Of a stretch of 64,000 nt of DNA, positions 1 to 64,000 are shown one piece after another. The first letter of the stretch is position 1. Each line of letters opens with the position of its first letter. Source of the DNA: Kribbella pratensis. Lineage in GTDB: Bacteria; Actinomycetota; Actinomycetes; Propionibacteriales; Kribbellaceae. The translations under genes and the position numbers were made by a program. The DNA is taken from NCBI RefSeq assembly GCF_004366075.1, contig NZ_SODU01000001.1, forward strand, positions 1,549,251-1,613,250. Reading direction: 5' to 3'. The notes beneath the pieces were generated by a model, which saw only the letters and a program-made list of their open reading frames with translations, did not search any database and had not been told where the DNA came from.

Positions 1-419
1 GGTCAGGTCGTCGGACGGGTCGCCGGTCAGGTCGTCCGACGGGTCGCCGGTCAGGTCGTCGGCCGGTCGGTCGTCGGTCGGTCGGTCGGTCGTCGGTCGG
101 TCGTCGGTCGGTCGGTCGTCGGTCGGTCGGTCGTCGGTCGGTCGGTCGTCGGTCGAGTCGCCGGTCAGGTCGTCGGACGGGTCGCCGGTCAGGTCGTCCG
201 ACGGGTCGCCGGTCAGGTCGTCGGCCGGTCGGTCGTCGGTCGGTCGGTCGGTCGTCGGCCGGTCGGTCGTCGGTCGGTCGGTCGGTCGTCGGTCGGTCGT
301 CGGTCGGTCGGTCGTCGGTCGGTCGGTCGTCGGTCGGTCGTCGGTCAGGTCGCCGGTCAGGTCGTCGGCTGAGCCGTCGGACGGGTCGTCGGACGGGTCA
401 TCGGGCGAGTCATCGGGCG
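1..419. repeat. GGTC/GTC low-complexity tandem repeat with 162-base higher-order period
   Basis: The window opens inside a low-complexity array made of short GGTC, GGTCGTC and GGTCGGTCGTC steps with occasional GGTCAGGTC, GGACGGGTC and GGTCGCC variants. On top of the short unit there is a longer period: bases 1-96 recur without a change at 163-258, so the unit seems to have been duplicated as a block of about 162 bases. No gene is convincing inside it; open frames here are an effect of the lack of A/T. It continues past the left edge, so it may be intergenic or the low-complexity part of a gene outside the window. Confidence 0.85.
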
Positions 420-460
420 GGTCATCGGTTGAATGGCCGGCTGCTGGGTTTGGCGGGGTC

Positions 461-525
461 GGATCCGCGCTTTCCGGAAACTTTTTCGCGCTGGGTGGCG
501 AATTGTTTCCGGAGAGCGCGGATCC
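461..525 (-). terminator. long hairpin just downstream of the MHS transporter gene
   Basis: An inverted repeat has arms at 461-481 and 505-525: 21 pairs with a single T/G mismatch, each arm beginning or ending in GGATCC. The loop is 23 bases and contains a TTTTT run. It begins six bases beyond the stop codon of the minus-strand transporter gene, the place expected for its transcription terminator. There is no clear U-tract after the stem, as is common in actinobacteria, so a mobile-type palindromic repeat is the alternative reading. Confidence 0.6.
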
Positions 526-530
526 GCGGG

Positions 531-1964
531 TCAGGCCTTGGCGTGGGCCGGTTCGAGGGCGACCGGCGGCGGGGCGTCCTCGGTGCCCGGGATCTCGGTG
601 CCGTTGAGCGGGCACCGTGACGTCTCGGGGACCTTGGCGAGCGCGAGCGCACCCACGACGCAGGCCGTCATCATGTAGTACGCCGGCACCAGCGAGTCAC
701 CCAGCTTCGACGTCAGCCAGTCGTTGACCGCGGGCGCCGTACCGCCGAACAGCGACGTCGACACGTTGTACGCGATCGCGAATCCGGCGTACCGGACATG
801 CGTCGGGAACATCGCCGGGAACGTCGCGGAGATCGTCGCGAGCTGCGGCACGTACAGCAGTCCAAGAACCGCGAAGCCGATGATCGCGCCCGCGACGTTC
901 GTCCCCATCAGCAGGAACATCGGGACGCCGAACACGAACAGGCCGCCCAGCGACGCCCACCACAGTGGCTTGCGGCCGAGCCGGTCCGACGCGCGCCCGG
1001 CGAACGGGACGAAGATCATCATTGTCAACATTCCGATGATCGGCACGATCAGCGATTCGTCCGCGCTCAGCCCGATCTCTTTCTCGAGGTACGTCGGCAT
1101 GTACGTGAGCAGCGTGTAGTTCACGACGTTCAACGCGATGACCATGCCGCCGAGCCTCAGGATCGGGGCCCAGTAGACGGCGAGCAGGTCCTTGAACTGG
1201 GTCGTCGTCTCCTGCTCCTTCTGACCCTTCGCCTCGAGCTCACGGAACACCGGCGTGTCCTCCAGCCGCGACCGGAGGTAGACGCCGACCAGACCGAGCG
1301 GTGCGGCGACCAGGAAGGGCAGCCGCCAGCCCCAGGCGTGCATCGCGTCGTCGCCGAGCACCAGCGAGAAGCCGAGCATCAGCAGCGCGCCGAGCGAGAA
1401 GCCGGCCAGCGTCCCGAACTCCAGGAAGCTCCCGAGGAACCCGCGCTTGCGGCTCGGCGCGTACTCGGCCATGAAGGTCGCAGCGCCGCCGTACTCGCCA
1501 CCGGTCGAGAAGCCCTGGATCATCCGCAGCAGGACGAGCAGGATCGGCGCCCAGAGCCCGATCGAGTCGTACGAGGGGACCAGACCGGCGAGCAGTGTCG
1601 CGCCGGACATCATCAGGATCGTGATCGCCAGCACGTGCTTGCGGCCGAGCCGGTCGCCGAGCGGGCCCCAGACCAGGCCGCCGAGCGGGCGGACCAGGAA
1701 CGAGACGGCGAACGTCATCAGCGCCAGCAGGGTCTGGCTCTCGGTGTCGCCCGGGAAGATCGCGGCCGAGATGTACGTCACGCCGTAGGCGTAGATGCCG
1801 TAGTCGAACCACTCGGTCGCGTTCCCGATCGCCGAGGCGGCGATCGCTTTCCTGAGCACTCCGGGCGGCTGCTCCTGTTCGGTCGTGGTCACAGGCGGCC
1901 GGTCCTGGGCGCGTTCACCCTGCGGAGGCTCGGCGCTCGCAGGCGGCGGGATCTCGGAGTCCAC
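531..1964 (-). CDS. MFS transporter, metabolite:H+ symporter (MHS) type, ProP-like
   Basis: A 477-residue integral membrane protein with about 12 hydrophobic segments. The first segment starts after a proline-rich, hydrophilic cytoplasmic tail of about 40 residues and carries ATEWFDYGIYAY, typical of proline/betaine, alpha-ketoglutarate and shikimate symporters of the MHS group. The MFS loop motif GDRLGRK is at residues 103-109, and GFSTGGEYGGAATFMAEYAP matches the fourth and fifth segments of ProP-like carriers. It should import a small organic acid or compatible solute with protons; the substrate cannot be read from sequence. The GTG start follows an excellent Shine-Dalgarno (ACAGGAGGAAACC). 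It appears to be a single-gene unit ending at a hairpin. Confidence 0.87.
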   Translation of the reverse strand: MDSEIPPPASAEPPQGERAQDRPPVTTTEQEQPPGVLRKAIAASAIGNATEWFDYGIYAYGVTYISAAIFPGDTESQTLLALMTFAVSFLVRPLGGLVWGPLGDRLGRKHVLAITILMMSGATLLAGLVPSYDSIGLWAPILLVLLRMIQGFSTGGEYGGAATFMAEYAPSRKRGFLGSFLEFGTLAGFSLGALLMLGFSLVLGDDAMHAWGWRLPFLVAAPLGLVGVYLRSRLEDTPVFRELEAKGQKEQETTTQFKDLLAVYWAPILRLGGMVIALNVVNYTLLTYMPTYLEKEIGLSADESLIVPIIGMLTMMIFVPFAGRASDRLGRKPLWWASLGGLFVFGVPMFLLMGTNVAGAIIGFAVLGLLYVPQLATISATFPAMFPTHVRYAGFAIAYNVSTSLFGGTAPAVNDWLTSKLGDSLVPAYYMMTACVVGALALAKVPETSRCPLNGTEIPGTEDAPPPVALEPAHAKA

Positions 1965-2285
1965 GGTTTCCTCCTGTCGTCATACGGCCTGACCCGAGTG
2001 CCCACCCGCAGACAATCCACACGCCCCACGGGATCAGGTCGTAGTTTTGTTGACAATCCGAAGGTTAGCCATGTGCAATCGTGAACCACAAGCGATCACT
2101 ACCGCTCGATCACGCCAAATCGTTCAAGCCCGCTTCAACGCCGCACCAACTCCATTGACCGCCACTCGGGGCCGCTCGGTCCGTTAGTGCCGGAGTCCCT
2201 CGGCGTCGCTCGGTGCCGCTCGGTCCGTTCAGCGCCGGAGTCCCTCGGCGCCGCTCAGTTCCATTCAGCACCGAAGCCCCTCGGC

Positions 2286-2410
2286 GCCACTCAGCCCTCG
2301 GTGCCACTCAGCCCCTCGGTGCCACTCAGCCCCTCGGCGCGGCTCAGCCCCTCGGCGCGGCTCAGCCCCTCGGCGCGGCTCAGCCCCTCGGCGCCGCTCA
2401 GCCCCTCGGT
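2286..2410. repeat. 18-base minisatellite (seven units)
   Basis: Seven head-to-tail units of consensus GCSGCTCAGCCCCTCGGY: the first is 17 bases, the others 18, three in the middle are identical. Degenerate copies of CTCGGCGCCGCTCAG extend on both sides, roughly 2190-2470. It lies in the 508-base gap between the MFS gene (starts 1964) and the tetR-type gene (ends 2473). Because 18 is a multiple of three, frames on both strands stay open and give false hexapeptide-repeat ORFs. Apart from the repeat, the gap holds the upstream region of the MFS gene and nothing else I can identify. Confidence 0.8.
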
Positions 2411-2472
2411 GTCATTCAGTTCCGCTCGGCGCCGCTCAGCCGCTCGGTTCATTCGGTGCTGTTCGGTGCCGT

Positions 2473-3183
2473 TCAGTGCAGCTCGGCGAGTGAGGCGAGG
2501 CCGGCTGTGATCACCGCAATGCCGAACTCGAACCGGTCATCGCCCGCAGCGCCGGCCGTCAATGGGCCTGCGAGCGCCATCGTGAGCGGGAACCGGTCGG
2601 CCGGCAGCGAGGCGAAGTAGGACCGCAACCCGTCGAGGAACCGCTCGATATCCTCGGGGCTCCACTCGTCCGCCCGTTGCACGTTCTCCTCGAACGCCAC
2701 AGCAGTCACGTACAGCGGGATCAGGTCGACCGCCCAAGCGACGGCCTGATCCGGCAGCCCGCCGGCCTTGAGGATGCCGAGCAGACACTCGGTGGTACGC
2801 AGCGCGGCCTCCCCCAGCGGCACGGCTCCGATCGCGGCCCGCGCCACACCGGGCATCGTCCGCATCGCGCGCAGCATCTCGCGCATCGCTTCCTTCAGCT
2901 GCTCCTGCCAGCGCTCGGGATCCGGCGGCGAGGGCAGGTTCATCGCCTGGGCGGCGCGGTCTACCAGGAGCTGATCGAGCTCCTTCTTGTTCGCGACATG
3001 CGCGTACAGCGAGGCGGGACCGGTGTGCAGTTCCTGCGCAATCTTGCGCATCGAAACCGCCTCGTACCCCTGGTCGACCATCACCCGCAGGGCAGTGTCG
3101 ACAATCCGCTCCCGGTTCAGCGGCTCCTTGGCCGGACGCACGGGCTTGGAGGGACTGATCGGCTGCCACGGCGATTGGGTCAT
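2473..3183 (-). CDS. TetR/AcrR-family transcriptional regulator
   Basis: A 236-residue regulator. After a short leader, residues 22-66 form the TetR N-terminal DNA-binding domain (RERIVDTALRVMVDQGYEAV, then MRKIAQELHTGPASLYAHVANK with the recognition helix); the rest is an all-alpha ligand-binding domain of the TetR_C type. I start it at ATG 3183 (MTQSPWQPIS), because a GTG extension upstream would run into the operators. It is divergent from the exporter at 3301, and three copies of a GAAC-N4-GTTCG box lie between them, so it most likely represses that exporter and itself. The inducing ligand is unknown. Confidence 0.88.
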   Translation of the reverse strand: MTQSPWQPISPSKPVRPAKEPLNRERIVDTALRVMVDQGYEAVSMRKIAQELHTGPASLYAHVANKKELDQLLVDRAAQAMNLPSPPDPERWQEQLKEAMREMLRAMRTMPGVARAAIGAVPLGEAALRTTECLLGILKAGGLPDQAVAWAVDLIPLYVTAVAFEENVQRADEWSPEDIERFLDGLRSYFASLPADRFPLTMALAGPLTAGAAGDDRFEFGIAVITAGLASLAELH

Positions 3184-3216
3184 ACGAACCACTGTAGCGA
3201 ACGCCGTACTTGACGG

Positions 3217-3263
3217 GAACACCGTTCGAGCATAGAACAGTGTTCGTCAACGAACACCGTTCG
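3217..3263. promoter_or_regulatory. three-box operator between tetR-type gene and DHA2 exporter
   Basis: Three near-identical imperfect palindromes sit in the divergent intergenic region: GAACACCGTTCG at 3217-3228, GAACAGTGTTCG at 3235-3246 and GAACACCGTTCG at 3252-3263. Centre-to-centre spacing is 18 and 17 bases. The two outer boxes are the same sequence. This is the arrangement expected for cooperative binding of TetR dimers controlling both genes. Confidence 0.75.
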
Positions 3264-3300
3264 CCAAATCAAGACCTCAGTTGACCCAAAGGAGCCACCT

Positions 3301-4752
3301 ATGAGCGCCACCGCCGTACAGACCTCACCCGACACCACGCCCACCCCACGCGGTACGCCGTACCGCTGGCGCTGGCTCGTGGTCGCCACCATCCTCGTCG
3401 CCGAGATCATGGATCTTGTCGACGCGACGATTGTCAACATTGCTGCTCCGTCGATCCGGGCGGACCTCGGCGGCTCCGAATCGGCCATGCAGTGGATGCT
3501 GGCCGGCTACACGCTGGCCTTTGCGATCGGGCTGGTCACCTTCGGCCGGCTCGGAGACCTGGTCGGCCGCCGGCGGCTGTTCGTGATCGGCGCCCTCGGG
3601 TTCACGATCGCGTCCGCGGTCTGCGGGCTGGCCACCAGCCCGGAGTTGCTGATCGGCAGCCGGGTCGCGCAGGGCCTCCTCGGCGCGGTGATGATCCCGC
3701 AGGGCTTCGCGATCCTGAAGTCGATCTTCCCGCCGGACGAGATCGGCAAGGCGTTCGCGATGTTCGGCCCGGTGATGGGACTGTCCGCAGTCGCCGGCCC
3801 GATCCTGGCCGGCGTACTGATCGACGCGAACTGGTTCGACGCCGGCTGGCGGACGATCTTCTTCATCAACGTCCCGATCGGGATCGCCGCCCTGGCGGGC
3901 GCGCTGCGCTTCATGCCCGAGGTCAAGACCCCCGGAGCGTCCCGGCTGGACGCCATCGGCGTGATCCTGGTCAGCCTCGCCTCCGGCCTGCTGATCTACC
4001 CGCTGGTGCAAGGTCGCGAGCTCGGCTGGCCGTTGTGGACAATCCTGATGTTGACCTCCTCGGTCGCGGTCTTCGCGCTGTTCGGCTGGCGGGAGCGCCG
4101 GTCCGGCAACCCGGTCATCGACCCGTCGCTGTTCCGCAACCGCGGGTACGTCGCCGGCCTCGGCGTCATCACCACGTTCTTCCTCGCGATGAACGGCTTC
4201 ATGTTGGTCTTCAACCTGTTCACCCAGCTCGGCCTGCACTACAGCCCGCTGAAGGCGGGCCTCGCGATGGTGCCGTTCTCGCTCGGGATCGCGATCGGCG
4301 CGCCGCTGTCCGCGGGCCTGCTCGCCCCGAAGCTCGGCCGCAAGGCGCTGCAGCTCGGCATCGCGGTGATGACGGTCGCGATGGTCGGCGTGTGGTTCAC
4401 CCTGCACACGCACGGCGACGCGACCACGATCTGGAACCTGGTCCCGGCAACGCTGGCCACCGGCATCGGCGCCGGCATGGTGTTCGCGCCGCTGTTCGAC
4501 ATCATCCTGGCCTCGATCGACGACCAGGCCGCGGGATCGGCGTCCGGCGTATTGACCGCCATGCAGCAGTACGGCGGTGCGATCGGAGTCGCCGTGATCG
4601 GCACTGTGTTCTTTCAACTGCTGCCGACCCACGCCTTCCTGGGTGCGACCAAAGCCTCGGTCCTGGTCGCGATCGGGCTGTTCGTCGTCAGCCTCGCGGT
4701 GTCGTACCTACTCCCGAGGCGCGCCCGGGAGGAGAGCGTCAGTCACGGCTGA
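3301..4752 (+). CDS. MFS multidrug exporter, DHA2 (EmrB/QacA) type
   Basis: A 483-residue membrane protein with about 14 hydrophobic segments, the DHA2 topology. Segment 1 contains MDLVDATIVNIAAPSI (residues 37-52), the hallmark of EmrB/QacA drug:H+ antiporters. The loop motif GRLGDLVGRRR follows at 82-92, and an antiporter motif C-like stretch (GPVMGLSAVAGPILAGVL) lies in segment 5. It should expel a hydrophobic drug or metabolite. The ATG is preceded by AAAGGAGCC. It is paired divergently with the TetR gene, a classic regulated efflux module. Its 3' end overlaps a decayed minus-strand fragment by 14 bases. Confidence 0.9.
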   Translation: MSATAVQTSPDTTPTPRGTPYRWRWLVVATILVAEIMDLVDATIVNIAAPSIRADLGGSESAMQWMLAGYTLAFAIGLVTFGRLGDLVGRRRLFVIGALGFTIASAVCGLATSPELLIGSRVAQGLLGAVMIPQGFAILKSIFPPDEIGKAFAMFGPVMGLSAVAGPILAGVLIDANWFDAGWRTIFFINVPIGIAALAGALRFMPEVKTPGASRLDAIGVILVSLASGLLIYPLVQGRELGWPLWTILMLTSSVAVFALFGWRERRSGNPVIDPSLFRNRGYVAGLGVITTFFLAMNGFMLVFNLFTQLGLHYSPLKAGLAMVPFSLGIAIGAPLSAGLLAPKLGRKALQLGIAVMTVAMVGVWFTLHTHGDATTIWNLVPATLATGIGAGMVFAPLFDIILASIDDQAAGSASGVLTAMQQYGGAIGVAVIGTVFFQLLPTHAFLGATKASVLVAIGLFVVSLAVSYLLPRRAREESVSHG

Positions 4753-4885
4753 CGAACCCCTCCTTCACCAACCAGTCCATGGCGACGTCGGCGGGCACAC
4801 GTCCGTCGACGTCGACCTGCGCGTTGAGGTCGATCAGCACCTTCCCACACGGGGCCGATCCGTACCCAACAAGCGTTGGATTCAC
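4739..4885 (-). pseudogene. C-terminal relic of a glycine betaine/choline ABC-transporter binding protein
   Basis: Read on the minus strand from a GTG at 4885, this frame encodes 48 residues that finish KVLIDLNAQVDVDG, RVPADVAMDWLVKEGF and VSRD. The last 34 residues have the pattern that closes OpuAC/ProX-type substrate-binding proteins (a leucine-rich helix, LNxxVDVDG, then a DVAxxWL helix). The rest of such a protein (about 250 residues) is absent: upstream lies the terminator of the next gene. I interpret it as the surviving tail of a deleted osmoprotectant-transporter gene. The family call is by pattern memory only. Confidence 0.55.
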
Positions 4886-4919
4886 ACATTGGAACGATCG
4901 CTACGGAAGTCTGGACATG

Positions 4920-4959
4920 CCGAAGCCCCTGGTCGCCTGCCGGCGGCCAGGGGCTTCGG
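4920..4959 (-). terminator. intrinsic-type terminator of the erpA-like gene
   Basis: A perfect 13-base-pair stem: CCGAAGCCCCTGG at 4920-4932 pairs with CCAGGGGCTTCGG at 4947-4959, with a 14-base loop. It starts seven bases beyond the stop codon of the minus-strand Fe-S carrier gene. No long U-tract follows, which is usual in high-GC actinobacteria. Confidence 0.8.
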
Positions 4960-4966
4960 GGTCAGC

Positions 4967-5323
4967 TCAGTTGAACGAGTCGCCGCAGGCGCAGGAGCCG
5001 GTGGCGTTCGGGTTGTCGATGGTGAAACCCTGCTTCTCGATGGTGTCGACGAAGTCGATCGACGCACCCTTGAGGTACGGAGCGCTCATCCGGTCGGTGA
5101 CGACACTCACACCACCGAAGTCGGCCACCACGTCGCCGTCGAGCTGACGCTCGTCGAAGAACAGCTGGTACCGCAGCCCGGAGCACCCACCCGGCTGCAC
5201 GGCGACCCGGAGCGCGAGGTCGTCGCGGCCTTCCTGGTCGAGCAGCGCCTTCACCTTGGCGGCGGCCCCGTCGGTGAGGAGAACACCCGTGGCAACGGCC
5301 TGCTCGGTCTGCGCTTCAGTCAT
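4967..5323 (-). CDS. erpA: iron-sulfur cluster insertion protein, HesB/IscA/ErpA family
   Basis: A 118-residue A-type Fe-S carrier of full length. The three conserved cysteines are present: Cys47 in QPGGCSGLRY, and Cys111 and Cys113 in the C-terminal GSCACGDSF. These hold a transferable [2Fe-2S]/[4Fe-4S] cluster that is passed to apoproteins. It stands alone with its own terminator. A TTGACA-like -35 (minus strand, 5384-5389) and a 9-bp inverted repeat lie upstream, so it has its own promoter. Nearby clients could include NadA and the [2Fe-2S] subunit of the molybdenum hydroxylase in this window, but that link is only positional. Confidence 0.92.
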   Translation of the reverse strand: MTEAQTEQAVATGVLLTDGAAAKVKALLDQEGRDDLALRVAVQPGGCSGLRYQLFFDERQLDGDVVADFGGVSVVTDRMSAPYLKGASIDFVDTIEKQGFTIDNPNATGSCACGDSFN

Positions 5324-5347
5324 TCCTGACTCCAGTCATCTGCTCAA

Positions 5348-5373
5348 GTGCCGACGTACAGCTGCGTCGGCAC
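5348..5373. promoter_or_regulatory. inverted repeat in the erpA-like leader
   Basis: GTGCCGACG (5348-5356) pairs with CGTCGGCAC (5365-5373) around an 8-base loop. It lies 25 bases upstream of the ATG, just inside a TTGACA-like -35 element on the minus strand (5384-5389). It could be an operator or a leader hairpin; the regulator is unknown. Confidence 0.4.
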
Positions 5374-5471
5374 GGAAGTCTCTTGTCAACACAGGCCAAC
5401 ATCACCCGACCCGCGCTCATTCCCATGGTCGCACACCAATTTCGCAGATCAACTACCCCGTCAGAGGGTGG

Positions 5472-6566
5472 TCACCGGGCCCAGGTGCGGGCGACACGCT
5501 CCGCGACCGCGGCCAGTGAGCCGTGCGGATCCGCGAACGCCTGGTCCTCGCCGACCGCGTCGACCAGCGCGTACGCCGACTCGACACCCATCGAACGCAT
5601 CTCCCGGGAGCCGATCAGGACCTTGCCCGCGAGTACGACGCAGGGGCGCATCGCGTCGTTCGCGATCTTCGCAACGCCCGCGATCACCTTGCCGTCGCGG
5701 GACTGGAAGTCGAAGGCCCCTTCACCGCTGATGACCAGATCGACCTGCGACGCCTTCTGCTTGAGCCCGGTCAGTTCCGCGACCAGATCGATCCCGGAGA
5801 CCCGCTCGGCGCCGAGCAGCAGCAGCGCGTACCCGAGCCCGCCCGCGGCACCCGCACCCTTCTTGTCCGCGGTCTTCCGGTCGGCCAGCTCCGCGAAGTG
5901 CGTCAGCCAACCGTCGACCTCCGGCTTGCGCTCGTCCGAGATCCCCTTCTGCGACCCGAACACATTCGTCGCACCCCGCAACCCCAGCATCGGGTTCTCC
6001 ACATCACTGGCCGCAACGAACTCGACCCCCGCGACCCGCTCCCGAGCCGGCCCCAGATCCACGGACCCCAGCCCAGCCAGGCCCGCGGCTCCGCTGTCCA
6101 GCTGACCGGACTCCGCGGTCGCACCGAGCGCGGCGAGCAGACCTGCGCCGGCATCGTTTGTTCCCGAGCCTCCGAGGCCGAGGATGATCCGCTTCGCTCC
6201 GGCGTCCACGGCTGCTGTGATCAGCTGCCCGACCCCGTACGTGCTGGCCTCCTCAGGACGCCGCTGCTTCGGCTCCACCAGGTGCAGCCCGCACGCCTGC
6301 GCGGTCTCGATGTACGCCGTCTCCCCTGCCAGCAGCACCGTCGCCGGAGTCTCCTCGCCGAGTGGACCGCGCACAGTGACCGACAGCAGCTTCCCGTCGA
6401 CCACCGCGGACAGTACGTCGATGAACCCTGGACCACCGTCGGCCATCGGCGCGACCAGGACCTCAGCACCCGGGTCCCGGCGCCGCCACCCTTCCTCGAT
6501 GGCCGCCGCAGCCTCCACAGCCGTGAGCGTCCCCGCGAACTTGTCCGGCGCAATCAGAATCCGCAT
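5472..6566 (-). CDS. glycerate kinase (glycerate 2-kinase, GarK/GlxK family)
   Basis: A 364-residue enzyme that phosphorylates D-glycerate with ATP, normally giving 2-phosphoglycerate in this family, the last step of glyoxylate/glycerate or sugar-acid breakdown. Family signatures are the opening RILIAPDKFAGTLTAVEAA, ADGGPGFIDVL (usually MADGGEGT), GLGGSGTNDAGAG around the nucleotide site, and a late GEGAFDFQSRDGKV. The length is normal for the family. I chose the ATG at 6566 because RILIAPDKF is the usual N terminus; a start six codons upstream is possible. It lies alone, 148 bases from the erpA-like gene. Confidence 0.9.
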   Translation of the reverse strand: MRILIAPDKFAGTLTAVEAAAAIEEGWRRRDPGAEVLVAPMADGGPGFIDVLSAVVDGKLLSVTVRGPLGEETPATVLLAGETAYIETAQACGLHLVEPKQRRPEEASTYGVGQLITAAVDAGAKRIILGLGGSGTNDAGAGLLAALGATAESGQLDSGAAGLAGLGSVDLGPARERVAGVEFVAASDVENPMLGLRGATNVFGSQKGISDERKPEVDGWLTHFAELADRKTADKKGAGAAGGLGYALLLLGAERVSGIDLVAELTGLKQKASQVDLVISGEGAFDFQSRDGKVIAGVAKIANDAMRPCVVLAGKVLIGSREMRSMGVESAYALVDAVGEDQAFADPHGSLAAVAERVARTWAR

Positions 6567-6636
6567 GCGCACATCCTCCCTCACAGCACCTGCCGGTCGG
6601 GCGCCCCGTCCAAGTCCGCCAGCGTGCTTGGCGGGC

Positions 6637-6729
6637 CTAACGACAGGACGTAGTCATATACGTACACCGCACCGCCCGTCTGAGCAGCCCGCAAACCCCC
6701 TGCGATCACCGGACACCTCCTGTCGTTAG
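6637..6729. repeat. separated 12-base inverted repeat in a 219-base gap
   Basis: CTAACGACAGGA at 6637-6648 is the exact reverse complement of TCCTGTCGTTAG at 6718-6729; the arms are 69 bases apart. They sit between the divergent glycerate kinase and VOC genes. They could be a pair of operator half-sites looped by a regulator or the ends of a small structured element. No regulator gene lies next to them. An open frame across the gap on the minus strand looks like a shadow. Confidence 0.4.
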
Positions 6730-6785
6730 CGCTCAGGGAGCACGCGGATTGACGGGGCCTGGAGAGGACAGTTGGATCGTTCGGC

Positions 6786-7187
6786 ATGAAGACAATCCTG
6801 TTCGCGCTGCGCGTGACCGACCTCGAGCGTTCACTCGCCTTCTACGACGGGGTCGGGTACGTCAAGCTCGCCACGATCCCGTTCGAGGACGGCTCCAGCC
6901 TGGTCTGGCTCCGCTTGCCGGACGAGCCGTCCGTGTCGCTCGAACTCGTCCACCGCCCCGCGGACGGCCCGGTCGAGGTGGGTGGGTTCGCGCACTTCGC
7001 GATCGAGGTCGAGTCACTCGCCGACACCCTCACCCGCCTCATGGCGGCAGGTCTGCACCCCGGCGCCGCCGAACTTCCGGGCGGTCCCGACGGCCCGAAA
7101 ACCTCTTGGCTGCTCGACCCGGACGGCTACCGCATCGAGCTCGTCGAGTGGCCGCCCGGCGGCGCTCCCACCCCGGACAACCCGTGA
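6786..7187 (+). CDS. VOC-family (glyoxalase/bleomycin-resistance fold) protein
   Basis: A 133-residue protein of one VOC unit pair: an N-terminal beta-alpha-beta module ([20 protein letters not shown], with ELVHRP) and a C-terminal one ([34 protein letters not shown]). The closing [12 protein letters not shown] is the typical glyoxalase I-like end, and His/Glu candidates for metal binding are present (HFAI, IELVE). The substrate is unknown; a lactoylglutathione-lyase-like role is one option. Its stop codon overlaps the GTG start of endonuclease V, so the two are translated from one message. Confidence 0.85.
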
Positions 7188-7834
7188 CCGAGTGGCCGGC
7201 CACACCGGCCGAGGCGATCGCCGTACAGGAGAAGCTGCGGGGGCTTGTCGAACCCACGGACGCCGGCAAGACACCGCGGTACGTCGCCGGCCTCGACGTC
7301 GCGTACGACGGTGACCGGCTGGCGGCCGCTGTCGTGGTACTGGATCGGGAGACGCTCGCGGAGGTTGATCGCGCGGTCGTGAATGGTGTGACGACGTTCC
7401 CGTATGTGCCGGGCTTGTTCGCGTTCCGCGAGGTGCCCGCCTTGCTCGCCGCGCTGGAACAGCTCACGATCACGCCGGAACTGCTGGTGTGCGACGGGCA
7501 CGGGATCGCGCATCCGCGGCGGTTCGGTCTGGCGTGTCACCTCGGCGTACTCACGAAGCTGCCGGCGATCGGTGCCGCGAAGACGACGTTCGTCGGGACG
7601 CATCGCGAGCTCGCGGAGGAGCGCGGCGCGTGGGCTGAGCTGGTCGATGGCGGGGAGGTTGTCGGTGCTGCGGTGCGGACGCAGGACGGGGTGAAGCCGG
7701 TGTATGTGTCGGTGGGGCATCGAGTGCGGTTGGAGACCGCGATCGATCACGTGCTGCGACTGGCGCCGCGTTATCGGTTGCCGGAGACGACGCGGCGCGC
7801 GGACCGGGCGTGCCGCGAAGGGCTGCTCGGCTGA
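7184..7834 (+). CDS. nfi: endonuclease V (deoxyinosine 3' endonuclease)
   Basis: A 216-residue nuclease that nicks DNA (or RNA) near deaminated bases such as hypoxanthine. The catalytic residues are visible: Asp38 in VAGLDVAY, Glu83 in FAFREVP, and Asp104 in [21 protein letters not shown]; the wedge-like YVPG is at 74-77. The GTG start at 7184 shares bases with the VOC stop (GTGA) and gives the normal length. A much longer frame reading through from 6749 has no family support and is rejected. The match to the family is strong. Confidence 0.93.
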
Positions 7835-7840
7835 CTCCCG

Positions 7841-8476
7841 TCAGCGGCGGAGCAGGCGGCGGAGGAGTAGGGCCAGGGTGGCTCCGATCAGGTAGGGGGC
7901 TGCGCGGCGCGCCAGGGCGGGGACGAGTGTGGTGCCGAGGTCCAGCGGGACAGCGTCGGTGTCCGGTGGGGCGCTGGTTGGCGATGACTGCTGTGCGGAA
8001 GGCTCGGTTGCCGCCGGGGGTTCTTCGGCAGCCGTGCTCAGCTTGGTGGTCAGGCAGGCGGTGAACTGGGCCAGGAGTTTGTCGGACACGTCCTGGATCA
8101 GTCCGCGGCCGAACTGGGCCGGGCGGCCGGTGATCGTGAGGTCTGTGTCGACGGCGACCTCGGTGACCCCGGAGTCCGTGCCGGTCAGGCGGGCGGTGAC
8201 CCGAGCCGTCGCCGTACCGTTGCCGCGCTTGTCCTTGCCCTTGGCCTCGATCACGGCGTGATGGTCGGACTCGTCCCGCTCGAGGAACGTGCCGGTGCCG
8301 TTGTACTGCAGCGACACCGGCCCGAGCTTGACCTTGCACGAGCCGGTGAATTCGTCACCCTCGTGCGTCGCCAGGGTGGCGCCGGGGAAACACGGCACCA
8401 CCCGTTCGAGGTCGTTGAACGCGGCCCAGGTCTCCTCCACGGGCGCCGGTACGACGAACCTGTGCTCGAGCTTCAC
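7841..8476 (-). CDS. CO dehydrogenase subunit G-like (CoxG) SRPBCC protein
   Basis: A 211-residue protein with a START/SRPBCC fold in residues 1-145 (KLEHRFVVPAPVEETWAAFN, VPCFPGATL, GSCKVKLGPV). A Pro/Ala/Ser-rich linker and a C-terminal hydrophobic helix (YLIGATLALLLRRLLRR) follow, so it is anchored to the membrane. CoxG-type proteins recruit the molybdenum hydroxylase to the membrane, where electrons enter the respiratory chain. It is the last gene of the operon; its GTG start overlaps the stop of the FAD subunit gene (GTGA). Confidence 0.87.
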   Translation of the reverse strand: MKLEHRFVVPAPVEETWAAFNDLERVVPCFPGATLATHEGDEFTGSCKVKLGPVSLQYNGTGTFLERDESDHHAVIEAKGKDKRGNGTATARVTARLTGTDSGVTEVAVDTDLTITGRPAQFGRGLIQDVSDKLLAQFTACLTTKLSTAAEEPPAATEPSAQQSSPTSAPPDTDAVPLDLGTTLVPALARRAAPYLIGATLALLLRRLLRR

Positions 8477-9327
8477 GCCGTACCTGCCGCGGCCAGGACC
8501 GCCCGCCGGGTGAGCACCGTGGCGAGATGTCGCCGGTAGTCCGCGTCACCGTTGAGGTCGCTCCCCGGTGACGTCCCGTCCGCCGCCCGCGCCGCAGCCT
8601 CGCGAACGGCCTCCGCGGTCGCGGGCTGCCCCACCAGCGCAGCCTCGACCGCAGTCGCCCGGACCGGGGCCGGGCCCATGTTGCCGAGACCGACCCGCGC
8701 TTCCGCGATCGAGTCGCCGTCCAGCCGTACCGCGGCCGCGACCGAGACGATCGACCAGGCCTGCGCGACCCGGTTGAACTTCTCGTAGTGCGCGCCCCAC
8801 CCGGTGTACTTCGGCACCCGGACCTCGACCAGCAACTCGTCCTCGCCGACCGCCGTACTGAACATGCCCTGGAAGAACTCCGTGGCGGGCACCGTACGCC
8901 GGCCGTCCGCCCCGGCGATCACGAACGACGCGTCCAGCGCGACCGCGACCGCGGGCAGGTCCGCCGCCGGATCCGCATGCGCCAGCGACCCGCCGAACGT
9001 CCCGCGGTGCCGGACCTGCGGATCCCCGACCGTTGCCGTGGCCAACGAAATCAGCCGAGCGTGCTCACTGACCAGCGGATCCGACTGCACCGTACTGTGC
9101 GGAGTCATCGCGCCGATCACCAGCGCGTCGCCGTCGTCCCGCACGCCGTGCAGCTCGTCGATCTTCTGAATGTCGACAATCACCTCAGGGGCCGCCAGCC
9201 GCAACCGCAGCGCCGGCATCAGGCTCTGCCCGCCCGCCAGCACCTTCGCGTCGTCGTGCTCGCGCAGCAACCCGAGCGCCTCGTCCACGCTCGTCGGGCT
9301 GAAGTACTCGAACGCCGCCGGAATCAT
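8473..9327 (-). CDS. molybdenum hydroxylase FAD-binding medium subunit (CoxM/CutM type)
   Basis: A 284-residue flavoprotein that carries electrons from the [2Fe-2S] subunit to the acceptor. FAD motifs are AGGQSLMPAL (residues 31-40) and TFGGSLAHADPAAD (110-123), followed by the C-terminal CO_deh_flav domain (LLVEVRVPKYTG onward). The start is ATG 9327 ([11 protein letters not shown]), overlapping the large-subunit stop by four bases; longer frames upstream are antisense-free extensions without family support. It is the third of four subunit genes in the order S-L-M-G. Confidence 0.92.
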   Translation of the reverse strand: MIPAAFEYFSPTSVDEALGLLREHDDAKVLAGGQSLMPALRLRLAAPEVIVDIQKIDELHGVRDDGDALVIGAMTPHSTVQSDPLVSEHARLISLATATVGDPQVRHRGTFGGSLAHADPAADLPAVAVALDASFVIAGADGRRTVPATEFFQGMFSTAVGEDELLVEVRVPKYTGWGAHYEKFNRVAQAWSIVSVAAAVRLDGDSIAEARVGLGNMGPAPVRATAVEAALVGQPATAEAVREAAARAADGTSPGSDLNGDADYRRHLATVLTRRAVLAAAGTA

Positions 9328-11735
9328 GACCGCGCCTCCTTCTGCTGGGCACCTTCCTGGGCACCTTGCTGGATCGCCTTCCAGACCCGGTACGGAGTAC
9401 ACGGCATCTGCACATCCGTGACCCCGAGCGGCCGCAACGCGTCGACAATCGCATTGACGACAGCCGGCGTCGACGCGATGGTCCCGGCCTCGCCGACGCC
9501 CTTCACGCCCAACTGGTTCGTCGTCGCGGGCGTCTCGGTCCGCGCCGTCTCGAACGCCGGTAGATCCGGCGCCCCCGGCACCAGGTACTGGTCGAACGAC
9601 CCGGTGACCAGCGTCCCGCCCTCGTCGTGCACCGCCTCCTCGAACAGCGCTTGCGCGATGCCCTGTGCGAGACCGCCGTGCACCTGCCCCTCGACGATCA
9701 TCGGGTTCACCACCACGCCGACATCGTCGACGCAGACGTACGAGCGGATCTTCGTCGCACCGGTCTCGGTGTCGACCTCGACCGCGCACAGATGCGTGCC
9801 GTGCGGGAACGAGAAGTCGTCCGGGTCGAGAGTCGCGTCGGCGTCCAGGCACGCTTCGGCCGAGCCGTCCAGCTTGTGCCCCTGGAAGACCGCGAACGCG
9901 AGCTCGGCCATCGTCATCCCGGCGTCGGTCCCGCGCACGCCGTACCGTCCGCCGCTGAAGTCGAGGTCGTCCGCGTTCGCCTCCAGCAGCTGCGCCGCGA
10001 TCGGCTTCGCCTTCTCGATCACCTTGTCCGCGGCGGCCAGCACCGCCATGCCGCCGACGGCCAGCGACCGCGACCCGTACGTGTCCAGCCCGCGTACGGC
10101 GACCTGCGTGTCTCCGTGCAGTACCTCGACATCCTCGAACGCCACGCCCAGCCGGTCCGCGACCAGCTGGCTCCACGCGGTCTCGTGTCCCTGGCCGTGC
10201 GGACTCGTCCCGGTGACGACCTCGACCTTCCCGGTCGGCAGCATCCGTACCGCGGCGTGCTCCCAGCCACCGCCGACGTACCCCATCGAACCGAGCCACC
10301 GCGACGGGGCCAGGCCGCACATCTCGGTGAACGTCGAGATGCCGATCCCGAGCTGCACCGGGTCGCCGGACTCGCGCCGCTTGCGTTGCTCGGCCCGCAG
10401 GTCGTCGTACCCGAACAGCTGGCGCGCCTTCGCGGTCGCGGCCTCGTAGTTGCCGGAGTCGTACCGCAGCCCGGACACCGTCGAGAACGGGAACTCCTCG
10501 TGCTTGATCCAGTTCCGCTCGCGGATCTCGAGAGCGTCGACGCCGACCCGGGCGGCGAGCTCGTCCATCAGCCGCTCGATCGCGTACGTCGCCTCGGGGC
10601 GGCCGGCGCCGCGGTACGCATCGGTCCACGTCTTGTTCGTGAACACGTTGGTGATGCCCAGGTGGTACGCCGGGAACTTGTAGATCCCGTTGTACATGAA
10701 GGCCCCGAGCAGCGGGATCGCCGACGTGACCAGGCCGAGGTACGCGCCCATGTCGGCGATCAGCTCGACCTTCAGCCCGGTGACCGTGCCGTCGGCGTTC
10801 GCGGCCAGCGTGACCTGCTGCCACTGGTCCCGGCCGTGGTGCGCGACCATCAACGACTCGGACCTGGTTTCGGTGTATTTACAGGGCTTCCCGGTACGCC
10901 GGGCCGCGATGACCGTGAGTACTTCCTCCGGGGTGAACTGCAGCTTGCCGCCGAAACCGCCGCCGACGTCCGGTGCGATCACCCGGATCTTGCTCTCGGG
11001 GATGCCGAGCACGAGCGCGATGAAGATCTTCACGAAATGCGGTACCTGGGTCGATGACCAGACGGTCATCTGTTCAGTTGTCGGATCGACGACAATCGAC
11101 CGCGGCTCCATGAACGCCGGGATCAGGCGCTGCTGGCGGAACTCCTTCTCGATCACGATGCCGCCGTCGCGGGCGGCCCCGATCGCCGCCTCGACGTCGC
11201 CACCGGTGCCCGACTCGGCCGAGTCGTACGACCACACCGCGGACACGTTCGTCCCGAGGTCCGGATGCGCGATCACCTCGTCGCGGGCGGCCGCCTTGAG
11301 TTCGAGGGCTGGTTCGAGCTCCTCGTAGTCGACGTCGACGAGGTCGGCGGCGTCGTTCGCCTCGGCCGCAGTACGGGCGATGACCATCGCGACGATCTCA
11401 CCGGCGAACGCGACGTGGTCGACCGCCATCGACGGATGCACGGGCGCCTTCTGGTCGGGGATGACGGCCCACGCGTTCGGCAGCGCGCCCTGCTCGTCGG
11501 CGATGTCGGCACCGGTGATCACGGCAACGACACCGGACGCCGCCTTGGCCGCCTCGGTGTCGATCGCCGTGATCCGGGCGTGCGCGAACGGGCTGCGCAC
11601 CATCGCGAGGTGCTGCAGGCCGGGCAGCACGATGTTGTCGGTCCAGCGGGTCCGGCCGGTGATCAGCCGGGCGTCCTCCTTGCGCCGGCGCGAGGCGCCG
11701 ATCTCGGTCGCCGGGCGTTCCTCGGTGGCGGTCAT
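9324..11735 (-). CDS. molybdopterin-binding large subunit, form II CoxL-like (xanthine dehydrogenase family)
   Basis: An 803-residue catalytic subunit binding the molybdopterin cytosine dinucleotide. The N terminus has [20 protein letters not shown], typical of CO dehydrogenase-type large subunits. The active-site loop reads AYRGAGR at about residues 373-379. This is the form II signature; true form I CO dehydrogenases carry AYRCSFR with the copper-binding Cys. The Gln-rich GGGFGGK and the late GVGEAGT motifs of the family are present. So the enzyme may not oxidise CO at all and could hydroxylate another small molecule. ATGA overlaps with both neighbours show translational coupling. Confidence 0.93.
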
Positions 11736-12241
11736 TGCGCACCTCCGACCGCGCTGTGCTGGGCTGCTGCGGGTGCTGCGGGTGCCGCAGCTGCTGCCGC
11801 CTGGACGGCCTTGACGATGTTCTGGTAGCCGGTGCAGCGGCAGAGGTTGCCCTCGAGCCCGTGCCGGATGTCCTCGTCGCTCGGATTCGGATTGTCTGCA
11901 ATCAGATCGATGGATTGCATGATCATGCCTGGCGTGCAGTATCCGCACTGCAAGGCGTGGTTCTCGTGGAAGGCCTGCTGCATCGGGTGCAGCTCGCCGT
12001 TCGTCGCGAGCCCTTCGATGGTGGTGATCTCATGACCGTCGGCCTGGACCGCGAGCAACGAGCAGGACTTCACACTCCGCCCGTCCAGGTGAACCGTGCA
12101 GGCGCCGCAGTTGCCGGTGTCGCAGCCGACCACAGTGCCCGTCTTCCCCAGTTGCTCGCGCAGATACAGCACGAGCAGCGTGCGCGGCTCCACCTCGTCG
12201 GTGAAGCTGCTTCCGTCGACCTTGACCGTGATCCGGGTCAT
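11732..12241 (-). CDS. [2Fe-2S] small subunit of the molybdenum hydroxylase (CoxS type)
   Basis: A 169-residue subunit with two [2Fe-2S] domains. Plant-type cluster ligands are Cys40, Cys45, Cys48 ([12 protein letters not shown]) and Cys60; the second cluster is held by Cys99, Cys102 (QCGYCTPGM) and Cys134, Cys136 ([11 protein letters not shown]). The tail of about 25 residues is Ala/Pro rich. I chose ATG 12241 ([10 protein letters not shown]) because of the GGAGG 8 bases upstream; a longer frame is open. It is the first structural gene, separated from the XdhC-like gene by 85 bases that may hold an internal promoter. Confidence 0.94.
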
Positions 12242-12326
12242 CGCCCCGCCTCCAGATGTCAGCAATCGCCGTACTTTTGATCCTGCTCCTGTTGTGATGT
12301 GGACCACAAGAGTCGGTCAGTGCTGA

Positions 12327-13514
12327 TCAGTGGTGGATCGGCCCCGCTGCCGCGGAGAGTCGTTGCCCGGCGCCACCCCACCGCTGGGCGATGATCTCGG
12401 CGGCGATGCTCACCGCGGTCTCCTCCGGTGTCCGCGCGCCGAGGTCCAGACCGATCGGGCTCGCGAGTCGCGCCACCTCTTCCTCGGTCAGCCCGGCCTC
12501 CCGCAACCGCTTCAGCCGGTCGTCGTGCGTACGCCGCGATCCCATCGCGCCGATGTAGGCGACCTGCGGCAGCCGCAACGCGACCTCCAGCAGCGGTACG
12601 TCGAACTTCGGGTCATGCGTCAGTACGCAGATCACCGTCCGGTCGTCGATCCGGCCGGCCGCCACCTCACCGGACAGGTACCGGTGCGGCCAGTCCACGA
12701 CCACGTCGTCCGCGGACGGGAACCGCGACGCGGTGGCGAACACCGCCCGCGCGTCGCACACGGTCACGCGGTACCCGAGGAACGACCCGAGCCGCGCGAC
12801 CGCCGCCGCGAAGTCGATCGCCCCGAACACCAGCATCCGCGGCACCGGCGCGTACGACGACACGAAGACCCGCATCCCTTCTCCCCGCCGCTGCCCGTCC
12901 GGCCCGTACTCCAACGTCTCCGATCGTCCGTTTGCCAACAATCCACGCGCATCATCTAGCACCGCATCATCAGCCCGATCCGACCCAAGACTTCCCCGCG
13001 CCGCCGCACCCGCCCCAGCGCCGCTCGCCTCCGCGCTAGCAGTGCTAGCTCTCGGCGTCGGGGTCTCGGTGGTCGGCTCTGGACGGATGATCAGGCGGCG
13101 GCCGACCCTCTTCGGGTCGGGATGTGCGACGACCGTCGCGACCGCGACCGGGCGGCCGTCGGCGATGTCCGCTGCGACCTCCGCCAGTTCCGGGAACGTC
13201 GTACGGTCAACCTTCTCGACGAACACGTCGATGATGCCGCCGCAGGTGAGTCCGACCGCGAACGCCGACTCGTCGCTCACGCCGTACCGCTGCAGCACGG
13301 GCTCGCCCGACTCGAGGATCTCCTCGCCGAGCTGGTACACCGCGCCCTCGACGCACCCGCCCGACACGCTGCCGACCACCTCCAGCTCAGGGCCGACCAG
13401 CATCACCGCACCCGGCGGCCGGGGTGCCGAGTCGAACGTCGCGACAACGGTGCCAACGGCAACCGATTCGCCGGCCTGCCACCACGCCAGCAACTTGTCG
13501 AGCACGTCACGCAT
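12327..13514 (-). CDS. XdhC/CoxI-family molybdenum hydroxylase maturation protein
   Basis: A 395-residue accessory protein that binds and sulfurates or delivers molybdenum cofactor to the apo-enzyme. The N-terminal XdhC_CoxI domain shows VATFDSAPRPPGAVM, GSVSGGCVEGAVY and GLTCGG; the C-terminal Rossmann-like XdhC_C domain shows MLVFGAIDFAAAVARLG, TVCDARAVFATA and YIGAMGSRRTHDDR. Between them lies an unusual Thr/Ala/Ser/Gly-rich linker of about 40 residues, with a GCTAGC duplication in the DNA (near 13036-13051). The start is ATG 13514, overlapping the vWA gene by eight bases. Confidence 0.9.
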   Translation of the reverse strand: MRDVLDKLLAWWQAGESVAVGTVVATFDSAPRPPGAVMLVGPELEVVGSVSGGCVEGAVYQLGEEILESGEPVLQRYGVSDESAFAVGLTCGGIIDVFVEKVDRTTFPELAEVAADIADGRPVAVATVVAHPDPKRVGRRLIIRPEPTTETPTPRASTASAEASGAGAGAAARGSLGSDRADDAVLDDARGLLANGRSETLEYGPDGQRRGEGMRVFVSSYAPVPRMLVFGAIDFAAAVARLGSFLGYRVTVCDARAVFATASRFPSADDVVVDWPHRYLSGEVAAGRIDDRTVICVLTHDPKFDVPLLEVALRLPQVAYIGAMGSRRTHDDRLKRLREAGLTEEEVARLASPIGLDLGARTPEETAVSIAAEIIAQRWGGAGQRLSAAAGPIHH

Positions 13515-14595
13515 CCGCCACCACCTCCAGGAGTTCGGCGAAGCTGGCCAAGCTGTGCCCGGCAACGAGGTCGTCCAGGTGCGGCAGTACGGCGACGATC
13601 CCGGCCTGCACCGGCTCGTATCCCCGCTTGCCGCGATGCGGATTCAGCCACACCACCCGATGCGCCAACCCGGCCAGCCGCTGCAGTTGCGCACCGAGCA
13701 GCGACGCGTCGCCGCGCTCCCACCCGTCACTGCACACCACGACGACGGCCCGTCGCGCCGTACCGCGTTGACCCCAGCGATCCAGGAACACCTTCAGCAC
13801 CTCCCCCAGCCGTGTCCCACCCGACCAGTCCGGTACGACGTCCCCCGCCAACCGCAACGCGAACTCAGGATCGCGGCGCCGCAGGGCCGGGGTGACGCGG
13901 GTGAGCCGCGTGCCGATCGTGAAGACCTCGACCGACCGCGGCGCCTGCTGGACCATCACGTGCGCGAGCCGCAGCAGACTGTCGGCGTACGGGCGCATGG
14001 AGCCGGAGACATCGATCAGTACGACGACGCGCCGCGGCCGGACGCTCCGGCGGCGGTAGCGGACACGGCCCGGTTCGCCGACCTGGCGCAGTTGGGCACG
14101 CAACGTGCGGCGCGGGTCGATCTCGCCGCGATGGGACGGGCGGCGACGATTCGCGCGGCGCATCGGGGTCTGCGGGCGGAGGGTCCCGAAGAGGCGGGCG
14201 AGTTCGGCGCGGTCGGCGGCCGACAGTTCGGCGACGTCGCGGTGCCTGAGGACTTCCGTCGTACTGGCGGAGACGTTGAGAGTGTGGTCGCCCTCGGTCT
14301 CGTCGGCGCCTTCGCCGAGGTTGGCCTGAACGGAGGGCTGTGGGGTGCGGCTCGGGACGACGCCGCGCGATCGGTCGCCGGTGAACCAGGCCGCGAACAC
14401 CTCGTCGTACCTCGCGGTGTCGTCGGGGCCGCTGCAGAGTGCGGCGCGGCCGGCCCAGTACACGTCCGCGGTCAGGGTGGCGTCGAGAGAAGCAACGGCT
14501 TGCAGGAAGAGGTGCACCCGATCGGCCGTGACCGCAAGTCCGGCGTGCCGAAGCGCAGTAGCAAACCCTGCAAGCGCCAGATCTGGAGCTGCCAT
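13507..14595 (-). CDS. vWA-domain CoxE-like maturation protein
   Basis: A 362-residue protein of the VWA-CoxE family. The C-terminal half holds the von Willebrand A domain with the MIDAS motif VLIDVSGSMRPYADSLLR and a second Asp in VVVCSDGWERGD. The arginine-rich middle segment is typical of CoxE. With the adjacent MoxR AAA+ ATPase it should form a chaperone pair that remodels the hydroxylase during metal insertion, as described for CoxD/CoxE of Oligotropha. The ATG at 14595 is seven bases beyond the MoxR stop. Confidence 0.88.
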   Translation of the reverse strand: MAAPDLALAGFATALRHAGLAVTADRVHLFLQAVASLDATLTADVYWAGRAALCSGPDDTARYDEVFAAWFTGDRSRGVVPSRTPQPSVQANLGEGADETEGDHTLNVSASTTEVLRHRDVAELSAADRAELARLFGTLRPQTPMRRANRRRPSHRGEIDPRRTLRAQLRQVGEPGRVRYRRRSVRPRRVVVLIDVSGSMRPYADSLLRLAHVMVQQAPRSVEVFTIGTRLTRVTPALRRRDPEFALRLAGDVVPDWSGGTRLGEVLKVFLDRWGQRGTARRAVVVVCSDGWERGDASLLGAQLQRLAGLAHRVVWLNPHRGKRGYEPVQAGIVAVLPHLDDLVAGHSLASFAELLEVVADA

Positions 14596-14602
14596 TGGGG
14601 TC

Positions 14603-15520
14603 TCAGCTCGCCAGCAGGCGGTCGAGGGATTCGCGGACGCGGTCGGTGTCCTCGCGGTACTTGAGGACCGCCCCGAGGGTCGCGGCTGCCGTCTCGACAT
14701 CGAGTACATCGGCGCCGAGCGCATCGAGCGCGCGCGCCCAGTCGAGCGTTTCCGCGACACCGGGCGGCTTGAGCAGATCGAGCTCACGCATCCGCTGCAC
14801 CGATCGAGTGACCTGCTCGGCAAGCCGCGCGGACACCGCAGGCAGCCGGGTCCGGACGATCTCGATCTCGCGTGCCAGACCCGGATGGTCGATCCAGTGG
14901 TACAGGCACCGTCGCTTGAGCGCGTCATGCACCTCGCGGGTCCGGTTCGAGGTCAGCACGACGATCGGCGGCACCTCAGCGGTGATCGTGCCGAGCTCCG
15001 GAATCGTCACCTCGTACGTCGAAAGCACCTCGAGCAGGAACGCCTCGAACTCGTCGTCGGCACGGTCGATCTCGTCGACGAGCAGTACGGCTGGACTTTC
15101 GCGGAGGGCCCGCAGTACCGGACGGGACAGCAGGAACCGTTCGTCGAAAAGGCTCTTCTCGACCTCTTCGACCGCCGCGTCGGAACTGGTCGCCTCGACG
15201 GTGCGCAGATGCAGGATCTGGCGCGGAAAGTCCCAGTCGTAGAGCGCCTGCGAGGCGTCGATGCCCTCGTAGCACTGCAGCCGGATCAGGTCCAGGTCGA
15301 GCGCCTCGGCGATGGCGCCCGCGAGCGAGGTCTTGCCGGTGCCCGGCTCGCCTTCCAGCAGCAACGGGCGATGCAGCGCGAGCGCGAGATACCCGACCGT
15401 GGCCAAGCCCTCTCCGGCTAGATACCCGGTCGCCCGCAGACACTCGGCAAGCTCAGCCGCCGAGCCGACGGCACTCACTCCTTCAGCATTCACCCACTTC
15501 CCACGGTTGCCAACCCTCAC
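14603..15520 (-). CDS. MoxR-type AAA+ ATPase (CoxD-like)
   Basis: A 305-residue AAA+ ATPase of the MoxR group. The Walker A motif is GEPGTGKTS, the Walker B motif AVLLVDEIDRAD, sensor 1 is VLTSNRTRE, and an Arg finger/lid region follows (ALKRRCLYHWIDHP). By analogy with CoxD it powers maturation of the molybdenum hydroxylase active site together with the vWA partner encoded next to it. The GTG start overlaps the stop of the MobA-like gene (GTGA); an internal GTG nine codons further is the alternative. Confidence 0.9.
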   Translation of the reverse strand: MRVGNRGKWVNAEGVSAVGSAAELAECLRATGYLAGEGLATVGYLALALHRPLLLEGEPGTGKTSLAGAIAEALDLDLIRLQCYEGIDASQALYDWDFPRQILHLRTVEATSSDAAVEEVEKSLFDERFLLSRPVLRALRESPAVLLVDEIDRADDEFEAFLLEVLSTYEVTIPELGTITAEVPPIVVLTSNRTREVHDALKRRCLYHWIDHPGLAREIEIVRTRLPAVSARLAEQVTRSVQRMRELDLLKPPGVAETLDWARALDALGADVLDVETAAATLGAVLKYREDTDRVRESLDRLLAS

Positions 15521-16092
15521 CCGTGCCCCGGCGGGAGCTCCCCGACCGTGTCGACGTCCTCCCCGTCACCCACATCCCCGCACTCGACCAGGACCACCTC
15601 GTGTTCCCGCAGGTAGCCCCGAGCCCCCTCGTCGCCCCGCGCCGACGCGATCACCCCGTCCCAATGCGCCCGCCCGATCAGCACCGGATGCCCCGGCACA
15701 CCCCGGTACGTCGCCCGCACCAGAGCGTCCTCGCCGACGCGGTCCGCAACCCGCCGTACAGCGGCCGCCGTCAGCCCCGGCACGTCCACCGTCGCCACGA
15801 GTACCGCGTCCGACAACGTGTCAGTTGAGCGAAGGCCCGCACGGAGGGACGCCCCCATCCCCTCGTCCCAATCGGTTGCCTCGACAACCTCGACCGGCTC
15901 GTCGGACAGTTCCGCGCGCACCTGATCCGCGGACGCTCCCACGACCACGACAACGGGCGAGCAGCCGGCCTCGGTGAGTAGACGGGACGTACGGACCACC
16001 CACGTCACCCCGTCAGCGTCCCGGACGAGCGCTTTCGGCGTACCCATCCGCCGCCCGGCCCCCGCGGCGAGCACCAGCCCCGCGATCTTCAC
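15517..16092 (-). CDS. MobA-like NTP transferase, molybdenum cofactor cytidylyltransferase (MocA type)
   Basis: A 191-residue nucleotidyltransferase. The opening GLVLAAGAGRRMGTPKAL is the nucleotide-binding signature, followed by DWDEGMGASLRAGL and VATVDVPGLT (metal-binding Asp) and GHPVLIG. Members next to xanthine or CO dehydrogenase genes make molybdopterin cytosine dinucleotide, the cofactor needed by the large subunit encoded downstream. It is the first gene of the minus-strand operon 16092-7841 and is divergent from nadA, from which it is separated by 82 bases that must carry both promoters. Confidence 0.88.
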   Translation of the reverse strand: MKIAGLVLAAGAGRRMGTPKALVRDADGVTWVVRTSRLLTEAGCSPVVVVVGASADQVRAELSDEPVEVVEATDWDEGMGASLRAGLRSTDTLSDAVLVATVDVPGLTAAAVRRVADRVGEDALVRATYRGVPGHPVLIGRAHWDGVIASARGDEGARGYLREHEVVLVECGDVGDGEDVDTVGELPPGHG

Positions 16093-16174
16093 ACCAGGAC
16101 TGTACTGATTTCACACTCTGAGCAGTGACGTGCCCCACGCGGCGCACCGCGATCGGCGTGCGACGATATCTGAC

Positions 16175-17356
16175 GTGACGACGATCGCAGACGGCTCGAA
16201 GTCCCTTCCGTTGCTGTTCCTCGGGCAGAACACCGACCCGCACTCCGAGCGCGGTGTCGAGTGCCCGGGCGCGCTCCCGCCGGCGTCCGACCCGGACCTG
16301 GTCGAGCGGGCGCTGAAGGCGAAGGCGGCGCTCGGTGACCAGGTGTTCGTGCTCGGGCACCACTACCAGCGCGACGAGGTGATCCAGTTCGCGGACGTCA
16401 CCGGTGACTCGTTCAAGCTCGCCCGCGACGCGGCGGCCCGCCCGGACGCGCCGTACATCGTGTTCTGCGGTGTGCACTTCATGGCGGAGTCCGCGGACAT
16501 CCTCACCAACGACGAGCAGACGGTGATCCTGCCGGACCTCGCGGCCGGCTGCTCGATGGCGGACATGGCGCGCATCCAGCAGGTCGAGGCCGCGTGGGAC
16601 GCGCTCGCCGACGCCGGCGTCGCGGACGTGACGGTGCCGGTCACCTACATGAACTCCAGCGCCGACATCAAGGCGTTCTGCGGCCGCAACGGCGGCGTCG
16701 TGTGTACGTCGAGCAACGCGGAGACCGCGCTCAACTGGGCGTTCGAGCAGGGCGAGAAGGTGCTCTTCCTCCCGGATCAGCACCTCGGCCGCAACACCGC
16801 CGTACTGCAGCTGGGACTGTCGCTCGACGACTGCGTGGTCTACGACCCGCACAAGCCGAACGGCGGCCTCACGAACGAGCAGCTCGCGGCCGCGAAGATG
16901 ATCCTGTGGCGCGGGCACTGCTCGGTGCACGGCCGGTTCACCCCCGAATCGGTCGACGACGTCCGCTCGCGGGTCCCCGGCGTGAACGTGATCGTCCACC
17001 CCGAGTGCCGCCACGAGGTGGTCACGAAGGCGGATCAGGTCGGCTCCACGGAGTACATCATCAATGCCCTGGAAACCGCCGAACCCGGTACGTCGTGGGC
17101 CGTCGGCACCGAGCTCAACCTGGTCCAGCGCCTCGCGAAGCAGCACACCGACAAGAACATCGTCTTCCTCGACAAGACGGTCTGCTACTGCGCCACGATG
17201 AACCGCATCGACCTCCCGCACTTCGTCTGGGCCCTGGAGAACCTCGTAGCCGGTCACGTCGTCAACCCCATCAAGGTGGACGCCGACACCCAGCACTACG
17301 CCAAGGTTGCCCTCGACCGAATGCTCGCCCTCCCCGGCAAAACCGCCCGCGACTGA
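16175..17356 (+). CDS. nadA: quinolinate synthase A
   Basis: A 393-residue [4Fe-4S] enzyme that condenses iminoaspartate with dihydroxyacetone phosphate to quinolinate in de novo NAD synthesis. The start is taken at GTG 16175 (VTTIADGSK), avoiding an unlikely 15-residue extension. It shows LGHHYQRDEVIQFADVTGDS, then the three cluster cysteine regions FCGVHFMAES, VHPECRHEV and VCYCATMN, and NSSADIKAFCG for substrate binding. It is the long form with an extra N-terminal segment common in actinobacteria. The usual partners nadB and nadC are not adjacent here. Confidence 0.95.
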   Translation: MTTIADGSKSLPLLFLGQNTDPHSERGVECPGALPPASDPDLVERALKAKAALGDQVFVLGHHYQRDEVIQFADVTGDSFKLARDAAARPDAPYIVFCGVHFMAESADILTNDEQTVILPDLAAGCSMADMARIQQVEAAWDALADAGVADVTVPVTYMNSSADIKAFCGRNGGVVCTSSNAETALNWAFEQGEKVLFLPDQHLGRNTAVLQLGLSLDDCVVYDPHKPNGGLTNEQLAAAKMILWRGHCSVHGRFTPESVDDVRSRVPGVNVIVHPECRHEVVTKADQVGSTEYIINALETAEPGTSWAVGTELNLVQRLAKQHTDKNIVFLDKTVCYCATMNRIDLPHFVWALENLVAGHVVNPIKVDADTQHYAKVALDRMLALPGKTARD

Positions 17357-17635
17357 GCTTCACCCCCTCCCGCGTTCCGGTCGGCGTCAGGCGGCCTGGC
17401 CGGACTGGGCGAACGCTTGCCGGAGGCTCGTTGCGAGCCGCACTGGACGGTCGAGCTGTGATGCTTCCGGGCCAGAACTCGGTCAGTTCCAGCAGACGAC
17501 GTACCCCCTCCTCACCCGTCCGCTCGGAGTGCCGCGTCGATGCTCACGACAGCCTGCTCGAACGACGTCGTACAGGCGGACTCGACCGCCGCACGGGACG
17601 CGCTCGTTGCCAACCGGGCGCCTGCGGGGGTGGGG

Positions 17636-18823
17636 TTAGCGGGAGACGAGGGCGGGGGTGTACCAGTCGGCCAGGAGGTCGGGGAGGCGGTCGGGGCCCC
17701 AGCGGTCTACTGGGGTGATTCGGCCGCGTAGGGAGGCGAGGCCCTTCGCGAGTTCGCCTACTACGTCGCCTTGCCAGGGGACGGTGACGCCTTCGTCGGG
17801 GCCGACGATGACGGCGGGGCCGCCGCGGTTCACGCAGACCACGGGGCAGCCGGAGGCGAGGGCCTCGGTGACGGCCCAGCCGGCGGCTTCGCGGAACGCG
17901 GGGGCAAGGAGGGCGTCGGCGCGGAACATGGCCGCCAGCACCTCCTCGCGAGGCAGGGCGCCCATGAACTCGACACGATCGCGAACACCGAGCTGCCAGG
18001 CCAGGCTCTCCGCGCGTCCCCAATCGGGACCGTCGCCGATGATCCGCAGCTCCCAGTTGGCCGCCTCTGGACGGGCGAGCGCGCTGATCGCGAGCAGCAC
18101 GCCCTTCCACGGGATCAGCCGCCCGACGAACAGCGCCGTCTTCACACCGGGAGCACCGAACGGCTCATAAGGACCGGACGCGGTGAAGCGCCGGATCGCC
18201 ACGTTGGGCTGGACCACGATCTCGCGAGCGTACGGCGCGAACGCCTCCGCCACATCGTTGTTCTGGGCAACCATGAGGTCGGCGGTCCGCGCCATTCGCC
18301 GCCCGGTCGCGCGGCGCCGGAGCCCGGTGTACGCACGGCGTACCAGCTCCCCCACCACACCGCGCGCGCCGAGCCAGTGCGCCATCGACAGCGGCGCGCT
18401 CGTCGACCCGCCGACCGGTCCCCAGATCACCTTGGCGGACGACGGTTCGACCACGCCGGCGCCCATCCAGTCCACCGCGAAGGTCAGGTGATGGATCACG
18501 TCGAACGACTGCTCCGCATGCAGGCGCCGCGCCGTACGCCGAGCCAGTCCCTGCCACAGCGGGTAGTACCAGTACACGTCCGAGGGCCGTCGCCGCAGCC
18601 GCAGAATCCAGCGAGGCAGCTCGAGCGGTACGACGGTCAGACCGGGCACCGGCCGCGCCGCGAGCTCTTCCTCGATCTCGTGCACGAACTTGCCCCGGGT
18701 CAGCAGCCAGACGTCGTGGTCCCGCGCCGCCGCCTTGGCCCACGCCCACCCGGCGCCCGGCTCGGAGCCGCCCGTCGGCCGGCAGGCGTACGCGCTGAGC
18801 AGTACCTTCGGCCGGCCGTACAT
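17636..18823 (-). CDS. glycosyltransferase family 4
   Basis: A 395-residue GT-B glycosyltransferase. The N-terminal acceptor half begins KVLLSAYACRPTGGSEPGAGW, a version of the glycine-rich loop. The donor half has LFVGRLIPWKGVLLAISAL and the EX7E-like EAAGWAVTEALASGCPVV that binds the nucleotide sugar. It transfers a sugar from an NDP-sugar onto a lipid-linked or surface acceptor on the cytoplasmic side. It ends a five-gene minus-strand run with two cytidylyltransferases and a CDP-alcohol phosphatidyltransferase, which suggests a phospho-polyol-containing glycan. Donor and acceptor are unknown. Confidence 0.88.
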   Translation of the reverse strand: MYGRPKVLLSAYACRPTGGSEPGAGWAWAKAAARDHDVWLLTRGKFVHEIEEELAARPVPGLTVVPLELPRWILRLRRRPSDVYWYYPLWQGLARRTARRLHAEQSFDVIHHLTFAVDWMGAGVVEPSSAKVIWGPVGGSTSAPLSMAHWLGARGVVGELVRRAYTGLRRRATGRRMARTADLMVAQNNDVAEAFAPYAREIVVQPNVAIRRFTASGPYEPFGAPGVKTALFVGRLIPWKGVLLAISALARPEAANWELRIIGDGPDWGRAESLAWQLGVRDRVEFMGALPREEVLAAMFRADALLAPAFREAAGWAVTEALASGCPVVCVNRGGPAVIVGPDEGVTVPWQGDVVGELAKGLASLRGRITPVDRWGPDRLPDLLADWYTPALVSR

Positions 18824-19239
18824 CAGCTCATCCCCTCCAGGAGCCTGCGCAGATCCGTGCTCGAGGTGGAGGCGGTGTACGGGAAATAGTGCACCTGTGC
18901 GCCGACCTCACCCAGCAGTCTTTCCAGTCTCTTCCCCTTTTCCGTTCCCTTCCAGTCATCGCCCTTGAAGAGAACGTCGTACCGCAGCTGCTGCCACATC
19001 TCGAACTTGTCGCTCGACCAGTCGCTGACCACCTCGTCGACAAGGTCGAGCGCCCGGATGACATCCATCCGTTCCTGGTGCGGAACCACCGGCGGCCGGC
19101 CCTTGATCCGGGTGACGACATCGTCCTCGACGACCCCCGCGATCAGGTGGTCGCAGTACTCGCGGGCGCGGCGCAGGATGTTCAGGTGCCCGATGTGGAA
19201 CATGTCGTACACCCCGGGTGCGTACCCGACGATCGCCAT
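18823..19239 (-). CDS. TagD-like cytidylyltransferase (first copy)
   Basis: A 138-residue nucleotidyltransferase of the glycerol-3-phosphate cytidylyltransferase type. GVYDMFHIGHLNILRRA carries the HxGH active site, RPPVVPHQERMDVIRAL the second conserved block, and YTASTSSTDLRR resembles the ISTTxI end motif. It probably activates a polyol- or alcohol-phosphate with CTP. It starts at ATG 19239 and overlaps the CDP-alcohol phosphatidyltransferase gene by one base (TGATG), so the two are translationally coupled. The CDP-alcohol it makes could be used by that neighbour. Confidence 0.87.
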   Translation of the reverse strand: MAIVGYAPGVYDMFHIGHLNILRRAREYCDHLIAGVVEDDVVTRIKGRPPVVPHQERMDVIRALDLVDEVVSDWSSDKFEMWQQLRYDVLFKGDDWKGTEKGKRLERLLGEVGAQVHYFPYTASTSSTDLRRLLEGMS

Positions 19240-19964
19240 CAGGCGCGCACCCCCAGCGCGGCCATCTCCCGGTACCACTTCCGGACCGCGGCCGCGAGGA
19301 ACAGGACGTTCAGCACCAGCAGAGCGCCGTACAGCACGACGAACAACGACGGCGTACCGAAGGCGAGGAAGACCAGGCACAGTACGCCGTAGTCGGTCGG
19401 TGCGATGAGCAACGACTTCACCACGGAATCGCCGCGCACGTTGGGTTTCGAGGAGGCGTCGTGCCGCCGGCGGAGCTGGTCGATCAGGATCAGCCCGAAG
19501 AACAGCACCGACGACACGCAGACGTACGCGAGCGGGACCAGCAGCACCAGATCGTTGTCAAAGGCATCGAAACGGTAGAACGAGATCAGTACGGCGCTGT
19601 GCAGCAGCACGATCTTGACCGCGTCGATCATGTGGTCGAGCCACTCCCCCAGCGGGGACCCGCCGCCGCGCAGCCGGGCCAGCTGCCCGTCCGCGGAGTC
19701 CAGCCCGTACCCGAGCACGAGCAACAACGTCACCGCCAGCGCCAGGCCGAGTGACGGGCGCACGCAGGCCAGCAGCAGGATCCCGACGAGCGAGCAGAAC
19801 CCGGACGCGAGGCTCACCTGGTTCGGCGTCCGCCTCCCGAGGAACGCGGCGGCCGCGAACACGCGCCCGATCCGCCGGTTCACGAATCGTGAGTACGCCG
19901 GCGTACCGGCCGACGGCTTCTGCGCCCGGGACAGCTGCGCGACGGTGTCTCGCAGCCCACTCAT
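19239..19964 (-). CDS. CDP-alcohol phosphatidyltransferase family protein
   Basis: A 241-residue membrane enzyme with five to six hydrophobic segments. The family motif is visible as DSADGQLARLRGGGSPLGEW followed by LDHMID, matching DGx2ARx8Gx3Dx3D with the metal-binding aspartates intact. Enzymes of this family transfer a phospho-alcohol from its CDP form to a second alcohol, giving phospholipids or phosphodiester-linked polyols. Here it lies between two soluble cytidylyltransferases, so its donor may be a product of one of them and not CDP-diacylglycerol. The start overlaps the preceding gene by ATGA. Confidence 0.88.
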   Translation of the reverse strand: MSGLRDTVAQLSRAQKPSAGTPAYSRFVNRRIGRVFAAAAFLGRRTPNQVSLASGFCSLVGILLLACVRPSLGLALAVTLLLVLGYGLDSADGQLARLRGGGSPLGEWLDHMIDAVKIVLLHSAVLISFYRFDAFDNDLVLLVPLAYVCVSSVLFFGLILIDQLRRRHDASSKPNVRGDSVVKSLLIAPTDYGVLCLVFLAFGTPSLFVVLYGALLVLNVLFLAAAVRKWYREMAALGVRA

Positions 19965-20398
19965 GCGACGTTCGAACTGCGGGACTGCCGCTGGTCGATC
20001 GCGGCACGCAGGATCGGGCTGCGCGAGCCGCGGCCGGCGGGCAGGACGGTGATCAGCCCGGCCGGAATCCCGTCGAGCTCGTCCACCCCCAGCACGCCGT
20101 CCGTGGCGCCGGCAGCGAACACGGTCTGTACTCCCAGTACGCCGGTCAGCCAGTCGGACCGTACGTCGTCCACGGCAACCACCTCGTCGACGCAGCGCAG
20201 GTGCTCGAGGATCTGTGCCCGCTCGAGCAGCGGCACGAACGGCCGCCCGCCCCACGCGTCCAGCGCCCAGTCGTCGGACAGCACCGCCACGACGAGCCGG
20301 TCGCAGTGCCGCCGCGCCCGCTCGAGCACGTCGACATGGCCTACGTGAAACAGGTCGAAGACTCCAGCGACGCAGCCGACCCGGGGCACACTGCCCAC
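19961..20398 (-). CDS. TagD-like cytidylyltransferase (second copy)
   Basis: A 145-residue nucleotidyltransferase with CVAGVFDLFHVGHVDVLERA (HxGH motif), GRPFVPLLERAQILEHLRCVD and a final RGSRSPILRAAI. It is clearly a distant relative of the copy at 18823-19239 but shares little beyond the motifs, so the two probably act on different alcohols. I chose GTG 20398 because GGGGGA stands seven bases upstream; an open frame to 20548 overlaps the upstream glycosyltransferase gene and lacks family support. It is coupled to the phosphatidyltransferase gene by an ATGA overlap. Confidence 0.82.
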   Translation of the reverse strand: MGSVPRVGCVAGVFDLFHVGHVDVLERARRHCDRLVVAVLSDDWALDAWGGRPFVPLLERAQILEHLRCVDEVVAVDDVRSDWLTGVLGVQTVFAAGATDGVLGVDELDGIPAGLITVLPAGRGSRSPILRAAIDQRQSRSSNVA

Positions 20399-20459
20399 AG
20401 TTACATCCCCCAACGCGAACTCCTGAATTCCGTCTGGAACGACGCTGCCCCCTGCGTCT

Positions 20460-21665
20460 TCATACCCGTGGTTCCGTGCGCGCCCGGCCGCTGGCGGAGT
20501 GCCGGGCGATCGCATCGGTGTAGATCCTTTCCATGGCCACCAGGTCACGCTCCGGTGTGAAGCGCTCCAAATAGACCTGACGGGCTCGTTCGCCGAAGGC
20601 TATCGAAGTCTCGGGATCAGCCACCAACCCGATCGCCTTCCGCAATCCTTCCGGATCGCGGGGCGCGGTCAGTACACCGGATTCGCCGTCGTCGACGAGC
20701 TCCGCGAGCGCCCCGAGCCGGGACGCGACCACGGGCACCCCGTGCGCGAAGGCCTCCACCACCACGAGCCCGAAACTCTCATACGAACGGGCCGGTACGA
20801 CGGCGGCGCGCGCAGACCGCAGCTGGTCCATGCCGTCCGCCCAGGGCAGTTGACCAAGCACCTGAATCGACAGGTCTTTCCGGGCGCGTTCCTCGGCCCC
20901 CGCCCGCAGCGGACCATCGCCCACCACCACCAATCGGCCGAGCGACGCGTCCCACGCCTGCAGGAGATCCGCGAACCCCTTGTCCTCGCTCAACCTTCCG
21001 AGAAACACCACCGCGTCCCCCGCGCCGCTGCGTACCGCACCCGAATGCGGTACGGCGTGCGGCTTCACCACGAACCGCTCCGGATCGAACCCGGCCGCGG
21101 CGTACCGGTCCCGCACGAGCTCGGACGGTACGACGAACGTCCCGACGTACCGCTGCCACGTGTGCAAGGCGTTGTGCACGCCGATGCTCGTCGCCAGCGG
21201 CAACGTCTGCACCCGCGAATCGCGGTAACAACCGTGCTTCACGGCCGCCAGCGGCACCTTCCCGATGCACGACTCACACGGCCCGCCGTCACGCTGCAGG
21301 ACACCGTTCGCACACAGCAGCCGGAAGTTGTGCAGCGTTGCCACGACCGGGAGGTCCAGCCGGTACGCCGCCCGCAGCACTGAAGGGCTGAACAACGGGA
21401 AAGTGTTGTGCACATGCACCACATCGGGCCGCTGCGCCTGCAATAGCTGTGTTAAATCGCGTTCCGCCGAAAATGACCAAACGGAGCGAAACGGTAACAG
21501 AGCGCGATCTTTTCGCCCCATCTCGGCGATGTCGTCGCTGTTTCGGGCGTAAAGGTCGACTTCATGTCCTGAGTTACGCAACAAATCAACCGTTTGCGCG
21601 ACAACCGTGTTCTCACCGCTGGGTTGACCGGTCCGGTAACGGTTGTGCAACATGGCGACCCGCAT
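20460..21665 (-). CDS. glycosyltransferase family 4
   Basis: A 401-residue GT-B enzyme, first gene of the minus-strand run. The N-terminal domain has RTGQPSGENTVVAQTVDLL and the acceptor-side VATLHNFRLLCANG. A GGPCESC segment with a Cys-x2-Cys follows, as in some WcaA/WbnK-like proteins. The donor domain has VVFLGRLSEDKGFADLLQAW and ESFGLVVVEAFAHGVPVVAS (EX7E). The two GT4 enzymes of this run are not close copies. It is divergent from the first beta-helix gene with only 60 bases between them. Donor and acceptor unknown. Confidence 0.9.
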   Translation of the reverse strand: MRVAMLHNRYRTGQPSGENTVVAQTVDLLRNSGHEVDLYARNSDDIAEMGRKDRALLPFRSVWSFSAERDLTQLLQAQRPDVVHVHNTFPLFSPSVLRAAYRLDLPVVATLHNFRLLCANGVLQRDGGPCESCIGKVPLAAVKHGCYRDSRVQTLPLATSIGVHNALHTWQRYVGTFVVPSELVRDRYAAAGFDPERFVVKPHAVPHSGAVRSGAGDAVVFLGRLSEDKGFADLLQAWDASLGRLVVVGDGPLRAGAEERARKDLSIQVLGQLPWADGMDQLRSARAAVVPARSYESFGLVVVEAFAHGVPVVASRLGALAELVDDGESGVLTAPRDPEGLRKAIGLVADPETSIAFGERARQVYLERFTPERDLVAMERIYTDAIARHSASGRARTEPRV

Positions 21666-21725
21666 GGCACTACCTTAAGTCCCCGAGTAACTACGCCTGG
21701 TCTCGCCCGCTCCCAGGAGAGTGCA

Positions 21726-23429
21726 TTGAGGAAGTTGTGGTTCGCAGCGCTCATCGCTGCGGCGGCGGCCGTCGTCACGGTCGCGGTGCCGGTCATCGCA
21801 GGAGAGAACAAGGCGACGACCGCGGCGAAGTCCGAGCAGGCCGCGTCTCGCGTGCTGCCCTCGCACAGCCCGGGTAAGACCACCACGGCGAAGCCCGGTA
21901 CGAGCCGGCCGAAGACCACAGCTACGACCGTGCCACCGAAGAAGCCAGGTACGACGCCGCATCCGACCCGCAAGCCGACCACGTCGGCGGCGCCGAGCAA
22001 GCCGGTCGAGCCCAAGCTCCCGAAGCCGCCCGGCGTGGACTCCGACGAGGCCGGCCCGGCCGTCGCCGGGCCGTGCGTCGGCACGGTGATCAAGCCCGGT
22101 CAGAACGCCCAGTCGATCGTGAACTCCAAGCCGGCCGGTACGACGTTCTGCTTCGCGGCAGGCCTGCACCGGATCACCGACACGATCCGCCCGAAGGCGA
22201 ACCAGGTGCTGGCGAGCGCGCAGCGCGCCGTACTCACCGGGTCGGTGCCGCTGAGCGGGTGGGCCAAGTCCGGGTCCGTCTGGGTTGTGCGGGGTGCGCT
22301 GCCGTCGGCGTACGGCAAGAGCGGTGAGTGCGAGGACAACAAGGCGAACATCTGCTACTTGCGGGAGCAGTTGTTCCTCGACGACACGCACCTGACGCGG
22401 GTCGCGAGTGTCGCGGCGGTCAAGGCCGGCAAGTTCTACGCCGACTACGCGGCGAACGCGATCTACCTCGGCAGCAACCCGACCGGTCACGACATCGAGA
22501 TGTCGAAGACGGCGACGGCGATCGAGTCGGGCGCGAGCGGCGTGGCCGTGCGCGGCCTCACCATCGAGCACTTCGCCAGCGCACCGCAGGCCGGGGCGCT
22601 CGTCTCCGGGCCCGGCTGGAAGGTGACGGCCAACGACGTCCGCTGGAACCACGCGGTCGGTGTGATGCTGGTGAAGGCGAACAGCACCAAGGTCGACAAG
22701 AACCTGATCCACCACAACGGCCAGCTCGGCCTCGGGCAGTACAGCTCGGCCGCGGCCGCCGTCACCCGGAACGTGATCAGCTCCAACAACACCGACGGCT
22801 TCTGGATCGCCGACTGGGAGTCCGGCGGCATCAAGTCCACCCGCTCCTCGGGCACCGTCAGCGGCAACGTGATCAAGTCCAACCTGGGCATCGGGATGTG
22901 GGCCGACGTCGCCGACGACGGCCGGGTGATCAGCGACAACCAGATCGTCGGCAATGCGGCGGACGGCATCCGGTACGAGATCAGCCGCAACGGCACGATC
23001 GAAGGCAACACGGTGACCGGCAACGGCTTCGGCACCGGCCGCGGATCCGGTACCTCGCTGTGGGACGGGGGCGGGATCAACGTGAACACCTCGGCCGGGG
23101 TCACCATCAAGGGCAACCGGGTGTCGGGCAACGTGAACGGCGTGACGATCCAGTCCCGGACCCGCGGCAGCGGCCCGTGGGGCACCTACCTGCTGCGCGA
23201 CGTCCGGGTCAGCGGGAACACGATCGAGATGACCGGCGGGACCCAGGCCACCGGCATGGTCCAGAACTCCGGCGCCACGGTGCCGGCCGGTGAAGTGGTC
23301 TTCAGTGGCAACAAGTACGTCCTCGACGACCTCGGCACCCAGCGGTTCGCCCGGTTCGGCACCAAGCTCACCGCCGCCGGCTGGCAGGACGCCGGCCTGG
23401 ACACAGTCGGCAGCTTTCTCGCGAATTGA
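21726..23429 (+). CDS. secreted right-handed parallel beta-helix protein (copy 1)
   Basis: A 567-residue exported protein. The TTG start at 21726 follows AGGAGAG with six bases between; it gives a signal peptide/anchor (LWFAALIAAAAAVVTVAVPV). A Pro/Thr/Lys-rich linker runs to about residue 110. The remaining 450 residues are short beta-strand coils with Asn ladders (NxxSxN, NxVTGNG). Conserved blocks shared with the copies at 23559 and 33309 are AVLTGSVPLSGW, FYADYAANAIYLG, NNTDGFWIADWESGGIK (from about residue 354) and NGFGTGRGSG with SLWDGGGINVNTS (from about 433). Known proteins of this fold are polysaccharide lyases, epimerases and hydrolases; the activity is not known here. Confidence 0.87.
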   Translation: MRKLWFAALIAAAAAVVTVAVPVIAGENKATTAAKSEQAASRVLPSHSPGKTTTAKPGTSRPKTTATTVPPKKPGTTPHPTRKPTTSAAPSKPVEPKLPKPPGVDSDEAGPAVAGPCVGTVIKPGQNAQSIVNSKPAGTTFCFAAGLHRITDTIRPKANQVLASAQRAVLTGSVPLSGWAKSGSVWVVRGALPSAYGKSGECEDNKANICYLREQLFLDDTHLTRVASVAAVKAGKFYADYAANAIYLGSNPTGHDIEMSKTATAIESGASGVAVRGLTIEHFASAPQAGALVSGPGWKVTANDVRWNHAVGVMLVKANSTKVDKNLIHHNGQLGLGQYSSAAAAVTRNVISSNNTDGFWIADWESGGIKSTRSSGTVSGNVIKSNLGIGMWADVADDGRVISDNQIVGNAADGIRYEISRNGTIEGNTVTGNGFGTGRGSGTSLWDGGGINVNTSAGVTIKGNRVSGNVNGVTIQSRTRGSGPWGTYLLRDVRVSGNTIEMTGGTQATGMVQNSGATVPAGEVVFSGNKYVLDDLGTQRFARFGTKLTAAGWQDAGLDTVGSFLAN

Positions 23430-23474
23430 CCGCTTGCCTTTCGCAACATGTTTGTGCGCTACGTATTGCCATGA

Positions 23475-23487
23475 CTACGTGACGTAG
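23475..23487. promoter_or_regulatory. palindrome upstream of beta-helix copy 2
   Basis: CTACGTGACGTAG is a 6+1+6 palindrome 72 bases before the ATG. A weak promoter can be drawn around it (TTGCCA at 23466-23471, TAATCT at 23491-23496, spacer 19). No matching box was found in front of the other two copies. Confidence 0.3.
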
Positions 23488-23558
23488 GGGTAATCTGCGT
23501 ACGAAGCCGCGCCATGGGGGGTGCGCTCAGGGCTACCTGTGCCACCGGAGGCTCCGCT

Positions 23559-25145
23559 ATGAGAACAGCAGTCGTTGCAGTTGTTGCAGTCGGCACCAGT
23601 CTGGTTGCCGTCAGCCCCCTGCCTGCGCAGGGCGCCCTCACTCCACCTGCAACCATTCCACCTACCGCCGCTCCGTCCGCCACCGTTCCGCCGGCCGATG
23701 GCACGTTCCGGACCGGTCCCGCGGTGGCGCCCGCCTGCAGCGGTGTGCCGATCCGTACCAGCGACAACGCCGCCCGGATCGTCGAGGACGCCCCGACCGG
23801 GACGACGTTCTGCTTCACACGCGGCTGGCACCGGATCACCGAGACGATCCACCCGAAGGCGGACCAGGTGCTCGCCGGCAACGACGGCGCCGTACTCACG
23901 GGATCGATCAGACTCACCAAATGGACGCCGAACAACGGCGACTGGGTGACCACCGGAGCTCTGCCACCGGCGTACCCGCAGACCGGGCAATGCGAGGACA
24001 ACACGGCGAACACCTGCTACCTGGGCGAGCAGCTGTTCCGGGACAGCAAGCACCTGACCCGGGTGGCAACCCGCGACAAGGTTGCCCCTGGCACCTTCTA
24101 CGCCGACTACGCGGCGAACGCGATCTACCTGGGCAGCGACCCGGCCGGGCACTCGATCGAGATGTCGAAGACGCAGACCGCGATCGAGTCCGGCGCGACC
24201 AATGTGACCGTCCGCGGGCTGACGATCGAGCACTTCGCCACCCCGCCGCAGGGCGGTGCGGTGGTGCTCGGCCTGGGCTGGAAGGTGATCGCCAACGACA
24301 TCCGCTGGAACCACGGGGTCGGCGCGATGCTGGTGAACGCGGACGGCGCCGTACTCGAGAGGAACCACATCCACTCGAACGGCCAGCTCGGCATCGGCCA
24401 GTACAGCACGCTGAAGGCAACCATTGCCGCCAACGAGGTCAGCTACAACAACACCGACGGCTTCTGGATCGCGGACTGGGAGTCCGGCGGGATCAAGACC
24501 ACCTGGTCCAGCGGCGGCTGGGTGAGCGGCAACCTGATCCAGTACAACCGCGGCGTCGGGCTGTGGAGCGACGCGTACGACGACAGCCGCACCTTCAGCA
24601 GCAACCAGATCCTCGACAACGCGGCGGACGGGATCCGCTACGAGATCGGCCGCAACGGCGTCATCGAGGACAACGTGGTGAGCGGCAACGGCTTCGGCAC
24701 CGGCCGCGGATCCGGTACGTCGCTGTGGGACGGCGGCGGGATCAACGTGAACACGTCGTCGAACGTCCAGGTCCGCGACAACGTGGTGGCGAACAACGTC
24801 AACGGGATCGCGATCCAGTCCCGCACCCGCGGCTCGGGCCCGTGGGGCACCAACCAGCTCCGCGACATCGTTGTCTCCGGCAACCAGGTGACGATGCGCG
24901 GCGGCACCACCGCGACCGGCATGGTGCAGAACGCCGGCGCGGTCATCCCGCCCGGCGAGGTCACCCTGAACGACAACACCTACATCCTCGACAGCCTCGC
25001 CGCCGAACGCTTCCAGAAGACCGGTGAGTGGTACACGGCGAAGGCGTGGCGCACCACCGGCCAGGACACCACCAGCGCCTTCACCCTGGGCAAAGCAATC
25101 CTCGACGCCACCGGCATCCTCACCATCCTCCCCACAACCAACTGA
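23559..25145 (+). CDS. secreted right-handed parallel beta-helix protein (copy 2)
   Basis: A 528-residue paralogue of the proteins at 21726 and 33309. ATG 23559 is preceded by GGAGG. The signal peptide (RTAVVAVVAVGTSLVAVSPL) ends near PAQG, followed by a short Pro/Thr linker and the conserved core: GTTFCFTRGWHRITETI, AVLTGSIRLTKW, FYADYAANAIYLG, IEHFA, NNTDGFWIADWESGGIKTT, NAADGIRYEI and SLWDGGGINVNTS. Two Cys-containing loops (CSGVP; CEDNTANTCYLGEQLF) recur in all copies and may form disulfides. It follows copy 1 by 129 bases, pointing to tandem duplication. Role probably extracellular, on a polysaccharide. Confidence 0.87.
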   Translation: MRTAVVAVVAVGTSLVAVSPLPAQGALTPPATIPPTAAPSATVPPADGTFRTGPAVAPACSGVPIRTSDNAARIVEDAPTGTTFCFTRGWHRITETIHPKADQVLAGNDGAVLTGSIRLTKWTPNNGDWVTTGALPPAYPQTGQCEDNTANTCYLGEQLFRDSKHLTRVATRDKVAPGTFYADYAANAIYLGSDPAGHSIEMSKTQTAIESGATNVTVRGLTIEHFATPPQGGAVVLGLGWKVIANDIRWNHGVGAMLVNADGAVLERNHIHSNGQLGIGQYSTLKATIAANEVSYNNTDGFWIADWESGGIKTTWSSGGWVSGNLIQYNRGVGLWSDAYDDSRTFSSNQILDNAADGIRYEIGRNGVIEDNVVSGNGFGTGRGSGTSLWDGGGINVNTSSNVQVRDNVVANNVNGIAIQSRTRGSGPWGTNQLRDIVVSGNQVTMRGGTTATGMVQNAGAVIPPGEVTLNDNTYILDSLAAERFQKTGEWYTAKAWRTTGQDTTSAFTLGKAILDATGILTILPTTN

Positions 25146-25251
25146 CCCACTCACAGCCGGATAACGCCTCGTCTGCTCGACGCGGGGCCGGCGGACGACG
25201 GTGCCTCTGATCGGGCTGATCCCCACCCCACTCGTCGGACAGGAGAGCCGG

Positions 25252-26634
25252 TTAGTGGGCCAGGCTGCTGACGTGGTCAATGAGGAGGTCGCGGAAGAGC
25301 TGTGAGTCGCGGAGGTCGGGGGTGAAGATGGTGTCCACCGCGAGGAGGGCGTCTACCAGTTTGGTGGGGTCGGTGATGCCTGCGACTGCGGACTTGAGGC
25401 GTTCGGACTGGGGGTCGTCGAGCTCCGGGGTCCGTTGGACGTAGACCATCCACGCGGCGACGGCGAGTGCGATCATGCGGGGCTCGGCGCCGGCTGTCAG
25501 GCGGTCGCGGACTGTGCCGAGCATCCGGACCGGGAGCTTCACCGAGCCGTCCATCGCGACCTGGCGGGTGCGGTGCTTCAGCGCCGGGTTCTCGAACCGT
25601 TCCAGCACGGTCGCGCCGTACGCCGCCAGGTCCAGCCCGTCGGGCGGCGTGAGGGTCGGTACGACGTCGTCGGTCATCAACTGCCGCGCGAGCCCACCCA
25701 GCTCCTCGTCGCGGACCGCCTCGGCGATCGTCTCGTACCCGCGCAGCGCACCGAGGTACGCGAGCATCGAGTGCGTGGCGTTGAGCATCCGCAACTTGGC
25801 CTGCTCCCACGGCGCGACATCACCGGTGAGTACGGCGCCACCACGCTCCCAGGCGGGACGTGCACCCGCGAAATCGTCCTCGATCACCCATTGCAGGAAG
25901 GGTTCCGCGACGACCACGGCCTCGTCCCGTACGCCGAGCAGCCGAGCGGCCTCGTCACGGTCCGCGTCGGTCGTCGCCGGCACGATCCGGTCCACCATGC
26001 TCGCCGGGAACCGCGTCCCCTCGAACGACGAGGGAACCTTGCCCAGCGCATCGAAGTACTCCGTCACCAGTGTGCGCAGGAAGGGCCCGTTGGCCACCAG
26101 GTTGTCGCAGGAGACGATCGTCAACGGCTCTTCGCGACGGGCGATCGCCGCCGCCAGCTGGCCGACGACCGTGCGCGGCGGGCGGCCGGTCAGGTCGGCC
26201 TGGATCTCGGGGTCGTCCAGGTTCAGCCCGGCGCCGGCGGCCCGGTACCCCTTCTCGGTGACGGTCAGCGTCACCACTGACACCGCCGGGTCCGCGATCC
26301 GCGCGACCACCGCCTCCGGGTCCTCGGGCACGGTCAGTACCTCGCGGACGCTGCCGATCACCTGAACCGACGGCTCACCGAGACCACGCTCGAGGACGGA
26401 GTACAGCCCGTCCTGCGGCGCCAACTGGTCCCGGACCGTGGTGGAGCGCTGGCTCACGCCGGTGATACCCCACCGCGTCTCGCCGGTTTCGACCGCCGCC
26501 CGTTCGGTGACGACGGCCTGGTGGGCGCGGTGGAACGCACCGATCCCGAGATGGACGATGCCGACCGACAACGCCTTCGGGTCGACCGCGGGGGCGACGG
26601 GGAGGTTGGTGAGACTCAGCCTGCTCGAACTCAT
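25252..26634 (-). CDS. mannitol dehydrogenase-family oxidoreductase, probably fructuronate reductase (UxuB type)
   Basis: A 460-residue long-chain polyol dehydrogenase. The N-terminal NAD domain has VGIVHLGIGAFHRAHQAVV; the catalytic K-x3-N-x2-H is in KLRMLNATHSMLAYLGALRG. Family members oxidise mannitol or arabinitol or interconvert fructuronate and mannonate. Because uronate isomerase is encoded in the same cassette, I favour D-mannonate:NAD oxidoreductase acting after UxaC. No mannonate dehydratase is present in the window. It is the last gene of the ABC importer operon, overlapping the permease gene by ATGA, and converges on beta-helix copy 2. Confidence 0.85.
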   Translation of the reverse strand: MSSSRLSLTNLPVAPAVDPKALSVGIVHLGIGAFHRAHQAVVTERAAVETGETRWGITGVSQRSTTVRDQLAPQDGLYSVLERGLGEPSVQVIGSVREVLTVPEDPEAVVARIADPAVSVVTLTVTEKGYRAAGAGLNLDDPEIQADLTGRPPRTVVGQLAAAIARREEPLTIVSCDNLVANGPFLRTLVTEYFDALGKVPSSFEGTRFPASMVDRIVPATTDADRDEAARLLGVRDEAVVVAEPFLQWVIEDDFAGARPAWERGGAVLTGDVAPWEQAKLRMLNATHSMLAYLGALRGYETIAEAVRDEELGGLARQLMTDDVVPTLTPPDGLDLAAYGATVLERFENPALKHRTRQVAMDGSVKLPVRMLGTVRDRLTAGAEPRMIALAVAAWMVYVQRTPELDDPQSERLKSAVAGITDPTKLVDALLAVDTIFTPDLRDSQLFRDLLIDHVSSLAH

Positions 26635-27476
26635 TCGGAGGGTTCTTCCTTCACTCGGGCGACCAATTGGGTCGGGTTGACGAAGCGCAGTGCCACCACC
26701 AGAAGTACCAGCATCATCGCGGTGTAGATCACGGCCATCGCATCGACGGACTGTTGCGCCCGGATCCCGGCCGCGGACATCGAGTAGTACAACGCGACCA
26801 CGAGCGTCTGGGAGTCCGGCCCGGCGGTGAGGAACGTCAACTCGAACATTCCGACGGTCCGGACCAGCACCAGGATCGCCGAGGCCAGCAGGCCGGGGAC
26901 GAGCAGCGGCGCGAGGATCTTCAGGAACACCGCGCGGGTCCCGGCGCCGAGCATCCGGGCCGCGTCCTCGATCCGTGGGTCGACCTGCTCGATGAACGGC
27001 GTCATCGTGAGGATCACGAACGGCACCGACGGCACCAGGTTCGCCAGCACGACACCGGACAGGTGCCCCGCGAAACCGAACTTGTAGAGCACGGTCGCGA
27101 GTGGGATGCCGTACGTGATCGGAGGCATCAGGATCGGCAGCAGGAACGTCAGGTACACCAGCCGCTTGCCGGGAAAGTTCTTCCGGGCCAGCACGTACGC
27201 CGCGGGGGCGCCGACGAGCACCGACAGTACGACGACCAACGCGGACACGAGCAGTGTGACGACGATGACGTGGAACAACGTGAACTCTCGCCACGCGTCG
27301 CCGTACCACTGGGTGGTGAAACCGCTCGGGAACCACGTGTCGAACCACTTCTTGCCGAACGAGCTGACCAGCACCGACAGCACGACGCCGGCGAGGTTGA
27401 CGAAGAAGAACACGACGACGGCCCAGATCACCCAGCCCAACGGGGTGGCGCGAACAGGCCCGAACTTCCGGCTCAT
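26631..27476 (-). CDS. ABC transporter permease (second inner-membrane subunit)
   Basis: A 281-residue permease with six hydrophobic segments of the binding-protein-dependent transport family. The EAA-type coupling loop reads DPRIEDAARMLGAGTRAVFL followed by KILAPLLVPG. It starts at ATG 27476 and overlaps the first permease gene by ATGA. With that subunit it forms the channel of an importer whose ATPase and lipoprotein are encoded upstream in the same operon. The set resembles spermidine/putrescine-, iron- and polyol-type importers, but gene context argues for a sugar acid. Confidence 0.88.
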   Translation of the reverse strand: MSRKFGPVRATPLGWVIWAVVVFFFVNLAGVVLSVLVSSFGKKWFDTWFPSGFTTQWYGDAWREFTLFHVIVVTLLVSALVVVLSVLVGAPAAYVLARKNFPGKRLVYLTFLLPILMPPITYGIPLATVLYKFGFAGHLSGVVLANLVPSVPFVILTMTPFIEQVDPRIEDAARMLGAGTRAVFLKILAPLLVPGLLASAILVLVRTVGMFELTFLTAGPDSQTLVVALYYSMSAAGIRAQQSVDAMAVIYTAMMLVLLVVALRFVNPTQLVARVKEEPSE

Positions 27477-28351
27477 CCCTTGCCTCCCGTCGATCCGGTG
27501 TAGAGCCGCGACCGCCACACCAGCACGATCGCCACGACGACCAGCTCGACCGCGCCCATCACCATCGCGATCGCCGACGCGTAGGAGTAGTCGTACTGCT
27601 CGTATGCCGCCTGGTATGCCGCCAGCGAGATGACACGGGTGGATCCGGCCGGGTTGCCGACCAGCACCGCGGACGGGAACACCGAGAACGCGAGTACGAA
27701 TGTCAACAAAAAGGTTGTCGCCAATCCGGGTGCCAACAGCGGCAGGGTGATCCGCCGGAACCGCTGCGCGCGGGAGGCGCCGAGAGTCGCCGCGGCCCGT
27801 TCGAGCGTCGGGTCGATCCCGGACAGGTACGACAGCACGAGCAGGAACGCGAACGGGAACCCGGTGATGACGAGCGAGAAGAACACGCCCCAGTAGTTGT
27901 TCGTCAGGCGGATCGGATTGTCAACAATGTGCAGGCTGAGCAGCACGCGGTTGAGCCAGCCGGTCGGGCCGAGGTAGTTCAGCAGTCCCTGCGCGGTGAG
28001 CACGGTCCCGAGGGTGATCGGTACGACGAGGATCGTGGTCAGCAGCCGCTTGCCGCGGAACCGGCCCCGCAGGCGGAACGCGATCGGCACGGCAGCCAGC
28101 ACGTTCAGCAGCGCCGCGGGGAGCGCGATCTTCAGCGTGGTCGCGATCGTGTCGCGCTGGTACGCGTCGCCGAAGAACTTGTCGTAGTTGGCCAGGACGC
28201 CACCGCCCTGCGTGGGCTGGAACGACAGGCTGAGCCCGTACAGGAACGGGTAGACGAACAGCAACAGGACGAAGATCGTGGCCGGGAGCAACAACCACAG
28301 GCGGCGGTCGACACCGCGCTCGGCCAGCCGGTGCTGCCAGGTCGCGCTCAT
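27473..28351 (-). CDS. ABC transporter permease (first inner-membrane subunit)
   Basis: A 292-residue permease with six hydrophobic segments and the coupling loop GIDPTLERAAATLGASRAQR followed by FRRITLPLLAPG. A cytoplasmic N terminus leads into LWLLLPATIFVLLLFVYPFL. It pairs with the permease at 26631-27476. Both ends overlap the neighbouring genes by ATGA, so the stoichiometry of the complex is likely kept by coupled translation. Confidence 0.88.
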   Translation of the reverse strand: MSATWQHRLAERGVDRRLWLLLPATIFVLLLFVYPFLYGLSLSFQPTQGGGVLANYDKFFGDAYQRDTIATTLKIALPAALLNVLAAVPIAFRLRGRFRGKRLLTTILVVPITLGTVLTAQGLLNYLGPTGWLNRVLLSLHIVDNPIRLTNNYWGVFFSLVITGFPFAFLLVLSYLSGIDPTLERAAATLGASRAQRFRRITLPLLAPGLATTFLLTFVLAFSVFPSAVLVGNPAGSTRVISLAAYQAAYEQYDYSYASAIAMVMGAVELVVVAIVLVWRSRLYTGSTGGKG

Positions 28352-29442
28352 GACGGATACACCAGGAGCCGCCCGGGAGTGACGGTCAGCGCCACCTGCT
28401 CCCCCGCCTCGACCCGCCGCTCCGTCCGGACGTGCAACCGCACCGGATCCTGCGCCACGCCGTCTTGGACACCGCCGTCCAGAACCACCTCGACCGCCCG
28501 TTCGCGGCCCTGGTACTCGACGACCTCGACAAGCCCTTTCACACCTTGATCCGCGAGCTTCACGTCCTCCGGCCGTACGGCGGCGATCACGTCGTCCCCA
28601 GGCGCGACAGGCCCCTGCGCGGCCCCACGGATCGCCGTACCGCCGAGATCCACGGTCACCTGGTCACCGTTCAGCTGCGACGCCTTCAGCGGCAGCAGAT
28701 TCCGGTAGCCCATGAAGTCGGCGACGTGCCACGTCGACGGCTTGGTGTGCACCTCCTCGGGCGTGCCGATCTGCTGCACCTTGCCCTGCCGCATGACGAC
28801 CAGGCGGTCGGCCATGCTGAGCGCCTCTTCCTGGTCGTGCGTCACGTACACGGTGGTCAAGCCGAGCGACTGGTGCAGCCGGCGGATCTCGGTGCGCATC
28901 TCGAGCCGGAGCTTGGCGTCCAGGTTGCTCAGCGGCTCGTCCATCAGCACGAGCGAAGGCTCGAGTACGGTCGCGCGGGCGATCGCCACCCGCTGCTGCT
29001 GACCGCCGGACAGCTGGCCGGGCAGCTTGCTCGTGTGCTCGGTCAACTGCACCATCTCGATCGCCTCGGTGGTCCGCCGCTGCACGTCGGACTTCGGCAG
29101 GTTGCGCATCCGCAGCCCGAAGGCGATGTTGTCCCGGACGGTCAGGTGCGGGAACAGCGCATAGTTCTGGAACACCATGCCGAAGCCGCGCTTCTCCGGC
29201 GGAAGCGTGTCGACCCGCCGATCGTCCTGCCAGATCGAGCCTGCGGTCAGCGGGAGCAGGCCGGCCAGGCAGTTCAGCGCGGTCGACTTTCCGCAACCGG
29301 ACGGACCGAGCAGGGCGATGAACTCGCCCCGCTCGATGGTCAGGTCGAGCTCGGACAGCGCCGCCGGGGTGTCCGGCGGACCGAAGCGGCGGGTGACACC
29401 GTCGAGCCGGAGCTGCTCGAAGTTCGAGGTCGACGAGGTCAC
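28348..29442 (-). CDS. ABC transporter ATP-binding protein (PotA/UgpC-like)
   Basis: A 364-residue ATPase subunit. Walker A is GPSGCGKST, the Q-loop FQNYALFPHLTV, the signature LSGGQQQR, Walker B LVLMDEPLSNLD, and the switch His is in YVTHDQEEAL. A C-terminal TOBE-type domain (from about residue 240) with VRPEDVKL follows. GTG 29442 is chosen because it overlaps the stop of the binding-protein gene (GTGA); a longer frame reads into that gene. It powers the importer of this operon, presumably for a uronic acid or related sugar acid. Confidence 0.93.
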   Translation of the reverse strand: MTSSTSNFEQLRLDGVTRRFGPPDTPAALSELDLTIERGEFIALLGPSGCGKSTALNCLAGLLPLTAGSIWQDDRRVDTLPPEKRGFGMVFQNYALFPHLTVRDNIAFGLRMRNLPKSDVQRRTTEAIEMVQLTEHTSKLPGQLSGGQQQRVAIARATVLEPSLVLMDEPLSNLDAKLRLEMRTEIRRLHQSLGLTTVYVTHDQEEALSMADRLVVMRQGKVQQIGTPEEVHTKPSTWHVADFMGYRNLLPLKASQLNGDQVTVDLGGTAIRGAAQGPVAPGDDVIAAVRPEDVKLADQGVKGLVEVVEYQGRERAVEVVLDGGVQDGVAQDPVRLHVRTERRVEAGEQVALTVTPGRLLVYPS

Positions 29443-30656
29443 GACTTCTTCACCTTGCTGCCGCCCACCTCGCGGTCCCACTTGTCGAAGGCAGCCACCA
29501 GCGCCTTCGCGTCCAGCGGTACCTCTGTCGGATTGTCGGCAATCAACTTGTCGTACTCCGGCCGGCCGAACTCCGAGATCGCGTCCTTGCTCTCCTGCGG
29601 CGCCTGCGTCAGCTCGACACCCTTGATCGCCGGCCCCGGGTAGAAGTAGCCCTTGTCGTACGCCTTGGCCTGCTGCTCAGGCGTCAGCATGAACTGCAGC
29701 AGCTGCAGGATCGCCGCCTGCTTGTCGGTCGACACACCCTTCGGTACGACGGCGTAGTGCGCGTCGGTGACCCAGTGGAAGCCCTGGATCGGCGTGATCG
29801 CGGCCTCCTTCGGGACCGTGCCGAGGACGCGCGGGTTGATGTCCCAGCCCGTCGTACTCGCGATGATGTTGGCCGAACCGTTGGCGAGCGCCTTCATCGT
29901 GTCGGCGGTGCCGGACGGGTAGAAGTCGACGTACTGGTTGAGTTCCTTGAGGTACGCCCAGGTCTTGTCCCAGCCGTTCACCGGGTCCTTCGGGTCCTTG
30001 TCGCCGAGGATGTACGGCAGGCCCATCAGGAAGGTGCGGCCGGGGCCGGAGTTCGCGGGCCGGGCGTACATGACCTTGCCCTTGTTGGCCTTCGCGTAGG
30101 CGAGCAGGTCGTCGGCCGTCTTGGGCGGCGACGGGACCTTCGACGGCATGTACTCGAGCAGCGGGCCGGACGGGTAGTAGGTGACCGTCACGCCTTCCTT
30201 GCCGCCCAGTTCCTGCATCTTGGCCGCAGGCGGCAGGTAGTCCTTCATACCGGGCAGCCGGTCGGAGTACTTCGTCAGCAGATCGGTCCACAGGCCCTGC
30301 TCCCGGCCGGCGGCGAGACCGTCGGTGCCGGTCAGCACCAGGTCGAGGTCGACCCGGTTCGCGTTCTGCTGGGCCTTGATCTTGCCGGCCAGTTCGGGCG
30401 CGGGTCCCTTCGAGTACGTGACCTTCGAGATCACGTCAGAGTGCTGCTTGACGAAGTCGTCGATCATCGGTTGGGTCAGCTGCAGATTGCCGGCCACGTC
30501 GAGGACGTTCAGCGTCACGGCCTTGGCCGGCTTGTCCGGCACGTCGCCACTGCTGTCGGCGGCGGGTTTGTTCGGCGCCGGGGCGCCGCAGGCGACCAGT
30601 ACGGCCGACACGGCCAACAGGCCGGTGGCCGCGATCAACTTCCGCTGCAGATGCAT
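29439..30656 (-). CDS. ABC transporter extracellular solute-binding lipoprotein
   Basis: A 405-residue family 1/periplasmic-type binding protein. The signal peptide QRKLIAATGLLAVSAVLVAC ends in a lipobox whose Cys follows VLVA, so the protein is lipid-anchored outside the membrane. An acidic/Pro-rich stretch and then the mature domain (KAVTLNVLDVAGNLQLTQPM) follow. The best start is ATG 30656 (MHLQRKL); an upstream frame extends it by 14 residues. It is the first importer gene, 57 bases after the LacI-type gene, so the two may share a transcript. Ligand inferred from context: uronate or aldonate. Confidence 0.9.
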   Translation of the reverse strand: MHLQRKLIAATGLLAVSAVLVACGAPAPNKPAADSSGDVPDKPAKAVTLNVLDVAGNLQLTQPMIDDFVKQHSDVISKVTYSKGPAPELAGKIKAQQNANRVDLDLVLTGTDGLAAGREQGLWTDLLTKYSDRLPGMKDYLPPAAKMQELGGKEGVTVTYYPSGPLLEYMPSKVPSPPKTADDLLAYAKANKGKVMYARPANSGPGRTFLMGLPYILGDKDPKDPVNGWDKTWAYLKELNQYVDFYPSGTADTMKALANGSANIIASTTGWDINPRVLGTVPKEAAITPIQGFHWVTDAHYAVVPKGVSTDKQAAILQLLQFMLTPEQQAKAYDKGYFYPGPAIKGVELTQAPQESKDAISEFGRPEYDKLIADNPTEVPLDAKALVAAFDKWDREVGGSKVKKS

Positions 30657-30713
30657 CGGGTGTCTCCTCGGATCAAGGGCGGCCCGGCACAGCGTCACGA
30701 CTGGCCGGGTTGA

Positions 30714-31709
30714 TCACTTCTGTGGTGCTGGTCCGGTCGAGTCCCGGACGATCAGTTCCCCGTGCAGTTCCCCGTGCTTCGGACCTTCGGCCGCGCTGTC
30801 GGGGTCGTCGAGCATCGCGAGCAGCAGTTCGACGGCGATCCGGCCGGCCTCCTGCTTCGGCAGCCGGACCGTGGTCAGCGCGGGCCGCGCCATCCTGGAC
30901 ATCGCGATGTCGTCGACCCCGACCACGCTCAGGTCGCCGGGAACCGAGATGCCGCGACTGTGCAGGCGGGCCAGCAGACCGATCGCGACCAGGTCGTTGT
31001 AGGCCACGACCGCGGTGGCGCCGGTCGCGACCACCTGGTCGGCGGCCGCCATGCCACCTTCGTACGTCGGCGCGAAGTTACCCACCGGCGCGAGCTCGGC
31101 CCGCAGTGCCTCGACCGCGTTCCGCAGGCCGAAACCGCGGTGCTGGGTCGACCAGGATGTCGCCGGCCCACCGACCCACGCGATCCGGCGGTGGCCGAGG
31201 GCAACGAGATGCGCGACGGCCTGCCGCATCCCGTCCTCGTTGTCGTAGGCAACCCCCGGCAGACCGACAGCGGTGCGGTTGACGAGTACGACGGTGGTGT
31301 CCTGGGCGATCGCCGCCAGCTCCTCGTCACTCGCCCGCGGCGAGCACAGGACGACACCGTCGACCTGCTTGGACAGCGCCCGAACCAGCCCGGCTTCGGC
31401 CGCCGGGTCCTCGTCGGTGTCCGCGACGAACACGGCGACGTCGTGGTGGCGGGCACGCGCCTGCACGCCCTTGGTGAGACTGGCGAAGAACGGGTTGGCC
31501 AGGTCCGGCACGACCAGGCCGATGGTGCCGGTCCGGCCGGTGATCAGGCCGCGGGCCGCGCGATTCGGCTCGTACCCGAGCTGCTCGACCGCGGCCGCGA
31601 CGCGGGCCCTGGTGGTCGCATTGACCATGCCGGGCAGCGAGAGCGCACGCGAGACCGTCGACGGCGATACGCCGGCCAGCCGCGCCACATCCCGGATCGT
31701 TGCCGCCAT
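30714..31709 (-). CDS. LacI-family transcriptional regulator
   Basis: A 331-residue repressor. The LacI DNA-binding domain is complete: TIRDVARLAGVSPSTVSRAL with the hinge helix region NRAARGLITGRTGTIGLVVP. The C-terminal periplasmic-binding-protein domain follows (ANPFFASLTKGVQARARHHD). Two ATG codons lie six bases apart; I chose the second (31709), because GAGGAG stands exactly six bases before it. It lies between the importer operon and the divergent uronate isomerase gene. Two CTGCAAtcNNTTGCAG boxes in the divergent region fit its binding sites, so it should control both directions in response to a sugar acid. Confidence 0.92.
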   Translation of the reverse strand: MAATIRDVARLAGVSPSTVSRALSLPGMVNATTRARVAAAVEQLGYEPNRAARGLITGRTGTIGLVVPDLANPFFASLTKGVQARARHHDVAVFVADTDEDPAAEAGLVRALSKQVDGVVLCSPRASDEELAAIAQDTTVVLVNRTAVGLPGVAYDNEDGMRQAVAHLVALGHRRIAWVGGPATSWSTQHRGFGLRNAVEALRAELAPVGNFAPTYEGGMAAADQVVATGATAVVAYNDLVAIGLLARLHSRGISVPGDLSVVGVDDIAMSRMARPALTTVRLPKQEAGRIAVELLLAMLDDPDSAAEGPKHGELHGELIVRDSTGPAPQK

Positions 31710-31738
31710 GGTCATCTCCTCAGGGGTCGCGGATGAGT

Positions 31739-31754
31739 CTGCAATCGGTTGCAG
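31739..31754. promoter_or_regulatory. LacI-type operator 1 within the lacI-type promoter
   Basis: CTGCAATCGGTTGCAG is a near-perfect 16-base palindrome with the form of LacI-family operators. On the minus strand a TTGACA -35 (31759-31764) lies just upstream, so the box covers the spacer and -10 area of the regulator gene promoter; autorepression is expected. Confidence 0.7.
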
Positions 31755-31806
31755 TTTGTGTCAAGCGGTCACCCAACGGACGCTGCCTTGTGCTGACAAG
31801 CGGCGG

Positions 31807-31822
31807 CTGCAATCCTTTGCAG
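31807..31822. promoter_or_regulatory. LacI-type operator 2 in front of uxaC
   Basis: CTGCAATCCTTTGCAG repeats operator 1 with two central changes, 68 bases away and 30 bases before the uxaC start codon. The spacing (about 6.5 helical turns) would allow DNA looping between the two boxes. It should block transcription of the uronate isomerase gene when no inducer is present. Confidence 0.7.
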
Positions 31823-31851
31823 AACACGTTTCAGCCCACATCGGAGGACCC

Positions 31852-33264
31852 ATGCCGAAGGCCCTGCAGCCTCATCCGGACCGCGCCCTGCCGGCAGGCG
31901 CCGCGCGGGACGTCGCCCGCCGGATCCACGCCTCGACGAAGGACCTGCCGCTGCTGTGCCTGCACGGTCACGTCGACATCGGGCTGTTCGCCGACGACGC
32001 ACCGTTCGGCAACCCCGCCGAGCTGCTGGTCGTACCGGACCACTACGTGACCCGGATGCTGATCTCCCAGGGCGTCTCCCCCGACAAGCTCGGACTCCCC
32101 CGTCGCGACGGTCGTCAGACAGCCGAGCCGCAGGAGATCTGGCGGGAGTTCTGCACCAACTGGCACCTGTTCCTCGGCACGCCGAGCCGCTACTGGCTGG
32201 AGCACGAGTTCGCCGAGGTCCTCGGCCTCACCGTGCACCCGTCCGCTGAGACCGCCGACGAGCTGTACGACCAGATCATGGCCCGCATCGCGGAGCCCGA
32301 GTTCCGGCCGCGAGCGCTGCTGGATCGCTTCAACATCGAGCTGATCTCCACCACCGACGCGGCGACCGACGACCTCGCCCAGCACGCGAAGCTCGCCGCG
32401 GACCTGCCGGGCCGAGTGGTCCCGACCTTCCGGCCGGACGCCGTCGCCCACGTCGACCGGGACGGCTGGCCCGCGCTGATCGCGCAGCTCGGCGCGCTGG
32501 CCGACGTCGACACCTCGACGTACGACGGGTTCCTGCAGGCGATCCGGCAACGCCGGCAGGCGTTCGTCGCGGCCGGTGCGCGCGCCACCGACCACGGTCA
32601 CCTGAGCGCGGCCGCCGTACCGCTGACCGATGCGGAGGCCGGGCGGATCTATGCCCGTGCGTTGAAGGGTGACGGGACGGCCGAGGACGCGGCGGCGTTC
32701 GCGGGACACATGCTGTACCAGTCGGCGGTGATGTCGGCCGAGGACGGACTGGTGATGCAGCTGCACCCCGGCGTACTGCGGGACCACGACCCGGCGATCT
32801 TCGCGACGTACGGGCCTGACCAGGGACACGACATCCCGGTGGCGACCGAGTTCACGCGGTCGCTGCGACCGGTGCTCGAGCGGTTCGGGCACGCCGAGGG
32901 CTTCCGGCTGGTGCTGTTCACCGTCGACGAGACCGTGTACTCACGGGAGCTAGCACCGCTAGCAGGCGTCTACCCCGCCGTGCGGCTCGGTGCGCCGTGG
33001 TGGTTCCTGGACAGCCCGGACGGCATGCGCCGGTTCCGCGAGCTCGTGACCGAGACGGCCGGTTTCTACAACACCTCGGGCTTCGTCGACGACACCCGCG
33101 CGTACCTGTCGATTCCCGCGCGGCACGACCTCGCTCGCCGGATCGACGCCGGCTACCTGGCCGACCTCGTCGTACAGCACCGGCTGGACGAGGACGACGC
33201 CCTGCAGATCGCGAAGGCACTCGCGTACGACCTTGCGAAGGACACGTACCTGTCGAACCGGTAG
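31852..33264 (+). CDS. uxaC: uronate isomerase (glucuronate/galacturonate isomerase)
   Basis: A 470-residue amidohydrolase-fold isomerase that turns D-glucuronate into D-fructuronate and D-galacturonate into D-tagaturonate. Family landmarks: LCLHGHVDIGLF (metal HxH), NPAELLVVPDHYVTRML, WREFCTNWHLFLGTPSRYWL with LEHEFAEVLGL, and RVVPTFRPDAV. The late VRLGAPWWFLDSPDGMRRFR with GFVDDTRAYLSIPARHD matches the UxaC C terminus. Length is normal. ATG 31852 follows GGAGG. It is divergent from the LacI gene and is controlled by the operator 30 bases upstream. Its product would be the substrate of the dehydrogenase at 25252. Confidence 0.94.
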   Translation: MPKALQPHPDRALPAGAARDVARRIHASTKDLPLLCLHGHVDIGLFADDAPFGNPAELLVVPDHYVTRMLISQGVSPDKLGLPRRDGRQTAEPQEIWREFCTNWHLFLGTPSRYWLEHEFAEVLGLTVHPSAETADELYDQIMARIAEPEFRPRALLDRFNIELISTTDAATDDLAQHAKLAADLPGRVVPTFRPDAVAHVDRDGWPALIAQLGALADVDTSTYDGFLQAIRQRRQAFVAAGARATDHGHLSAAAVPLTDAEAGRIYARALKGDGTAEDAAAFAGHMLYQSAVMSAEDGLVMQLHPGVLRDHDPAIFATYGPDQGHDIPVATEFTRSLRPVLERFGHAEGFRLVLFTVDETVYSRELAPLAGVYPAVRLGAPWWFLDSPDGMRRFRELVTETAGFYNTSGFVDDTRAYLSIPARHDLARRIDAGYLADLVVQHRLDEDDALQIAKALAYDLAKDTYLSNR

Positions 33265-33308
33265 TCTCACGCAGATCTTGTTCGCCGGGGGCGGGTGAAG
33301 GGACCTGG

Positions 33309-34838
33309 ATGAGGCGTGGGGTTGTCGCGGCTGCTGGTGCCGCGCTGTTGCTGTTGTCGGGCTGCACGGATTCAGAGGGCTCTCCCGAGCCCTCCAGGCC
33401 CGCGCCGACAGTCACGGTGACGGTTCCGACGGCTCCTCCGGCCGCGGCTGCCGCTGTGCTCGGGCCGACGGGCCCGAGTACAGCGAAGCCCTGTAGCGGA
33501 ACGGCTATCGAGGTCGGCGTCGACCCGCAGCCGATCATCGACGCCACCCCGGCAGGCACCACGTTCTGTTTTGCGAAGGGTGTCCACCGCCTCACGCGAG
33601 CGATCCAGCCCCGCGAGGGCGATACGCTCGCGGGCGCGCCGGGCGCCGTACTGAGCGGTGCCGTCCGACTGACCGGATGGAAGCGGGCCGGGAACGCCTG
33701 GACAGTGCAGGGCGTGCTGCCCGCCGCGTACCCGCTCAAGGGCCAGTGTGAGGACGACAAGACCAAGCCGTGCCAGCTCGGCGAGCAACTGTTCCTCGAC
33801 GGCAACCACCTGACCCGCGTGATGAGCCTGAGCCAGGTGAAGCCGGGCACGTTCTTCGCCGACTACCAGGCCAACGCCCTCTACCTGGGCGACGACCCGA
33901 CCGGACACGTCACAGAGATGTCGCGCACCCAGACCGCAATCGACAAGTCGGCCGACAACGTGACCGTGACCGGCCTGACGATCGAGCACTTCGCCAGCCG
34001 CCCGCAGGCGGGCGCGTTGCAGGCCGGCAAAGGCTGGAAGGTGACCGCCAACGAGGTCCGGTGGAACCACGCCGTCGGCATCATGGTGATCGAGGGCGAC
34101 AACGCCGAGGTCAGCCGGAACACGGTCGCGGACAACGGACAGCTCGGCATCGGCCAGTACAAGTCCGCCGGCGTCCGGATCAGCGCGAACCTGGTCACCC
34201 GCAACAACACCGACGGGTTCTGGATCGCGGACTGGGAGTCCGGCGGGATCAAGTCCACCAGGTCGTCCGGCGAGGTCAGCGGCAACGACATCGTCGCGAA
34301 CCGCGGCATCGGGATGTGGAGCGACATCGCGGAGTACGACCGCCGGATCACCGGGAACCGGATCCGCGACAACGCCGCGGACGGCATCCGGTACGAGATC
34401 AGCTACGCCGGCGTCATCGACCAGAACGTCGTACAGCACAACGGTTTCGGCACCGGCCGCGGCTCCGGCGGCTCGCTCTGGGACGGCGGCGGCATCAACG
34501 TCAACACGTCGTCCGACGTACAGGTCCGGGGCAACCTGATCCAGGACAACCGCAACGCGCTGTCGATCCAGTCCCGCACGCGCGGCGAGGGTCCGCGCGG
34601 TACCTACGTCCTGCGCAACGTCCTCGTCGAGGGCAACCTGGTCGTGATGACCGACGCCGCCTCGTCCCTCGGTGTGGTGGAGAACAAGCGCTCCCCCGCG
34701 CAACCTGGCGCCATCACGTTCCGCCGCAACAGCTACCGCGTCTCCGGGGGCGCCGATCGCTTCGCGTACCGCGGCAAGACGATGACCTGGTCCGAGTGGC
34801 AGCAGTCCGGCTTCGACCAGGACTCAGTGAGTAGCTGA
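33309..34838 (+). CDS. secreted parallel beta-helix lipoprotein (copy 3)
   Basis: A 509-residue paralogue of the proteins at 21726 and 23559. The N terminus is a lipoprotein signal peptide (VVAAAGAALLLLSGC, lipobox LSGC), unlike the other two copies, so this copy is tethered to the membrane. The linker is Pro/Thr/Val rich. The core keeps GTTFCFAKGVHRLTRAI, AVLSGAVRLTGW, the Cys loops CEDDKTKPCQLGEQLF, NNTDGFWIADWESGGIKST, NAADGIRYEI and SLWDGGGINVNTS. It starts 44 bases after uxaC and may be cotranscribed with it. Its end overlaps the convergent Wzy-like gene by 15 bases. Confidence 0.87.
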   Translation: MRRGVVAAAGAALLLLSGCTDSEGSPEPSRPAPTVTVTVPTAPPAAAAAVLGPTGPSTAKPCSGTAIEVGVDPQPIIDATPAGTTFCFAKGVHRLTRAIQPREGDTLAGAPGAVLSGAVRLTGWKRAGNAWTVQGVLPAAYPLKGQCEDDKTKPCQLGEQLFLDGNHLTRVMSLSQVKPGTFFADYQANALYLGDDPTGHVTEMSRTQTAIDKSADNVTVTGLTIEHFASRPQAGALQAGKGWKVTANEVRWNHAVGIMVIEGDNAEVSRNTVADNGQLGIGQYKSAGVRISANLVTRNNTDGFWIADWESGGIKSTRSSGEVSGNDIVANRGIGMWSDIAEYDRRITGNRIRDNAADGIRYEISYAGVIDQNVVQHNGFGTGRGSGGSLWDGGGINVNTSSDVQVRGNLIQDNRNALSIQSRTRGEGPRGTYVLRNVLVEGNLVVMTDAASSLGVVENKRSPAQPGAITFRRNSYRVSGGADRFAYRGKTMTWSEWQQSGFDQDSVSS

Positions 34839-36110
34839 CACGCGTCTTCGCTGCCGTAGCCGGTCGCCGTCGCAGATCGCGGCGGCCACCAACAGGTGCA
34901 CGGTCATCGAGGACAGGTCTGACAGGCCGCTCTCGTTGAGCGAGGCGGCCGTGACGTACCCGAGCAGCAAGGCGCCACAGGCCCGGACGTACGGCGTCGG
35001 CGCGCGCAGGACCGACACCCACGCCGCGATCAGCGCCACCGCGACGATCGCCACGGCCAGCAGCCCGGTCTCCCAGTAGAGCCCGAGCCAGCTGTTGTCG
35101 ATCGCCATCACGTCGACATCGCCTTCACCACGGGTGAGCAGCACGCGCTTGTTGCCGAGTCCGTGGCCGATGATCGCGGTCTGGATCGACACCTTCTCGT
35201 CCAGGACCGCCTGCCAACTCGTCGTACGGCCGCTCAGCGACGTGATCTGCTGCGTGCCCTGGCCGCGCAGCAGCCAGGTGTGCAACGAGCCGATGGTCAG
35301 GAACGCGACGCCGAGCAGCCCCGGTACGGCGAGGCACGCGATCCGGCCGAGCCACGTCTTCCGGGTGATGATCAGTGCGATCACGAGCCCACCTGCGACC
35401 GCGGCGGCCGACGTACGGGTCCGGCTGGCCGCGATCAGGACGCCGCCGAGGCCGATCAGCACCACCGCGGGCAGCGTGGCCAGCTTCCGGCAGACCAGGC
35501 CGATCAGCGCCAGCCCGAGCAGGATCGCGCCGACCTCGCCGACGCGCGGCGGCAGCATCGGGATGATGACGCCCTGCAGCCGGTACCCGGCGCCGAGGGA
35601 CCGCAGCGGCCGCCACGCCTGCGACGGCGCATAGGCCAGACTCAGTACGACGGTTGCCGCCAGCAACAGGTGGGCCAACAGATGCGCGCGGACCAGCCGC
35701 TCCGGCACCTGCACCAGCGGCCCCCATAACAGGAACAGCAGCACCAGGCCGATCAGGAAGCGCGCCAACCGCGTCAGCGGCCCCATCGGCTCGGCCAGCA
35801 GGAACGCCGTCGCACACGCGAACAGCACATACATCACGTACAGCCAGCTGGCCGGATTCACCCGGGTCCGGAACCCGGGCTTTGTCGCGGCCAGTGCGAC
35901 CATGAAGACCGCTCCGAGCAGCAGCCCTTTCGCGATGCTGTTCGTGGACCCGGTCGTGCCCTGCGGGGCGGCCACCCGCGACGACCAAGGCTGCACGCCG
36001 AGCACGAACAGGCACCACAGCATCAGCCAGAACCAGGCCGGCCGCTCGCTCTCGCCGGCGACCGTGCCCGGCACCGCGGGGGCCAATCGCGTCCCGGAAG
36101 CCATGGACAT
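34824..36110 (-). CDS. O-antigen ligase/polymerase-family membrane protein (Wzy-like)
   Basis: A 428-residue protein with about 11-12 hydrophobic segments and one large external loop (about residues 285-335: LSGRTTSWQAVLDEKV and GHGLGNKRVLLTRGEG), the layout of Wzy_C proteins. RTTSWxxxL and GxGLG are the usual motifs of this family. It would polymerise repeat units on the outer face of the membrane or ligate glycan. It overlaps the upstream Wzz-like gene by one base (TGATG), which makes a Wzz-Wzy pair. The first ATG is used; a second lies two codons on. Confidence 0.85.
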   Translation of the reverse strand: MSMASGTRLAPAVPGTVAGESERPAWFWLMLWCLFVLGVQPWSSRVAAPQGTTGSTNSIAKGLLLGAVFMVALAATKPGFRTRVNPASWLYVMYVLFACATAFLLAEPMGPLTRLARFLIGLVLLFLLWGPLVQVPERLVRAHLLAHLLLAATVVLSLAYAPSQAWRPLRSLGAGYRLQGVIIPMLPPRVGEVGAILLGLALIGLVCRKLATLPAVVLIGLGGVLIAASRTRTSAAAVAGGLVIALIITRKTWLGRIACLAVPGLLGVAFLTIGSLHTWLLRGQGTQQITSLSGRTTSWQAVLDEKVSIQTAIIGHGLGNKRVLLTRGEGDVDVMAIDNSWLGLYWETGLLAVAIVAVALIAAWVSVLRAPTPYVRACGALLLGYVTAASLNESGLSDLSSMTVHLLVAAAICDGDRLRQRRRVSATH

Positions 36111-37735
36111 CAGCGCATCGTCGGCGTACCCGCGTCCAGCGGCTTGTAGTTCAGCGGGATCCCGAGCGTCTCGTCCTGCGTCGACGTGCCGATCAGTACG
36201 ACGCCCAGCACCGGAGCGCCGGCGAACTGCAGGGCGCCCGTCAGCCGCGCGACGTCCATCTCCTTGTCGAGACCGACCTGCACCACGAGCACCGACGCAT
36301 CGACCGCCGCGGCGAGCGGCGTGATGCCGTGCCGCCCGACGGAGGCCGGGCCGTGGACCACCACGGAGTACCCGGGCGGCAGGTCGGCGACGATCCCCGG
36401 GACCAGCGACGGGCCTACCGCCTCGGCCGTCTCCTCGTGGTTCAGCCCGGGCGGCAGCACGTACAGGTCCGCGACGGTCCCCGGCCGGAACAGCTTCCGG
36501 GCTCGGATCGCACGGGTCGCGGCCGGCTCGTTGACCAGGTCGGTGAGGCCCTCGTGCCCGGTGAGATGCGGGAGCACCGGCGTACCTTCGATGTCAGCCA
36601 GCACCAGCAGCGTCTCGCGGCCGTCGCGGGCGTTCGCCTCGGCCATCGCCAGCGCGATCCCCGCCGAGTTCGGAGTCGGGGACGCCGACACGACCAGCAG
36701 CGCGCCCGGAGAGCCGGCCGCGAACGCGCGCGGGTTCAGCTCGCGCCGCGCCAGCGCACCGCTCGCCTCGGCGCCGAGCGCGGTGATCTCGTACTGCGGG
36801 AGCTCCGGAGCGGATCGCTGCCACACCCGTCGCCGATACCCCTCGGATGCGGCGATCACCGGCGCGGACGATGCCCGTGCCGCTTGGTCGCGAGTCAGGA
36901 TGTACGGCGTCAGATGCGACCGCAGGAGCGCGAGGCCGAAGCCGAGGACCAGTCCGAGGATCCCGCCGACGAGGATGTCGCGGGCAACCATCGGCGACGA
37001 GCTGGCGGTGTCGGTCGTCGCCGGCGTGACCAGCTGGCTCCCGGAGCCGACCGTCGACAGCGCCTTCAGCATCGCGGCGGCGTCGTCCGCGGCCTGCCGG
37101 GCCTCGGTCGCCAGGCCGACGCGCTGGTCGCGCAGTGCTGCCGCGGTCTGGTTGTCGCCGCGACCGACGGCTTCGTCGATCTGGCTGACCAGGCTGCGGG
37201 ACTGCGTGGTCGCCGTCTTCGACCGGGCCTGGGCCTGCTCGGCCAGGTTGGTCAGCAGCGCCTTGGCCTCGGAATTGCGCTGCGCCAGGTAGATCGCGGA
37301 GATCGCGTTCGCCCGGTCGACCGCCTTCTGCGCGGTCGGGCCGTCGGTGGTGACCAGGTAGGCGTTGTCGGTGACGGCCTTCACCCGCGTCACCGCGGCC
37401 AGGTCCTGGATGGTCTGGTCGTTGTCCGGCATGCCGAGCGCCTTGACGACGGCCTTGAGCAGCGTCGGGCTGGCCATCACCCGCGCCTGGGTCTCGGCCG
37501 GGAGGTCCATTCCCAGCGGGCCGCTCTTGTCCGCGGACGTGGACAGCTTGCCGACGAGCGCCGGCGGCACCGCCGGACCGATCACCAGCTGGCTCGAGGC
37601 GGTCCAGCGCTCGGTCTGGGAGAGCGCGAACACGGAGGCGCCGAGCAGTCCGAGCAGGATGCAGCCCAGGATCAGCCATTTCTGCCGCAGCAGTGACTGA
37701 GCGGTTTCCCGCCAGACCACGGTGCCCGGTTCCAT
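36110..37735 (-). CDS. Wzz-type chain-length regulator fused to a CpsD-like domain without P-loop
   Basis: A 541-residue protein. A Wzz domain lies at the N terminus: transmembrane helix KWLILGCILLGLLGASVFAL, an extracellular coiled region to about residue 245, and a second helix DILVGGILGLVLGFGLALL. The cytoplasmic part resembles BY-kinase domains (LVVSASPTPNSAGIALAMAE, LLVLADIEGTPVL, VVVHGPASV). The Walker A site, normally PGEGKST, is PNSAGIA, so the catalytic Lys is gone and no Tyr-rich tail follows. It is probably a regulator without kinase activity. ATG 37735 follows GGAGG. Confidence 0.85.
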   Translation of the reverse strand: MEPGTVVWRETAQSLLRQKWLILGCILLGLLGASVFALSQTERWTASSQLVIGPAVPPALVGKLSTSADKSGPLGMDLPAETQARVMASPTLLKAVVKALGMPDNDQTIQDLAAVTRVKAVTDNAYLVTTDGPTAQKAVDRANAISAIYLAQRNSEAKALLTNLAEQAQARSKTATTQSRSLVSQIDEAVGRGDNQTAAALRDQRVGLATEARQAADDAAAMLKALSTVGSGSQLVTPATTDTASSSPMVARDILVGGILGLVLGFGLALLRSHLTPYILTRDQAARASSAPVIAASEGYRRRVWQRSAPELPQYEITALGAEASGALARRELNPRAFAAGSPGALLVVSASPTPNSAGIALAMAEANARDGRETLLVLADIEGTPVLPHLTGHEGLTDLVNEPAATRAIRARKLFRPGTVADLYVLPPGLNHEETAEAVGPSLVPGIVADLPPGYSVVVHGPASVGRHGITPLAAAVDASVLVVQVGLDKEMDVARLTGALQFAGAPVLGVVLIGTSTQDETLGIPLNYKPLDAGTPTMR

Positions 37736-37911
37736 GCCCACCTCCAATTCGGCGCAGCCTCACTCTGTTCGGCGCCGGCGACCCAGGATATCCACAGGTC
37801 CGGACCGGGTGCTCACGCGATGTGCTCGCTGTGCCCTACTCTCTTCCGGGGGGATATCTGAGGTATCAGGCGCCTCGTGCGCCGATCATGTCCAAGGGGG
37901 GACATCACCAC

Positions 37912-40143
37912 ATGACGAAACGACGGCTGTTCACACGGCTGGGGGTCGTAGGGACGGCACTCGCCGTCGCAGCAACCGTGCTGAGCGCGGCACCGGCGCA
38001 GAGCGTCGAGGCTTCGCTCGCGGCAACCAACAGCTCGACCTGGCAGACCAACGCCAGCGTCCAGGGTCTCGCGGTCGCCGCGGGCACGGCGTACGCCGGA
38101 GGACGCTTCACCAGCGTCCGCCCGCCGGGCGCCGCGCCCGGAACCGGTGAGATCGCCCAGGCGTACCTGGCGGCCTTCGACGCGGCCACCGGCGCACTGG
38201 TCAGCACGTTCAACCCGGTGCTGAACGGCCAGGTCTACGCGGTCGCCGCCTCCGCGGACGGCTCCCGGATCTTCGTCGGCGGTGACTTCACCACGGTCAA
38301 CGGCCAGACGCGGAACCGGATCGCCGCCTTCGACACCGCCACCGGCGCCTTGGTGGCGAACTGGAAACCGTCCGTTTCGTACCGCGTCAAGTCCATCGCG
38401 GTCTCCGGTACGACGGTGTACTTCGGCGGCTCGTTCGGCCTGGTGAACGGCGTGGACCGCCTGCGGCTGGCGGCCGTCACCACCGACACCGGCACGTTGT
38501 TGCCCTGGGCGCCCGCGGTCAACGGCGACGTGTACGCGGTGGACGCCGCCGATGACGCGTCCAAGGTGTACGCCGGTGGTCAGTTCAGCACCGTCAACGG
38601 CACCATGCAGAACACCGTGACGAGCCTCGATCCGGTCACCGGCGCCGTCCTGCCCTTCCCCGGTGCATCCGCCGTACCGCCGCCGAACGGGTCGTGCACG
38701 ACCCGGGTGAAGACGATCGACGCCAGCGGCGACACCGTGTACTTCGGCAACGGCGGTGACGGCGGCGGGTGTTTCGACGGCACCTGGGCGGCCGACATCG
38801 CGACCAACACGCTGAAGTGGAAGAACCAGTGCCTGGGCGCGACCGAGGCGGTCAAGGTCGTCAACGGCTGGCTGTACAAGGGCTCGCACGCGCACGACTG
38901 CGCCAACCAGGGCGCCGGCGGCTTCCCGCAGGGCTTCGGGTACCACTTCCTGCTCAGCGAGAAGCTGACCGACGGCACGCTCGGGCCCTGGTTCCCGAAC
39001 ACCGACGCCGACCCGAACAGTGTCACCAACGTCGGCCCGCTGGCGTTCGCGACCGGCGGCAACGACCTGTGGGTCGGCGGCGACTTCCTGAACGTGAACG
39101 GCACCGGCCAGCAGGGCCTGACCCGCTTCACCAACGCCGCCCCAGGCGCGGCCCCGGCCAAACCGGCCAAGCTGCTCCCCTACAGCGTCCAGCCCGGTGT
39201 CGTGCAGATCCACTTCCCGACCGTGGTCGACAACGACGACAGCACGCTGACCTACCGGCTGCTCAAGGGCTTCAGCAACACCACGATCGCGACCTGGACG
39301 GCCAGGTCCACGCCGTGGGACCGGCCGTGGCTGAGCTACACCGACACCTCTTCGGCGCCGGGTGAGGTCACCAACTACCGCGTCGAGGTCACCGACGGCA
39401 GTACGACGGTCCGCGGCAACTACTCCGACCAGATCACGGTCGCCTCGGCCGCGTCGACGGCGTACGACCAGATCGTCAACGCGGACGGGCCGCAGGCGTA
39501 CTGGCGACTCGGCGAGCCGGCCGGTACGACGACCTCGGTCGACGCCTCGGGGCAGAGCAACAACGGCACGTTCACCGGCGTGACGCTGGGCGGCGCCGGC
39601 GCGATCGCGGGCAACACCGCGATGACGACCAGTTCGACCAGCGGACGGATGGTCGGCGAGAAGGCGTACAGCATGCCGCAGCAGTTCACGGTCGAGGCCT
39701 GGGTCAAGCAGAGCGGGTTCAACCGCGGCGGCCGGATCATCGGCTTCGGCAACTCGAAGACCGGGAACAGCGGCGGTGGCGGCGACCGGATGCTGTACAT
39801 GCGGACCAACGGCTCGATCGTCTTCGGCGTGAACGACGGCTCGCAGCGGACATTGACCAGCCCGTCCGGCAAGAACGACGGCCTGTGGCACCACGTGGTC
39901 GGCAGCTACGACGGCACCGGCAGCACTGGAATGATGAAGCTGTACGTCGACGGCGTACTCAGCGGGAGCGCCTTGGTCGGCTCGGCGTCGGTGTACTACG
40001 GCTGGTGGCGGGTCGGGTACGACCTCACCAACTCGTGGCCCGGTGGTGGAGCGACCCAGACCGGAATGGGTATCGACGAGGCGGCCGTCTACCCGTACGC
40101 ACTCACCCCCGTACAGGTCCAATCCCACTATGCAGCAAGGTGA
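37912..40143 (+). CDS. secreted DUF5122-type beta-propeller with C-terminal LamG-like domain
   Basis: A 743-residue exported protein. A signal peptide (RLGVVGTALAVAATVLSAAP) is followed by about six repeats of VYxGGxFxxVNGxxRxxLAAFDxxTG type to about residue 410, a beta-propeller of the DUF5122 family. A fibronectin-like linker (TLTYRLLKG, NYRVEVTDG) follows, then a concanavalin A/LamG-like domain from about 515 to the end (AYWRLGEPAG, FTVEAWVKQ, WHHVVGSYDG, KLYVDGVL). The conserved Cys pairs (CTTRVK; GGGCFDGTW; NQCLGATEA) suggest disulfides. It is probably glycan-binding. ATG 37912 is used; an ATG eight codons upstream is possible. Confidence 0.85.
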   Translation: MTKRRLFTRLGVVGTALAVAATVLSAAPAQSVEASLAATNSSTWQTNASVQGLAVAAGTAYAGGRFTSVRPPGAAPGTGEIAQAYLAAFDAATGALVSTFNPVLNGQVYAVAASADGSRIFVGGDFTTVNGQTRNRIAAFDTATGALVANWKPSVSYRVKSIAVSGTTVYFGGSFGLVNGVDRLRLAAVTTDTGTLLPWAPAVNGDVYAVDAADDASKVYAGGQFSTVNGTMQNTVTSLDPVTGAVLPFPGASAVPPPNGSCTTRVKTIDASGDTVYFGNGGDGGGCFDGTWAADIATNTLKWKNQCLGATEAVKVVNGWLYKGSHAHDCANQGAGGFPQGFGYHFLLSEKLTDGTLGPWFPNTDADPNSVTNVGPLAFATGGNDLWVGGDFLNVNGTGQQGLTRFTNAAPGAAPAKPAKLLPYSVQPGVVQIHFPTVVDNDDSTLTYRLLKGFSNTTIATWTARSTPWDRPWLSYTDTSSAPGEVTNYRVEVTDGSTTVRGNYSDQITVASAASTAYDQIVNADGPQAYWRLGEPAGTTTSVDASGQSNNGTFTGVTLGGAGAIAGNTAMTTSSTSGRMVGEKAYSMPQQFTVEAWVKQSGFNRGGRIIGFGNSKTGNSGGGGDRMLYMRTNGSIVFGVNDGSQRTLTSPSGKNDGLWHHVVGSYDGTGSTGMMKLYVDGVLSGSALVGSASVYYGWWRVGYDLTNSWPGGGATQTGMGIDEAAVYPYALTPVQVQSHYAAR

Positions 40144-40186
40144 AAAGGCGTCTTTCTGCAAGATCTGACACAAACTCATAACGCGG

Positions 40187-40217
40187 GTGGGAGGTCCGCT
40201 TCCGGTGGGCCTCCCAC
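40187..40217 (+). terminator. hairpin between propeller genes 1 and 2
   Basis: GTGGGAGG (40187-40194) pairs with CCTCCCAC (40210-40217) around a 15-base loop, 44 bases past the stop of the first propeller gene. It should end or attenuate that transcript. A smaller GTGCGT/ACGCAC hairpin follows nearer the next gene. Confidence 0.6.
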
Positions 40218-40287
40218 AGCGGTAATGTCCGCCGCTGGTGCGTGATGAGGCACGCACTGTTACGCCCCCGCCTGTCGAAGGACATAA

Positions 40288-41817
40288 ATGAAGAAGTTAG
40301 TGCTCGCCCTGCTCACGGGTGCGGCTGTGCTCGCCGCCGCGTTGATTCCCTCCGGACCTCCGGTGCAGGCAGCGACGCCGGGCTTCGCGTCCGCGGTGTC
40401 CGCGATCAAGCAGACCTCGTGGCAGACCAACAACAGCGTGAACGCGCTGGCGATCGCCGGGAACACCGTGTTCGCGGGCGGTCTCTTCACCAGGCTTCGG
40501 CAGCCAGGCAAGGCGTCCGGACAGGCGCCGGAGGCCCTCCGCTCGTACGTCGCGGCGTTCGACCGCACCACCGGGAGGCCGACCGCGTTCGCGCCGGTGC
40601 TGAACGGACCGGTGTATGCCATCGCCACCAGCCCCGACGGCAAGTGGGTGGTGATCGGCGGTGACTTCACCACGGTCAACGGCATCCGGCGCAGCAAGAT
40701 CGCGATGTTCTCGGTGGCCACCGGCAAGCTGGTCGCGGCCTGGGACCCGGTCGTGGCGGCCCGGGTCAAGGCGCTGGCGATCTACGGCAACAGTGTGTTC
40801 ATCGGCGGCGCGTTCCGCGCGATCGACGGCGCGACCCGCAACCGGCTGGGCGCGGTCCGGCTGATCCAGGGCGACCTCCTGCCGTGGAACCCGAACGCGA
40901 ACAACGACGTGTACGCCGTCGACGTCGCCGACAACGGCACCCGGGTGTTCGTCGGCGGACCGTTCAGCACGATCAACGGCAAGGACCACTACTCGCTGGC
41001 GATGCTGAACAACACCACCGGCGCGGCGTTCGCCTTCCCGGCGGCGGCCGCGATCCCGAAGCCGACGGCGACCTGCACCACGCGGGTGAAGGATATCGAC
41101 ACCCTGGGCGACAACGTGTACGTCTCCAACGGCGGCGACGGTGGCGGCTGCTACGACGGCGTACTGGCCGCGCAGGTGTCGACCGGCAAGCTGCTCTGGC
41201 AGAACAAGTGCCTGGGCGCGACCGAGGCGATCAAGGCAATCGGCAGCTGGCTCTACAAGGGCTCGCACGCGCACAACTGCAGCTCGTCGCCGAACGGCTT
41301 CCCGGACGGAACCGGCACGCACTACCTGCTGGTCGAGAGCACGATCAACGGCAACCTCGGGCCGTGGTTCCCGAACACCGACGCGAACCCGAAGAGCACC
41401 ACCCAGGTCGGTCCGCTGGCGATGGCCGGCACCGCCACTGACCTGTGGGTCGGCGGCGACTTCCTGCACGTGAACGGCACGATCCAGGTGGGAATCACCC
41501 GGTTCACGAACACGCCCGGCGGTGCGGCTCCCGCCGTACCGAAGGCTCCGACGCTGACCGCGACGTCGTCGGGGCGCGTGTACGTGAGCTACACGGACTC
41601 GTACGACCTGGACAACCTGACGCTCACGTACAACGTGTTCCGCGGCTCGCTGAACGTCGGCTCGAACAAGTACACGACGTACTTCTGGCAGCCCCGTAAG
41701 ACCTACCAGGTCGTCGACCGCGGCCTCGCCCGCGGCTCGTCGTACACGTACCACGTGGAGGTCCACGACGGCCGCAACATCATGAAGGGCGCCAACGCCA
41801 CCGTAAAGATCCCCTGA
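40288..41817 (+). CDS. secreted DUF5122-type beta-propeller protein (paralogue 2)
   Basis: A 509-residue paralogue of the protein at 37912. A signal peptide (KKLVLALLTGAAVLAAALIP) precedes the repeats: TVFAGGLFTRL, VVIGGDFTTVNGIRRSKIAM, VFIGGAFRAIDGATRNRLGA, VFVGGPFSTING and LWVGGDFLHVNG. The Cys blocks CTTRVKDIDTLGDNVYVSNG, GGGCYDG and NKCLGATEAIKAIGSWLYKG are retained, then a C-terminal fibronectin-like strand set. It lacks the LamG-like domain of paralogue 1. The ATG follows GAAGGACATAA. Function not established; extracellular adhesion or glycan binding is a reasonable guess. Confidence 0.85.
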   Translation: MKKLVLALLTGAAVLAAALIPSGPPVQAATPGFASAVSAIKQTSWQTNNSVNALAIAGNTVFAGGLFTRLRQPGKASGQAPEALRSYVAAFDRTTGRPTAFAPVLNGPVYAIATSPDGKWVVIGGDFTTVNGIRRSKIAMFSVATGKLVAAWDPVVAARVKALAIYGNSVFIGGAFRAIDGATRNRLGAVRLIQGDLLPWNPNANNDVYAVDVADNGTRVFVGGPFSTINGKDHYSLAMLNNTTGAAFAFPAAAAIPKPTATCTTRVKDIDTLGDNVYVSNGGDGGGCYDGVLAAQVSTGKLLWQNKCLGATEAIKAIGSWLYKGSHAHNCSSSPNGFPDGTGTHYLLVESTINGNLGPWFPNTDANPKSTTQVGPLAMAGTATDLWVGGDFLHVNGTIQVGITRFTNTPGGAAPAVPKAPTLTATSSGRVYVSYTDSYDLDNLTLTYNVFRGSLNVGSNKYTTYFWQPRKTYQVVDRGLARGSSYTYHVEVHDGRNIMKGANATVKIP

Positions 41818-41851
41818 CTTGCCCCTTCCGCATCGGAACCCTCAGTCGTAG

Positions 41852-41864
41852 CTTGGTGACCAAG
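41852..41864. promoter_or_regulatory. palindrome abutting the ribosome-binding site of propeller gene 3
   Basis: CTTGGTGACCAAG is a 6+1+6 palindrome whose right arm runs into the AAGGGGGA Shine-Dalgarno of the gene starting at 41876. It could be an operator or a hairpin that hides the ribosome-binding site. Confidence 0.35.
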
Positions 41865-41875
41865 GGGGATCGATC

Positions 41876-43369
41876 ATGGGGACACGACTGTTAGTTGCGT
41901 TAGGCATCAGTGGGCTCGTGCTGGGGGTGGTGCCGGCAGCACCCGCGACAGCCACCGGGGCAGGCCTGAGCGCCGTCGCCGTATCGACGTGGCAGACCGA
42001 CGCCAGTGTGCTCGGCCTGGCCGTTGCCAAGGGCAAGGCGTACGTCGGGGGCCGCTTCCTGACCGTACGCCCGCCGGGCGCGGCCGCCGGGACCCACGAG
42101 ACGAGCCGGACCTATCTGGCCGCGTTCAGCCAGAGCACGGGCGCGCTCGACGCCGGGATGAACCATGTCCTGAACGGGATCGTCTGGGCGGTCGTCGCGT
42201 CGGCCGACGGCTCCAGGGTGTACATCGGCGGGGACTTCACCCGCGTCGACGGCCAGGTCCGGAACCGGATCGCCGCGTTCAACACGGCGACCGGCGCGCT
42301 GGTCGCGGCCATCGCGCCGCAGGTGTCGTACCGGGTGAAGGCGCTCGCGATCGGCGGATCCAGCCTGTACTTCGGCGGGTCGTTCGGGATCGTGAACGGC
42401 GTGACCCGGAACCGGGCCGCCGCGATCAGCACGGTCACCGGCGCCCTGCTGCCGTGGAACCCGAACGCTGACAACGATGTCTACGCGATCGACGCGGCCG
42501 ACGACAACTCGAAGGTCTATCTGGGCGGGACGTTCGCCAAGATCGGCGGAACGAGTCACTGGGCTGTTGCCAGCGTCAACAACTCGACCGGCGCACCGCT
42601 GCGCTTCGCCGCGGCGTCGGCCGTACCGTCGCCGTCGAGCGGGTGCACGTCGCGGGTGAAGGACATCGAGACGTCCGGCAGCCGGGTGTACTTCGCCAAC
42701 GCCGGCGACGGCTGGGGATGCTTCGACGGGACCTGGGCGGCTGATGTTGCCACCGGCAACCTGGTCTGGAAGAGCACCTGCCTGGGCGCGACCGAGGCGA
42801 TCACCATGGTGAACGGGTGGCTGTTCAAGGGGTCGCACGCGCACAGTTGTCCCGGTGCCTTCTCGGACGGCAGCGGCACCCACTTCCTGCTACTGCAGAA
42901 TCCGGCCAACGGTTCCCTGGGACCTTGGTTCCCGAACACGAACGCAGGACCGCCGACATCGGTCGGTCCACTCGTGTCGGCAACTGGCGGCAGTGATCTC
43001 TGGATCGGTGGTGACTTCACCAAGGTCAACGGCGCCGGCCAGCAGGGCCTGACCCGGTTCACCAATCTCGGCGCCGGCGCCGCACCGAGCGCCCCGGCGT
43101 CGCCGACACTCTCCAGGCCGGCCATCGGTCAGGTGAAGGCCACTGTCCAGGCCTCGCTGGACAACGACGACATCCGCCTCACCTATCGCCTGCTCCGCGG
43201 GACGACCGTCGTCGCCGTCACGAGAGTCAGTTCCGCGTTCTGGTCCCGCCCCACCGTCACGCTCACCGACGCCACAGCACCGACCAGAACGACCCAGAAC
43301 TACCGCATCGAGGTGTCCGACGGGAGTCACGCCGTACGAAGCGGCTACTCCACCGTCACCGTCCGCTGA
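41876..43369 (+). CDS. secreted DUF5122-type beta-propeller protein (paralogue 3)
   Basis: A 497-residue paralogue of the two preceding proteins. Signal peptide (LLVALGISGLVLGVVPAAPA), then AYVGGRFLTVRPPGAAAG (almost the same as paralogue 1), VYIGGDFTRVDGQVRNRIAA, LYFGGSFGIVNGVTRNRAAA, VYLGGTFAKIGG and LWIGGDFTKVNG. Cys blocks CTSRVKDIETSGSRVYFANA, WGCFDGTWAAD and STCLGATEAITMVNGWLFKG are kept. No LamG-like domain. ATG 41876 is preceded by AAGGGGGAT. Its 3' end overlaps the convergent flippase gene by 14 bases, so the two transcripts may interfere. Confidence 0.85.
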   Translation: MGTRLLVALGISGLVLGVVPAAPATATGAGLSAVAVSTWQTDASVLGLAVAKGKAYVGGRFLTVRPPGAAAGTHETSRTYLAAFSQSTGALDAGMNHVLNGIVWAVVASADGSRVYIGGDFTRVDGQVRNRIAAFNTATGALVAAIAPQVSYRVKALAIGGSSLYFGGSFGIVNGVTRNRAAAISTVTGALLPWNPNADNDVYAIDAADDNSKVYLGGTFAKIGGTSHWAVASVNNSTGAPLRFAAASAVPSPSSGCTSRVKDIETSGSRVYFANAGDGWGCFDGTWAADVATGNLVWKSTCLGATEAITMVNGWLFKGSHAHSCPGAFSDGSGTHFLLLQNPANGSLGPWFPNTNAGPPTSVGPLVSATGGSDLWIGGDFTKVNGAGQQGLTRFTNLGAGAAPSAPASPTLSRPAIGQVKATVQASLDNDDIRLTYRLLRGTTVVAVTRVSSAFWSRPTVTLTDATAPTRTTQNYRIEVSDGSHAVRSGYSTVTVR

Positions 43370-44624
43370 CCCGGCGGTGGGCGGCGATCGCTCGGTGGGC
43401 TTCGTTCCACCACAGCAGCAGGGTGGCGAACGAGGCGCCGGCCAGGCCCCACGCCGCGCCTTGGGGACCCCAGAGGAAGGCGCCGCCGACGCCGCAGACG
43501 ATCAGGACGACTGAGGAAATCAGGCGGACGCGGAGGCCGCGGGTAGCGGCGGTGAGGGCTCGGAGGATGGCGAAGGCGCCGGCGTTGGAGGCGCCCAGGG
43601 CCTGGAGCAGGATGACGGGGACCAGGACGCTGTGGGCCTGGTTCCAGACGCCGGGGCCGAGCAGTTCGCGGCCGACGACCGGAGGTAGCAGGAGGAAGAT
43701 CGCGCCCCACGCCAGTGCGCCTGCGCCGACGCCGAGCGAGATGGCGAGGCCGGCGAGCCACAGGCGCCGGTACGAGTGCCGCAACGCCCGGGCCGCCTCG
43801 GGGACGGAGATCATCCGGATACCCTGGTTCAGCACGTTGACCGGGCCGAGCAGTACCTGTGCTCCCCGGATGCCCGCCGTCGCGACGAGGCCGGCGGCGG
43901 CCGTGATGCCGAGCATGTAGAGCTGGATGGTGCCGGAGACCGCGAGCATCTCCCCGACGTACTTCGGGCTCAGGTCCCAGTTCCGCTTGACCCATTCACG
44001 AATCAGCTGCCGGCGCGGCGCCACGCCCGCCTGGAAGCGGCCGGCGATCGCCGCGATCACCGCGCCGAGTCCCCATCCGAACGTGAGCGTGAACGCGGAC
44101 GTCGTACCGGTGAGATAGAGGCCGCCGAAGATCGCCAGCATCGCGAGCAACCAGATCAGGTCGTTGACGAACGCCTTCTGTCCCTCGCCGACGACGAAGA
44201 ACGCCCAGCGCCACGCGTCCTGCAGGAGCAGGCCCGGCATGGTCAACGCGAAGGCAAGCAGCACACCACGAGACGGAACGGCCGGGACAGCCGCGATGGC
44301 AAGACCGAGCAACGACGCCAGGACTCCGGTGAAGAGCGCCGTCGCCGTACTGGCCCGGACTGCTCGTTCCCATTCCGGGCTGCGAACGCCGGAGTGGCGT
44401 ACGGCGAGGGGCTCGGTCGAGATCGCCCGCGACACGTTCAGGGCGATCGTGTAGCCACCGAACGCGAGCGCGTAGACACCGAAGTCGGCGACGGTACTGG
44501 ACCGCGCGACGACGACCCCGACGGCGAGGTTGCTGAGGCTCGACAAGCCCTGATCGGCAAGACCCCAGCCCGCGCGACCAGCCGGTCCGGCCAGCCGACG
44601 TAGTTTCGGCCGCCGGAACTTCAC
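43356..44624 (-). CDS. polysaccharide flippase-like membrane protein (Wzx/MATE fold), copy A
   Basis: A 422-residue protein with about 12 hydrophobic segments of the polysaccharide-export (Wzx/MurJ-like) superfamily. It begins GWGLADQGLSSLSNLAVGVV, and has VLNQGIRMISVPEAARALRH in the middle. It would flip lipid-linked repeat units to the outer face. It is a paralogue of the protein at 50177-51496: both share ADQxxSSLxNxxxGV, SRAxxTxxLxxRxSG, LQDxWRxAFFxxxxGxxAFxxD and SVPEAARALR. It is followed upstream by the WecG/TagA-type gene with nine bases between, so it is the last gene of the 48845-43356 operon. Confidence 0.87.
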   Translation of the reverse strand: MKFRRPKLRRLAGPAGRAGWGLADQGLSSLSNLAVGVVVARSSTVADFGVYALAFGGYTIALNVSRAISTEPLAVRHSGVRSPEWERAVRASTATALFTGVLASLLGLAIAAVPAVPSRGVLLAFALTMPGLLLQDAWRWAFFVVGEGQKAFVNDLIWLLAMLAIFGGLYLTGTTSAFTLTFGWGLGAVIAAIAGRFQAGVAPRRQLIREWVKRNWDLSPKYVGEMLAVSGTIQLYMLGITAAAGLVATAGIRGAQVLLGPVNVLNQGIRMISVPEAARALRHSYRRLWLAGLAISLGVGAGALAWGAIFLLLPPVVGRELLGPGVWNQAHSVLVPVILLQALGASNAGAFAILRALTAATRGLRVRLISSVVLIVCGVGGAFLWGPQGAAWGLAGASFATLLLWWNEAHRAIAAHRRVSGR

Positions 44625-44633
44625 CAGCTCACT

Positions 44634-45380
44634 CTAAACGGGGCGTGGCGGATGGCGGAGGATGCCCAGGAGGAATCGCGGGATGCCCAGCACGTAACGC
44701 TTCCAGAGCCGGCGCGGCTCCTTGTACAGCCGGAAGCTCCACTCCAGCCCGGAGCGCTGCATCCAGTACGGCGCACGGTCCAGCCGGCCGGTGTGGAAGT
44801 CGAACGCCGCACCGACCCCGATCAGGATCGTCGCGTTCAGCCGGTCGCGGTGGTCGGCCATCCAGCGCTCCTGCTTCGGCGCGCCCAGCCCGATCCAGAC
44901 GATGTCGGGCCGCGCCTCGTTCATCCTGGCAACCGTCTCCGCGTCCTCGGCGTCGGTCAGTTCACGGTACGGCGGGCATTCGACGCCGACGACCTTCAAC
45001 GCCGGATGCCGCTCCTGGAACCGCTCGCGCAGCTCCTCCGCCACGCCCTCGGCACCGCCGTAGAAGTACTGCGTCCAGCCGCGGTCCGCCGCCTCCGCCA
45101 GCACTCGCTCGAGCAGATCCGGACCGGCCACGCGGCCCATCTCCTCGAACCCGGCGCGCTGGCCGGCCCACACCAGTGGCATCCCGTCCGGAACGGTCAG
45201 GCCGGACGTGTTGTAGACCTCGGTCAGCCGAGCGTCGGCACGCGCGTGCAGCAACGCGTTCATGTCGGACACGCACACCAACTGACGTTCACCGTCGTCG
45301 ATCCAGCGCGCGAACGTCTCCACCGTCCGGTCCAGATTCGTCACGCTGACGTGGATCCCGAGAACGTCGACCCTACTCAT
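44634..45380 (-). CDS. WecG/TagA/CpsF-family glycosyltransferase (GT26)
   Basis: A 248-residue glycosyltransferase of the GT26 family. The N-terminal [19 protein letters not shown], then [32 protein letters not shown] with the catalytic Asp region, and [14 protein letters not shown] are all family hallmarks. Such enzymes add the second sugar (for example ManNAc or a uronic acid) to a lipid-linked first sugar. It fits as partner of the polyprenyl glycosylphosphotransferase at the head of the operon. Its start overlaps the gmd stop by ATGA. Confidence 0.92.
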
Positions 45381-46375
45381 GCGTCCTCCCCGTTCAGCAG
45401 TGCGAGGTCGGCGTCGACCATGATGCGGACCAACTCGGGAACGTGCACCTGCGCCTTCCAGCCGAGGTCGGTGGCGGCCCGCGACGCGTCCCCGATCAGC
45501 GAGTCCACCTCGGTGGGACGTTCGTAGCGCTGGTCGTGGTCGACGTACTTCTCCCAGTCCAGCCCGACGTGCTCGAACGCCAGCGAGACGAAGTCGCGGA
45601 CGGAGTACGACGTACCGGTCGCGATCACGTAGTCCGCGGGGGTGTCGTGCTGCAGCATCCGCCACATGCCCTCGACGTACTCCGGGGCGTAGCCCCAGTC
45701 GCGGCAGGCGTCCAGGTTGCCCAGGTACAGGCGATCCTGGCGACCTGTCTTGATCGCGGCCACCGCGCGGGTGATCTTCCGCGTCACGAACGTCTCGCCG
45801 CGCCGCGGCGACTCGTGGTTGAACAGGATCCCGTTCACCGCGAACATGTCGTACGCCTCGCGGTAGTTCCGGGTCATCCAGTAGCCGTAGAGCTTCGCGG
45901 CGCCGTACGGCGAACGCGGGTGGAACGCGGTGTCCTCGTTCTGCGGGGGCGGGGTCGCGCCGAACATCTCCGACGACGACGCCTGGTAGAACCGGCAGTC
46001 CAGCCCGATCATCCGGATCGCCTCGAGCAGCCGCGTCGTACCCATCCCGGTGGTGTCCCCGGTGTACTCCGGCTCGTCGAAGCTGACCCGCACATGCGAC
46101 TGCGCGGCCAGGTGATAGACCTCGGACGGCTGGATCGACGCGAGCAGGGTGACGAGTCGCGACCCGTCGGTCAGGTCGCCGTAGTGCAGGAAAAGCCGCT
46201 TGTCCCGGGCGTGCGGGTCCTCGTACAGGTGGTCGATCCGCTTGGTGTTGAAGGTGCTGGCGCGCCGGATCAGGCCGTGCACCTCGTAGCCCTTGGACAG
46301 CAGCAGCTCGGCCAGGTACGAACCGTCCTGGCCGGTGATGCCGGTGATGAAGGCCCTCTTGATGTTGGGGGTCAT
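45377..46375 (-). CDS. gmd: GDP-mannose 4,6-dehydratase
   Basis: A 332-residue short-chain dehydrogenase/reductase that converts GDP-mannose to GDP-4-keto-6-deoxymannose. The NADP-binding loop is [17 protein letters not shown], followed by [15 protein letters not shown], typical of [23 protein letters not shown] holds catalytic Ser/Glu, and [13 protein letters not shown] is the Y-x3-[21 protein letters not shown] is the substrate region. It begins at ATG 46375, overlapping fcl by ATGA. Its product is used by the neighbouring fucose synthase. Confidence 0.95.
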
Positions 46376-47313
46376 GCCACATGCTCCTGGTACCAGGCGT
46401 AGGTGGCGGCCACACCGTCTTCGAGGGAAATGGTGGGCTTCCAGCCGAGCGCCAGCAACCTGCTCACGTCGAGCAGCTTGCGCGGGGTGCCGTCCGGCTT
46501 GGAAAGATCGTTGCTCAGGGCACCGGTGTAGCCGACGGTCCGGGCGACCAGTTCGGCCAGCTCGCGGATCGTCACGTCGGCGCCGACACCGACGTTGATC
46601 GGCTCCGGTGCGTCGTAGTGCTCCAGCAGGTGCAGGCACGCGTCGGCGAGGTCGTCCACGTGCAGGAACTCGCGCCGCGGTGTACCGCTCCCCCACAACA
46701 CCACCTCGGGCGCGGCAGCGGCCTTTGCCTCGTGGAACCGGCGGATCAACGCGGGGAGGACATGCGACGACGTCGGGTCGAAGTTGTCGTGCGGACCGTA
46801 CAGGTTCGTCGGCATCGCGGAGATCCAGCGCAGGCCGTACTGCCGGCGTACCGCCTGGACCTGCATGATGCCCGCGATCTTGGCGATCGCGTACGCGTCG
46901 TTGGTCGGCTCCAGCTCACCGGTCAGCAGGCTCGACTCGCGGATCGGTTGCTCGGCGTACTTCGGATAGATGCACGACGACCCGAGGAACAGCAGCCGTG
47001 GCGTGCGGACCTCGAGCGCCGCGTCCATCAGGTTCACCTGGATGCGCAGGTTGTCGCTGAGGAACTCGGTCGGGTGGTCGCGGTTCGCGAGGATGCCGCC
47101 GACCCGGGCCGCGGCATCGATCACGACCGCCGGCCGGTGCTCGCGCAGGAAGTCGAACGTCTGCTGACGGTCCCGCAGATCGAGCTCCGCCGATGACGCG
47201 CCGATCAGGTGCGTGTACCCGGCCGCCTCGAGGCGACGCCAGAGGGCCGAGCCGACGAGGCCGCGGTGACCCGCGACGTACACCGGTGCCCCAGAATCCA
47301 ACACAGGGTCCAT
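46372..47313 (-). CDS. fcl: GDP-L-fucose synthase
   Basis: A 313-residue epimerase/reductase that makes GDP-L-fucose from the GMD product. The dinucleotide loop is [18 protein letters not shown], the catalytic region [17 protein letters not shown], and the Y-x3-K in [36 protein letters not shown] is a typical WcaG substrate segment. The gene overlaps the glycosylphosphotransferase gene by one base (TGATG) and gmd by four. Together the pair supplies fucose for the surface glycan. Confidence 0.95.
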
Positions 47314-48845
47314 CAGTAAGCTCCCGCGCCGTAGATCACCGCGCGCACGGTCTTCCAGAGAATCAGTAGATCCAGCGTCATCGACCAGTTGTCGACGTAC
47401 CGCAGGTCGAGGCGGACCGACTCGTCCCAGGACAGGTCGCTGCGGCCGCTGACCTGCCAGAGGCCGGTCATGCCAGGCTTCACCAGCATCCGCCGCGAGT
47501 CGTCGGCGGCGTACAACGCGACCTCTTCGGCCAGCGGCGGCCGCGGACCGACGAGCGACATGTCGCCGCGCAGCACGTTGAACAGCTGCGGCAGTTCGTC
47601 GAGCGAGAACCGGCGGATCCAGCGGCCGAGCGGCGTCATCCGCGGGTCGTTGCGCATCTTGAAGATCACGCCGTTGCCGTCGCTCAACGCGTACAGGTCG
47701 CTGAGCCGCTGCTCCGCGTCGACGTACATGCTGCGGAACTTGAGCATCGTGAACTCGGCACCCGCGCGCCCGACCCGCTGCTGCCGGAACAGCACCGGAC
47801 CGGGGCTCGACAGCTTCACCGCCAGCGCCAGGCCGATCAGCAACGGCGAGAGTACGGCGACGATGCCGAGGGCAACGACCCGGTCGAAGACCGCCTTCAT
47901 CAGGTGCGGTCCGCCGCTGACCGACGGCCGCTCCAGGTGCAGCAGGGACAGGCCGGCGACCGGGCGGACGGAAATCCGCGGGCCGGCCACCTCGATGATG
48001 CCCGGGGAGACGATCAGCTCGATGCCGCGCTGCTCCAGCGCCCAGGACAGCCGGCGCAGCAACTGGCCGGCCAGCTCCGGGTCCGTCGCGATCGCGACGA
48101 CCTCGACCGCGTGCCGGTCGGCGGCGGCCAGGATGTCCGGCTCGGCGAGCTCCTCGGGCTGCATCGGGCCGTTCTTGTCACGGGTGCTGTCACCGCGCGG
48201 GCGACAGGTCGCGACGACCCGGAAACCGTCGGTCGGCCGGCTCTCCAAGTGCTCACACAGCGTCGCGGCCGGGCCACTGCGCCCGACCACGAGAACCCTG
48301 TGCATGCAACGACCCCTGACCCGGTGCCGGTGCAGGTCCTTCCGCAACGCGTACCGCAGCAGCAGCGCGGCCACCACCATCACCGGAATCGCGAGCACCA
48401 CGAAGCCACGGGCGATCTCGGCCTTGGTCACGTACGACGTCATCGCGACTGCCGCGGTGAGTCCGACGCCGGCGCGCAGCAGCGACCGGAACTCGTCCGG
48501 CCCGGCCCCGTAGAACCGTGAGTCGTACCCCTTCGACAAGGCGACCGCGGCTACCCAGGCGAGCGGCAGCACACTGCTCACCACGAGGTAACTGGAGCCG
48601 ACGTGGTACCCGAACCGGGTCAGCAGCGCGATCGAGACACCGAGCATCGCGGCGAGCAGATCGCCGCCGACCGCGGCCCAGCGGTACACGCCGACCCAGC
48701 GCGGCTCGGTCGAGCGCGACGGCAGCGGAACGATCGCCGGAACCTCGTGCGGGACGACCCAGAGCGGCCGACGGCTGTCCACAGCGTCCGGCGCTTCTGC
48801 TCCGCTCACAGCGGCCCTCGTTCCCTCCCGCAACTGCTTGGTCAC
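47313..48845 (-). CDS. exopolysaccharide polyprenyl glycosylphosphotransferase (WbaP/WcaJ type)
   Basis: A 510-residue initiating enzyme. An N-terminal block of four to five membrane helices (about residues 50-160) and a CoA-binding-like Rossmann domain precede the bacterial sugar transferase domain. That domain has KAVFDRVVALGIVAVLSPLL, RQQRVGRAGAEFTMLKFRSM and DELPQLFNVLRGDMSLVGPR. It transfers a hexose-1-phosphate onto undecaprenyl phosphate, the first step of repeat-unit assembly. The GTG start lacks a good Shine-Dalgarno; an internal GTG 13 codons on, after GGGAGGG, is a real alternative. A TTGACA (minus, 48879-48884) lies upstream. Confidence 0.93.
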   Translation of the reverse strand: MTKQLREGTRAAVSGAEAPDAVDSRRPLWVVPHEVPAIVPLPSRSTEPRWVGVYRWAAVGGDLLAAMLGVSIALLTRFGYHVGSSYLVVSSVLPLAWVAAVALSKGYDSRFYGAGPDEFRSLLRAGVGLTAAVAMTSYVTKAEIARGFVVLAIPVMVVAALLLRYALRKDLHRHRVRGRCMHRVLVVGRSGPAATLCEHLESRPTDGFRVVATCRPRGDSTRDKNGPMQPEELAEPDILAAADRHAVEVVAIATDPELAGQLLRRLSWALEQRGIELIVSPGIIEVAGPRISVRPVAGLSLLHLERPSVSGGPHLMKAVFDRVVALGIVAVLSPLLIGLALAVKLSSPGPVLFRQQRVGRAGAEFTMLKFRSMYVDAEQRLSDLYALSDGNGVIFKMRNDPRMTPLGRWIRRFSLDELPQLFNVLRGDMSLVGPRPPLAEEVALYAADDSRRMLVKPGMTGLWQVSGRSDLSWDESVRLDLRYVDNWSMTLDLLILWKTVRAVIYGAGAY

Positions 48846-48968
48846 TTACAGTGTCCGCGGCAGCGTGCAGTGTGTCCTTGTCAACCCGCGCGTCGGCGTT
48901 GAGTGACCGAACATTACTACGCGGGCAGGCCTCGGGCGACGAGAGGTGCCAATCCTTGGGGAGATCTT

Positions 48969-50180
48969 TCAATCAGGCTGATCCGTCAACTTTCCCCGCC
49001 GGATCTCGATGTTCTCGAGGAAGCTGACCAGGCGTTTCCCGACCACTTCGGACGAGAACTCGGTCTCGGCCCTGACTGTGGCCGCAGCCGACATCGCCTG
49101 CAGCCGGGCCGGGTCCTCCAAGACCTCGATCAGTACGCCGGCGGCCGCCTCCGCGTCGTCCAACGGCCAGAACTGTCCCTCCTGGCCGGGCCGCACGATC
49201 TCGGGGATGCCGCCGACCGCTCCGGCGACGACCGGCAGTCCCCCGGCCATCGCCTCGAGCAGCGCGATCGGCAGGTTCTCCATCGTCGCGGTGTGGCAGT
49301 AGAGGCGGTGTCCGGCCATCAACGACGGCGGATCGGCCTGGTACCCCAGAAACCGCACCTGGTCGCCGAGGCCGAGGGCCTTGGCGAGCCCCTGCAACGC
49401 GCGCCGGTCCGGCCCGTCGCCGACGACGGACAGCGTGTACCTGTGGCCCCGGCGTGCGGCGGCGGCCAGCACCTCGAGAAGGTAGCGATGGTTCTTCCGC
49501 GGCTCGACAGCCCCGACCGTGATCAGGTCCGCGGTGTGCGCTGCCCCCGCACCTTGCAGCGGAATATTGACCGGATTCGGTATGACGATGCCGGGCACGT
49601 TGCGGATCGCGGGCATCCGCTCCTCGAGAACCGAGCGCGCGAACTCGGACACGTAGACGATCCCGTCCAGTTCGGTCAGGACCTGCTCCTCGAACGACCG
49701 GATCGCGCCGAACATCGTCCCGGACGGGTCGATGTCGCCCTTGCCGGCCCACTCGTCGGCCTGCGAAAGGTTGAAGTGCGCCGCCATCACGACCGGCTGC
49801 GTCGTCCGCACCCGCAGGGCGACCGCGGCCGAGACCGGGCACTGCGCGTACACCACAGCTGGTCCGGCACCCGACAGGTGGGCGGCCAGCGCACGCTCCA
49901 GGTAATAGGCGTGCCAGTACCGGTACCACCACACACTGGCCTGCGGACTGAAAAGCCGGATGGCGAACCTTGCCCCGAAGACCGGCGGGAGCAACGGGTC
50001 CTTCGACGAGAACGGGTTGACCACACTGGTCGGCCGCGTCGCGGCGTCCAGGTACTGCCCCACCGTGCGCACATGGGTCTGGACGCCGGATCCGCCGTTG
50101 CGGCGCATCAGCATCGTCATCACGATCTCGGTGTCGAGGCGGTCGGGGCGCCGTGACTGCTCAGCAGTTGCGTTCGTCAT
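48969..50180 (-). CDS. glycosyltransferase family 4
   Basis: A 403-residue GT-B enzyme. The N-terminal half has RRNGGSGVQTHVRTVGQYL and VVYAQCPVSAAVALRVRTT; the donor half has LITVGAVEPRKNHRYLLEVL, LSVVGDGPDRRALQGLAKAL and TMENLPIALLEAMAGGLPVV with the EX7E-like motif. It is the last gene of the long operon starting at 60519. Its start overlaps the flippase gene by ATGA. Donor and acceptor cannot be told from sequence. Confidence 0.9.
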   Translation of the reverse strand: MTNATAEQSRRPDRLDTEIVMTMLMRRNGGSGVQTHVRTVGQYLDAATRPTSVVNPFSSKDPLLPPVFGARFAIRLFSPQASVWWYRYWHAYYLERALAAHLSGAGPAVVYAQCPVSAAVALRVRTTQPVVMAAHFNLSQADEWAGKGDIDPSGTMFGAIRSFEEQVLTELDGIVYVSEFARSVLEERMPAIRNVPGIVIPNPVNIPLQGAGAAHTADLITVGAVEPRKNHRYLLEVLAAAARRGHRYTLSVVGDGPDRRALQGLAKALGLGDQVRFLGYQADPPSLMAGHRLYCHTATMENLPIALLEAMAGGLPVVAGAVGGIPEIVRPGQEGQFWPLDDAEAAAGVLIEVLEDPARLQAMSAAATVRAETEFSSEVVGKRLVSFLENIEIRRGKLTDQPD

Positions 50181-51496
50181 GCGGCCGCTCCCGTCGTCTT
50201 GAAGTGTTTCCCAGGCCGGATCAGCTCGCCCGCTGCTTCGAAGTACTCCCGCCGGGCGCGCAGGAACTGCCACCACCAGATCGCCGACCCGACAGCGGAC
50301 GCGATCGCCGTCCCCCAGACCGCCCCGAGAGCACCCCCGGTGACAGCTCCGACGGTGCCGAGGAGGATGAACAGGGCCGACACGACCAGCTGGCAGCGCA
50401 TCGTCCGGTCGGCACGTCCGAGGGCCCGCAACCCCGCGGAGGGGCCGATCTGCAGGCAGCCGAAGGCAGAGCTCACCATCACCCCGAGCACGAGCCGGTG
50501 CGCATCCGGCCAGACCCCGTCGAGCAGCATGCTGCCGATCCCGAACGGGAAGATCACGATGACCACCAGGCCCCACGCGAACGCCACCGAGGCGAGGCCC
50601 GCGCTGATGCCGAGGCAGAGTCGCAGGAGCGGGCCGGATCCCTTGCGCAGCGCGCGGGCGGCCTCCGGGACGGAGACCTGGGAGATGCCCATCAGCAGCG
50701 CCGCGACCGGGCCGATGAGCATCTCGGCGGCCCGGATCGCGCCGACCGCGGCCAGCCCGACCGCGGCCGCGACGACCGGCGCGCGGATCTGCCCGCCGGC
50801 GCCCATCACCACGTTCTCGACCAGGAAGCGCGTGCCGAGATCACGATGTGCGCGCAGCCAGGACCGCGCGGCATGAACCCGTGGCACCGTCCGCGCGTAG
50901 ATCATTCCCGCCACCGCGGCCACCAGGGCTGTGGCGCCGAACCCGATCAGCACCAGCATCAGACTGGTGTTCCCGGTCAGGTGGACGACCATCAGCAGGC
51001 TCAGGAACAGCACCGTCCACACCACGTCGACGAGGAACGCCCTCGCACCGCGCTCGGCCGCGAAGAAGGCACACCGCCAGCTGTCCTGCAGGGTCAGCGC
51101 CGGCATCGCGATGCCGATCGCGAGGAACGCGATACCGGCCTCCGAGCCGGGTTCTGCGGCCTTCAGGATCAGGCCCAGCCCGACGCAGATGACGCCGATG
51201 GCCGTACCCGTGAGCAGCGCGACGCCGGTCGCCGCAGACGCCGCGGTGCGCCAGACGTCGCCCGCTGTCCCGGAGAACCTGATCATCAGGGCGTCGGTCG
51301 CCAAGGCCCGCGAACAGCTGAGCGCGATCGAATAGGCGACGAACGCGAGGCCGAGCGCCCCGAGGCCCTCGGCGCCGAGGACGTTGGCCACGAAGACGCC
51401 GAGCAGGAAGTTCTCCAGACTCGACACCGCCTGATCGGCGACGGCCCAGCCGAGCCGGCCGGCGATCTGCTGCCGCCACAGCGCGATCCGGCTCAT
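50177..51496 (-). CDS. polysaccharide flippase-like membrane protein (Wzx/MATE fold), copy B
   Basis: A 439-residue protein with about 12 hydrophobic segments, paralogous to the protein at 43356-44624. It shows GWAVADQAVSSLENFLLGVF, SRALATDALMIRFSG, LQDSWRCAFFAAERGARAFL and SVPEAARALRKG. It overlaps the pyruvyltransferase gene by ATGA, so it belongs to the second glycan operon. Having one flippase in each operon suggests two different lipid-linked units or two successive polymers. Confidence 0.87.
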   Translation of the reverse strand: MSRIALWRQQIAGRLGWAVADQAVSSLENFLLGVFVANVLGAEGLGALGLAFVAYSIALSCSRALATDALMIRFSGTAGDVWRTAASAATGVALLTGTAIGVICVGLGLILKAAEPGSEAGIAFLAIGIAMPALTLQDSWRCAFFAAERGARAFLVDVVWTVLFLSLLMVVHLTGNTSLMLVLIGFGATALVAAVAGMIYARTVPRVHAARSWLRAHRDLGTRFLVENVVMGAGGQIRAPVVAAAVGLAAVGAIRAAEMLIGPVAALLMGISQVSVPEAARALRKGSGPLLRLCLGISAGLASVAFAWGLVVIVIFPFGIGSMLLDGVWPDAHRLVLGVMVSSAFGCLQIGPSAGLRALGRADRTMRCQLVVSALFILLGTVGAVTGGALGAVWGTAIASAVGSAIWWWQFLRARREYFEAAGELIRPGKHFKTTGAAA

Positions 51497-52716
51497 GTGG
51501 GCACACTCCCCACCCGCGCCGGTGGCCTCGCGAACACCTCGGCCGACAGGGCACTGAACTGGTCCTCCAGCGCACGCTTGAGCTCGCTGTTGCGCTCCGC
51601 CAGTTCCCCGACGATCCGTTCGCGGTCGTGTGTCAGCACAGTGAGTTGCTCGATCAGCCGGTCGACGTCGAAGTCACGGATGTCGTGGACGTACTCGCCT
51701 TGCCCGAGCAGCCGCATCACGGCGTCGTGCTTGCGCCCGTACCCGATCGCGATCGTCGGCGTACCGCACTTCAGCGCGGCGATCACGTTGTGGAACCGGG
51801 TGCCGACCATCACGTCGACGCCGGCGACCTGGTGGATCAGCTCGTCGAACGTGTCGCAGCGGTCGTAGCGGGCGTTGCCCGGACCGGCCTCCGCCAGCAG
51901 CTCCGGCACTACCGGTTCGTCCGCCTCGTCGCCGACGAAGAGCTGCACCTGATAGCCGCTCGCCACCAACCGGCCGACCAGGCGCCGCATCTTGTCCAGG
52001 TACGTCGTGTGCAACTCGTCGGATCGCGCGCGGTCGTCGGCACTGCCGTAGTACGCCATCACGCCGACGCCGATGATCCCGGTCGGCCCAGGTGCCGCTG
52101 CCGGAGCAGGAAGCGCGAAGACCAGATCCGGATAGACCCGATCGCGCGTGGACGCCAAGCCGGTACGACGGGCCGCATCGAGCGATTCCTCGTCCCGGAA
52201 GGAGCGGTAGTGCGCCAACCGGGCGCCGATCCTCAGCAGCACACGTGTCACGCGCTGCCGGACCACCGTCGCGCCGACGCTGACGAACGCGACCTTCGTA
52301 CCGGACAGCCGGCCGGCGATCGACAGCACGGCCAACGAGTACGGCAGCTGCCACGGCCGCTGCGGCACGGTCGACTCCAGCACGCCCATGCCGGGGACGA
52401 TGACGACGTCATGGCGCGTGACCCAGCCGGCCGTCCGCCAGGTGTCGACGAGGGCGCCGAGGGCGATGCGCGGCACGGTCAGGACCGCACGGGCGAGCCG
52501 GGACTGCGGCGCTTGCTTGTCGTGCAGCCAGTGCAGCTGCACCGCCGGTATCCCGTAGCGCGCGGTCAGTGCCTCGGGTCCCGAGCACATGCTGTCCACG
52601 ACCGCGTCCGGGTACTCCGCACGGAGATACGCGAGCACCGCCTCGAGTGTCGCGTCGTTGCCGAGGTTGCCGGAGCCCAGCCGGCCGAACAGGCCGATCC
52701 TTCGCGCGCTGGTCAC
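51493..52716 (-). CDS. polysaccharide pyruvyl transferase family protein
   Basis: A 407-residue GT-B-like protein. The N terminus GLFGRLGSGNLGNDATLEAV is the family signature (GxGNxGD-like), and VDVMVGTRFHNVIAALKCGT with AIGYGRKHDAVMRLLG is the C-terminal part seen in CsaB/WcaK. It would add a pyruvate ketal from phosphoenolpyruvate to a sugar, giving an acidic group, or act as a related transferase. It sits between the GT2 and flippase genes with ATGA overlaps on both sides. Confidence 0.88.
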   Translation of the reverse strand: MTSARRIGLFGRLGSGNLGNDATLEAVLAYLRAEYPDAVVDSMCSGPEALTARYGIPAVQLHWLHDKQAPQSRLARAVLTVPRIALGALVDTWRTAGWVTRHDVVIVPGMGVLESTVPQRPWQLPYSLAVLSIAGRLSGTKVAFVSVGATVVRQRVTRVLLRIGARLAHYRSFRDEESLDAARRTGLASTRDRVYPDLVFALPAPAAAPGPTGIIGVGVMAYYGSADDRARSDELHTTYLDKMRRLVGRLVASGYQVQLFVGDEADEPVVPELLAEAGPGNARYDRCDTFDELIHQVAGVDVMVGTRFHNVIAALKCGTPTIAIGYGRKHDAVMRLLGQGEYVHDIRDFDVDRLIEQLTVLTHDRERIVGELAERNSELKRALEDQFSALSAEVFARPPARVGSVPT

Positions 52717-53684
52717 GGACGGCCGCCTGCTCCGGCGACGAGCGCCCGGCTGGCGAGCACCCGCGTGCCGATCTCACCGAAGCTCTCCGGTGCCTGCGGC
52801 CCGGAGCGTCCCGGCAGCCGCCGAGCGGCACGATTGCCGGCCCACGAGATGATGTGCCGGTAGCACGTGCGACGCTCCGCACCACTGAGCGGAGCTCGTC
52901 GAACGGCAGCGAACCAGCTCCAGAGGTACTCCGCGAACAGCCGCGCCTTGAAGGTCCGGAACCAGCTGTCCCGGCTCGGGTCGAGTCGGGCGGCAACAGT
53001 GCTGATCGACGCGAGCGAGACCCGGTCGTCGTGCTGGCGGCGGAAGTAGAGCCATTCGGGCACCTGCACGAACCGGCCGTGCAAGGAGATCTCCGCGGTG
53101 TAGGTGTAGTCGGCGTGGTAGAAGCTGCCGTGCGGCTTGATCTTGCGCAGTACGTCGGAGCGGATCACCCCGTAGAAGTCGTCCGCGGCCAGCGCTCCGG
53201 GCAGGTCCACGCCGAACAACATGCTGCGGAACCGCTCCGGTGCCTGCGAGGAGTCGGTTGTCAGCGGGTACTCGAGCGCCTGGATGACCTCGCCGTCGCC
53301 GTCGATCGCCGCGCCCCACGCGTGGGCGAGAACCGCGTCGGGATGCTCGTCCAGCAGGGCGACGCAGCGCTCGAAAAGATCGCGCGCGTACAGGTCGTCG
53401 GCCGCGACCCATTTGAACAGTTCGCCGCGGCTCTGGTCGAAGACGAACTGGTGGTTGGGTGCGGCACCGATGTTGTGTTCCTGGCGGAAGATGCGGATCC
53501 GCGGGTCCCGCGCCTGGTACTCGCGGCAGATGTCGTCGGTCGCGTCGGTCGAGGCGTTGCTCGAGATCACCAGCTCGAAGTCCTCGTACGTCTGGCCCAG
53601 AACGGCGTCGAGCGCCTCCCGGAGATACTCCTCACCGTTGTAGACGGGCAGTCCGACGCTGAGCCTGGGAAGAGCTGAAACCAT
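52713..53684 (-). CDS. glycosyltransferase family 2
   Basis: A 323-residue GT-A enzyme. The opening LSVGLPVYNGEEYLREALDA with FELVISSNASTDATDDICRE is the classic GT2 nucleotide-binding region, and KWVAADDLYARDLFERCVAL contains the metal-binding Asp pair. After residue 220 the tail (LFAEYLWSWFAAVRRAPLSG) is amphipathic. It lies 12 bases after the aminotransferase gene and may attach the unusual sugar made by the upstream genes. Confidence 0.9.
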   Translation of the reverse strand: MVSALPRLSVGLPVYNGEEYLREALDAVLGQTYEDFELVISSNASTDATDDICREYQARDPRIRIFRQEHNIGAAPNHQFVFDQSRGELFKWVAADDLYARDLFERCVALLDEHPDAVLAHAWGAAIDGDGEVIQALEYPLTTDSSQAPERFRSMLFGVDLPGALAADDFYGVIRSDVLRKIKPHGSFYHADYTYTAEISLHGRFVQVPEWLYFRRQHDDRVSLASISTVAARLDPSRDSWFRTFKARLFAEYLWSWFAAVRRAPLSGAERRTCYRHIISWAGNRAARRLPGRSGPQAPESFGEIGTRVLASRALVAGAGGRP

Positions 53685-53696
53685 GGTCTTTCCTTC

Positions 53697-55013
53697 CTAG
53701 ACGAACCGGCGGAAGACCGGCTTGACGGGACGACCGCCGATGAACGCCTGGACGTCCTGGGCGTCGAGGGCCTGGCGGTAGACCGCGCAGGCGCCGGCGA
53801 CGACCTCGACGGTGCGGTCGATGTCGGCGTCGGTGAGGGCGCTGCTGACGACGAACGACGGGCCGATGACGCCGCCGAGGATCAGCTCGCGGAGGAACAG
53901 CGTGCGGTAGTCCTGCGACGGGTTGAAGTCCTGGTCGAGCGTGGCGAACACCGCGTTGCTCGGGCGGCCGCGGACGAGCACGTGGTCCTGTACTCCGGCG
54001 GCCGCGGCGACTTCGCGAACACCCCGTGCCAACCGCTCGCCGCGCTCGTGCAGGCGGGCGGGAATGTCTTCCTCGGCGTACACGTCCATCACCGCGACAG
54101 CTGCCGCGAGGGCATGCGTCTCGGCGCCGTGCGTGGTCGACAGCAGGAAGACTCGCTCGTGGCTGTCGCGCAGTCCCCCGCGCTCCAGATACTCGCGCTT
54201 GCCGGCCAGGGCCGACACCGCGAAGCCGTTGCCGAGCGCCTTGCCGAACGTCGAGAGGTCGGGCGTCACGCCGAACAGACCCTGGGCACCGGCCGCGGAC
54301 AGCCGGAACCCGGTGATCATCTCGTCGAAGATCAGCAGTGCGCCGTGCCGGTGGACCAGGTCGCGCAGGCCTTCCAGGTAGCCGGCCGGCGGGTCCTGCT
54401 GAGTCGCGGCTTCCAGGATCAGGCAGGCGATCCGCCCCTCGTGCCGCCGGAACAGTTCCTCGGTGGCGCCCAGGTCGCCGTACGGGAAGGTGACGGTGAG
54501 GTCGGCGATCTCGTCGGGGATCCCGGCCGACATCGGGGTCCGGGTGATGAACCAGTCGTCGATCGAGAAGAAGGCCTGATCGCCGCAGAGCGCGACCAGG
54601 GGCCGCCCGGTGACCGCACGCGCCAGCTTCACCGCGGCGGTCGTCGCGTCCGAGCCGTTCTTGGCGAACTTCACCATCTCGGCGGTCGGGACGGTGGTGA
54701 GGAAGCGTTCGGCGGCCTCGAGCTCGATGATGCTCGGCCGCACGAAGTTGCTGCCGCGGTCGAGTTCACGGCGTACCGCCTCGAGCACCTTCGGGTGCCG
54801 GTGGCCGAGGCTGACCGCGCGCAGGCCGGAGCCGTACTCGATGTACTCGTTGCCGTCGACGTCCCAGACGTGCGCGCCGTCGCCGTGGTCGATCACCGGC
54901 GCCAGGTGCTCGGGGAACTGGTCCTCACCCTTGGCGTAGGTGTGCGCGCCGCCGGGGACCAGGTCGTGCAGTCGCTTGTTCGCGGCAACGGACTTCTCGA
55001 AAGACTTGTTCAT
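53697..55013 (-). CDS. class III aminotransferase (glutamate-1-semialdehyde aminomutase-like)
   Basis: A 438-residue PLP enzyme of fold type I. NKSFEKSVAANKRLHDLVPG and GGAHTYAKGEDQFPEHLAPV are typical of GSA-AM-like proteins in polysaccharide loci. LLIFDEMITGFRLSAAGAQG has the PLP-binding Asp, and STFGKALGNGFAVSALAGKR the Schiff-base Lys. The true HemL has a different genomic setting, so here it probably aminates a keto-sugar or modifies an acyl group. ATG 55013 shares ATGA with the epimerase stop; a longer frame is unlikely. Confidence 0.88.
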   Translation of the reverse strand: MNKSFEKSVAANKRLHDLVPGGAHTYAKGEDQFPEHLAPVIDHGDGAHVWDVDGNEYIEYGSGLRAVSLGHRHPKVLEAVRRELDRGSNFVRPSIIELEAAERFLTTVPTAEMVKFAKNGSDATTAAVKLARAVTGRPLVALCGDQAFFSIDDWFITRTPMSAGIPDEIADLTVTFPYGDLGATEELFRRHEGRIACLILEAATQQDPPAGYLEGLRDLVHRHGALLIFDEMITGFRLSAAGAQGLFGVTPDLSTFGKALGNGFAVSALAGKREYLERGGLRDSHERVFLLSTTHGAETHALAAAVAVMDVYAEEDIPARLHERGERLARGVREVAAAAGVQDHVLVRGRPSNAVFATLDQDFNPSQDYRTLFLRELILGGVIGPSFVVSSALTDADIDRTVEVVAGACAVYRQALDAQDVQAFIGGRPVKPVFRRFV

Positions 55014-55558
55014 GTGAGCCTCGTGGTGGCCAGGGCGAGTGATGCTGCTGCTTTGTCCCGGTCGGACATCAGCGTCACCGGCAGCGGCCACGGGATGTCC
55101 AGGTCGGGATCGTCGAAACGGATCGCCACGTCCTCGGACGGGTCGTGGGCACGGTCGATGCGGTACGAGACGTCAGCGGGTTCGGTCAGGGCCTGGAATC
55201 CGTGCGCGCAGCCGGCCGGCACGTACACGGTCACCTGGTTGTCGCCGGTCAGGTCGAACGTCTCCCGGTTCCGGTACGTCGGCGAGCCGGGACGCAGGTC
55301 GACGACGACGTCGAACACCGCGCCGTACGAGCAGCGCACCAGCTTGGCCTCACCGCGGCCGGACCTGGTGTGCATGCCGCGGACGACGCCCCGACGCGAA
55401 CGGGAGATGCTGTCCTGGACGAAGCCGTCCGGGTCGAGACCGGCCTTCGCGATCACGTCCCGGTCGAACGTGCGCGAGAAGAACCCGCGCTCGTCGCGGT
55501 GCGGCGCCGGACGGAACAGCAGGACGCCGGCGATGCCTGGGACCTCGACGATCTCCAT
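55010..55558 (-). CDS. dTDP-4-dehydrorhamnose 3,5-epimerase (RmlC) family protein
   Basis: A 182-residue cupin-fold sugar epimerase. FRPAPHRDERGFFSRTFDRD, RRGVVRGMHTRSGRGEAKLV and YVPAGCAHGFQALTEPADVS are the RmlC blocks; the catalytic His is in RGMH and the general Tyr/Asp region follows. In this operon it would act on a 4-keto-6-deoxy-hexose carried by CDP (not dTDP), as seen with other C-methylated sugars. It lies one base before the short methyltransferase gene. Confidence 0.9.
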   Translation of the reverse strand: MEIVEVPGIAGVLLFRPAPHRDERGFFSRTFDRDVIAKAGLDPDGFVQDSISRSRRGVVRGMHTRSGRGEAKLVRCSYGAVFDVVVDLRPGSPTYRNRETFDLTGDNQVTVYVPAGCAHGFQALTEPADVSYRIDRAHDPSEDVAIRFDDPDLDIPWPLPVTLMSDRDKAAASLALATTRLT

Positions 55559-55559
55559 G

Positions 55560-56681
55560 TCAGCACTCCCTCTCGTACGGTTCCGGGAGTGGGACGAGGT
55601 ACGTCGTACCCCAGCCGCCGTCGGCCTCCAGCTGGGCGATGATCTCGTCGGCGATGTCCCACGTGAGGACGAGGACGATGTCCGGCCGTGCGGCCTTCAG
55701 TTCCTCGATCGGACGGATCGGCACCATGCAGCCACCCGGTACGCGGCGGCCGTGCTTGCCGGGGGCAAGATCCACGGTGAACGGCAGCAGCTCCGTCGTC
55801 ACCTTGCTGAGGTCGAGCAGCACCGGCGCCTTGGAAGGTGCGCCGTACCCGAGGACGGTGCGGCCGGCGGCCTTGTGCCGGGCCAGCTCGTCGTGCAGCG
55901 CCCCGGCCGCATGCCACGCGGCCTCCTGCAGGCTGCCGAGCTGTACCTCGTCGGCGATGCCTGCGGCATCCTCGTCCTCCAGCACCACGTCGACCGAGGC
56001 GTCCGGTTTCGCATCGGCAGTGTGCCGGAGCATCACCATCAGGCTGCCGCCGAACATGTCGACCTGCTTCACCGACTCGACCGCCAGCCCGTGAAGGGCG
56101 GCGAGGTTCCGCAGTGCCCGCAGCGAGACGTAGGCCCAGTGCCCGTGGCGGATGGTGTCGAACTGGTTCCCGACGAACAACGGCAACAGGTGGTGGAACT
56201 CCATCACCAGAAGGCCGCCCGGCGCGAGCCGTTCCGCCCGCAGCTTCAGCATCTCGCCGTACTGCGGCTCGTGCACGATGCCGTGCACATCGATGACCAG
56301 ATCGGCCTTCTCGCCGTCACCGGCCAGTCGTGAGCCCGCGGCGTACAGGTGCTCGAGCCAGGAACCGCCATGGTGGCTGGCGAACTCGAAGACGACGCTG
56401 TTGTGCAGCTGGGGGTACTCGGTGAGCAGCTCCTTCACCGACTTCTCGGCATGCGCGATGCTCGTCGCCGACTCCACCGCCAGCGGCTCCTCCGGCAGTT
56501 GCGCCTCGACGGGACCGAGCTGGACCAGCGTGCAGGACCGGCACAGCCACAGGTCCAGCGGCCAGCGCGGATCGGGCCCCGGTGTGTCCGCGGGCGGGAA
56601 GTAGTCGGCACACGGCTGCGGCCCTAGATCGACCACAGGTACGACGTTCTCCGCTGCGCACCCACGACACTTGAAGCTCAC
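55560..56681 (-). CDS. sugar C-methyltransferase paralogue with shortened SAM domain
   Basis: A 373-residue protein of the Methyltransf_13/14 architecture. The N-terminal zinc domain has CRGC and CRSC. The C-terminal domain has VLGYGAPSKAPVLLDLS. The middle SAM domain is odd: compared with the paralogue at 58214, about 33 residues are missing between SWLEHLYAAG and ADLVIDVHG, including the acidic residue that normally binds the SAM ribose, and motif I reads FEFASHHGGS. It may no longer methylate. GTG 56681 follows GAGGGGGATGCA; ATG 56702 is possible but would overlap the PIG-L stop. Confidence 0.82.
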   Translation of the reverse strand: MSFKCRGCAAENVVPVVDLGPQPCADYFPPADTPGPDPRWPLDLWLCRSCTLVQLGPVEAQLPEEPLAVESATSIAHAEKSVKELLTEYPQLHNSVVFEFASHHGGSWLEHLYAAGSRLAGDGEKADLVIDVHGIVHEPQYGEMLKLRAERLAPGGLLVMEFHHLLPLFVGNQFDTIRHGHWAYVSLRALRNLAALHGLAVESVKQVDMFGGSLMVMLRHTADAKPDASVDVVLEDEDAAGIADEVQLGSLQEAAWHAAGALHDELARHKAAGRTVLGYGAPSKAPVLLDLSKVTTELLPFTVDLAPGKHGRRVPGGCMVPIRPIEELKAARPDIVLVLTWDIADEIIAQLEADGGWGTTYLVPLPEPYEREC

Positions 56682-56695
56682 TGCATCCCCCTCGT

Positions 56696-57355
56696 TCACC
56701 ATGTCAGCGTGGCTTTCCCGGTCGTGAAGGCTTCGGCGTACGGCGCTCGGCACTCCATGCCGCGGAGCCGGGCGAGCCCGGCGAACACCTCTTCGTCGAA
56801 CCAGTCGTGCGGGACCTGTGACGGGTACGCCTTGTGCAGCAGCGCCACCTTGTCGCGCAGCTGCTCCTCGGTGAGTTCGACGTACAGCCACGGCCGGCTG
56901 AGATCGCCGTCCCACTTGGGGATCTCGTAGTGCAGCACCAGATGGTTGCGCCAGACCGTCGGCGCCAGCTCGGCGATCAGCCGGTGATCCTGATGTGCGT
57001 CGTTCTTGCTCGGGGCAAGCACCAGGTCGGGCCGGCGCCCGGTGTCACCGGCGCGAGCGGTTGCCTCGAGCAACTCCTTGGTCTCGTTCCAGTACGCCGG
57101 CAGCCGTCCGTCCGGCAGCTCGGCCGATGTCACGGTCACCTCGCACTCCGGCAGGAACAGCTCCGCCGCGCGGCGGGCCTCCTCCAGACGCACCGGCGTA
57201 CCGGTCGCGATCACGAACTCGGCGGTCAACTGCGGCACCGACTCGGCCAGCTTGAGCAGCGTGCCGCCGCAGCCGATCTCGATATCGTCCGGATGCGCGC
57301 CGAGAGCGACCAGGTGGACCGGTCCGTCGATGAGGCCGAGCTGGAACGGCAGCAT
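56696..57355 (-). CDS. PIG-L family deacetylase
   Basis: A 219-residue zinc-dependent deacetylase of the LmbE/PIG-L fold. VALGAHPDDIEIGCGGTL carries the AHPDD metal motif, and KNDAHQDHRLIAEL the second metal-binding His. It usually removes an acetyl from an N-acetylated sugar or its conjugate. In this operon it could unmask an amino group made by the aminotransferase. It overlaps the rfbF-like gene by one base (TGATG). Confidence 0.9.
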   Translation of the reverse strand: MLPFQLGLIDGPVHLVALGAHPDDIEIGCGGTLLKLAESVPQLTAEFVIATGTPVRLEEARRAAELFLPECEVTVTSAELPDGRLPAYWNETKELLEATARAGDTGRRPDLVLAPSKNDAHQDHRLIAELAPTVWRNHLVLHYEIPKWDGDLSRPWLYVELTEEQLRDKVALLHKAYPSQVPHDWFDEEVFAGLARLRGMECRAPYAEAFTTGKATLTW

Positions 57356-58188
57356 CAGATCGCCACCACCACAGGCGCCTTGTCCACGAGCTTGCCGTTC
57401 TGCTGGCGGGCCTCGTGGCTCCACAGCGCCCACGGCTTCTTGCCGGACCGGTACAGCTCCTCGAGCTGGCTGCGCTCCTTGAGCGTGTCCATCGGCGCCC
57501 AGAACCCGTGGTGCGGGATCGCCTCCAGCTTGCGCATCGCGGACAGCCGCGGGAACGCGTCGCCGACCAGGTCCTCGTCCTCGTGCAGGACGTCGAAGAT
57601 CTCCTTCTTGATCACGAAGTACCCGCCGTTGATCCACACGTTCAGATCGGCGGCCGAGCGCAGCCCGGTGACCCGCGAGTCGTTGTCGAACTCGACCACG
57701 TGGAACGACGCCTGCGGCGGGACCGCGAGCAGGCTCGCGGTGATGTCGCTGGTCATCACGTGGTCGACGATCTTGTCCATCGGCGCGTCGGTCAGCACGT
57801 CGCCGTAGTTCGCCAGGAACGCGTCGTCGTCCTCCAGGTACGGCCGGACCCGGCGCAGCCGCTCACCGATGCTGGTGTCGATCCCGGTGTCGACGAAGGT
57901 GATCTTCCACTCGCTGATGTCGGAGTCGAGCAGCTCGATGCGCTGCCCGCCCTTCGTCATCACGAAGTCGTTGGAGACCGTCTCCTCGTAACGCAGGAAG
58001 TACTCCTTGACCGCGGACCCCCCGAAGCCCAGGCAGAGGATGAACTCGGTGTGGCCGAAGTGCGCGTAGTACCGCATCACGTGCCACAGGACCGGCCGGT
58101 CGCCGATCGTCATCATCGGTTTCGGTGCGGAGTCGACTCCGCTGCGCATCCGCAGCCCGAACCCCCCGCAGAAGATCACGACCTTCAT
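57355..58188 (-). CDS. rfbF: glucose-1-phosphate cytidylyltransferase
   Basis: A 277-residue nucleotidyltransferase making CDP-glucose from CTP and glucose-1-phosphate. VVIFCGGFGLRMRSG and PKPMMTIGDRPVLWHVMRYY are the classic RfbF start, then DTGIDTSIGERLRRVRPYLE, ANYGDVLTDAPM and WINGGYFVIKKEIFDVL. This is the entry to CDP-activated deoxy sugars. The usual next enzyme, CDP-glucose 4,6-dehydratase, is not found here; the neighbour at 59455 is the only extra SDR in the operon. Confidence 0.95.
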   Translation of the reverse strand: MKVVIFCGGFGLRMRSGVDSAPKPMMTIGDRPVLWHVMRYYAHFGHTEFILCLGFGGSAVKEYFLRYEETVSNDFVMTKGGQRIELLDSDISEWKITFVDTGIDTSIGERLRRVRPYLEDDDAFLANYGDVLTDAPMDKIVDHVMTSDITASLLAVPPQASFHVVEFDNDSRVTGLRSAADLNVWINGGYFVIKKEIFDVLHEDEDLVGDAFPRLSAMRKLEAIPHHGFWAPMDTLKERSQLEELYRSGKKPWALWSHEARQQNGKLVDKAPVVVAI

Positions 58189-58213
58189 CTGACTTCCCTT
58201 CCCCCCAACACGT

Positions 58214-59458
58214 TCAGATCACTTCGAGGCGCGGGATGGGTACGACGAACTTCGCGCCCCACTCCCGTGCGTAGCCGAGCTGATGGACGATCTCCGCGCG
58301 CAGGTTCCACGGCAGGATCACGATGTAGTCGGGACGCGTCTCGGCCAGGCGCTCCGGGGCGTGGATCGGGATGTGCGTGCCGGGCAGGAACATCCCGTGC
58401 TTGTGCGGGCTGCGGTCGACCGTGTACGGCAGCAGGTCCTCGCGGATGCCGCAGTGGTTGAGCAGCGTGTTGCCCTTGCCGGGAGCGCCGTACCCGGCGA
58501 CGAACTTGCCGTCGCGCTGTGCCTGGATCAGGAACTCGAGCAGATCGGACTTGATCTTGAACACCTCGGCCGCGAAGCCCAGGTGCCCCTCGACGCTGTG
58601 CAGTCCGGCGTCCTCCTCGTCCTGCAGCACCTTGCCGACCAGCTCGGTGGGCTCACCCGCGGTCTCGGTCGGCGTGCTGAAGACCCGGAGCGAGCCGCCG
58701 TGGCTCTGCAATTCCTGGACGTCGACAACCGTCAGGCCGGCCCTGTTGAGTGCGTCGGCCGCGGTCTTGAGAGTCAGGTACGAGTAGTGCTCGTGGTAGA
58801 TCGTGTCGTACTGGCGGTTCTCGATCAGCCGGAGCAGGTGCGGGAACTCCAACGACACCAGGCCGTCGTCCTTCACCAGCGCGCGCAGGCCCTTGGCGAA
58901 GTCGACGATGTCCGGGACGTGGGCGAACACGTTGTTGCCGACGACAAGGTCCGCCTGGCCGTGCCGTTTGGCAGCGTCGGCCCCGGTCGCCTCGCCGAGG
59001 AAGTAGCTCTCGGTGCGGATGCCCTTCTCGTTCGCGATCTTCGCGATGTTCGCGGCCGGCTCGATCCCCAGCACCGGGATGCCTTCGGCAACGGCGTGCT
59101 GCAGCAGATAGCCGTCGTTGCTGGCTGCCTCGACGATCAGGCTGTTCTCGTTCAGCTGCAGCCGCTCCTGCATGTCGACGACGAAGCGGCGGGCGTGCTC
59201 CACCCAGCTGGTCGAGTACGACGAGAAGTACAGGTAGTCGCTGAAGACGTCGTCGGCGGCGACGTACGCCGGGAGCTGGACCAGCAGGCAGTTGTCGCAG
59301 ATCCGCACGTTCAGCGGGTAGAACGTCTCACCGCTGTCGATCTGGTCGGCGCGCAGGAAGCTCTCGCACGGCGGCGACATGCCGAGGTCGACGAACGTCC
59401 GCGTCAACGGTTCGCCGCAGAGGCGGCAGGCGACCGAGTCCGTCTTTGGGTCCGTCAT
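58214..59458 (-). CDS. SAM-dependent sugar C-methyltransferase (TylC3/EvaC-like)
   Basis: A 414-residue enzyme with the three-part layout of C-3-methyltransferases. An N-terminal zinc domain has CRLCGEPL, CESF and CDNC. The SAM domain has LIVEAASNDGYLLQHA with GIEPAANIAKIANEKGI (motifs I and II intact). A C-terminal domain has FVAGYGAPGKGNTLLNHCGI and VILPWNLRAEI. It methylates a 3-keto or 4-keto nucleotide sugar to a branched product. It is the complete partner of the shortened paralogue at 55560 and overlaps the epimerase gene by ATGA. Confidence 0.92.
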   Translation of the reverse strand: MTDPKTDSVACRLCGEPLTRTFVDLGMSPPCESFLRADQIDSGETFYPLNVRICDNCLLVQLPAYVAADDVFSDYLYFSSYSTSWVEHARRFVVDMQERLQLNENSLIVEAASNDGYLLQHAVAEGIPVLGIEPAANIAKIANEKGIRTESYFLGEATGADAAKRHGQADLVVGNNVFAHVPDIVDFAKGLRALVKDDGLVSLEFPHLLRLIENRQYDTIYHEHYSYLTLKTAADALNRAGLTVVDVQELQSHGGSLRVFSTPTETAGEPTELVGKVLQDEEDAGLHSVEGHLGFAAEVFKIKSDLLEFLIQAQRDGKFVAGYGAPGKGNTLLNHCGIREDLLPYTVDRSPHKHGMFLPGTHIPIHAPERLAETRPDYIVILPWNLRAEIVHQLGYAREWGAKFVVPIPRLEVI

Positions 59459-60519
59459 CGGTTCAGCTCCTTCGGCCCGGGGAACTGCTCGTCGGTCTGA
59501 CGGCGCAGCTGGTCGTCGACCAGGCCGGCGCCGAGGAGTTGCTGGATGCGGCGCAGCCGGACGAACTGCGCCGAGTTGAAGTCGTCGAGCGTGAGGCCGT
59601 GCCGCCGGTAGGCGTCGTACAGCTCGTCGACGCCCTTGCGGACCGTCCACTCGAGCCGCAGGTCCGGGAACGTGTCGTTCAGCTTGCTGAAGTCGACCTT
59701 GTAGTTGCGCAGGTCCGGGCCGGCGCCGTCGGCGATCGACAGGGTCGACCCCGGTACCGCCTCACGGACCATCTCGGCGATGTCGCGGACCTGCACCACG
59801 TCCTCGGAGCGGCCGACGTTGAACGCCTCGTCGTGGATCGTCTCCCGCGGCGACTCGAGCACCGTCAGGAACGCGCGGCTGATGTCCTCGATGTGCACCA
59901 GCGGCCGCCACGGAGTGCCGTCGCTCTCCAGCCGGACCTGGCCGGACGTCAGCGCGATCGCGGTCAGGTTGTTGACCACGATGTCGAGCCGCAGCCGCGT
60001 CGAGGCGCCGTACGCCGTCGCGTTCCGCAGGTACGTCGGGCTGAACGTGTCGTCGGCGAGCTTGGACAGCTCCTGCTCCGCCAGCGCCTTCGTCTCGCCG
60101 TACGGCGTGACCGGGAACATCTCCGCGTCCTCGGCGACCGCCTCCGACCCCGCGGCGCCGTACAGGCTGCAGGAGGACGCGAACAGGAACCGCCCGACAC
60201 CGGCGTCCTTCGCCGCGCGGGCGAGGTTCAGTGTCCCTTCGAGGTTGACCGAGTACGTGGCGTCGCGGTTGAGGTGCCCCAGCGGATCGTTCGACAACGC
60301 GGCCAGACAGACCACCGCGTCGTACCCCGTCAGCTCCCCCGCCGTCACGTCCCGCATGTCACGCGGCACGCGCTCCCCGATCGGCTCCGGCCCGCCCAAG
60401 AGGTCGCACCCCTCGTACAGCCCGGTGTCCAACCCGTCCACCTGATGCCCCGCAGCCCGCAGGAACGGCACCATCACCGCCCCGATATAACCGCGATCCC
60501 CGCTGACCAGAACCCTCAT
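59455..60519 (-). CDS. NAD-dependent epimerase/dehydratase (SDR)
   Basis: A 354-residue extended short-chain dehydrogenase. The dinucleotide loop is VLVSGDRGYIGAVMVPFLRA. The catalytic part is FLFASSCSLYGAAGSEAVAE and TPYGETKALAEQEL, with Tyr and Lys of Y-x3-K. RNATAYGASTRLRLDIVVNN is typical of sugar SDRs that act as C-4 reductases or epimerases. It is the first gene of the long minus-strand operon 60519-48969. Whether it acts as epimerase, ketoreductase or a dehydratase is open. Confidence 0.88.
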   Translation of the reverse strand: MRVLVSGDRGYIGAVMVPFLRAAGHQVDGLDTGLYEGCDLLGGPEPIGERVPRDMRDVTAGELTGYDAVVCLAALSNDPLGHLNRDATYSVNLEGTLNLARAAKDAGVGRFLFASSCSLYGAAGSEAVAEDAEMFPVTPYGETKALAEQELSKLADDTFSPTYLRNATAYGASTRLRLDIVVNNLTAIALTSGQVRLESDGTPWRPLVHIEDISRAFLTVLESPRETIHDEAFNVGRSEDVVQVRDIAEMVREAVPGSTLSIADGAGPDLRNYKVDFSKLNDTFPDLRLEWTVRKGVDELYDAYRRHGLTLDDFNSAQFVRLRRIQQLLGAGLVDDQLRRQTDEQFPGPKELNR

Positions 60520-60724
60520 CCGGCGTCCCCTCACCCCAGCCCACACCCCAAGCACAGCCTCTGTCGCCCATACAGATCCGCGGGAAGCCGTCCTGATACA
60601 CGCAATCTCACGTATTCAGACACCGAGCCTCGGCGCCCACAGCGGCAGCCGCCCACACCAGCAGGAAGAGGTCACGGTCCGTACGCACCACCTGACAAGA
60701 AGCGGCCCTGGGTGCCAGGCCAGG

Positions 60725-60752
60725 TTGCGATATGTCGTCTACGACATATACT
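60725..60752 (+). promoter_or_regulatory. promoter and operator of the first toxin-antitoxin module
   Basis: TTGCGA (60725-60730) and TATACT (60747-60752) with a 16-base spacer form a good sigma-A-type promoter. The spacer holds a perfect 9+2+9 palindrome, ATATGTCGT CT ACGACATAT (60730-60749). Transcription should start near the first ATG (60759), giving a leaderless message. The palindrome is the expected binding site of the antitoxin. Confidence 0.8.
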
Positions 60753-60758
60753 GAGTAA

Positions 60759-61038
60759 ATGATGGACCGGCTCTACGCGATCGAACTGGAACCGGAAGTT
60801 CGAGCCTGGCTAGAGAGCCTGCCTGCTAAGCACTTCCTCAAGGTCGAGGAATACGTCGGGCTCCTCGCCGAGCAGGCAGCGTCCTTGGGCGAACCTCACG
60901 GTCTTCCGGAAGACGTGAATGCGAGAGGAAACCGAGGTCAAGCGGGCGCTGGTGGCCAAGCAGATCTGCGAGGCTCAACACGGACCAGCGCACGAGGAGT
61001 TCGTTCGGATGATCGAGAGAGGAGAGATCGAGCAATGA
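60759..61038 (+). pseudogene. decayed HigB/Gp49-like toxin gene
   Basis: The first 47 codons give a normal N-terminal toxin half (DRLYAIELEPEVRAWLESLP, EEYVGLLAEQAASLGEPH). The next frame (+1) then carries LTVFRKT, a TGA at 60916-60918, and MREETEVKRALVAKQICEAQ with HGPAHEEF, which is the usual C-terminal half of this family. The middle (about 40 residues with the ELR and catalytic Arg) is gone, the frame is shifted, and the family Arg codon CGA has become TGA. The downstream frame ends in an ATGA overlap with the antitoxin gene, as in intact pairs. The toxin should be inactive. Confidence 0.75.
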
Positions 61039-61376
61039 GTCACAGCCGCTGGAAGACTGTGCGTCAGCGGAAGCTCGGCGCGGGCGCCGTTGAGCCTGAG
61101 GATGTTGTCCAGGCACGGCGTGAGATCCGCTTGTCGATGGCTCTCGCCAAAGCCGTGTACGAACGGCGGGTTGAGCTCGGTCTGACTCAGAGCCAACTGG
61201 CTGATCGCGCCGGGCTGACGCAAGCCAAGGTCTCGCGGATCGAAGGTTCCGACACCGTTCCCACCCTGCCGTTGCTCTCGAAGCTTGCTCTCGCGCTGGA
61301 CGCGTCGCTCAACATCGCGCTCGACGGCGACGAGAGTCGCATTTCGTTCACGCCCCACACAACGGACGCGGCCTGA
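61035..61376 (+). CDS. XRE-family helix-turn-helix antitoxin (HigA-like)
   Basis: A 113-residue DNA-binding protein. The HTH is VELGLTQSQLADRAGLTQAK with VSRIEGSDTVPTLPLLSKLA; the N-terminal 45 residues (SHSRWKTVRQRKLGAGAVEP) are the extension typical of antitoxins of HigB/Gp49-like toxins. ATG 61035 lies in the ATGA overlap with the toxin relic. It is also in frame with the toxin start, so a fused reading from 60759 is an artefact of the deletion. It should repress its own promoter at the palindrome 60730-60749. Confidence 0.85.
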   Translation: MSHSRWKTVRQRKLGAGAVEPEDVVQARREIRLSMALAKAVYERRVELGLTQSQLADRAGLTQAKVSRIEGSDTVPTLPLLSKLALALDASLNIALDGDESRISFTPHTTDAA

Positions 61377-61389
61377 GCACAAGCCCGGC

Positions 61390-62064
61390 TCAGCGTTCCT
61401 TCGACTTCGACGCACCAGGACCGGGCGCCCGATTGACATTCGCCTCCGGCGCCGAGGCCGGTCTCGGCGCCGTGCCTGCCGGCGGGCTGTCGCGGAGGAT
61501 CTGGGCAACCTTCAGCAAATCGCCCGGTACCGCGATCCGGTGTGGGGTCGTCTGCACGCCCTCCCGCCGGTCCGGGCCGATTGCCGGCCGTCCTCCTCCG
61601 GTGAGCCCGTAGAGCTCGCGGTCAGGTTCTCCGCGGCTGCGCCCCAATCGTTCCCCGGCGACTGCCGCCGGATCGTCGGAGCGGTGACCGAAGGCGATCA
61701 CATGGCGGTACGGTTTCGCCTCCGGGTCCTGCACAACACGTCCGTCCTGGACAGTCGGCAGCGGCTCGAACTCCCGGTAGATCAGTCGGTGCGACGCGCC
61801 CCGTGGAAATCCGCCAGGCGTGAACTCCGCTACGACCGGAACCTTCAGTTCGGCACAGTCCCGTAGGTCGTGGGACTGCGGCCCGTAGCCGAGTTGCTTG
61901 CCCTCGTAGGCGTCCTGACGTCCCGATTGCAGCGCCTTGATGGCGTTGATCACGCCGACGTATTCCCGACCGGCGGGGCTGTTGGGGTCGCGCCTGTACT
62001 CCGCACTCAGCCGGTCGATCCCCTGCCGGAGATCCTCGTCGAAAATGAGGTGGTAGCTCGTCAT
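61390..62064 (-). CDS. putative toxin partner, RelE-like pattern with C-terminal extension
   Basis: A 224-residue protein I do not firmly recognise. It begins SYHLIFDEDLRQGIDRLSAE with a repeated Tyr/Arg-rich helix, and has ALQSGRQDAYEGKQLGYGPQ, CAELKVPVVAEF, ASHRLIYREFEPLP and YRHVIAFGHRSDD, a beta-strand/Arg pattern like RelE/ParE toxins. The last 80 residues are Pro/Gly/Arg rich and low in structure. It overlaps the antitoxin-like gene by ATGA, the usual layout of a Phd/YefM-type pair. It lies 13 bases from the first module, convergent to it. Toxin activity is inference. Confidence 0.65.
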   Translation of the reverse strand: MTSYHLIFDEDLRQGIDRLSAEYRRDPNSPAGREYVGVINAIKALQSGRQDAYEGKQLGYGPQSHDLRDCAELKVPVVAEFTPGGFPRGASHRLIYREFEPLPTVQDGRVVQDPEAKPYRHVIAFGHRSDDPAAVAGERLGRSRGEPDRELYGLTGGGRPAIGPDRREGVQTTPHRIAVPGDLLKVAQILRDSPPAGTAPRPASAPEANVNRAPGPGASKSKER

Positions 62065-62417
62065 GGACGGCTGTCGGGGTCATCGGCCGGCCCCGGCGGG
62101 ACATCGAGGTCCCAGCCACCTTCGCGGGCCGCATCTTCGAACGACACGTAGTCTTCCGGGCCGGTGTTGGCGAGTCGCCGGCGTACACCTTCGAGTCGCC
62201 GGCGATCGTCCTCCGCGTCTTCCTTGAGAGTTACGTACTCGGCCCACTGGTCGAAGGAGATCACGACGCCTTCCGGGCGGCCTTCGGAGCCGTAGAAGAG
62301 CGGCTCGGTTGCGCCCTCGTGCCACGACTGAACCGCGTTGCCGAGGGCGCGGCCGGCGGTGGCCGTGTCGACGACACGGATGATGAGGCCGTTCGGGAGG
62401 GTGTAAGGCGATTCCAT
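62061..62417 (-). CDS. putative Phd/YefM-like antitoxin
   Basis: A 118-residue protein. TLPNGLIIRVVDTATAGRAL, then EPLFYGSEGRPEGVVISFDQ and WAEYVTLKEDAEDDRRRLEG resemble the Phd/YefM pattern (dimer beta-sheet, then VVIS-x-x-x-W and an acidic, Arg-rich tail that wraps the toxin). The tail is unusually long and acidic. ATG 62417 is chosen; a frame to 62444 is open. It overlaps the downstream toxin-like gene by ATGA. Confidence 0.65.
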   Translation of the reverse strand: MESPYTLPNGLIIRVVDTATAGRALGNAVQSWHEGATEPLFYGSEGRPEGVVISFDQWAEYVTLKEDAEDDRRRLEGVRRRLANTGPEDYVSFEDAAREGGWDLDVPPGPADDPDSRP

Positions 62418-62424
62418 GACTGCT

Positions 62425-62458
62425 CCTGATCGGGACGTGAGCACGTTCTGTGATCAGG
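62425..62458. promoter_or_regulatory. nested inverted repeats upstream of the second antitoxin-like gene
   Basis: CCTGATC (62425-62431) and GATCAGG (62452-62458) flank an inner palindrome ACGTGAGCACGT (62435-62446). They lie eight bases before the start codon of the minus-strand antitoxin-like gene. A TATCCT on the minus strand (62457-62462) could be its -10. This is a likely autoregulatory operator. Confidence 0.5.
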
Positions 62459-62583
62459 ATAGGTTCCGGGGGGATTTTCTCGGGGGAGATTTCCACAGGG
62501 GTGTATCAGGAGGGTGGGGCGGGCGCTCTCATGGGCGCTGTGGGGACGTGGGGAGACCGCGTCATGAGCCTGTGGGGGGCGTT

Positions 62584-63906
62584 ATGAAGGTTGCCGTATT
62601 CGGCTTGGGGTATGTGGGGTCGGTGACGGCGGCATGTCTGGCGGCTGCTGGGCATGAGGTGTGGGGCGTGGATGTCGACACTGCGAAGGTCGAGCCGATC
62701 GCCCAGGGTCACAGCCCGGTCGTCGAGCCGGGGCTGGACGATCTGGTCGCGGCGGGTGCCACGTCGGGACGGTTGCACGCGACAACCGATCCGCGGCTCG
62801 CGCTCGAGCGGGCCGATGTCTCGCTGATCTGTGTCGGCACGCCGTCGACGCAGGCGGGCAGTACGGATCTGACCTACATCAAGCGCGCGGTGCGTGACAT
62901 CGCCGAGGCGGCGCAGGTCGTCCTCCGGCCGGAGTCGGGTTTTCACAGCATCGTCATTCGCAGCACGGTCCCGCCGGGCACCGTCGACGAGGTGGTCGCC
63001 CAGGTGCTGGCCGAGATGCCGCCGCCGGACGGGCTCACGTTCGGTACGGCGATGTGCCCGGAGTTCCTGCGCGAGGGCTCCGGTCTCGCGGACTTCTACG
63101 AGCCGCCGTTCGTCGTGGTCGGCACCCGCAACCCGAAGGTCGGTACCGCTCTGACCGACCTGTTCGCGTTCCTCGGCAAGGACGTCCAGGTGGTCGACGT
63201 CCGTACGGCGGAAGCACTCAAGTACGCCTGCAACGCGTTCCACGCCACCAAGGTCTCGTTCGCGAACGAGATGGGGCGGATCTTCCGGCACTTCGACGTG
63301 GACTCGCGCGAGGTGATGAAGATCTTCGTCCAGGACACCAGCCTGAACATCTCGCCGTACTACCTGAAGCCAGGGTTCGCGTTCGGCGGCTCCTGCCTCC
63401 CGAAGGACCTGCGCAGCGTTCTGCACCTCGCACGGATCAACGACACCGAGCTCCCGCTGCTGGCCGGCACGCTCGCCACCAACGAGCGGAGCGTCCGCGA
63501 CGTCGTCGACCGCGTGATCGCCGGCCCGGGCCGCGAGATCGCGCTGCTCGGCCTCAGCTTCAAGCACGCCACCGACGACCTGCGCGAGAGCCCGAACGTC
63601 GAGCTCGCCGAACGGCTGATCGGCAAGGGCTACAACCTGCGGATCTACGACGCGATCGTGAACCCGGGCCGCCTGGTCGGCGCGAACCTGCGACACGTCA
63701 CATCCAAGCTCCCGCACCTGCAGCGGGTTCTCACCGACGACCCCGACGCGGCGCTGGCCGGCGCCGACGTGGCGATCGTCGCGGCGACCGACCGGCCCGC
63801 TGTCGAGGCGCTGCTCAGAACACCACCGGCGCGAACCATCGACCTGAGCGGACGGCTCGGGGCCGATGTCGAGGCGCTGCACGGATACGAAGGAGTGGGC
63901 TGGTGA
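62584..63906 (+). CDS. GDP-mannose 6-dehydrogenase-like nucleotide-sugar dehydrogenase (AlgD type)
   Basis: A 440-residue NAD-dependent enzyme that oxidises C-6 of a nucleotide sugar to a uronate. AVFGLGYVGSVTAACLAAAG binds NAD; GHSPVVEPGLDDLV and VSLICVGTPS follow; the catalytic Cys is in FAFGGSCLPKDLRSV. Many blocks match AlgD more than UDP-glucose dehydrogenase: SREVMKIFVQDTSLNISPYY, LLGLSFKHATDDLRESPNVE and LAERLIGKGYNLRIYD. So GDP-mannuronate is the favoured product, although UDP-glucuronate remains possible. The start ATG 62584 follows GTGGGGGGC. The gene overlaps the next by GTGA. Confidence 0.88.
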   Translation: MKVAVFGLGYVGSVTAACLAAAGHEVWGVDVDTAKVEPIAQGHSPVVEPGLDDLVAAGATSGRLHATTDPRLALERADVSLICVGTPSTQAGSTDLTYIKRAVRDIAEAAQVVLRPESGFHSIVIRSTVPPGTVDEVVAQVLAEMPPPDGLTFGTAMCPEFLREGSGLADFYEPPFVVVGTRNPKVGTALTDLFAFLGKDVQVVDVRTAEALKYACNAFHATKVSFANEMGRIFRHFDVDSREVMKIFVQDTSLNISPYYLKPGFAFGGSCLPKDLRSVLHLARINDTELPLLAGTLATNERSVRDVVDRVIAGPGREIALLGLSFKHATDDLRESPNVELAERLIGKGYNLRIYDAIVNPGRLVGANLRHVTSKLPHLQRVLTDDPDAALAGADVAIVAATDRPAVEALLRTPPARTIDLSGRLGADVEALHGYEGVGW

Positions 63907-64000
63907 GCGGTCCGCGCGTCCTGATCATCATCCAGAACCTCTGGGTGCCGTTCGACCGCCGAGTCTGGCTGGAGTGCCAGGCGCTGGTGGCGGCCGGGTA
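63903..64000 (+). CDS. glycosyltransferase, N-terminal fragment cut by the window edge
   Basis: Only the first 32 residues are inside the window. RVLIIIQNLWVPFDRRVWLE followed by CQALVAAG is typical of the N terminus of GT4-type glycosyltransferases, which often begin with a LIIxxNxxxPFDRRVW motif. The GTG start overlaps the dehydrogenase stop (GTGA), so it is translated with it and may use the uronate donor. Confidence 0.75.
   Translation, partial: MSGPRVLIIIQNLWVPFDRRVWLECQALVAAG

Follow-up and report, generated by a model that had tools for sequence, protein, structure and literature searches.

The 64,000-nucleotide stretch of DNA analyzed here (the window), from the soil bacterium Kribbella pratensis, carries five neighboring genes, in which two cytidylyltransferase-like genes (CT1 and CT2) enclose a CDP-alcohol phosphotransferase gene (PT) and a GT4-type glycosyltransferase gene stands at either end (GT4A and GT4B). 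This arrangement raises the question of why one membrane transferase is accompanied by two cytidylyltransferases and what acceptor it would serve. The explanation toward which we lean is that the set serves to decorate, or to link, a polysaccharide of the cell surface by means of a single CDP-alcohol, which the CT1/CT2 pair would make and from which PT would transfer the phospho-alcohol.

Organization of the gene set

All five open reading frames were confirmed on the minus strand (21665-17636; Table 1), and Pfam agrees with the families named in an earlier sequence-only reading, i.e., Glycos_transf_1/Glyco_trans_1_4 on GT4A and GT4B, PF01467 on CT1 and CT2, and PF01066 on PT. The coupling by 1- or 4-base overlaps at all junctions except one, as described in that reading, was also observed: CT1 and PT share four bases (ATGA), PT/CT2 and CT2/GT4B overlap by one base each (TGATG), and the sole open junction, GT4A-CT1, has a gap of approximately 46 bases. 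The start of CT1 is placed at approximately TTG 20413, with GTG 20398 or 20389 as alternatives. Genes were called with a basic script adjusted for GC-rich DNA, which shortened some starts, including those of PT and GT4A in the window, and gave zero genes in three loci (L085, L088, and L091). The VIA-align lists allow for further families.

Table 1. Features of the window and the evidence for each
Feature	Positions	Strand	Evidence
GT4A, GT4-type glycosyltransferase, first gene	20460-21665	-	Pfam PF13692 (E 5e-27), PF13439
CT1, cytidylyltransferase fold without catalytic lysine, GDDW, and SST motifs	19961-20413	-	PF01467 (E 2e-13)
PT, class I CDP-alcohol phosphotransferase	19239-19964	-	PF01066 (E 7.5e-8)
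CT2, intact cytidylyltransferase (HIGH, K46, KGDDW, TSST)	18823-19239	-	PF01467 (E 1.3e-17)
GT4B, GT4-type glycosyltransferase, last gene	17636-18823	-	PF00534 (E 8.7e-27)
Two divergent right-handed β-helix proteins adjoining the set	21726-25145	+	PF13229 (E 2.7e-25) on the first one
Exopolysaccharide island (includes further genes)	34824-60519	-	Pfam and gene calls
Island: Wzy-like	34824-36110	-	Wzy_C match just below its cutoff
Island: Wzz	36110-37735	-	Pfam
Island: WecG/TagA glycosyltransferase	44634-45380	-	Pfam
Island: polyprenyl-phosphate sugar transferase	47313-48782	-	Pfam
Island: pyruvyl transferase	51493-52716	-	Pfam

The adjoining β-helix proteins, relatives of which flank the five genes in the Kribbella loci L051-L064, are possibly secreted and associated with glycans. 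The exopolysaccharide island is a possible source of the acceptor glycan; the gene set lies approximately 13 kb away from it and outside its bounds, which counts against our explanation.

Distribution and glycan neighborhood

PT, CT1, and CT2 occur together in 35 of 38 Kribbella genomes, and neither PT, nor CT1, nor a CT2 above 70 bits was found in the remaining three; therefore, the set is not a chance assembly. Among 117 genomes, a CT2 scoring above 205 bits is present in all 55 that bear PT, and 5 of the 62 PT-less genomes have a CT2 at 165-203 bits. CT1 accompanies PT in every PT-bearing Kribbella genome, but the within-genus 35/35 represents one or few events, and the Fisher values computed for the co-occurrence carry no correction for kinship. 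Outside the genus, CT1 was not found in 13 of 20 PT-bearing genomes. Relatives of GT4A are close to PT in many actinomycete loci, and the GT4B family is mostly restricted to Kribbella loci, with one additional match of 47% in L040.

Across Actinomycetota, PT is located in exopolysaccharide clusters, in agreement with the glycan context that had been suggested for the product. Of 71 PT loci outside the genus, 64 contain one or more of the surface-polysaccharide families that were searched for, with a DUF1972 glycosyltransferase in 44 and a polyprenyl-phosphate sugar transferase in 36; these are raw counts from custom-built profiles and carry no random-locus background. CT2 lay inside the fetched flanks (up to 9 kb) in only 36 of these 71 loci, which likewise counts against our explanation.

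Phosphotransferases of the LicD type use a CDP-alcohol and decorate glycans, and their family is unrelated to that of PT. Of the five genomes that have CT2 but no PT, four couple CT2 to a glycan phosphotransferase resembling LicD: the LicD-like gene follows CT2 in three by Pfam (G042, G049, and G064), and a relative of the same size was recognized by eye after CT2 in the fourth (G057). The Pfam matches to LicD span only about 30 model positions. No LicD-like gene was found in the genome of the window (0/1).

The membrane transferase PT

The signature of PT (DSADGQLAR...GEWLDHMID) is intact and follows the pattern of class I CDP-alcohol phosphotransferases, D1xxD2G1xxAR...G2xxxD3xxxD4. In alignment A5 (50 rows), Asp89, Asp92, Gly93, Arg97, Gly106, Asp110, and Asp114 are invariant, and Ala96 is conserved in at least 90%. 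The model of the 241-residue protein (pLDDT 94.5) takes the fold of the solved class I members and is most similar to Af2299 (Z-score = 18.2, 2.9 Å over 212 residues), followed by DIPP synthase (Z-score = 17.2), PIP synthase (15.4), and choline phosphotransferases (13.2 and less). It has approximately six long helices, the last of which ends at residue 240, and the extra C-terminal transmembrane helices of the lipid-acceptor type (CPT1/CEPT1) were not found in it. Af2299 binds CDP-glycerol, and lipids are processed by neither Af2299 nor DIPP synthase (PMC4634129). An ordinary phosphatidylglycerol or phosphatidylinositol synthase, the outcome that the sequence-only reading had held to be at odds with its proposal, is not indicated: PT scores far below the curated NCBIfam cutoffs for PIPSynth (23.3/170 bits), pgsA (13.7/109.1 bits), pssA (21/107 bits), and cardiolipin synthase.

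These features bear on whether the product of the set is a phospholipid or glycolipid, with PT acting as a Kennedy-type enzyme on diacylglycerol or glycosyl-diacylglycerol. The best PDB sequence match of both CT2 and CT1 is human ethanolamine-phosphate cytidylyltransferase, and PT has a match to cholinephosphotransferase 1, as such a route would predict. However, the lipid-acceptor enzymes have three or four additional transmembrane helices (PMC4634129), PT is nearer to Af2299 than to CPT1/CEPT1, and both the exopolysaccharide neighborhood and the exchange of PT for LicD-like genes in relatives point to a glycan; we consider a lipid product unlikely.

The two cytidylyltransferases

CT2 retains HxGH and the Ser/Thr motif in all 80 collected members and GDDW in 78 of them (GSDW in 2), as counted by pattern, and the HxGH, lysine, and Ser/Thr signature of active cytidylyltransferases are invariant columns of alignment A1. 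In the CT1 clade, the same patterns give 0/28 for the lysine site, GDDW, and the Ser/Thr motif each, and 20/28 for HxGH; an MSTT remnant in the CT1 of L075 resembles STT and is not counted by the Ser/Thr pattern. The PF01467 match on CT1 is limited to the N-terminal half, and its model (pLDDT 88.9) resembles glycerol-3-phosphate cytidylyltransferase (Z-score = 16.6). Judged by these motifs, CT2 is the only intact cytidylyltransferase of the set, and the earlier description of two TagD-like enzymes holds, in the case of CT1, for the fold and not for the catalytic motifs. The median dN/dS values are 0.11 for CT2, 0.29 for CT1, and 0.28 for PT (13 genomes, 78 pairs); CT1 is under purifying selection. 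In a tree with few columns and long CT1 branches, the CT1 rows form one side of a single branch (support 100/99, 28 rows versus 45).

CT1 and CT2 are found in three arrangements: on either side of PT in one operon, next to each other with no PT, and fused into a single two-domain protein. The fusion (L041) is one open reading frame with a degenerate CT1 domain first (TVGQ in place of HxGH) and an intact CT2 domain thereafter, and in L146 and L147, the two genes are adjacent with a 4-base overlap and PT is absent beside them. We propose from these arrangements and motifs that CT1 is a non-catalytic partner of CT2.

With PT lying between the two genes, CT1 could just as well belong to PT, as its partner or as a subunit for docking at the membrane, and would then be tied to CT2 by gene order alone. 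CT1 ends at the start codon of PT in most CT1-PT loci, where a conserved RSSVA tail is present, but the fusion in L041 and the PT-less pairs argue against this assignment, which is improbable to a similar extent as a lipid product. Somewhat less probable still is the proposal of the sequence-only reading that two active enzymes supply two different CDP-alcohols, or one donor and one acceptor precursor; in that case, CT1 would have moved to a new substrate with a rebuilt active site. The Kribbella CT1 does retain FDLFHVGH, conserved and under selection, so that nucleotide binding or some activity may persist there, and the identity between CT1 and CT2 is no more than 29% in the alignment made here. 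The proposal is nevertheless unsupported, because three catalytic motifs are absent by pattern in 28/28 CT1 members and HxGH in 8/28 (replaced by NVRD or NIRD in several Nocardioides-type members), CT1 was not detected in many of the PT-bearing genomes outside the genus, as counted above, and CT1 is fused to or paired with CT2.

Proposed pathway and comparison with known systems

In the single-CDP-alcohol explanation that we favor, CT2 would form a CDP-alcohol and pyrophosphate from CTP and the phosphate of a small alcohol, most likely glycerol. CT1 would be bound to it as the non-catalytic half of a heterodimer, i.e., a split pseudo-symmetric cytidylyltransferase resembling the eukaryotic two-domain ethanolamine-phosphate cytidylyltransferase (ECT; PCYT2), and may have a role in regulating CT2 or in docking it on PT. 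PT, as a member of the Af2299/DIPP-synthase group, would act on the cytosolic side of the membrane, where the phospho-alcohol would pass to a sugar within a lipid-linked repeating unit and CMP would be released; the unit would be built by both GT4 enzymes and exported by the exopolysaccharide machinery. The earlier suggestion that a CDP-alcohol is made and then used by the membrane enzyme is probably right. A soluble phosphodiester such as a compatible solute, in analogy to archaeal DIPP synthesis, is a very improbable product despite the closeness of PT to DIPP synthase and Af2299 in fold and sequence, given that the identified neighbors are glycosyltransferases and export genes and that LicD-like genes occupy the place of PT in relatives.

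Like the Kribbella pair, ECT has two cytidylyltransferase domains with two HxGH motifs and a single Ser/Thr signature (PMC2784872). Unlike ECT, CT1 and CT2 are encoded by two genes in the window, and the sole single-chain case is L041, in which the degenerate domain precedes the intact one; moreover, CT2 carries the GDDW of glycerol-3-phosphate enzymes at the place where human ECT has GND. Af2299 and the IPCT-DIPP synthase of Archaeoglobus also combine a class I CDP-alcohol phosphotransferase with a cytidylyltransferase and use a polar CDP-alcohol donor (PMC4634129), whereas their cytidylyltransferase domain is within the same chain; such chains were absent among the CT2-profile matches.

More tentatively, and with rather less confidence than for the window itself, we suggest a widespread and undescribed actinomycete route in which PT places a phospho-alcohol on surface polysaccharides, and in which, in several lineages, the CDP-alcohol comes from an active cytidylyltransferase obligately paired with a dead one, the pair being a bacterial, mostly unfused counterpart of ECT that arose by duplication. 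In keeping with the earlier reading, which knew of no such pathway, no described pathway with exactly these genes was found in the searchable literature, most subscription papers being outside it, and the same literature gave no report of a membrane CDP-alcohol phosphotransferase in surface-polysaccharide tailoring. If correct, the proposal would give a function to a large orphan CDP-alcohol phosphotransferase family of Actinomycetota, add glycans to the known acceptors of the superfamily, and predict a phosphodiester-bearing exopolysaccharide in Kribbella and many other PT-holding actinomycetes. The split pair, adjacent pair, fusion, and lone CT2 would constitute a natural experiment on the retention of a dead enzyme half beside its live twin.

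Identity of the alcohol

The CDP-alcohol of the set is most likely CDP-glycerol. CT2 shares the fold, GDDW, and HxGH with TagD/TarD, but CT2 and CT1 score 57.6 and 42.8 bits, respectively, against a cutoff of 165.4 bits for the curated equivalog of glycerol-3-phosphate cytidylyltransferase (TIGR01518), and CT2 has PYTxxTSST where the Bacillus subtilis enzyme has PRTEGISTT. CT2 is approximately equidistant from glycerol-3-phosphate, ethanolamine-phosphate, and hydroxyethylphosphonate enzymes. The function of TagF-like proteins would need CDP-glycerol, and a TagF-like gene is present in 38/38 Kribbella genomes; since these include the three without CT2, CT2 is not required for the CDP-glycerol supply. 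An argument by exclusion, in which CT1 and CT2 are the PF01467 members left in the genome of the window after those resembling CoaD, NadD, and RibF (named by eye), was dropped on the same grounds. CDP-glycerol is also made by PCYT2 (PMC9223686).

A phosphonate substrate, considered on account of a match to the cytidylyltransferase domain of Fom1, was judged unlikely because the motif of true PEP mutase, EDKxxxxxNS (PMC6697681), is missing from all six PEP_mutase family stretches of the genome of the window, read in every frame. The phosphoglycerate cytidylyltransferase described in PMC12275187 belongs to a different family. The genome of the window also contains a second IspD-like match, at 39 bits.

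Organization and conservation of the five-gene set

The five genes lie on the minus strand of the 8.39-Mb genome in the order GT4A, CT1, PT, CT2, and GT4B (GT4A and GT4B, GT4-type glycosyltransferases; CT1 and CT2, cytidylyltransferase-fold proteins; PT, a class I CDP-alcohol phosphotransferase), with the junctions ATGA, TGATG, and TGATG and one gap. All five family names agree with Pfam, and the genes, their couplings, and their families are as the sequence-only reading described them. The set is likely a module that tailors a polysaccharide with a single alcohol, its cytidylyltransferase being split and half dead; pieces of the module are widespread across Actinomycetota, and a description of such a module was not found in the literature searched.

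Among 117 genomes of the order (the window's, 37 more of Kribbella, and 79 others), PT was found at an E threshold of 1e-20 in 55, i.e., 35 of the 38 Kribbella genomes and 20 of the 79 others. Strong CT2 matches (211 to 248 bits) are present in 55 of 55 PT-bearing genomes, and CT2 is found at 165 to 203 bits in just 5 of the 62 genomes without PT. CT1 is present in all 35 Kribbella genomes with PT, in none of the 3 without it, and outside the genus in 7 of the 20 PT-bearing genomes (G038, G110, G116, G074, G108, G104, and, as a fusion, G067). Thus, PT occurs with CT2 always and with CT1 in some lineages only. In Kribbella steppae (contig shared by L060 and L066), the CT1/PT junction, which overlaps in the remaining genus loci inspected, is interrupted by an ORF.

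Features observed in the window and in loci of relatives (L numbers)
Locus	Position	Strand	Feature
Window	19961-19980		CT1 tail on overlap with PT start
Window	37978-43369	+	Three β-propeller-type proteins in the exopolysaccharide island
L060	10128-11369	+	413-residue ORF, by eye an IS110-type transposase
L151	2841-4831		CT2 relative coupled to LicD-like protein
L152	7631-9612		CT2 relative coupled to LicD-like protein
L153	7908-9997		CT2 relative coupled to LicD-like protein
L165	3215-5181		CT2 relative coupled to LicD-like protein
L031	7883-8776		~297-residue protein
L032	7570-8463		~297-residue protein
L033	7313-8215		~297-residue protein
L043	9815-10672		~297-residue protein

CT1 and its proposed partnership with CT2

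By sequence, CT1 is not a second TagD. Its match to PF01467 stops after the first half of the protein. Pattern counts covered 28 CT1 proteins, drawn from the genus, from Nocardioides-type genomes belonging to its order, from Actinomadura, and from two MAGs, one of them assigned to Frankia. None of the 28 matches the patterns for the lysine site, for GDDW, or for the Ser/Thr signature (L075 retains MSTT), and 8 have no HxGH. Several CT1 proteins of the order have NVRD or NIRD at the HxGH position within a similar stretch, so the motif has been replaced in them, not merely worn away. The AlphaFold2 model of CT1 (pLDDT 88.9) resembles Staphylococcus aureus glycerol-3-phosphate cytidylyltransferase (Z-score = 16.6, 111 residues, 2.1 Å) and human ethanolamine-phosphate cytidylyltransferase (ECT; Z-score = 16.1), and CT1 is predicted still to take up this fold. 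As judged from dN/dS (0.29 for CT1, 0.28 for PT, and 0.11 for CT2), CT1 is maintained by selection. A VDEV-like stretch, the superfamily's dimer interface according to an excerpt of PMC2784872, is found in 27 of 28 CT1 proteins; since the same loose pattern matches 60 of 80 CT2 proteins, its retention in CT1 is suggestive only. A tree built from 73 rows and 144 columns, in which the CT1 branches are long, places every CT1 on the same side of one branch (support, 100/99). The CT1 tail, RSSVA or xxxVA, is common to the genus, Actinomadura, and the Frankia-assigned MAG, and is conserved exactly on the PT overlap, with varying codons.

CT1 and CT2 occur in three arrangements. The order CT1-PT-CT2 is found in the genus, in Actinomadura (L079, L087, L097, L099, and L114), and in L075, L103, L031 to L033, and L035. 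CT1-CT2 pairs with a four-base overlap and PT elsewhere are found in L146, approximately 108 kb from PT in G108, and in L147, with PT on a different contig in G104, where an additional CT2 is close to PT. In L041, a single 262-residue protein holds a CT1 domain (with TVGQ) followed by an intact CT2 domain. Trypanosome ECT, in the excerpt of PMC2784872, has two HxGH motifs and one RTXxISTT motif, and part of PMC3588000 gives the make-up of mammalian PCYT2. The L041 fusion has the same make-up as trypanosome ECT, whereas the complete site is in the second domain in L041 and N-terminal in ECT. These arrangements and the ECT make-up suggest that CT1 is most likely the noncatalytic half of a two-part cytidylyltransferase. 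The earlier proposal of two different CDP-alcohols is not borne out, because CT1 lacks the three signatures throughout and is paired or fused with CT2.

Class and glycan context of PT

PT has an intact CDP-alcohol phosphotransferase signature. Among solved structures, its profile is closest to Af2299 (E = 3.7e-13), followed by DIPP synthase (1.7e-7) and cholinephosphotransferases (3e-7), and its model (pLDDT 94.5) gives Z-scores of 18.2 for Af2299, 17.2 for DIPP synthase, 15.4 for PIP synthase, 13.2 for CPT1, and approximately 10 for PgsA. Against curated models of ordinary phospholipid synthases, PT scored well under the cut-offs. The portion of PMC4634129 consulted gives CDP-glycerol as the Af2299 substrate, reports that neither Af2299 nor DIPP synthase processes lipids, and describes extra helices as a feature of lipid-acceptor members.

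A profile search of genome contigs gave at least 394 PT relatives, of which 80 were kept, 71 of them non-genus loci. Among the matches listed, the nearest named relatives are Kribbella, and nearly all titles name actinomycetes. At least one sought glycan family is present in 64 of these 71 loci, including a DUF1972-type glycosyltransferase in 44 and a polyprenyl-phosphate sugar transferase in 36. A β-propeller protein of the kind in the window's island is present in 44 of the 71; the one scanned in the island has DUF5122. Of the 120 neighboring places around 62 called PT genes, 29 hold a DUF1972 enzyme, 19 CT2, 19 a small conserved protein, 14 a GT4 enzyme, and 12 a protein with a ParA-like ATPase domain, taken for a BY-kinase type regulator, and 13 are unassigned (names from Pfam scans of single members). 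The 'Streptomyces' contig L071 holds the Kribbella five-gene set, and the 'Bifidobacterium breve' MAG L085 and 'Planococcus' contig L145 hold an actinomycete PT; these records are probably misnamed or contaminated.

In the PT-less genomes G042, G049, and G064, a LicD-family gene comes after CT2; its match exceeds the Pfam gathering score but spans a short stretch. As judged from sequence, the order is the same in G057; it is not seen in G089. LicD enzymes act on glycans, and the presence of LicD in place of PT argues for a glycan acceptor of PT. The LicD-like proteins coupled to CT2 relatives in the table have 519 to 542 residues; a methyltransferase domain is also found in that of L151 (over the cut-off) and weakly in that of L152. 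A small protein follows these genes, with DUF6752 in the one scanned (L151).

Candidate alcohol

Glycerol is a tentative first guess, somewhat less probable than even, suggested by Af2299 with CDP-glycerol in the excerpt of its report, by the GDDW motif common to CT2 and glycerol-3-phosphate enzymes, and by the window's genome, in which no TagD-like genes besides CT1 and CT2 were found. Against it, TagF-like genes are also present in Kribbella genomes without CT2, and CT2 scores low to the curated glycerol-3-phosphate cytidylyltransferase model TIGR01518. A phosphonate substrate is unlikely. The ~297-residue proteins near the CT genes are conserved and aldo-keto-reductase-like by eye, with no Pfam match in the one scanned. 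They lie beside a Gfo/Idh/MocA oxidoreductase; in L031 to L033, both are upstream of CT1 and might make another polyol there.

Follow-up and report, generated by a model that had tools for sequence, protein, structure and literature searches.

Probable toxin-first decay of a chromosomal HigBA-type toxin-antitoxin module in Kribbella

The toxin gene of a HigBA-type module in the window (the whole 64,000-nucleotide stretch of Kribbella pratensis DNA that was analyzed) has been destroyed by two lesions, a deletion of 107 nt and a nonsense codon, and its antitoxin gene is intact. This arrangement very probably reflects toxin-first decay of the module, with an antitoxin that is probably still autorepressing. 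In the proposed explanation, some members of the soil actinobacterial genus Kribbella carry a chromosomal module of a Gp49 toxin and an HTH antitoxin at a variable site flanked by an epimerase and a UDP-glucose dehydrogenase gene, and in this lineage the toxin was inactivated by loss of its RelE-fold core and by the nonsense codon. Loss of the toxin would be tolerated while the antitoxin stays. Were the antitoxin lost first, the cell would face an unopposed toxin, so that such modules would be expected to decay toxin first. With the promoter and operator still in place, the antitoxin would most likely still be made and still repress its own promoter.

How toxin-antitoxin modules die, and whether antitoxins without toxins are leftovers or are retained because they are useful, are questions usually approached by counting orphans. 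Here a single site presents eight different lesions in related species, and pairs of loci in which neither side has the toxin make it possible to measure selection on the antitoxin once the toxin is gone.

Toxin lesions and retained elements in the K. pratensis window

The features of the locus, all on the + strand, are as follows.

60725-60730, +: -35-like TTGCGA, 16 bp before TATACT (direct reading; similar TTG elements at the equal place in homologous operons)
60730-60749, +: putative operator palindrome ATATGTCGT-CT-ACGACATAT between -35 and -10 (conserved family-wide; a single genome copy within 1 mismatch)
60747-60752, +: -10-like TATACT (direct reading)
60759-60894, +: N-terminal remnant of the HigB/Gp49 toxin, beta1-alpha1-alpha2 (alignment and model of the intact toxin)
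60894/60895, +: junction of the 107-nt deletion (alignment with intact toxins)
60895-61038, +: C-terminal toxin remnant, in the +1 frame with respect to the N-terminal part (frame reading and homologues)
60916-60918, +: TGA at the conserved toxin Arg88, the second lesion (family alignment)
60759-61376, +: 205-aa open frame comprising the toxin N-terminus, approximately 44 out-of-frame residues and the complete antitoxin (the N-terminal 48 aa alone had no Pfam match)
61035-61376, +: intact HigA-like HTH antitoxin, 113 aa (HTH_3 PF01381, 42.7 bits)

The N-terminal toxin frame (MMDRLYAIELEPEVRAWLESLPAKHFLKVEEYVGLLAEQAASLGEP) starts at the ATG at 60759 and runs for approximately 45 residues before the frame changes. 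The +1 frame of the toxin region reads LTVFRKT, a stop codon, MREETEVKRALVAKQICEAQHGPAHEEFVRMIERGEIEQ and a second stop, and ends at the ATGA overlap with the antitoxin ATG at 61035. The first-pass annotation had proposed that the toxin was destroyed by an internal deletion and a stop codon, with a frame jump at about 60893 into LTVFRKT. The alignment to HigB/Gp49-type homologues that it had suggested bore this out: global alignment with intact actinobacterial toxins (L058, L039, L059, L061) gave one 107-nt gap with its junction at 60894/60895, a position that may shift by a few bases. The deletion takes toxin residues ~46-80, which make up most of the RelE-fold sheet. The TGA, which had been read as a replaced Arg codon, falls at family position R88, where at least 90% of 20 intact-family sequences have Arg; this Arg is also kept in the toxin remnants of K. 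sandramycini (L009) and of locus L018. A complete toxin ORF is thus absent from the window copy, and because the deletion and the TGA are two separate lesions, there is no doubt, so far as sequence can be trusted to tell, that the toxin is lost. Either lesion may have come first. A naturally short form of the toxin, the other reading that had been raised, was excluded by 27 full-length homologues of about 122-127 aa.

The ancestral gene would have encoded a HigB/Gp49 (PF05973) toxin, judging from the intact homologue L058, which scored 50.5 bits against the Pfam Gp49 model (cut-off 23.9). Intact homologues in Streptomyces, Nocardia and Nonomuraea (L058, L039 and others) are 127 aa long. An AlphaFold (AF2) model of the intact toxin (pLDDT 81) had the order beta-alpha-alpha-beta-beta-beta-beta-alpha, and its best solved match was the Streptococcus pneumoniae HigB 6af4 (E 1.2e-5), followed by RelE proteins, so a RelE-type fold is predicted for the ancestral toxin. 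In this model the deleted part corresponds to strands 2-4 and half of strand 5, and the invariant residues within it include R55, E56, R58, P59, R67, Y70 and W71. The S. pneumoniae HigBA module (PDB 6af3/6af4) shares with the Kribbella locus and its intact homologues the toxin-first order, the overlapping gene ends, the toxin fold, the HTH antitoxin and the promoter palindrome. It differs in that the window toxin is a pseudogene, the intact relatives of which are ~24-27% identical to the solved toxin.

The promoter palindrome, the ATGA overlap and the full antitoxin, which had also been described as retained, are all present. The toxin lies upstream of the HTH antitoxin with overlapping ends at 61035-61038, and the 113-aa ORF is intact. 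A putative operator equal to that of the window is found at the equal place in many homologous operons. Only 6 bases separate TATACT from the ATG at 60759, so a transcript from the TTGCGA-16-TATACT promoter would likely be leaderless and begin at that ATG. A purine-rich ribosome-binding sequence (GAGAGGAGAG) precedes the antitoxin start at 61035. The antitoxin scored 14.8 bits against the HigA equivalog model TIGR02607, below its cut-off of 47.7, and is therefore called HigA-like by position and partner rather than a HigA equivalog.

The deletion also brings the toxin start and the antitoxin ATG into one frame with no stop between them, so that a gene caller would report a single 205-aa HTH protein. 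Annotators should be aware that such a call would hide the dead toxin. The antitoxin is most likely still produced as this 205-aa fusion, as a 113-aa protein translated from the ribosome-binding sequence before its own start, or as both, and it probably still represses its own promoter; folding or DNA binding might be lost in the fusion.

A role as a co-opted regulator with a regulon was considered and rejected. The putative operator (TATGTCGNNNNCGACATA) has one copy within one mismatch in the 8.39-Mb genome, and sites with two mismatches were little above a reversed-pattern control.

The same chromosomal site in other Kribbella genomes

The epimerase gene adjoining the module was found in 26 of 38 Kribbella genomes (E 1e-100), and in eight of the 26 the module lies between the epimerase and UDP-glucose dehydrogenase genes. 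None of the eight loci contains an intact toxin, and every lesion is different. In addition to the 107-nt deletion and TGA of the window, there is another internal toxin deletion (G002), one extra base in a toxin that is otherwise full-length (G019), loss of the entire toxin with the operator directly before the antitoxin (G001), reduction of the toxin to a middle C-terminal piece (G013), loss of the promoter and of all but the last 18 codons of the toxin (G032), replacement of the promoter, the toxin and the start of the antitoxin, which has gained a new in-frame ATG (G034), and replacement of the middle portion together with an internal deletion of the antitoxin itself (G021). The antitoxin is intact in all but the last of these. 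Because they differ, the visible lesions arose separately; an older common lesion beneath some of the eight is possible.

Between the N-terminal toxin remnants of the window and those of G002 there are 18 synonymous and 6 nonsynonymous changes (omega 0.06), which indicates that both toxins died late and had been under constraint during most of the period after their split. The C-terminal remnants of the window and G021 gave an omega of 0.89.

Kribbella genomes vary in what they carry in the gap that separates the epimerase gene from the UDP-glucose dehydrogenase gene (60556-62583 in the window; L208-L233): almost nothing, toxin-antitoxin-like modules, a methyltransferase-like gene, or other genes. 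The two flanking genes are almost adjacent in several module-free genomes (for example G012, G026, G020 and G006), and in three close relatives (G025, G029 and G023) the gap is filled instead by a gene that, read from its translation, is methyltransferase-like. In the window the gap also holds a two-gene cassette (61390-62444, - strand) that is convergent to the antitoxin and consists of a 127-aa gene (62444-62061) followed by a 224-aa gene (62064-61390) with an ATGA overlap. It looks like another toxin-antitoxin pair; it had no Pfam, NCBIfam, PADLOC or PHROGs family match, and the AF2 model of the 224-aa protein (pLDDT 46) was too poor for placement. Most of the other antitoxin-carrying Kribbella have the cassette at this site too, and G022 has it without the antitoxin.

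Several further observations were made on these loci. In G034 (L007) the deletion took promoter, toxin and antitoxin start, yet the antitoxin ORF stays open thanks to an in-frame ATG farther upstream (MVRKFTQVRWRPGKLG...). Toxin breakpoints appear to cluster near residues 44-49 (motif LGEP|YAR) in seven loci (L004, L008, L009, L041, L071, L082 and L178), and this region may be a deletion hotspot. Nearly full-length toxins interrupted by a single frameshift occur in the K. sandramycini locus (L009) and in L082. Programmed frameshifting to make the toxin was rejected, since these two shifts differ in relative frame and there are large deletions elsewhere. Seven other Kribbella loci (L102-L108) encode a related toxin, ~50% identical to that of L058, together with an HTH partner (~40%), and one of these paralogous pairs occurs together with the orphan antitoxin in the G002 genome.

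Toxin loss at antitoxin loci across the actinobacteria

A wider survey gave 72 distinct antitoxin loci, 64 from a scan of genome contigs started from the antitoxin (duplicates removed) and the eight from Kribbella. A full-length toxin was present at 27 of these. An intact antitoxin with a broken or undetected toxin was found at 36, and the antitoxin was damaged or incomplete at nine, some of them at contig edges. An intact toxin with a broken antitoxin was found at none of the 72 loci. The choice of query could explain part of this asymmetry because the scan began from antitoxins, and some of the loci scored as lacking a toxin may be paired with one beyond detection distance. In 247 Streptomyces genomes both queries were used: with the toxin as query, an antitoxin was detectable at 30 of the 30 best toxin loci, and with the antitoxin as query, a detectable intact toxin was missing at 15 of the 30 best antitoxin loci (Fisher p 6e-6; these loci are not independent samples, so p-values are indicative).

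Toxin-first decay and orphan antitoxins have been described before, and the Kribbella locus is a new and unusually well resolved example; a literature search for Kribbella with toxin-antitoxin returned no paper on this locus. Orphan antitoxins were abundant in surveys of Klebsiella (PMC7192599) and E. coli (PMC10790755), where they were proposed to be decayed modules, anti-addiction genes or regulators. These are likewise antitoxin genes without a functional toxin. In contrast to those surveys, the Kribbella analysis resolves the lesions of eight species at a single chromosomal site and compares selection on the antitoxin with that on toxin remnants. The decay of ccdO157 on the E. coli chromosome (Mine et al. 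2009, cited in PMC7167474 and PMC2654758) is similar in that a chromosomal module degenerates within a group of relatives; it differs in that another toxin-antitoxin family is involved, whereas the Kribbella case is between species, with large deletions and, in the window genome, an in-frame antitoxin fusion.

Selection on toxin-less antitoxins and reasons for their retention

Selection was measured by pairwise counts. For nearest pairs, the median antitoxin omega was 0.10 at loci paired with a toxin and 0.19 at toxin-less loci (Mann-Whitney p 0.003), so constraint on antitoxins without a toxin is relaxed, yet far from absent. In two Streptomyces pairs the toxin is missing on both sides and the sequences match along the whole upstream stretch. 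Pooled, these antitoxins had 19.5 synonymous and 6.5 nonsynonymous changes, a dN/dS of ~0.1 (binomial p 7e-7 against neutrality). In one of the two pairs (L042/L080) the shared toxin remnant had 0 synonymous and 9 nonsynonymous changes versus 8 and 3 in the antitoxin (Fisher p 0.0014). The antitoxin thus appears to have stayed under selection after toxin death in those Streptomyces lineages. In Kribbella, constraint on the antitoxin is inseparable from the late death of the toxin.

That the Kribbella antitoxin is a neutral leftover, which has not yet had time to decay, is plausible, if short of probable. The low omega of the N-terminal remnant fits late toxin death, the relaxed omega at toxin-less loci points in the same direction, and in G021 decay of the antitoxin has already followed. 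Set against these are the strong constraint in the two toxin-less Streptomyces pairs and the persistence of the antitoxin at the 36 loci, which belong to several genera.

A benefit independent of the cognate toxin, such as neutralizing related toxins that enter the cell (anti-addiction) or cross-regulation of other modules, is possible but must be held tentatively. The same Streptomyces pairs, including the contrast between remnant and antitoxin in L042/L080, argue for it, as do the survival of seven of the eight Kribbella antitoxins though the toxin is gone and the presence of close full-length toxins in Streptomyces, Nocardia and Nonomuraea. The relaxation of constraint at toxin-less loci, the deleted G021 antitoxin and the single operator argue against it. 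The first-pass annotation had suggested an anti-addiction module and a search for a second matching toxin, and this search did not support the suggestion. In the 8.39-Mb genome no second toxin of the same subfamily was found, with matches only to the remnants; the sole other Gp49 protein (L117, C6:130471-130743) did not match the subfamily at E 1e-3. The antitoxin is therefore an orphan, intact and with a functional cognate toxin missing both at the locus and elsewhere in the genome. A search of 72,556 plasmids and 50,697 phages turned up no close toxin homologue (highest identity 44%, on a Kitasatospora plasmid), a negative that is weak evidence because actinobacterial plasmids are few in such collections. 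Together these searches leave an anti-addiction role with no identified target. The anti-addiction ccd of Erwinia chrysanthemi offers a parallel for the hypothetical function of a retained antitoxin, but there a plasmid toxin target was demonstrated (PMC2654758), whereas the genome, plasmid and phage searches made here found none. The lack of a second toxin, the single operator copy and the weak negative from mobile elements favor toxin-first decay.

A stronger form of the benefit argument seems rather unlikely. In it, this antitoxin subfamily would be advantageous without its toxin, and the repeated loss of the toxin with retention of the antitoxin in Kribbella, Streptomyces, Nocardia and Nonomuraea would be an outcome favored by selection and not a step on the way to complete decay.

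It is very unlikely that the 205-aa fusion of toxin fragment and antitoxin is a functional single-chain repressor. Its frame is open throughout, and the promoter geometry sets its ATG at the expected transcription start. However, the antitoxin frame is also open over the corresponding last 141 nt in 12 of 21 intact loci, so that this openness is unremarkable and as expected by chance. The fusion is confined to the window genome among the eight Kribbella loci, its ~44 linker residues are out-of-frame sequence, and there is a good internal start at 61035.

A sequencing error at the junction had been raised by the first-pass annotation, and for the single TGA sequencing or assembly error is the usual possibility and nothing more. 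Such an error is scarcely credible here: 107 nt are missing in addition to the nonsense codon, which is a distinct lesion, the contig is 3.1 Mb long, and in other species this site has been damaged in other ways.
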